Source: a virus
DNA length: 20,585 nt
Virus record (IMG/VR): IMGVR_UViG_3300006875_000221
Coordinates: 1 to 20,585 of that record
Strand: one strand, 5' to 3'
The position numbers were made by a program, and so were the translations under genes. Below are positions 1 to 20,585 of the stretch, piece by piece; within the stretch, counting starts at the first letter, position 1, and the number at the start of each line of letters is the position of its first letter. Below the pieces are notes generated by a model that did not search any database, had not been told where the DNA came from, and saw only the letters and a list, made by a program, of their open reading frames with translations.

Positions 1-13
1 ACCTACTAGGTAA
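1..13 (+). other. probable 3' end of an upstream gene
   Basis: The bases just before gp6 contain a TAA at 11-13, in the frame reading Pro-Thr-Arg-stop, which abuts the gp6 start directly. A TAG at 7-9 closes another frame. Either could end the preceding gene. In T4-like phages another baseplate gene often sits here, but three codons are too few to identify it. An AGG at 8-10 is the only ribosome-binding-like sequence for gp6, and it lies very close to the ATG. Confidence 0.3.
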
Positions 14-1948
14 ATGCCATTAGTAAACTTTTCAAATCTGGATTTTGACCAGATTAAAACATCAATAAAAGATTATTTAAGATCTAATTCTAATTTTACG
101 GATTATGATTTTGAAGGATCTAATCTTTCAACAATTCTTGATGTTTTGGCATATAATACCTATATCACTTCATATAATGCAAATATGGTTGCAAATGAAG
201 TGTTTATTGATAGTGCTACTTTAAGAGAGAATGTTGTCGCACTAGCAAGAAATATAGGTTATATTCCAAGATCAAGAAAAGCAGCAATTGCTACTATATC
301 ATTTTTTGTTAATACATCAAGTTTACCTGATGGAAATAGAATTGCTTCATTAACATTAAAAAAAGGATCCGTAGCAAGTACCCCCGGCAGTTTTGGAAGT
401 CAGTCTTTTGTATTTTCAATTTTAGATGATATTACAGTTCCCGTTGTAAATAATATTGCAGAATTTAATGATATTAAAATCTATGAGGGAATATTATTAT
501 CAACTAATTTTACTTACAATTCAAACATTCCAAATCAAAGATTTATATTACCAAATTCTGGAATTGATACTGAATTAATTTCAGTAAGAATAAGAGATAC
601 AGTCACAGATTCTTCTTCCGTTAAATATAGACTACAGGATAATGTTTTTGATGTAAATAAAGAGTCTAAAGTTTATTATCTTCAAGAAATTGAAGATGAA
701 AGATATGAATTAATTTTTGGCGATGGTGTTTTATTTGGTAAAAAATTAGAAAATAATAATTATATTGAAATTAACTATATTACATCAAATGGAGATGCTG
801 CAAATGGTATATCTCAATTTAACTTTTCGGGAAGATTATCTTATACAAGGAATGGTATAGATTATAATGTAACTTCGGGAATATCATTGTTAACCACTGG
901 GGTTAGTTCTCAAGGGGGGCAAAATATTGAATCTGTCGAATCAATCAAAAGATATGCTCCAAGAATTTATGCATCACAAAATAGAGCATTGTCTGCAAAT
1001 GATTATGAAACTTTAATCCCAAATAAGATATATCCAGAAACAGAGTCAATATCAGTTTTTGGGGGAGAAGAATTAATTCCTCCTCAGTATGGAAAGGTTT
1101 TTATTAGCATTAAACCAAGAACAGGCGATTTTCTTCCAAATTTAATTAAACAGAATATTAAAAGAGATCTAAAAAAATATGCCGTTGCTGGAATAGTACC
1201 GGAAATTTTAGATTTAAAATATTTGTTTATTGAAACAGATTCTAAAATTTATTATAATACAAATCTTGCACCAAGTCCTGCATATGTTTCGAGTATTATT
1301 CAATCAAACACAAATAAATATTCGGAATCCACAGAATTAAACAAATATGGAGCCAGATTTAAATATAGTAAATATTTGAAAATAATAGATGATAGTCACG
1401 AATCAGTGACTTCAAATATTACCAAAGTTCAAATGAGAAGGGATTTAAGAGTTGTTTTAAATGCCTTTGCAGAATATCAAATTGGTTTTGGTAATGAATT
1501 CCATATTAAGAGTATGGATGGATATAATATTAAGTCTTCTGCATTTAAGGTAACAGATTTCCAAGATCTGGTATACCTTTCAGATATACCAGATACAAAT
1601 AGAACTACTGGTTCTATATTTTTATTTACTGTTCCAAATGTAAATTCTACTTCTTCAACAATTGTAAAAAGAAATGTAGGATCAATAGACTATAAAAAAG
1701 GAATTATTACCTTAAATCCTATTAATATATTGTCGGGAAAAATAAAAGATGGACAAAGTATTATTGAAATATCAGCAATTCCACAATCAAATGATGTAAT
1801 TGGATTGCAGGATTTATATCTTCAACTAGATATTAGTAATAGTATTTTTGAGATGGTTCCTGATGATATTTCATCAGGTCTTGATCCATCAGCATCTAAC
1901 TATATTGTAACATCAAGCTACAGCAACGGAAATTTAGTAAGATCATAA
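14..1948 (+). CDS. 6: baseplate wedge protein gp6
   Basis: Homologue of T4 gp6, which in T4 dimerises and links neighbouring wedges into the inner ring around the hub and takes part in sheath contraction. The length is 644 residues against about 660 in T4. The N-terminus carries the family signature YDFEGS (residues 31-36), followed by a Leu-rich segment and LAYNT (45-49). T4 gp6 has YDFEGS and LLAYNT at the same place. Further matches are the block ITSNGDAANG (256-265; T4 has ISTNGADANG) and the N-DYETL motif near residue 330 (T4: TDYDTF). No signal peptide or membrane segment is visible, as expected for a virion protein. The ATG at 14 immediately follows a possible upstream stop and gives a full-length N-terminus. 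The gp7 start lies 4 bases after its stop. Identification is from recalled T4 sequence, not a database search. Confidence 0.93.
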   Translation: MPLVNFSNLDFDQIKTSIKDYLRSNSNFTDYDFEGSNLSTILDVLAYNTYITSYNANMVANEVFIDSATLRENVVALARNIGYIPRSRKAAIATISFFVNTSSLPDGNRIASLTLKKGSVASTPGSFGSQSFVFSILDDITVPVVNNIAEFNDIKIYEGILLSTNFTYNSNIPNQRFILPNSGIDTELISVRIRDTVTDSSSVKYRLQDNVFDVNKESKVYYLQEIEDERYELIFGDGVLFGKKLENNNYIEINYITSNGDAANGISQFNFSGRLSYTRNGIDYNVTSGISLLTTGVSSQGGQNIESVESIKRYAPRIYASQNRALSANDYETLIPNKIYPETESISVFGGEELIPPQYGKVFISIKPRTGDFLPNLIKQNIKRDLKKYAVAGIVPEILDLKYLFIETDSKIYYNTNLAPSPAYVSSIIQSNTNKYSESTELNKYGARFKYSKYLKIIDDSHESVTSNITKVQMRRDLRVVLNAFAEYQIGFGNEFHIKSMDGYNIKSSAFKVTDFQDLVYLSDIPDTNRTTGSIFLFTVPNVNSTSSTIVKRNVGSIDYKKGIITLNPINILSGKIKDGQSIIEISAIPQSNDVIGLQDLYLQLDISNSIFEMVPDDISSGLDPSASNYIVTSSYSNGNLVRS

Positions 1949-1952
1949 TAAA

Positions 1953-4900
1953 ATGAAAGCAAAAAGAATTCAATTTAATAATATTCTTCAAAATCAACTT
2001 CCTTCTTATGTAAAGGAAGAATTTCCTCTTGTTGCTGAGTTTTTAAAACAATATTATATTTCTCAAGAATTTAAAGGCGCTCCAACTGATCTTATTCAAA
2101 ATATAGATCAATATATTAAATTAAATGAAATAAAAGACAATTCCGATTCAACTACATTAAAATCCAATGTTTCTTTTCTCGATGATGCAATACTTGTAGA
2201 AAGCACTATTGGATTTCCAGATTCATATGGACTGATTCAAATAGATAATGAAATTATTACATATTTAAGTAAAACTGAAGACTCTTTTGTTAATTGCATT
2301 AGAGGATTTAGTGGAGTAACCTCATATAATAATCAAAATACTAATGATGAATTAGTATTTAAAACTCCAGAATCAAAAGATTTAGAATTTAGATCAGATA
2401 ATTCTTCAGATCATTATGTATATGTTGATAACAATGAACTAAACGAAAAAACAAAAGTTATTAATTTAAGTTCTTTATTCTTAAAAGAATTTTTTAATAA
2501 AATTAAATATCAGTTGACTCCCGGTTTTGAAAGCAGAGAATTTTATAGTGGTTTAGATAAGTATTTTTTCCTCAAACAATCAAAAGATTTTTATTCTACA
2601 AGAGGTACTGATTTATCTTTTAAAATTTTATTTAAAGCATTATATGGAGAAGATGTAAAGGTTATAAGACCACAAGATTATCTCATTAAACCTTCTGATG
2701 CACAATATAACATTACTAATGATTTATTAGTAGAAAGTATTTCTGGAGATCCATATGAATTATTAAATTCTACACTAAAGCAAGATGAATATGGAAATAT
2801 TCCTAAAGGATATGCTCAGATTTCAAATGTAGAAAAAATATTTTCTGGTTTAGAAAAATCATTTTATAAATTAAGTTTTGATGCAGGGTATAACAGAGAT
2901 ATTAGGGTTGAGGGAGCTTTATATGGTACTTTCACTGTTCACCCACAAACAAAATTAATTGGAACGGTATCTCCGGGAGAAGATACTTTTACTGTAGATT
3001 CAACTGTAGGATTTCCTTTGCAGGGAGATTTACTAGTAACTTATAACGATGGAACAGAAGGAGTCATTTCATATACATCAAAGAGCATTAATCAATTTTT
3101 TGGTTGCCAAAATATCTTAAAACCTATTTTGGATGAATCAGATATTTCTTTGAACGTTTATGCATACGGACAATCAAATATTGATCCAACCAAAAATATT
3201 AAAGTAAGAATAACATCAGTATTAAAAGATGTTGATATTGTTGATGATACTTACTTCCAAGAACCAAATAATATTGGAATTATTAAAACTTTAGGCGCAA
3301 ATCCAACAGATATTGTTTCTAATAGCTGGATTTTTAATATTCCAAAAAATTATAGCATTAAGAATCCAATTAAATTAATTGATTCTAGTGATTATACTTA
3401 TGAATTAACAACAGAAACAGATCATAACTTTATTATTGGGGATGTTATTAGTATAGTTTCAAGTGATGGATCTTCAATAGATTCCACTATTACTAATATT
3501 ATTTCAAATAGAATTTTTCAAATTAATGGACAAGGTGAAATTGATTTAAATGTATTTTATTCAATAAAAAATAAAATAAAAAAAGTTAATTCTCAAATTT
3601 ATCCATTTTTAACAAATCAGACTTCTGATATACAAAATGTATACAAGAAAAAAGAAAAAACTTTAGTTGCTTCTTCATCATTACCTTCATATAAAATAGA
3701 ATGTCTTGATAAGTCTTTAGATTTTTCAGGTACTTTTATTGGAGATACCTTTATTTTTGATTCTATTACAGACCATAGTTTTTATACTGGAGATTCAATT
3801 TATTATAAACCAAATTCTTCATCTCCTGTTCTTGCTGAAGGAGTATATTTTGTAGCTAGAGTAAATTCGAATGGATCTATAACAAATGTAGGAACTTCAA
3901 ATAGATTAAAATTTGCAAAAAGTAGAGATCTTTTATATGATGCGATTAATAATAATTCAAATAATTCTAAATTTATTTTTTATGAAAAAGAAACTTTAGT
4001 TTCTGATGGAAAAATAGTTGCTTTTGATTTTTACAATCAAAAGCAAGACCTTCAAAAAAAATTAAGTTCACAAAAACTCTTTAGAGAAATTTCTCCTCCA
4101 ATAAATGGCGGAGAAGAATATACTACAAATCCAGGAATAACTGGAATGTTAGTTAATGGCGTTGAGATATTAAATTATAAATCAAAAGACAAAATTTATT
4201 ATGGGGAAATAGAACAAATTGATATTGTAAATTCTGGACAAGATTATGATATAATTAATCCTCCAATTTTACAAATTTCAGATTCTGTTGGAACAGGTGC
4301 TACTGGTTACTGTGCAGTAAAAGGATCTCTTCAATCTATTAGAATTGTAGATCCTGGATTTGATTATATAGAAACTCCAAAAATTAATATTACAGGAGGA
4401 AATGGGTCTGGAGCAAAAGCATATCCAGTAATGAAACTAATTGATCATGAAGTTTTGTTTAATAGTGAATCTCAATCAGAGATAGTAAATATATCCAATA
4501 ATACTATTGGGTTTACCACCTATCATAGATTTAGAAACTATGAAAGAGTTGTTTATAAAACTGATAATCAAAAGGGAATAGGTGGAATAAGTACAAATTC
4601 TTCATATTATGTCTCAGTAAAAGATTCATATACCATTAGTTTACATAAAAGTCTTGATGACTCTATATCGGGCATTAATACAGTGCCTTTAACTTCGTAT
4701 GGCGTAGGAAATCATATTTTTAAATCTTATAATAAAAAGTCCGTTGTTGCATCTATCAATATTGAAAATTCTGGACAAGATTACGAAAATAAAAAAAGAA
4801 CTGCAGATCCAGAATTAATTAACATATATCTAAATGAAATTGAAATAAAAAATCACGGATTTAAATCAGGAGAAATAATAACTTATTCTAATAATGGTTC

Positions 4901-7900
4901 TGTAATTGGGGGATTGACTAATAATACAAATTACTATGTTACTACCTTAGATGATGATAGATTTAAAATTTCTTTAGTTGGTGTTGGTACAGATAATCAA
5001 GATTTTTATTATCAAACAAAACAGTATATTGAATTTACCTCTATTGGATCTGGAGTACATATTTTCAATTATCCTCAAATTTCTGTTGAAGTTATTGGTA
5101 AAGTTGGAATATCTTCAGTTGCAGGCAATTCTTTTACAGCAAAAGTTCAACCTATCTTTAGAGGACAAATAACTTCAGTTCATTTAAAATCTGGTGGAGT
5201 TGGATATGGATCATCAGAAATTATAAATTTCAATAGAGTTCCTTCAGTTACTTTAAATAGCGGAACTGATGCTAATTTAGTTCCAGTAATTAACAATGGA
5301 AAAATAGTTGATGTCTTGATTAATAATTCAGGAAATTCTTATAATTCTCCCCCAAATTTATCAATAATTACTAATGGTAATGGCAGAGGTTGCGTTTTAA
5401 CTCCAATTTTAGAAAATGGACAAATAAAATCAGTTAATATTATAGAAAGTGGTGCAGGATATGATAGAAACAATACTTTTATACTGGTTAATCCTGCTGG
5501 ACAGAGAGCAGAACTAAAAGCTAAATTAAAAACTTGGACAATAAACTTATTTAAAAAATATCTTAATATTATCAAAAAAGATGATGGTATAGTTTTTTAT
5601 AATCCAATTACAGAATATGATTTAGAATTTGTTCACTTATATGCACCAAGACAATTAAGAGAAAACATATATTGCAAAGAATTCGGTGGAAAAGTTTTAT
5701 ATGGAACACCAGATCTTATAAAAAATTCAGATGGTAAAGAAATTCTATCACAAGAACATTCTCCAATAATTGGATGGGCATATGATGGAAATCCAATATA
5801 TGGTCCATATGGATATTCTAAAAAAGATGGTGGACTAGTTACTAAAATGAAATCCGGATATGATGAAATTATACAATCAAACAGACCATCACAATCTATA
5901 TTTCCAGTAGGATTTTTTGTAGAAGATTATCAATATATTAGTAATAATGATGAATCTACTTTAGATGAAAATAATGGGAGATTTTGCGTTACTCCAGATT
6001 TTCCAAATGGAACTTATGCATATTTTGCAACTATAGAAGAAATTTATTCAGATTCTTTTGGCGGATATGTCTTACCAAAATTTCCATATCTGATTGGTGA
6101 TAAATTTAAATCTTCACCAAATCAGTTTAATTATAAAAGATTATCAAATCAAGATAATATTAATTTAAATGAAACTGATTGGGTTAGGAATACTTCTCCA
6201 TATAATATCTACAAAGACTTAAATTCATATTCATATATCTATTTTCCTAATTTATTAAATCAAACTTTTAAAATTAAAAATGTATCTTCTGGATCTATAG
6301 AAAATATTGGTATCGTTACTGGAGGTGCAAATTATAAAGTAAATGATTCTATAGTCTTTGATTCCGATGGAACTAGAGGATTTGGATTATCATCTAAAGT
6401 TTCTAGAATTGGTGGCAAACTAGTTAACACTATTAGTGTTGCAACCACGTCTATTTACGGGGTTGAAATTTTTCCAGATTCAAGAAAAAAAGATTCTTTT
6501 ATAGTTGAATCAGATTATCCTCATAATTTTTTAAATAGAGATAAAGTATCAATATCTGGACTAAATACATCTTCTTTCTTAAATGATGATTTTTATGTGG
6601 TAGGGGTATCTTCAAACACATTTGCAATATCTGATCCTTTGGGAATAGGTTCTATTGCTGCAACAGGGATTGTTACTTATTTTTCTGTTTCTGGAAATAT
6701 TGCATATTCTAATATAAATGAAAATGATATTCTAAAAATTGGCAATGAACAGGTCAAAATTCTAAACTTAGATAAAAAATCTTCTAGAATTAGAGTTTTA
6801 AGATCTGTTAATGGAAGTGTAGGATCTTCTCATAGTTATAGTGATATATTATATGAAAATCCAAGAAGGTTTTCTATAAATGTTAAAAATTTTAATAGTT
6901 ATAATCAGAAAAGAAATAAAGAACTTTATTTTAATCCAGTAGAATCTCTTGGTATAGGAACTGTTTCTGGAGTTGGAATAGGAACGTTAATTACTTTTTC
7001 AAATCCAGGAGTTGGTATAACTCAAATTTTTATTCCAACAAAAACAATTTATATTCCAGATCATGAATTAGAAACTGGCGATTCTTTAATATATTCTTCA
7101 AATGGAGGATCAGAAATTTCTGTCTCTAACAATGGAATAACTACAACTTCACTTTCAAATAATTCAATTGTATATGTTGCAAAAATTTCAAATGATTTAA
7201 TTGGAATATCAACAGTAAAAGTTGGACTTGGATCTACTGGGGTATTTGTTGGTATTGCATCTACTACAAATACTATTAGTACTTTATATTTTACTGGAAT
7301 TGGTACTAACACTTATCACAGTTTTAAAACCAATTATTCTAATTTAACTGGGAATGTATATAAAAATATTGTAACAGTTTCTACTGCACAAACACATGGA
7401 TTAAAAGATACTGATACAGTATTTGTAAATGTAAATCCAGGATTAACAACAACAGTTATCGTCAAATATGATGATGTTAATAAAAGAATTTTAATAAATC
7501 CAAAATCATTTTACTCTTCTGGAATTAACACTTCAGAAAGTTCAATATTTATTGAAAATCATGGATTTAAAAATGGCGATAAGATCGTATATAATTCACC
7601 ATCACCTTCTGTAGGACTAGCAAACAATAAAATATATTACATAGTATCATTTGATAAGGACAAAGTTAAATTATCAAACTCATATTACAGTTCTATAAGT
7701 TTTAATCCAGAAATAGTTAAAATTAATTCAACTTCAAATGGAACTTTATCCCTAATAAATCCTCCAATTAAAGCATACAAAAATTCTTTAATAAATTTTG
7801 ATCTTTCAGATTCTTCTCTTTCATACACAAATGGTCCAGAAAAATATCCAGCATTTGACTTAAACTTCTATATAGATTCGAATTATACTGAAATTTTTAG

Positions 7901-10760
7901 ATCTTCAAAAAATAGTATAGACTTTGAAGTTAAAAAATCTGGTGTTATAGGAATTGATAATAATGCTAAAGTTTCTATTTTAATTAATGATAATATCCCA
8001 CAAAAACTTTTTTATAACTTAGATAAAGTTTATTCTGGTGGAACTCTTCCCGAAGAAAAAGAACAAATTATTGTGGACTCTTCAGTATATTCAAATAATG
8101 AACTTCAAATAGTAGAAAGTGAATATAATGGAGAGCATCAAATTATATCTATTGGATCCTCCGCATTTGTATATAATTTACCAAGTGTTCCAGAAAAAAA
8201 TTCTTATAGTTTGGGAATTTCATCTATAAGATATGAAACTAATTCTTTGTCTGCTTTTGGACCAATAACTAAAATAAAAATTGATTCCAAAGGAAAAAAT
8301 TACTATAGTCTTCCAAAGTTTTCTAAAGTTATTACAAATTATGGATCTGGTGCAATTTTAGAAGCAATAAGCAACTCTATAGGAAAAATTAATAAAGTTA
8401 AAATTGAAGACATTGGATTTAATTTCCCTTCAGATCTTACTCTACGTCCAAATTTATCTCTTCCTCAAATTTTAAAAGTAGAACCACTAAATTCATTTAA
8501 ATCAATTGGAATTACTTCTACAGGAAATGGATATAACACTGTTCCCAAATTAATAGTTCTTGATGGAAGCACTAGAAATATCTTGTCTGAGGTAGATCTT
8601 AAATATTCTCTTGGAGATACTGAAGTTCAAATTTTAAACAATACATATCGTCTTAATAATATTGCTCCAATTATTATTCCGACTCAAAATACAAATGGTG
8701 TGGGAATTAGTTCAATATCATTCAATTCTATAACTAAAGATGTTACTGTAGTTTTAAATGTTGGATATAGTACAGAATCTTCATTCCCATTTTCTATTGG
8801 AGATAAAGTTTTAATTGAAAATATTAATGTTGGAGTAAATTCTGATGGAAAGGGGTATAATTCAGAAAACTATAATTATCAATTATTTACACTTACTGCT
8901 GTTGATAAAAATATTGGAGGGGAATATGGGTCTGTAGTTTACAATATGAGTGATTTTTTAAATTCAGGAGAGTATCCAGGAAATTGTGATTTTGAAAATT
9001 CAGCAGGAAGAATAATTGCAGAAAAATTCTTCCCAATATTTAATCCAACTCTAAAACCAAATGATTTTATTAAGAATGAAAAAATTAAATATTTTGGAGA
9101 TTCTTTATCACTAGGATTTGTTCAAAATTGGAATACTAAAATTAAGTTACTAACAATATCATCTAAAGAATCAATAGGTTTAGGGAAAATATTGGAGGGA
9201 GTTTCTTCTAGAACTCAAGGTAAAATATCTGAAATTATTTCCCCAGAATCTTTTGCAAATACAAATTCTTTTTCAAAAGTTGAAAATGGATGGATTACTG
9301 AAACTGGAATTTTAAATAATGAAATTCAAAAAATTCAAGATAATTTTTATTATCAGAATTTTTCATATTCCTTAAAATCTAAAGTTTCATATGATACCTG
9401 GAGTGATGCTGTAGGATCTCTAAATCATATCGCAGGATTTAAAAAATTTAGTGATTACCAACTAGAATCGTATACTGTTTCTGGAATTAGAACTGACGCT
9501 ATTTCTACTATTGATGTATCTGTAGATATTGATGGATTTGCTAGTTTAAATTGCGTATACGATTATGATCTTGCTAAAGAGAACGCCCTGTTCATTAATT
9601 CTAATATTGTTTCAGATGAAATAACTTTTTCAAGTAGAATTTTAATGGATTATTATGAGTCTGTTGGAAATAGAGTGTTGCTAATAGATGATATCAGCAG
9701 ATTTTTTAATAATAATGAACGTTTAACGAATTATTCTGAAATTTATAGATTCCCCCTAATTAATGCAAGATCTCAAAAATATGTCACTTATATAAGAGAT
9801 AGGAGATATACATCACAAAGACAATTAATGTTATTAACTTTATTACATGACAATGTACGAGGATATATAAATCAATATGCACGAGTTGAAACTTATTATG
9901 ATCTAGGTTCTTTTGATTTTTCAATAAGTGGGAATGAAGGATCAATATTATTCTATCCCACAAAATATAAAGTTAATGATTATGATGTAACAGTTTTAGT
10001 TTATAATATTAAAGATACTTTTTCTGGAGTTGGTACAACTTCCATTGGTGGAATTGTAAATATTGAAACTAAAACTACTTATGCTGCTTCCTCTACAACA
10101 ATACTTGGTATATCTACAAGTTATACTTCATCAAAAGTTTTAGTTGGTGCATCAGCAACTAATGGAAAATATCAATATAATGAGTTGAATATAATTCATG
10201 ATGGATCAAACATTGAATATTTTTCCTACGGACAATTAACAAATCATTCTTCTGATGCATATTCAAATTCCGGACTTGGTACATATTATGGATATATATC
10301 TGGATCTACTTTAAATATTGACTTTATTCCAAATACAGGTATCGCCGCATCAGTTAGTACTATTTGTGTCTCGATAGCAGATACTTTTGCTTCCGGAATA
10401 GGAACTTTTAATACGGACTATATAAAATTTGAAGCAAATTCAACTTCAATTGCATCTTCAATTTCTCCAGTTTCTAATGTTATTGGAGAATACTCTGATA
10501 ACTATGATGGTGGATACTTTTTAGTTCAAGTATCAGATGTGACAAATAATCGACACCAATTATCTGAAGTTGTAGTCGTTGATGATGAAGTGAATGCATA
10601 TCTTACGGAATATGCTAATTTAGAAACTCATTCTGGACTGGGAACAGTTGGAGTATCTAAAACTACAAACAAAACACAGTTATTATTTACGCCTATTCCA
10701 AATATTGAAACTAAAGTTAAAGTTTGTTTTAATTCACTTAGTAATATTATTAATCCATAG
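1953..10760 (+). CDS. 7: giant baseplate wedge protein gp7 with YHYH domain and repeat modules
   Basis: Homologue of T4 gp7, the wedge protein that in T4 binds gp10, gp8 and the gp6 ring. Residues 16-35 (LPSYVKEEFPLVAEFLKQYY) and 211-235 (KDFYSTRGT, then a segment ending LYGEDV) match T4's PDSYL...FEAFCEAYIQY and YDFYSTKGIEASYKFLFKVLYNEEV. In T4 this core lies in the C-terminal part of a 1032-residue protein; here it is N-terminal in a 2935-residue protein (about 320 kDa, estimated). Then follow: ID-E-I modules (about 71-121, 345-400, 1589-1635); His-x-Phe/Leu modules (His491, 608, 858, 968, 1524, 1704, 1815, 1870); Gly-x-Gly-Tyr modules (about 755-825, 1070-1175, 2100-2200); a YHYH domain (about 1200-1365); a DN-YYQ-FSY segment (about 2442-2495); and a C-terminal triplicate (2625-2935). 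No membrane or catalytic motif is evident. The frame is unbroken. No clear Shine-Dalgarno precedes the ATG, so translation may be coupled to gp6, 4 bases upstream. Confidence 0.85.
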   Translation: MKAKRIQFNNILQNQLPSYVKEEFPLVAEFLKQYYISQEFKGAPTDLIQNIDQYIKLNEIKDNSDSTTLKSNVSFLDDAILVESTIGFPDSYGLIQIDNEIITYLSKTEDSFVNCIRGFSGVTSYNNQNTNDELVFKTPESKDLEFRSDNSSDHYVYVDNNELNEKTKVINLSSLFLKEFFNKIKYQLTPGFESREFYSGLDKYFFLKQSKDFYSTRGTDLSFKILFKALYGEDVKVIRPQDYLIKPSDAQYNITNDLLVESISGDPYELLNSTLKQDEYGNIPKGYAQISNVEKIFSGLEKSFYKLSFDAGYNRDIRVEGALYGTFTVHPQTKLIGTVSPGEDTFTVDSTVGFPLQGDLLVTYNDGTEGVISYTSKSINQFFGCQNILKPILDESDISLNVYAYGQSNIDPTKNIKVRITSVLKDVDIVDDTYFQEPNNIGIIKTLGANPTDIVSNSWIFNIPKNYSIKNPIKLIDSSDYTYELTTETDHNFIIGDVISIVSSDGSSIDSTITNIISNRIFQINGQGEIDLNVFYSIKNKIKKVNSQIYPFLTNQTSDIQNVYKKKEKTLVASSSLPSYKIECLDKSLDFSGTFIGDTFIFDSITDHSFYTGDSIYYKPNSSSPVLAEGVYFVARVNSNGSITNVGTSNRLKFAKSRDLLYDAINNNSNNSKFIFYEKETLVSDGKIVAFDFYNQKQDLQKKLSSQKLFREISPPINGGEEYTTNPGITGMLVNGVEILNYKSKDKIYYGEIEQIDIVNSGQDYDIINPPILQISDSVGTGATGYCAVKGSLQSIRIVDPGFDYIETPKINITGGNGSGAKAYPVMKLIDHEVLFNSESQSEIVNISNNTIGFTTYHRFRNYERVVYKTDNQKGIGGISTNSSYYVSVKDSYTISLHKSLDDSISGINTVPLTSYGVGNHIFKSYNKKSVVASINIENSGQDYENKKRTADPELINIYLNEIEIKNHGFKSGEIITYSNNGSVIGGLTNNTNYYVTTLDDDRFKISLVGVGTDNQDFYYQTKQYIEFTSIGSGVHIFNYPQISVEVIGKVGISSVAGNSFTAKVQPIFRGQITSVHLKSGGVGYGSSEIINFNRVPSVTLNSGTDANLVPVINNGKIVDVLINNSGNSYNSPPNLSIITNGNGRGCVLTPILENGQIKSVNIIESGAGYDRNNTFILVNPAGQRAELKAKLKTWTINLFKKYLNIIKKDDGIVFYNPITEYDLEFVHLYAPRQLRENIYCKEFGGKVLYGTPDLIKNSDGKEILSQEHSPIIGWAYDGNPIYGPYGYSKKDGGLVTKMKSGYDEIIQSNRPSQSIFPVGFFVEDYQYISNNDESTLDENNGRFCVTPDFPNGTYAYFATIEEIYSDSFGGYVLPKFPYLIGDKFKSSPNQFNYKRLSNQDNINLNETDWVRNTSPYNIYKDLNSYSYIYFPNLLNQTFKIKNVSSGSIENIGIVTGGANYKVNDSIVFDSDGTRGFGLSSKVSRIGGKLVNTISVATTSIYGVEIFPDSRKKDSFIVESDYPHNFLNRDKVSISGLNTSSFLNDDFYVVGVSSNTFAISDPLGIGSIAATGIVTYFSVSGNIAYSNINENDILKIGNEQVKILNLDKKSSRIRVLRSVNGSVGSSHSYSDILYENPRRFSINVKNFNSYNQKRNKELYFNPVESLGIGTVSGVGIGTLITFSNPGVGITQIFIPTKTIYIPDHELETGDSLIYSSNGGSEISVSNNGITTTSLSNNSIVYVAKISNDLIGISTVKVGLGSTGVFVGIASTTNTISTLYFTGIGTNTYHSFKTNYSNLTGNVYKNIVTVSTAQTHGLKDTDTVFVNVNPGLTTTVIVKYDDVNKRILINPKSFYSSGINTSESSIFIENHGFKNGDKIVYNSPSPSVGLANNKIYYIVSFDKDKVKLSNSYYSSISFNPEIVKINSTSNGTLSLINPPIKAYKNSLINFDLSDSSLSYTNGPEKYPAFDLNFYIDSNYTEIFRSSKNSIDFEVKKSGVIGIDNNAKVSILINDNIPQKLFYNLDKVYSGGTLPEEKEQIIVDSSVYSNNELQIVESEYNGEHQIISIGSSAFVYNLPSVPEKNSYSLGISSIRYETNSLSAFGPITKIKIDSKGKNYYSLPKFSKVITNYGSGAILEAISNSIGKINKVKIEDIGFNFPSDLTLRPNLSLPQILKVEPLNSFKSIGITSTGNGYNTVPKLIVLDGSTRNILSEVDLKYSLGDTEVQILNNTYRLNNIAPIIIPTQNTNGVGISSISFNSITKDVTVVLNVGYSTESSFPFSIGDKVLIENINVGVNSDGKGYNSENYNYQLFTLTAVDKNIGGEYGSVVYNMSDFLNSGEYPGNCDFENSAGRIIAEKFFPIFNPTLKPNDFIKNEKIKYFGDSLSLGFVQNWNTKIKLLTISSKESIGLGKILEGVSSRTQGKISEIISPESFANTNSFSKVENGWITETGILNNEIQKIQDNFYYQNFSYSLKSKVSYDTWSDAVGSLNHIAGFKKFSDYQLESYTVSGIRTDAISTIDVSVDIDGFASLNCVYDYDLAKENALFINSNIVSDEITFSSRILMDYYESVGNRVLLIDDISRFFNNNERLTNYSEIYRFPLINARSQKYVTYIRDRRYTSQRQLMLLTLLHDNVRGYINQYARVETYYDLGSFDFSISGNEGSILFYPTKYKVNDYDVTVLVYNIKDTFSGVGTTSIGGIVNIETKTTYAASSTTILGISTSYTSSKVLVGASATNGKYQYNELNIIHDGSNIEYFSYGQLTNHSSDAYSNSGLGTYYGYISGSTLNIDFIPNTGIAASVSTICVSIADTFASGIGTFNTDYIKFEANSTSIASSISPVSNVIGEYSDNYDGGYFLVQVSDVTNNRHQLSEVVVVDDEVNAYLTEYANLETHSGLGTVGVSKTTNKTQLLFTPIPNIETKVKVCFNSLSNIINP
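2583..2670 (+). other. conserved gp7 core motif (KDFYSTRGT region)
   Basis: This encodes residues 211-239 of the giant protein: KDFYSTRGT, a hydrophobic helix-like stretch, then LYGEDVKV. The order and spacing match the T4 gp7 segment containing YDFYSTKG and LYNEEVEI. It is the best single piece of evidence that the 2935-residue protein is gp7 rather than a tail fibre. Confidence 0.8.
4215..5477 (+). repeat. Gly-x-Gly-Tyr protein modules, first set in gp7
   Basis: Degenerate protein-level repeats read I-x-(S/P)G-x-x-Y, then PP or P-x-hydrophobic strand, then a G-x-G-(S/T/R)G turn, then K/N-G-x-I before the next copy. Copies begin at SGQDY (residue 761), PGFDY (801), SGQDY (940), SGGVGY (1080), SGNSY (1126) and SGAGY (1166). 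The DNA is too diverged for recent duplication, so the repeat is kept at protein level. The pattern suggests a beta-strand/turn fold. Further copies occur near residues 1456, 2112 and 2190 and in the next two genes. Confidence 0.65.
5550..6047 (+). other. YHYH-type domain inside gp7
   Basis: Residues about 1200-1365 contain EHSPIIGWAYDGNPIYGPYG (1268-1287), then about 60 residues later GRFCVTPDFPNGTYAYFAT (1342-1360). The H-S-x-I-x-G-x-A-x-D-G-x-P-I-Y-G-P-x-G-Y pattern followed by a G-(T/L)-Y-x-Y-F/H segment is the hallmark of the YHYH domain family. That family is found in bacterial secreted proteins and in phage structural proteins, and its biochemical role is not firmly known to me. Here it is in frame within a baseplate protein and flanked by beta-rich modules. 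It could bind a ligand or metal, or could be purely structural. Confidence 0.75.
9825..10757 (+). repeat. C-terminal HD/EYA/LGT repeats of gp7 (three copies)
   Basis: The last 310 residues hold three diverged copies of one domain, spaced about 117 and 128 residues apart. The copies start at LLHDNVRGYINQYA (His2632), IIHDGSNIEYFSYG (His2749) and VVDDEVNAYLTEYA (Asp2877). Each continues with a (D/G)LG(S/T) turn, then a (L/I)-x-F-x-P strand, then a V-x-V strand. The first two end in (K/A)DTF(S/A)SG(V/I)GT-like sequence; the third ends at the protein terminus. I recall similar units in other marine phage virion proteins. No function is assigned. Confidence 0.65.
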
Positions 10761-10780
10761 TAAATTTATGAATATACCTT

Positions 10781-10786
10781 AAGGAG
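10781..10786 (+). promoter_or_regulatory. strong Shine-Dalgarno site for the 1089-residue gene
   Basis: AAGGAG lies six bases before the ATG at 10793, a near-ideal ribosome binding site. It fixes the start of that gene, since no in-frame ATG upstream fits. It stands out because the other starts in this window have weak or no such sequence. It sits in a 32-base spacer, the longest here. Confidence 0.85.
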
Positions 10787-10792
10787 AAAAAA

Positions 10793-13700
10793 ATGTCAAT
10801 AGGAGATTTTCTTACATCTGGTTATGGAATTTACTATGGAACCGAAAGAGATATTAAACGGTCTTTTGATTTAAAACATAAAAATTTTCCAATTTTTAAA
10901 AGATCTTTTGATGCAAGTGATCCTAGTATTGTAAGTATTGGTTCTAGTATCATTAAAATTCAAAATCATTTTTTCGTAACTGGAGAAAAAGTTACTTATT
11001 CTGTGGGGGTTTCAACAAATTCCCCAATTGGTATAGGAACTACAGATTTTGGAGTGGGAATAGGAACTACAGATAAATTACCATCTTTAGTTTATATTAT
11101 TAAAGTTGATGATAATAATATAAAATTAGCTAGAAATGCTGAGGAAGCTTTAAAAACAATACCAATTCCATTGAAATTAACTTCAGTAGGAATAGGATCT
11201 AATCATTCTTTTACCACAACTAATAAAAATCCAAAATTATTACTTTCTATAGATAATGTAATTCAATCTCCAATTGTATCATCTTCAACCACATCTAATT
11301 TATTATATAATTTTTCTACAATAGATGATATATTATATTCAAATTCTGTTACTAACTTTTTTATAGGAGATTTTATTCAAATAGATAATGAGATAATGAA
11401 AGTAGAGTCTGTTGGTGTTGGGTCAACAAATTCAATTAGAGTGATTCGTCCTTGGTTAGGCACAGAACTTGATAACCATTCAATAGGGTCTACTATAACA
11501 AAAGTAGTTGGCAATTATAATATTGTAGAAAACACCATTCATTTTGTAGATGCCCCTTATGGAAATGTTCCATTAAGCACTACAACAAATCCTCCAGATG
11601 AACAAGATTGGGTTGGAATTTCTACGGGATCAACTTTCCACGGAAGAGTATTTATGAGATCTGCAGAAGCAGATACTTTAAACGATCCGTATTATAAAAA
11701 TAATGTTTTTGATGATGTATCTTCTCAGTTTAATGGAGTTAATAAATCTTTTGTATTGACTGCAAATAAATCAAATGTAACTGATATTTACCAAGAAAAT
11801 GCTGTTATACTAATTAATGACATTTTTCAAGGTCCAGGTCTTCAAAGTAATTACACTTTAGATGAAGTATCTGGTATAACATCTGTTACTTTTATTGGTT
11901 CTCCAATTTCTTTATCTTCGGATATTAATACATCAGATTTTCCTTCAGGTGGAATAATTGTTTCGGTAGGTTCAACAGAAGGACTTGGGTATCAACCACT
12001 AATCTCTGCAGGAGGAACTGCAATTATTTCCGGATTTGGTACAATTTCATCTATTAGTATTGGTAATAGTGGTTCTGGATATAGAGCAGGAATTCAAACA
12101 GTTAGAGTTGGGGTTTATACTACAGATTCTTCAAATATTCAATTTGTAGGAACTGCTTCAATAACCAATGGTAGAGTTGTTGGAGTTTCTGTCACAAATC
12201 CTGGTGTTGGATACACAATAACAAGTCCACCAAAAGTTATTTTCGATTCTCCTTTATCATATTCGGGCATTCCACTAATTTATTCTTCAACATCTTCAGG
12301 AATAGGAACTCAAGCAACAATAGATATTGTTGTTGGACAAGGATCTAGTGTAATTGAATATGAACTTAAAAATATTGGTTATGGATATAATGTCGGAGAC
12401 ATTTTAACTATACCAACAACAGGGTCCATAGGTATTCCTACAGTAATTGGATCTACGTTTAGAGAATTTCAAATTAGTGTTGATAGAACCTTTACTGATA
12501 AGTTTAGTGGATGGTCTTTAGGAGAAATTCAACCTCTTGATAATATTCAAAGATTATTTAATGGAACTAGAAAAGTGTTTCCTCTTTTGTTATTAGGCAA
12601 TTTAACCGCAATATATGCAAAAAAAGGTTCTCCGATTAGCATTCAGGACGTACTTTTAGTTTTTATAAATGATATATTACAAATTCCAGGAAAAGGTTAT
12701 ATTTTTAATGGCGGAAGTAAAATAGAGTTTACAGAACCACCCAAACCAGAAGATACTTGCAAAATTTTATTCTATAAAGGTAGCGGAGACGGTATTGATG
12801 TTATTTTCAGGGACATTTTAGAAACTATTAAAGTTGGAGATGATTTAACTTTAACGTATGATTCTTCTATAGGTCAACCTGCATATCTTTTAGAAGATCC
12901 AAGATTTGTATCTGATATATTATCTCTTGATACTGTAGAAACAAATCCATATTTTGGTCCTGGAAATACTAGTAATGAAACTCTTACGAGACCAATAACT
13001 TGGTGCAGACAAACCGAAGATTTGTTTATAAATGGACAAGAAATTGGAAAAAATAGAATTTTATATGAACCTCAAATTTATCCGGTAAGTTACTTAATAC
13101 AACCTGTTGGAGTAGGATCAAGCGTTATCTTTGTTGATAATATAAGGCCAATTTTCAATCCAATGAATGAAAATAATGTATCTTTAGAGTTCCAAAAAAA
13201 TGTTACTATAATTTCGCAAGATGTAAAAGTTTCTGCAAGTGCAACGGCAATTGTTTCTGCTGCAGGAACAATATCTTCAATAGTCATTAATGATAGTGGT
13301 TCTGGGTATGATAGTGTTCCAATAGTATCAATACAAAGTCCATTGGGAATATCGACAATAACAAGTACTGCAACTGCATTTATAACTTCTGGAATAGTAA
13401 CTTCAATTTCTATTACAGGAGTTGTAACGGGGTATTCCCAAGAAAATCCACCATCAATTTTGATTGAACCCCCAACTTTCCGTTATGAAAGCAATAAAGT
13501 AATATCATACTCTGGAGATTTTGGAGTCATAACAGGAATTTCTACAGTATCTGTTGGTGTTGCATCAACAGGAATTGTTTTTGATTTTGTAATTCCAAAA
13601 AATTCTTATTTTAGAGATGGTTTAGTTTCTGGAATTACTACTATAACAGGAATTACTACTATAAGTGGAATACAAACGGGGTATTATTTCGTTATATCAA

Positions 13701-14062
13701 ATTCAAATATTGGAAATGGAGTTACTTCTTTAAATTCAAGTGGATCTGTAATTGGTATTTCTACTAATTATTTGGATGGTGTTTATCAAGTTGCTTCAGT
13801 TTCAATTGCACAAACATCTGTTATTGGATTGGGTTTAACATATGTTGCAAAAGTTACGGTAAGTGTTTCTGATTATAATGGATTAACTGGTATTGGATAT
13901 AGTAATTATTATGGTGACTATAGTTGGGGAAGAATAGTATTACGTTCCAGATCAAAAGAAAATTCATATAGTGCATACACACTAAATGGATATAGTGGAA
14001 TTTCAACTGGAACTGTTATAAAGAGATCAGTACCATTAAAATATTTAAATTACACCTCATAA
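10793..14062 (+). CDS. baseplate-region structural protein of unknown role, between gp7 and gp8
   Basis: I do not recognise a T4 counterpart; in T4 gene 8 directly follows gene 7. The 1089-residue product has no signal peptide, membrane span or catalytic motif, and is rich in Gly, Ser, Thr, Ile and Val in short strand-turn patterns such as GIGTT and SVGVAS. In order: a His-x-Phe module (about 55-140, His59 to His138); an ID-E-I module (about 185-235, ending in RPWLGTELDNH); a first INDI-Q-PG unit (INDIFQGPG at 341-349); Gly-x-Gly-Tyr modules (424-430, 470-474, 527-532); a second INDI-Q-PG unit (INDILQIPG at 625-633, preceded by FNGTRKVF); and more Gly-x-Gly-Tyr modules (835-839, about 881). 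Three module types are shared with gp7, so it is probably a virion protein packed against gp7 or on the baseplate surface. A fibre or adhesin role is possible but unproven. The start is set by the AAGGAG site. Confidence 0.8.
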   Translation: MSIGDFLTSGYGIYYGTERDIKRSFDLKHKNFPIFKRSFDASDPSIVSIGSSIIKIQNHFFVTGEKVTYSVGVSTNSPIGIGTTDFGVGIGTTDKLPSLVYIIKVDDNNIKLARNAEEALKTIPIPLKLTSVGIGSNHSFTTTNKNPKLLLSIDNVIQSPIVSSSTTSNLLYNFSTIDDILYSNSVTNFFIGDFIQIDNEIMKVESVGVGSTNSIRVIRPWLGTELDNHSIGSTITKVVGNYNIVENTIHFVDAPYGNVPLSTTTNPPDEQDWVGISTGSTFHGRVFMRSAEADTLNDPYYKNNVFDDVSSQFNGVNKSFVLTANKSNVTDIYQENAVILINDIFQGPGLQSNYTLDEVSGITSVTFIGSPISLSSDINTSDFPSGGIIVSVGSTEGLGYQPLISAGGTAIISGFGTISSISIGNSGSGYRAGIQTVRVGVYTTDSSNIQFVGTASITNGRVVGVSVTNPGVGYTITSPPKVIFDSPLSYSGIPLIYSSTSSGIGTQATIDIVVGQGSSVIEYELKNIGYGYNVGDILTIPTTGSIGIPTVIGSTFREFQISVDRTFTDKFSGWSLGEIQPLDNIQRLFNGTRKVFPLLLLGNLTAIYAKKGSPISIQDVLLVFINDILQIPGKGYIFNGGSKIEFTEPPKPEDTCKILFYKGSGDGIDVIFRDILETIKVGDDLTLTYDSSIGQPAYLLEDPRFVSDILSLDTVETNPYFGPGNTSNETLTRPITWCRQTEDLFINGQEIGKNRILYEPQIYPVSYLIQPVGVGSSVIFVDNIRPIFNPMNENNVSLEFQKNVTIISQDVKVSASATAIVSAAGTISSIVINDSGSGYDSVPIVSIQSPLGISTITSTATAFITSGIVTSISITGVVTGYSQENPPSILIEPPTFRYESNKVISYSGDFGVITGISTVSVGVASTGIVFDFVIPKNSYFRDGLVSGITTITGITTISGIQTGYYFVISNSNIGNGVTSLNSSGSVIGISTNYLDGVYQVASVSIAQTSVIGLGLTYVAKVTVSVSDYNGLTGIGYSNYYGDYSWGRIVLRSRSKENSYSAYTLNGYSGISTGTVIKRSVPLKYLNYTS
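11030..11074 (+). repeat. 18-base direct repeat encoding GIGTTD
   Basis: GGTATAGGAACTACAGAT at 11030-11047 recurs at 11057-11074 with one base changed (GGT to GGA), a 27-base offset. The protein reads GIGTTDFGVGIGTTD. This is a recent in-frame duplication within the first His-x-Phe module of the 1089-residue protein. Confidence 0.85.
12035..12397 (+). repeat. Gly-x-Gly-Tyr protein modules in the 1089-residue protein
   Basis: Three copies are visible: SGSGYRAG (residues 426-433), PGVGYTITSPP (470-480) and GYGYNVGD (529-536). Each is preceded by an I/V-rich strand and followed by a P-x-hydrophobic strand or a D-I-hydrophobic strand. A further pair lies at 835-839 (SGSGYDSVP) and near 881 (VTGYSQENPP). 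They match the modules in gp7 and gp8. Confidence 0.6.
13631..13666 (+). repeat. 18-base tandem duplication
   Basis: Two adjacent 18-base copies (13631-13648 and 13649-13666) differ only in the last codon (ACA versus AGT) and encode GITTIT-GITTIS. The near-identity suggests recent slippage duplication within the 1089-residue gene; it keeps the frame. Confidence 0.85.
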
Positions 14063-14065
14063 ATA
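14058..14065 (+). promoter_or_regulatory. candidate T4-type late promoter element before gp8
   Basis: CATAAATA overlaps the TAA stop of the preceding gene and lies 17 bases before the gp8 ATG. It matches seven of eight bases of the T4 late promoter octamer TATAAATA, which is read by the phage gp55 sigma factor with gp45 and gp33. In an AT-rich genome such a match can arise by chance, but the intergenic placement is suggestive. A start about 5-8 bases downstream would leave a leader of only about 10 bases. Confidence 0.3.
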
Positions 14066-14082
14066 AATAAAAAACCCAACAA

Positions 14083-15624
14083 ATGTCCGCAATTATAACT
14101 GATCAGATTAGAATACTAAATGCTAAGAATTTTATTTCTGGAGTAACTACTTCAACGAATAACTATTATTCTTTTGTTGGATTACCAAATCCAGCAGATA
14201 TTCAAAGTGATTGGGACACTTCTCCTCCTGCACCAAAAGACAACTTTAATGAAGAGAATAATTATTGGGATACAATGATTGCTCTCAAAAAAATTACATC
14301 GTCAGATGTTCGTCAGGTTGTTCAAAAAAGAACATGGGTTTCTGGAAATACTTATGATTATTATAGACACGATTATAGTAGATCAAATGTAGCAAATGTT
14401 TCTGGATCAACAACTTTATATTCTTCCTCTTTTTATGTTTTAAACAGCGATTATAGGGTTTATATTTGTCTTCAAAATGGAACAGATCCAGATAATCCAA
14501 AAGGGAAACCTTCTCTTGATGAACCAACTTTTACTGATTTAGAACCAAGAGCAGCAGGAACTAGCGGCGATGGGTATATTTGGAAATATCTCTATACAAT
14601 TAAACCTGGTGATATTGTAAAATTTGAATCTACTGATTTTATGCCTGTTCCTTTAAATTGGGAGACTAGTATAGAAACAGCAGCAATAAGAAACAATGCA
14701 GTAGATGGATCATTAAAAACCATTATTATTACAAACAGAGGTGTTGGAGTAGGTGCAGCAAATAGAACTTATACTAGAGTCCCAATAAAAGGAGATGGAA
14801 CTGGAGCAGAGTGTACTATTACTATTAATAATGACCAACAAGTAGAATCTATAGTAGTATCAAATCAAGGATCTGGGTATACATATGGAAATGTTGATTT
14901 AGTATCAGGTAACGTTCCAACTGGTACAGTTTCTCCAACATTTGATGTTATAATTCCACCAAAAGGAGGTCATGGTGCAGATATTTATAGAGAATTGGGA
15001 GCATATAATGTTTTAGTTTATTCAAGAATTGAAAATGATACGGAAAATCCCGATTTCATAACAGGAAATCAGATTGCTAGAGTTGGTATTGTTGAAAATC
15101 CTGTTGTTTTTAAGCCCTCAGATAATAAGATAAGTGCAGTTTACGCTATTAAATTATCTGGAATAGGATATAGTTCTGCAGTTTTTTCTCCAGATTCTTT
15201 TATAACTCAAACAATAGGAACTGGAATTACTGCAGTAGGTAGAGTAATTAGTTATGATCAAACAACTTCTGTTCTAAAATACTGGCAAGATAGAACTTTA
15301 GCTGGATTTAGTACGGTGGGAATTGCACAATCTACTCCATTATATGGATATGAATTAAAAGAATTTACAAGTACTCCTTTAACTGGAGGAAGCGTAGTTA
15401 TTACCGGAAACACCGGAGCAACTTTATCAATAGATACTAATTTTTCTGGTATATCAACAACAATAAATAATAGAACCTACTATCTAGGACAAGATTTTGT
15501 AAATGGTCTATCAAATCCAGAAATCAAAAAATACTCTGGAAATATCATTTACGTTGATAATAGACCTTCTATTACTAGATCAATAAACCAAAAAGAAGAT
15601 ATTAAAGTCATTTTGCAGTTTTAA
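14083..15624 (+). CDS. 8: baseplate wedge protein gp8
   Basis: Homologue of T4 gp8, which in T4 is a dimer bridging gp7, gp6 and gp10 in each wedge. The product has 513 residues against 334 in T4. Matches include SGDGYIWKYLYTIKPGD (161-177; T4 has GDGYVWEYLFEIPPD), then MPVPLNW (187-193; T4 VVPWP). The C-terminus contains IIYVDNRPSITRSINQKEDI (488-507), where T4 gp8 ends with MIYMENRPPIIMAMDQTEEI and a short strand. The N-terminus has the family pattern of a short strand, NYYSFVG-like segment, W-D and WDTMIALKKI (65-74). Much of the extra length lies between residues about 200 and 300 and includes a Gly-x-Gly-Tyr module (213-266) like those of the two preceding genes. No good Shine-Dalgarno precedes the ATG (the upstream bases are AAAAACCCAACAA). 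The next gene begins 6 bases after the stop. Confidence 0.92.
   Translation: MSAIITDQIRILNAKNFISGVTTSTNNYYSFVGLPNPADIQSDWDTSPPAPKDNFNEENNYWDTMIALKKITSSDVRQVVQKRTWVSGNTYDYYRHDYSRSNVANVSGSTTLYSSSFYVLNSDYRVYICLQNGTDPDNPKGKPSLDEPTFTDLEPRAAGTSGDGYIWKYLYTIKPGDIVKFESTDFMPVPLNWETSIETAAIRNNAVDGSLKTIIITNRGVGVGAANRTYTRVPIKGDGTGAECTITINNDQQVESIVVSNQGSGYTYGNVDLVSGNVPTGTVSPTFDVIIPPKGGHGADIYRELGAYNVLVYSRIENDTENPDFITGNQIARVGIVENPVVFKPSDNKISAVYAIKLSGIGYSSAVFSPDSFITQTIGTGITAVGRVISYDQTTSVLKYWQDRTLAGFSTVGIAQSTPLYGYELKEFTSTPLTGGSVVITGNTGATLSIDTNFSGISTTINNRTYYLGQDFVNGLSNPEIKKYSGNIIYVDNRPSITRSINQKEDIKVILQF
14701..14880 (+). repeat. Gly-x-Gly-Tyr module inserted in gp8
   Basis: Residues 207-266 read I-I-I-T-N-R-G-V-G-V, then a TRVPIKGDGTGAECT turn, then VESIVVSNQGSGYTYGNV. 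This is the same strand, G-x-G-Y, P-x-hydrophobic, G-x-G-(T/S)GA, strand, G-x-G-Y order seen in gp7 and the 1089-residue protein. T4 gp8 as I recall it has no such segment. Confidence 0.6.
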
Positions 15625-15630
15625 AGAATT

Positions 15631-18600
15631 ATGTCTCAAGTCACTAATTTAAATGTATCTCCATATTTTGATGATTTTGATGCAAACAATGACTACTATA
15701 AAGTTCTCTTTAAGCCTGGATATCCAATCCAAGCAAGAGAATTAACAACACTCCAATCAGTATTACAAAACCAAATTGAAAAATTTGGGCAGCACTTTTT
15801 CAAAGAAGGTGCCAAAATTATTCCAGGCAATACTACATATAATCAATTTTTCTACGCAGTAGAACTCAATAATACATATCTTGGCGTTCCTATTGATGCA
15901 TATGTTGATCAATTAGTTGGTTCAAAAATTACAGGAGAAACTTCTGGAATTACTGCAGTAGTTGAAAAAGTTCTTTTATCAACAGATTCAGAAAGAGGCA
16001 ATACTACGTTATATGTAAACTATTTGAGTTCTAGTACACAAAATAATTCAACTGTTCAATTTTTAGACGGCGAAAATTTAATAACAAATATAACAATAAC
16101 TTCAGGACTTTTAGGAAATACTACAATTACTGCAGGAACTCCTTTTGGAATTACTATAGCAAATAGTTCAACTTCAACAGGTTCTGCATTTTCTATATCT
16201 GAGGGTATTTATTTTATTAGAGGATATTTTGTAAATGTATCTAGCGAAACTCTTATTTTAGATCAATATACAAATAACCCAAATTATAGAGTTGGTTTAT
16301 TTGTAAATGAAGAAATTATTAATTCTGATATAGATGAAACATTAAATGATAATTCACAAGGATTTAATAACTATGCTGCTCCAGGAGCGGATAGATTAAA
16401 AATCTCAGTATCTTTGTTTAAGAAAAATTTAACAGATTTAAATGATACAAATTTTGTAGAACTTGCAACCATAGAAAATGGAGTAATAAAAACAGTAAGA
16501 TCTTCTACCAACTACAGTTTAATACAAGATGAATTGGCTAGAAGAACATATGCAGAATCTGGTGATTATTATGTAACACCCTTTGATGTAAGTATTAAAG
16601 AATCTCTAAATGATGGTTTAGGAAATAAAGGTATATTTAATCCAGGACAATTTACTTATAATGGATCTGTAGTTTCTGATAACCTTGCAGTATACCAAAT
16701 TTCTCCAGGAAAAGCTTTTGTAAGAGGTTATGAAGTAGAAACAATATCTCCAGTATTTTTAGATTCTCCAAAACCAAGAACTACAGCATCTCTCAATAAT
16801 ATTGCAATTAATTACAATACAGGGTCTACTTTGACTCTCAATAGAGTACATGGATCACCTATAATTGGTATCGGAAATACTTATGTACTAAGTTTAAGAG
16901 ATTCTAGAGTTGGATCAGCATCAACTACACCTGCCGGAAAAGAAATTGGTATTGCTAGAGTTTATGATTTTAGATTGGAATCTGGATCATATGAAATAGA
17001 TTCCGACCTTAATAGATGGGGAATTTCTTTATATGATATCCAAACTGTTACTGAAATAACTTTGAATGAACCAATAACATTAAACACACCTTCATTCTTT
17101 AAAGGAAAAAGTAGCGGAGCAACAGCTTTTCTTAAAAATTCGGTAACAAATAGTAAATCAATATCTTTATATCAAAAGAATGGAGATTTCGTTCCTTTTG
17201 AATCTTTTATTATAGATGGAATAGAAAACAGCAGAGTTGCAACAGCAATAACTTCATATAGTATTTCTGATGTTAAATCTGTTTATGGAATAGTTGGGAC
17301 GGCAAAAACTTTTAATGCAGATACAGTACAATCTGAATTTTTTAATGTAGGATTTGCTACTATTACTCCTTCTAGTAGTGGAATTAGTACAATAATAACT
17401 AATAATCCAAACTTTCCAGGAAATATTGTTAAGGTAGGAAATTTAGTAAAATTTAGTACTACAGATGCTCAAGATCCAGTTTATGCAAATGTAGTAAGTG
17501 TAGGAAATACTTCTGTAACAATTTCTGGGATTGCTACTGTAACTGGCATAAATCAAGGAGGTCTTTCTACAAGTCTTCTTACAGTTTTTGATTTGAAATT
17601 ATTATCGACTAGTTTATCAAGATCTAATGATGACACTTTATATACTGCATTACCTAGACCAAATGTTGCTTCTATAGATTTAACTGAAGCATCTTTAACT
17701 ATTAGAAAAACATATCCTGTCGTTATTTCTGGTGGTCAACTTTCAACTCAAGTTGTTGCGAGCACTAATGAAACATTTTTGCCTTTTGACGAAGAAAGAT
17801 ATTCTTTAATTAGATCTGATGGTTCAACAGAAGTTTTAACCTCCGATAAATTAGATTTTATTGATGGTTCAACAAAACTTCAAATTTATGGATTAGGTTC
17901 TAATGATCCTTCTGCGACTTTAGTTGCTACTTTAAGAAAAATAAAACCAAAATCAAAAATTAAATTAAAAAATAGAGTTTCTTCAATTATTGTAAATAAA
18001 TCAAAATATTCTTCTTCAGGAATAGGTTCAACAACTCTTAATGATGGTTTAATATATGGAAATTATCCATATGGAACTAGAGTTCAAGATGAAACTATTT
18101 GTTTAAATGTACCTGATATTATTAATGTTTATGGTGTGTATGAATCAAGAACAACCCAAGATCCATCAGCACCAACTTTAGTTTTATCTTCAATAACAGG
18201 ACCAACTACAAAAACAACTGACTTAATAATTGGAGAGCAATTTACAGGACAATTAAGTGGTGCAATAGGAGTTTATGCCGAAAGGTTAACAGATTCTCAA
18301 ATATCTTTTATTCCATTAAATGAAAATACTTTTAAAGAAGGAGAATCTATAGTTTTTTCTGAATCAAATTTACAAGCAGTAATTGTTACAATAGATTCTT
18401 CCAGCTCTAACATTTCTTCCAATTTTAAATTTGATAATGGACAAAAAGGATCTTTTTATGGATATGGAACTATAAATCGTACAGCATCATCAATAGAACC
18501 TTCAAAAAGAATAAAAATATATTATTCAAGTGCATATTATCAAAATGAAGATGATGGAGATATCACGACCATATCATCATATTCTGGATTTGATTATAAA

Positions 18601-20585
18601 AAAGATATTCAAATTAGCAATTCAATAAGAAATTCAGATATTATTGATATTAGACCAAGAGTTTCAAATTATTCTGTTTCAGAAAATTCAAGATCACCTC
18701 TAGAATTTTATGGTAGAAGTTTTAATGCTTCTGGAAATTCTGCCGCTAATATTTTGGCGTCTGATGAAGAAATTATTGCAACATTCTCATATTATCTTGG
18801 AAGAATTGATAGGATCTATATTAGAAAAGATGGTACATTCCAAGTTAAATATGGAGTTCCTTCAGAAAAACCAGAAAAACCAATATCAGTAGATGATGCA
18901 TTAGAAATAGCTAAAGTTATTTTACCACCTTATCTTTTTGATATATCTCAAGCATCACTTGAATTTCTTGATCACAAAAGATATAGAATGTCTGATATTA
19001 AACAACTTGAAAATAGAATTAAAAGTTTAGAATATTATACTTCATTATCTTTATTAGAATCAAATACTGCAAATCTATTTGTTGCAGATTCTAGTGGGTT
19101 AGATAGATTTAAATCTGGATTTTTTGTTGATAATTTTAGTTCTTTAACTTCCCAAGAAAATGGAATTCCTTTTGAAAACAGCATTGATTTTAAAAACAAT
19201 GAATTAAGACCAAAACATTATACGACAGCAGTTGACTTGATTCAAGGTCCCGTTGAAGGAGTATCATCACAGGAAGATCTTTTATTCCAAATTCCGCAAG
19301 GAAATAATATTAGAAAAACTGGAGATCTAATAACACTAGATTATTCTGAAGTTGAATGGATAAAACAATCTTTATCTACAAGAACAGAAAATGTAACACC
19401 ATTTGTAATTAGTTTCTGGCAAGGGACTATTGAATTGATGCCTTCCTCCGATACTTGGGTAGATACAGTTAGACTTGATGCAAAAATAATTAATACTGAA
19501 GGAAATTACTCTCAAGTAATGGCTCTTGCATCACAGCAATTTGGAGTAGATCCCCAAACTGGATATGCACCTACTGTTTGGGGGGCATGGGAAACAAATT
19601 GGACAGGAAAGGAAGTCATAGAAACTGTTAAAATAAGTAGCGATACTTCATATAAACACGGATATTATGGGTATTATGGATACTGGTGGAGGGGATATCC
19701 ATATGGTTACTATGGTTACTATGGGTATTGGGGATACTATGGATATTATGGAAGATATTGGGGATATTATGGCGCTGTTACCACAGTAACTCAAGATACT
19801 TATAGAGAAACTAAAGAAACAGGAGTACAATCTAGAACTGGAACAACCACATATGTTACAGAACAGATTGATACAACATCAATAGGGGATAAAGTTGTAA
19901 GTAGAAATTTAATACAATATTTAAGATCAAGAAACATCCAATTTGTAGCTAAAAATGTTAAACCATTAACACAAGTTTATTGTTTCTTTGATGGCATTGA
20001 CGTAACAAAATATTGTACTCCAAAACTTTTAGAAATTCAAATGATTTCTGGAGTGTTTGAAATTGGAGAAACAGTAATAGGATCTATTACAAAAACTGGA
20101 CTGGATGAGACAACTTTAAATGAAAGTAGTCCCCAAATTACTTTTAGAGTTGCCCAACCGAATCATAAAGAAGGTCCATATAATATCCCAACTTCAACTT
20201 ATACAGTAAGTCCATACACAAATCAAACAATTCCAGCAATTTATTCTTCCACAAGTAATGTATTAAATATTGATACATTTTCTCTTTGTGCTCAATATCA
20301 AGGAGAGTATAGTGGATGGGTACAACAAAATATGACTTTAGTTGGAAAAACTAGTGGCGCCCAAGCAACTATCACAAATGTAAGATTAGTTTCAGATGTA
20401 TATACATCTTTGATAGGAAGTTTTTACATACCAAATCCAAATGTAACTACTAATCCAAGATTTGAAAATGGTTCTAAAACATTTACTATAATAAACAATG
20501 AAATAAATGATAAAAATCTTGCATCTACTGTTGCAGAAGAAACTTTTATTTCTAGTGGAACTATAGAAACTGTACAAGAAAATAT
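15631..20585 (+). CDS. DUF4815-family virion structural protein (partial, 3' end outside window)
   Basis: The frame is open from ATG 15631 to the window edge: 1651 codons plus two bases, with no stop. The N-terminus (VSPYFDDFD..., then FKPGYPIQARELTTLQSVLQ at 27-46) and GDYYVTPFDV (311-320), ISPGKAFVRGYEVE (357-370) and KPRTTA (382-387) are the pattern I know from DUF4815 proteins. These are common in marine T4-like phages and annotated as tail or virion structural proteins. Farther on are YYLGRIDRIYIRKDG (1054-1068), a short coiled-coil-like helix (about 1117-1143, RYRMSDIKQLENRIKSLEYY), WQGTIELMPSSDTWVDT (1263-1279), the Tyr/Gly/Trp tract (1343-1381), and YLRSRNIQFVAK then FFDGIDVTKYC (about 1430-1462). 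No signal peptide or membrane span. By position after gp8 it may occupy the periphery where T4 has gp9/gp10, perhaps for fibre attachment; this is inference. The preceding gap is 6 bases with only a weak AAAGA upstream, so coupling to gp8 translation is likely. Confidence 0.85.
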   Translation, partial: MSQVTNLNVSPYFDDFDANNDYYKVLFKPGYPIQARELTTLQSVLQNQIEKFGQHFFKEGAKIIPGNTTYNQFFYAVELNNTYLGVPIDAYVDQLVGSKITGETSGITAVVEKVLLSTDSERGNTTLYVNYLSSSTQNNSTVQFLDGENLITNITITSGLLGNTTITAGTPFGITIANSSTSTGSAFSISEGIYFIRGYFVNVSSETLILDQYTNNPNYRVGLFVNEEIINSDIDETLNDNSQGFNNYAAPGADRLKISVSLFKKNLTDLNDTNFVELATIENGVIKTVRSSTNYSLIQDELARRTYAESGDYYVTPFDVSIKESLNDGLGNKGIFNPGQFTYNGSVVSDNLAVYQISPGKAFVRGYEVETISPVFLDSPKPRTTASLNNIAINYNTGSTLTLNRVHGSPIIGIGNTYVLSLRDSRVGSASTTPAGKEIGIARVYDFRLESGSYEIDSDLNRWGISLYDIQTVTEITLNEPITLNTPSFFKGKSSGATAFLKNSVTNSKSISLYQKNGDFVPFESFIIDGIENSRVATAITSYSISDVKSVYGIVGTAKTFNADTVQSEFFNVGFATITPSSSGISTIITNNPNFPGNIVKVGNLVKFSTTDAQDPVYANVVSVGNTSVTISGIATVTGINQGGLSTSLLTVFDLKLLSTSLSRSNDDTLYTALPRPNVASIDLTEASLTIRKTYPVVISGGQLSTQVVASTNETFLPFDEERYSLIRSDGSTEVLTSDKLDFIDGSTKLQIYGLGSNDPSATLVATLRKIKPKSKIKLKNRVSSIIVNKSKYSSSGIGSTTLNDGLIYGNYPYGTRVQDETICLNVPDIINVYGVYESRTTQDPSAPTLVLSSITGPTTKTTDLIIGEQFTGQLSGAIGVYAERLTDSQISFIPLNENTFKEGESIVFSESNLQAVIVTIDSSSSNISSNFKFDNGQKGSFYGYGTINRTASSIEPSKRIKIYYSSAYYQNEDDGDITTISSYSGFDYKKDIQISNSIRNSDIIDIRPRVSNYSVSENSRSPLEFYGRSFNASGNSAANILASDEEIIATFSYYLGRIDRIYIRKDGTFQVKYGVPSEKPEKPISVDDALEIAKVILPPYLFDISQASLEFLDHKRYRMSDIKQLENRIKSLEYYTSLSLLESNTANLFVADSSGLDRFKSGFFVDNFSSLTSQENGIPFENSIDFKNNELRPKHYTTAVDLIQGPVEGVSSQEDLLFQIPQGNNIRKTGDLITLDYSEVEWIKQSLSTRTENVTPFVISFWQGTIELMPSSDTWVDTVRLDAKIINTEGNYSQVMALASQQFGVDPQTGYAPTVWGAWETNWTGKEVIETVKISSDTSYKHGYYGYYGYWWRGYPYGYYGYYGYWGYYGYYGRYWGYYGAVTTVTQDTYRETKETGVQSRTGTTTYVTEQIDTTSIGDKVVSRNLIQYLRSRNIQFVAKNVKPLTQVYCFFDGIDVTKYCTPKLLEIQMISGVFEIGETVIGSITKTGLDETTLNESSPQITFRVAQPNHKEGPYNIPTSTYTVSPYTNQTIPAIYSSTSNVLNIDTFSLCAQYQGEYSGWVQQNMTLVGKTSGAQATITNVRLVSDVYTSLIGSFYIPNPNVTTNPRFENGSKTFTIINNEINDKNLASTVAEETFISSGTIETVQEN
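19657..19773 (+). repeat. Tyr/Gly/Trp-rich low-complexity tract
   Basis: Thirty-nine codons (residues 1343-1381 of the DUF4815 protein) encode, by count, 19 Tyr, 12 Gly, 4 Trp, 2 Arg, 1 His and 1 Pro, mostly as Y-Y-G or Y-W-G triplets. At DNA level it is an imperfect 9-base repeat (TATTATGGA-like). All four Gly third bases and both Tyr codons appear, so the protein pattern persists despite silent drift. It lies between two conserved segments, as an insertion or loop. Reading the opposite strand gives only a low-complexity shadow frame. Confidence 0.9.

Follow-up and report, generated by a model that had tools for sequence, protein, structure and literature searches.

A tyrosine-, glycine- and tryptophan-rich tract at the predicted hairpin tip of a VrlC-type phage baseplate protein

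The baseplate protein described here carries, at the tip of a long predicted beta-hairpin, a tract of 39 residues built largely from tyrosine, glycine and tryptophan. The protein itself is already known; the Tyr/Gly/Trp tip is a lineage-specific variant of it, and we found no description of this type of tip in the literature searched. We propose that in one clade of phages the tip would form a hydrogen-bonding aromatic contact surface, most likely touching the host, a reading to which we assign a probability of slightly under one half. The features on which the analysis rests are collected in Table 1.

Table 1. Features of the window, defined as the whole 20,585-nucleotide stretch of DNA analysed.
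Feature	Position	Strand	Evidence
gp6-like baseplate wedge protein	14..1948	+	Pfam Gp6-like, phrog_219
gp8-like baseplate wedge protein, directly upstream of the DUF4815 gene	14083..15624	+	Pfam Phage-Gp8, phrog_438
DUF4815/VrlC-type (phrog_358) baseplate protein	15631..20585, cut by window end	+	Pfam, PHROG, contig L021
Left flank WGAWETNWTG, highly conserved	19579..19608	+	Alignment, 56 relatives
Predicted up-strand of hairpin (model residues 318-337)	19591..19650	+	AlphaFold2; also in pLDDT 52 model
Tyr/Gly/Trp tract, hairpin tip	19657..19773	+	Translation and AlphaFold2 model (residues 339-376, pLDDT <50)
Imperfect 9-base repeat in tract, 5.7 copies	19702..19752	+	Repeat analysis
Predicted down-strand of hairpin (model residues 380-398)	19777..19833	+	AlphaFold2
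Right flank TGVQSRTG, highly conserved	19819..19842	+	Alignment, 56 relatives

The tract, its protein and its virus

In frame with the open reading frame starting at 15631, the tract translates to HGYYGYYGYWWRGYPYGYYGYYGYWGYYGYYGRYWGYYG. It comprises 19 Tyr, 12 Gly, four Trp, two Arg, one His and one Pro; Tyr and Trp together make up 59%, exactly as originally predicted. Finding at least 23 of these two residues among 39 has a binomial probability of ~9e-20 against the background of the remaining baseplate protein, where they account for 5.3%. The second-densest stretch of this length in the same protein holds nine aromatics; in the other proteins of the window the maximum is 12. The repeat that had been suspected from a 9-base periodicity is real, with 78% matches between its copies.

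The gene runs off the end of the window, and the remainder is contained in contig L021, which agrees with the window base for base over 14003-20585. The complete protein there is 2519 amino acids long from its ATG. It matches Pfam DUF4815 (PF16075) with an E value of 3e-55 and 187.9 bits, where the gathering score is 30, and it belongs to phrog_358, which bears out the earlier view of a DUF4815 virion-type protein. Homologues of gp6 and gp8 lie upstream, placing the gene in a baseplate wedge cluster, and the order gp8 then DUF4815 recurs in the cyanophages S-SM2 and Bellamy, where the product is annotated as VrlC or as a structural protein. The closest solved relative is ORF65, a baseplate protein of Staphylococcus phage phi812 (sequence E value 1.6e-46), and superposition of our model on ORF65 (9euf) gives a VIA-align Z of 10.6 with an rmsd of 12.5 over 168 aligned. 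VrlC is an integral component of two-layered baseplates (PMC7029224), and the VriC of Ackermannviridae resembles the baseplate proteins of A511 and phi812 (PMC11721090). By homology, then, the tract-bearing protein is a DUF4815/VrlC-type baseplate component. The VrlC (VriC) proteins of cyanophages, pelagimyophages and Ackermannviridae form one family with phi812 ORF65 (PDB 9euf, 9eui, 9euj). Judged by the sequence alignments, the counterpart of the hairpin (residues 1320-1400 of the window's protein) should fall roughly between chain residues 610 and 674 in 9euf (pre-contraction) and 9eui (post-contraction). The gene lies beside gp8, as in cyanomyophages, and the cyanophage protein, at about 2500 amino acids, is much larger than ORF65 with 1152. 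Proteins of this type are core components of the baseplates of T4-like cyanophages and pelagimyophages.

The gp6-like and gp8-like genes of the window are T4-like baseplate genes, as in Kyanoviridae-like viruses. Two long contigs with a Tyr/Gly/Trp tip, G027 (205 kb) and G028 (284 kb), each carry two Photo_RC (PF00124) genes, and the clade therefore includes cyanophages. Photo_RC genes are present in a more distant relative, G018, as well. The shorter contigs searched contained no photosystem genes, and the window is itself a 20.6-kb fragment, too short to show them. Judged by its own baseplate genes and by the photosystem genes of its clade, the tract-bearing virus is a T4-like cyanophage.

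Selection on the peptide and its residue alphabet

The nearest relative that differs from the window is L177, with 85% DNA identity. Over 38 tract codons there are 14 synonymous differences and no non-synonymous one, where unconstrained change should have produced about 9 to 10 amino-acid replacements; zero was not reached once in 5000 simulations for each value of kappa. The NG86 dN of the tip lies well below dS in all eleven pairs tested, with dS near saturation in several of them and the gapped pairs dependent on the alignment. On these comparisons the tract is selected as a peptide. The original prediction had proposed such selection and had argued for it from varied synonymous codons. The proposal holds; the argument does not, for the tract (Tyr TAT 15, TAC 4) uses Tyr and Gly codons much as the genes of the window do in general, and codon diversity is thus no proof of selection. 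A DNA or RNA structure as the selected element is rejected because the synonymous sites vary freely. We also considered a diversity-generating retroelement and set it aside; the changes are mostly synonymous and at third positions.

At longer distances it is the residue alphabet, more than the exact sequence, that is kept in the aligned tips. In 19 tips with 642 residues in total, Tyr provides 40%, Gly 28% and Trp 15%, and Arg, Asn, His and Pro most of the remainder, these seven together reaching 97%. There is no Asp or Glu and a single Phe; aliphatic residues are almost absent, while Arg, His and Lys occur. The aromatics are exchanged in a selective manner. In eight disjoint pairs we counted 19 Tyr-Trp and no Tyr-Phe exchanges in the tips, against three and 15 in the flanks (Fisher P 9e-8), and this although a Tyr-Trp exchange takes two base changes and a Tyr-Phe exchange one.

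Two other explanations may be weighed against these data, and we regard both as improbable. A disordered loop might suffice as a flexible spacer, its exact residues hardly mattering. The varying length of the tip among relatives and the lack of structure there in the model would suit this, yet in a spacer Phe, Asp, Glu and aliphatic residues should be tolerated, and 38 residues should not stay constant across 14 synonymous changes. Alternatively, the tip could be a membrane-interface probe, which would steady the baseplate by inserting Trp, Tyr, Arg and His among the lipid headgroups of the host's outer membrane. Such a role is compatible with the absence of acidic residues, the near-absence of aliphatics and the presence of Arg, His and Lys, but there is no amphipathic pattern, Gly is abundant, and the composition equally suits contact with a glycan or a protein.

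Exchange of the tip on a conserved hairpin base

The AlphaFold2 model calculated from 124 diverse rows has a mean pLDDT of 76, as a single chain with a pTM of 0.48; an earlier model from a shallow alignment had a pLDDT of 52. The tract links the two strands of the predicted long hairpin. Of the four segments with pLDDT <50 it is the longest, ahead of residues 157-166, 194-199 and 249-256. Conserved segments lie on either side of it in the alignment, in agreement with the original prediction, for which a buried position would have been fatal; the model presents the tract as a low-confidence hairpin tip and not as part of a confidently packed core. Since this is a model of one chain with a pTM of 0.48, we infer, and do not observe, that the tip is surface-exposed in the virion. 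A Foldseek search with the model returned weak matches only, the phi812 baseplate ranking first, and immunoglobulin-like structural matches (VIA-align Z <8) were set aside as common arrangements. A sequence search of the PDB with the tract alone detected no relative, and Pfam searches of the protein gave no match at the tip, carbohydrate-binding modules included.

How variable is the tip? Between the flanks, 74 distinct relatives have 30 to 146 residues, and distant ones still fewer; the tips of homologues range from a few residues to more than 100, on flanks that are well conserved. Most combine abundant Gly with Arg or a Trp, others are rich in Ser and Thr, and one group has His-x-His, while L157 and L162 have almost no tip. 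Relatives thus swap the chemistry of the VrlC hairpin tip on a conserved base. The His-x-His type (HSHDGG, HNHRHG) is seen at the equivalent position in L006, L284, L287, L288, L290 and L292; in other phage needles and fibres this motif binds metal at trimer axes.

Tyr/Gly/Trp tips were found in contigs at no less than roughly 67% identity, and all fall within one 19-row clade with an SH-aLRT of 100, in quick trees for which SH-aLRT is the support measure. Within the clade the aromatic tip is missing in L023 alone and less pronounced in L083 and L029, a distribution that a single gain and a single loss, the latter in L023, could explain. The fold does not need the tip, as is shown by L023 and by those relatives whose tip is only a few residues long. 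As the alignments have it, the base of the hairpin is conserved and the tip is a replaceable module. Scanning 2.9 million viral contigs with a DNA pattern for YGYYGYYGY yielded 23 stretches. Those truly encoding the peptide are mostly at this baseplate site, and two are unrelated, in phage open reading frames with YYG or GYG repeats (L174 around 7181-7207, L178 around 8296-8322). No phage isolate examined at this position has a Tyr/Gly/Trp tip.

Apart from L023, the clade shares the tract, with a length of about 17 to 45 residues. It had also been predicted to be a likely site of length variation. This is so among relatives, but rapid repeat-driven change between close ones is not seen: there is no tract indel between the window and L177 (38 codons, 85% DNA identity), or between L016 and L018 (98%). 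Recent slippage of the repeat without function would account for the 9-base periodicity; it is refuted by the comparison with relatives, in which the tract is clade-wide, dN is well below dS and close relatives show no change of length. Nor is the tract missing from close relatives with near-uniform codons, as such slippage noise would be. What does distinguish L016 from L018 is a four-codon block closing the tract, GWHR in one and RRRW in the other, at the same length. In L186 the Tyr/Gly/Trp core is flanked by Thr/Ser-rich arms of ~50 residues on each side (L186:1140-1590), and the same protein has a second low-complexity insert of Ala, Gln and Thr (L186:2440-2600) before a conserved DPLAQSF segment.

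A possible contact surface

What might the tip touch? The base is kept while the tip is exchanged, the peptide is selected, Tyr and Trp are used without Phe, and relatives lacking the tip are viable; these observations suggest a contact surface and not a spacer or a core element of assembly. In this clade a flexible Gly backbone would carry Tyr and Trp side chains with a few Arg, His and Asn, and the hydrogen-bonding aromatics would stack on a partner. The most likely partner would be the outer surface of the host, with its glycans, proteins or other components, encountered when the baseplate comes to rest on the cell. Putative carbohydrate binding fits the preference for Tyr and Trp over Phe.

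There is a precedent by analogy in the gp38 adhesins of long tail fibres of the T2, S16 and PP01 type, which likewise have a Gly-rich scaffold, variable loops and Tyr important for contact with receptor or LPS (PMC12892980). In phage PP01, the Gly-rich receptor-binding tips of gp38 contain essential Tyr residues, and Tyr and Lys lie near LPS sugars (PMC12892980). Phages can therefore use Gly-rich tips with Tyr to contact receptors and LPS. The baseplate tip is probably not a member of the gp38 group, differing from it in protein, fold and location in the virion. Adhesins of that group have a poly-glycine-II sandwich domain with recognition loops; gp38 is not among the listed fold matches of the model, in which the tip itself is unmodelled (pLDDT <50) and could still form such a domain. 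In composition only, the tract is like silk-like, phase-separating and Gly-rich antimicrobial Tyr/Gly segments and like binding loops of a minimal Tyr/Ser/Gly alphabet, as known in general; unlike the Tyr/Gly low-complexity segments, it is inserted where a hairpin of a phage baseplate protein has its tip. The adhesive, silk-like or phase-separating character raised in the original prediction gained no support from the analysis.

Two considerations count against contact with the host. Receptor binding is usually the task of tail fibres. The fibre genes of pelagimyophages and cyanomyophages lie in a host recognition cluster adjoining VrlC (PMC7029224). Further, a single-chain model (pTM 0.48) allows for burial of the tip against other virion proteins. 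The main rival is a partner inside the virion. The aromatic tip would act as a clasp, packing on its own copies or on an adjacent protein of the baseplate or a fibre, and would stabilize assembly or the pre-contraction state, with the type of tip following the partner. Homology makes the protein a baseplate component, the strong constraint between the window and L177 suits a fixed partner, and the His-x-His tips of some distant relatives recall the metal-binding motif of needles and fibres. Against a clasp stand the near-absence of a tip in L023, nested in the clade, and in L157 and L162, and the wide repertoire of tips. We judge it a possible explanation, clearly less probable than a surface facing the host.

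If the tip does contact the host, the baseplate of abundant aquatic phages would have a host-interaction site not described in the literature searched. A bolder version, which we hold to be doubtful, is that the tip is a natural minimal-alphabet surface of Tyr, Gly and Trp with a few Arg, His and Asn, in which Tyr and Trp interchange freely and Phe and acidic residues are excluded, and which would be, in this one cyanophage clade, an adhesin for the host surface in its own right, distinct from the tail fibres.

Elsewhere in the window, tandem stops at 10757-10793 split the gp7-like wedge initiator into open reading frames of 2935 and 1089 amino acids; in the relatives L363 and L364 it is a single frame of about 3900-4000 amino acids. 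This looks like a clean gene fission, although an assembly error could also produce it at a site covered by one copy of the virus. The second gp7-like reading frame begins anew in a different frame, its start preceded by an AAGGAG ribosome-binding site.
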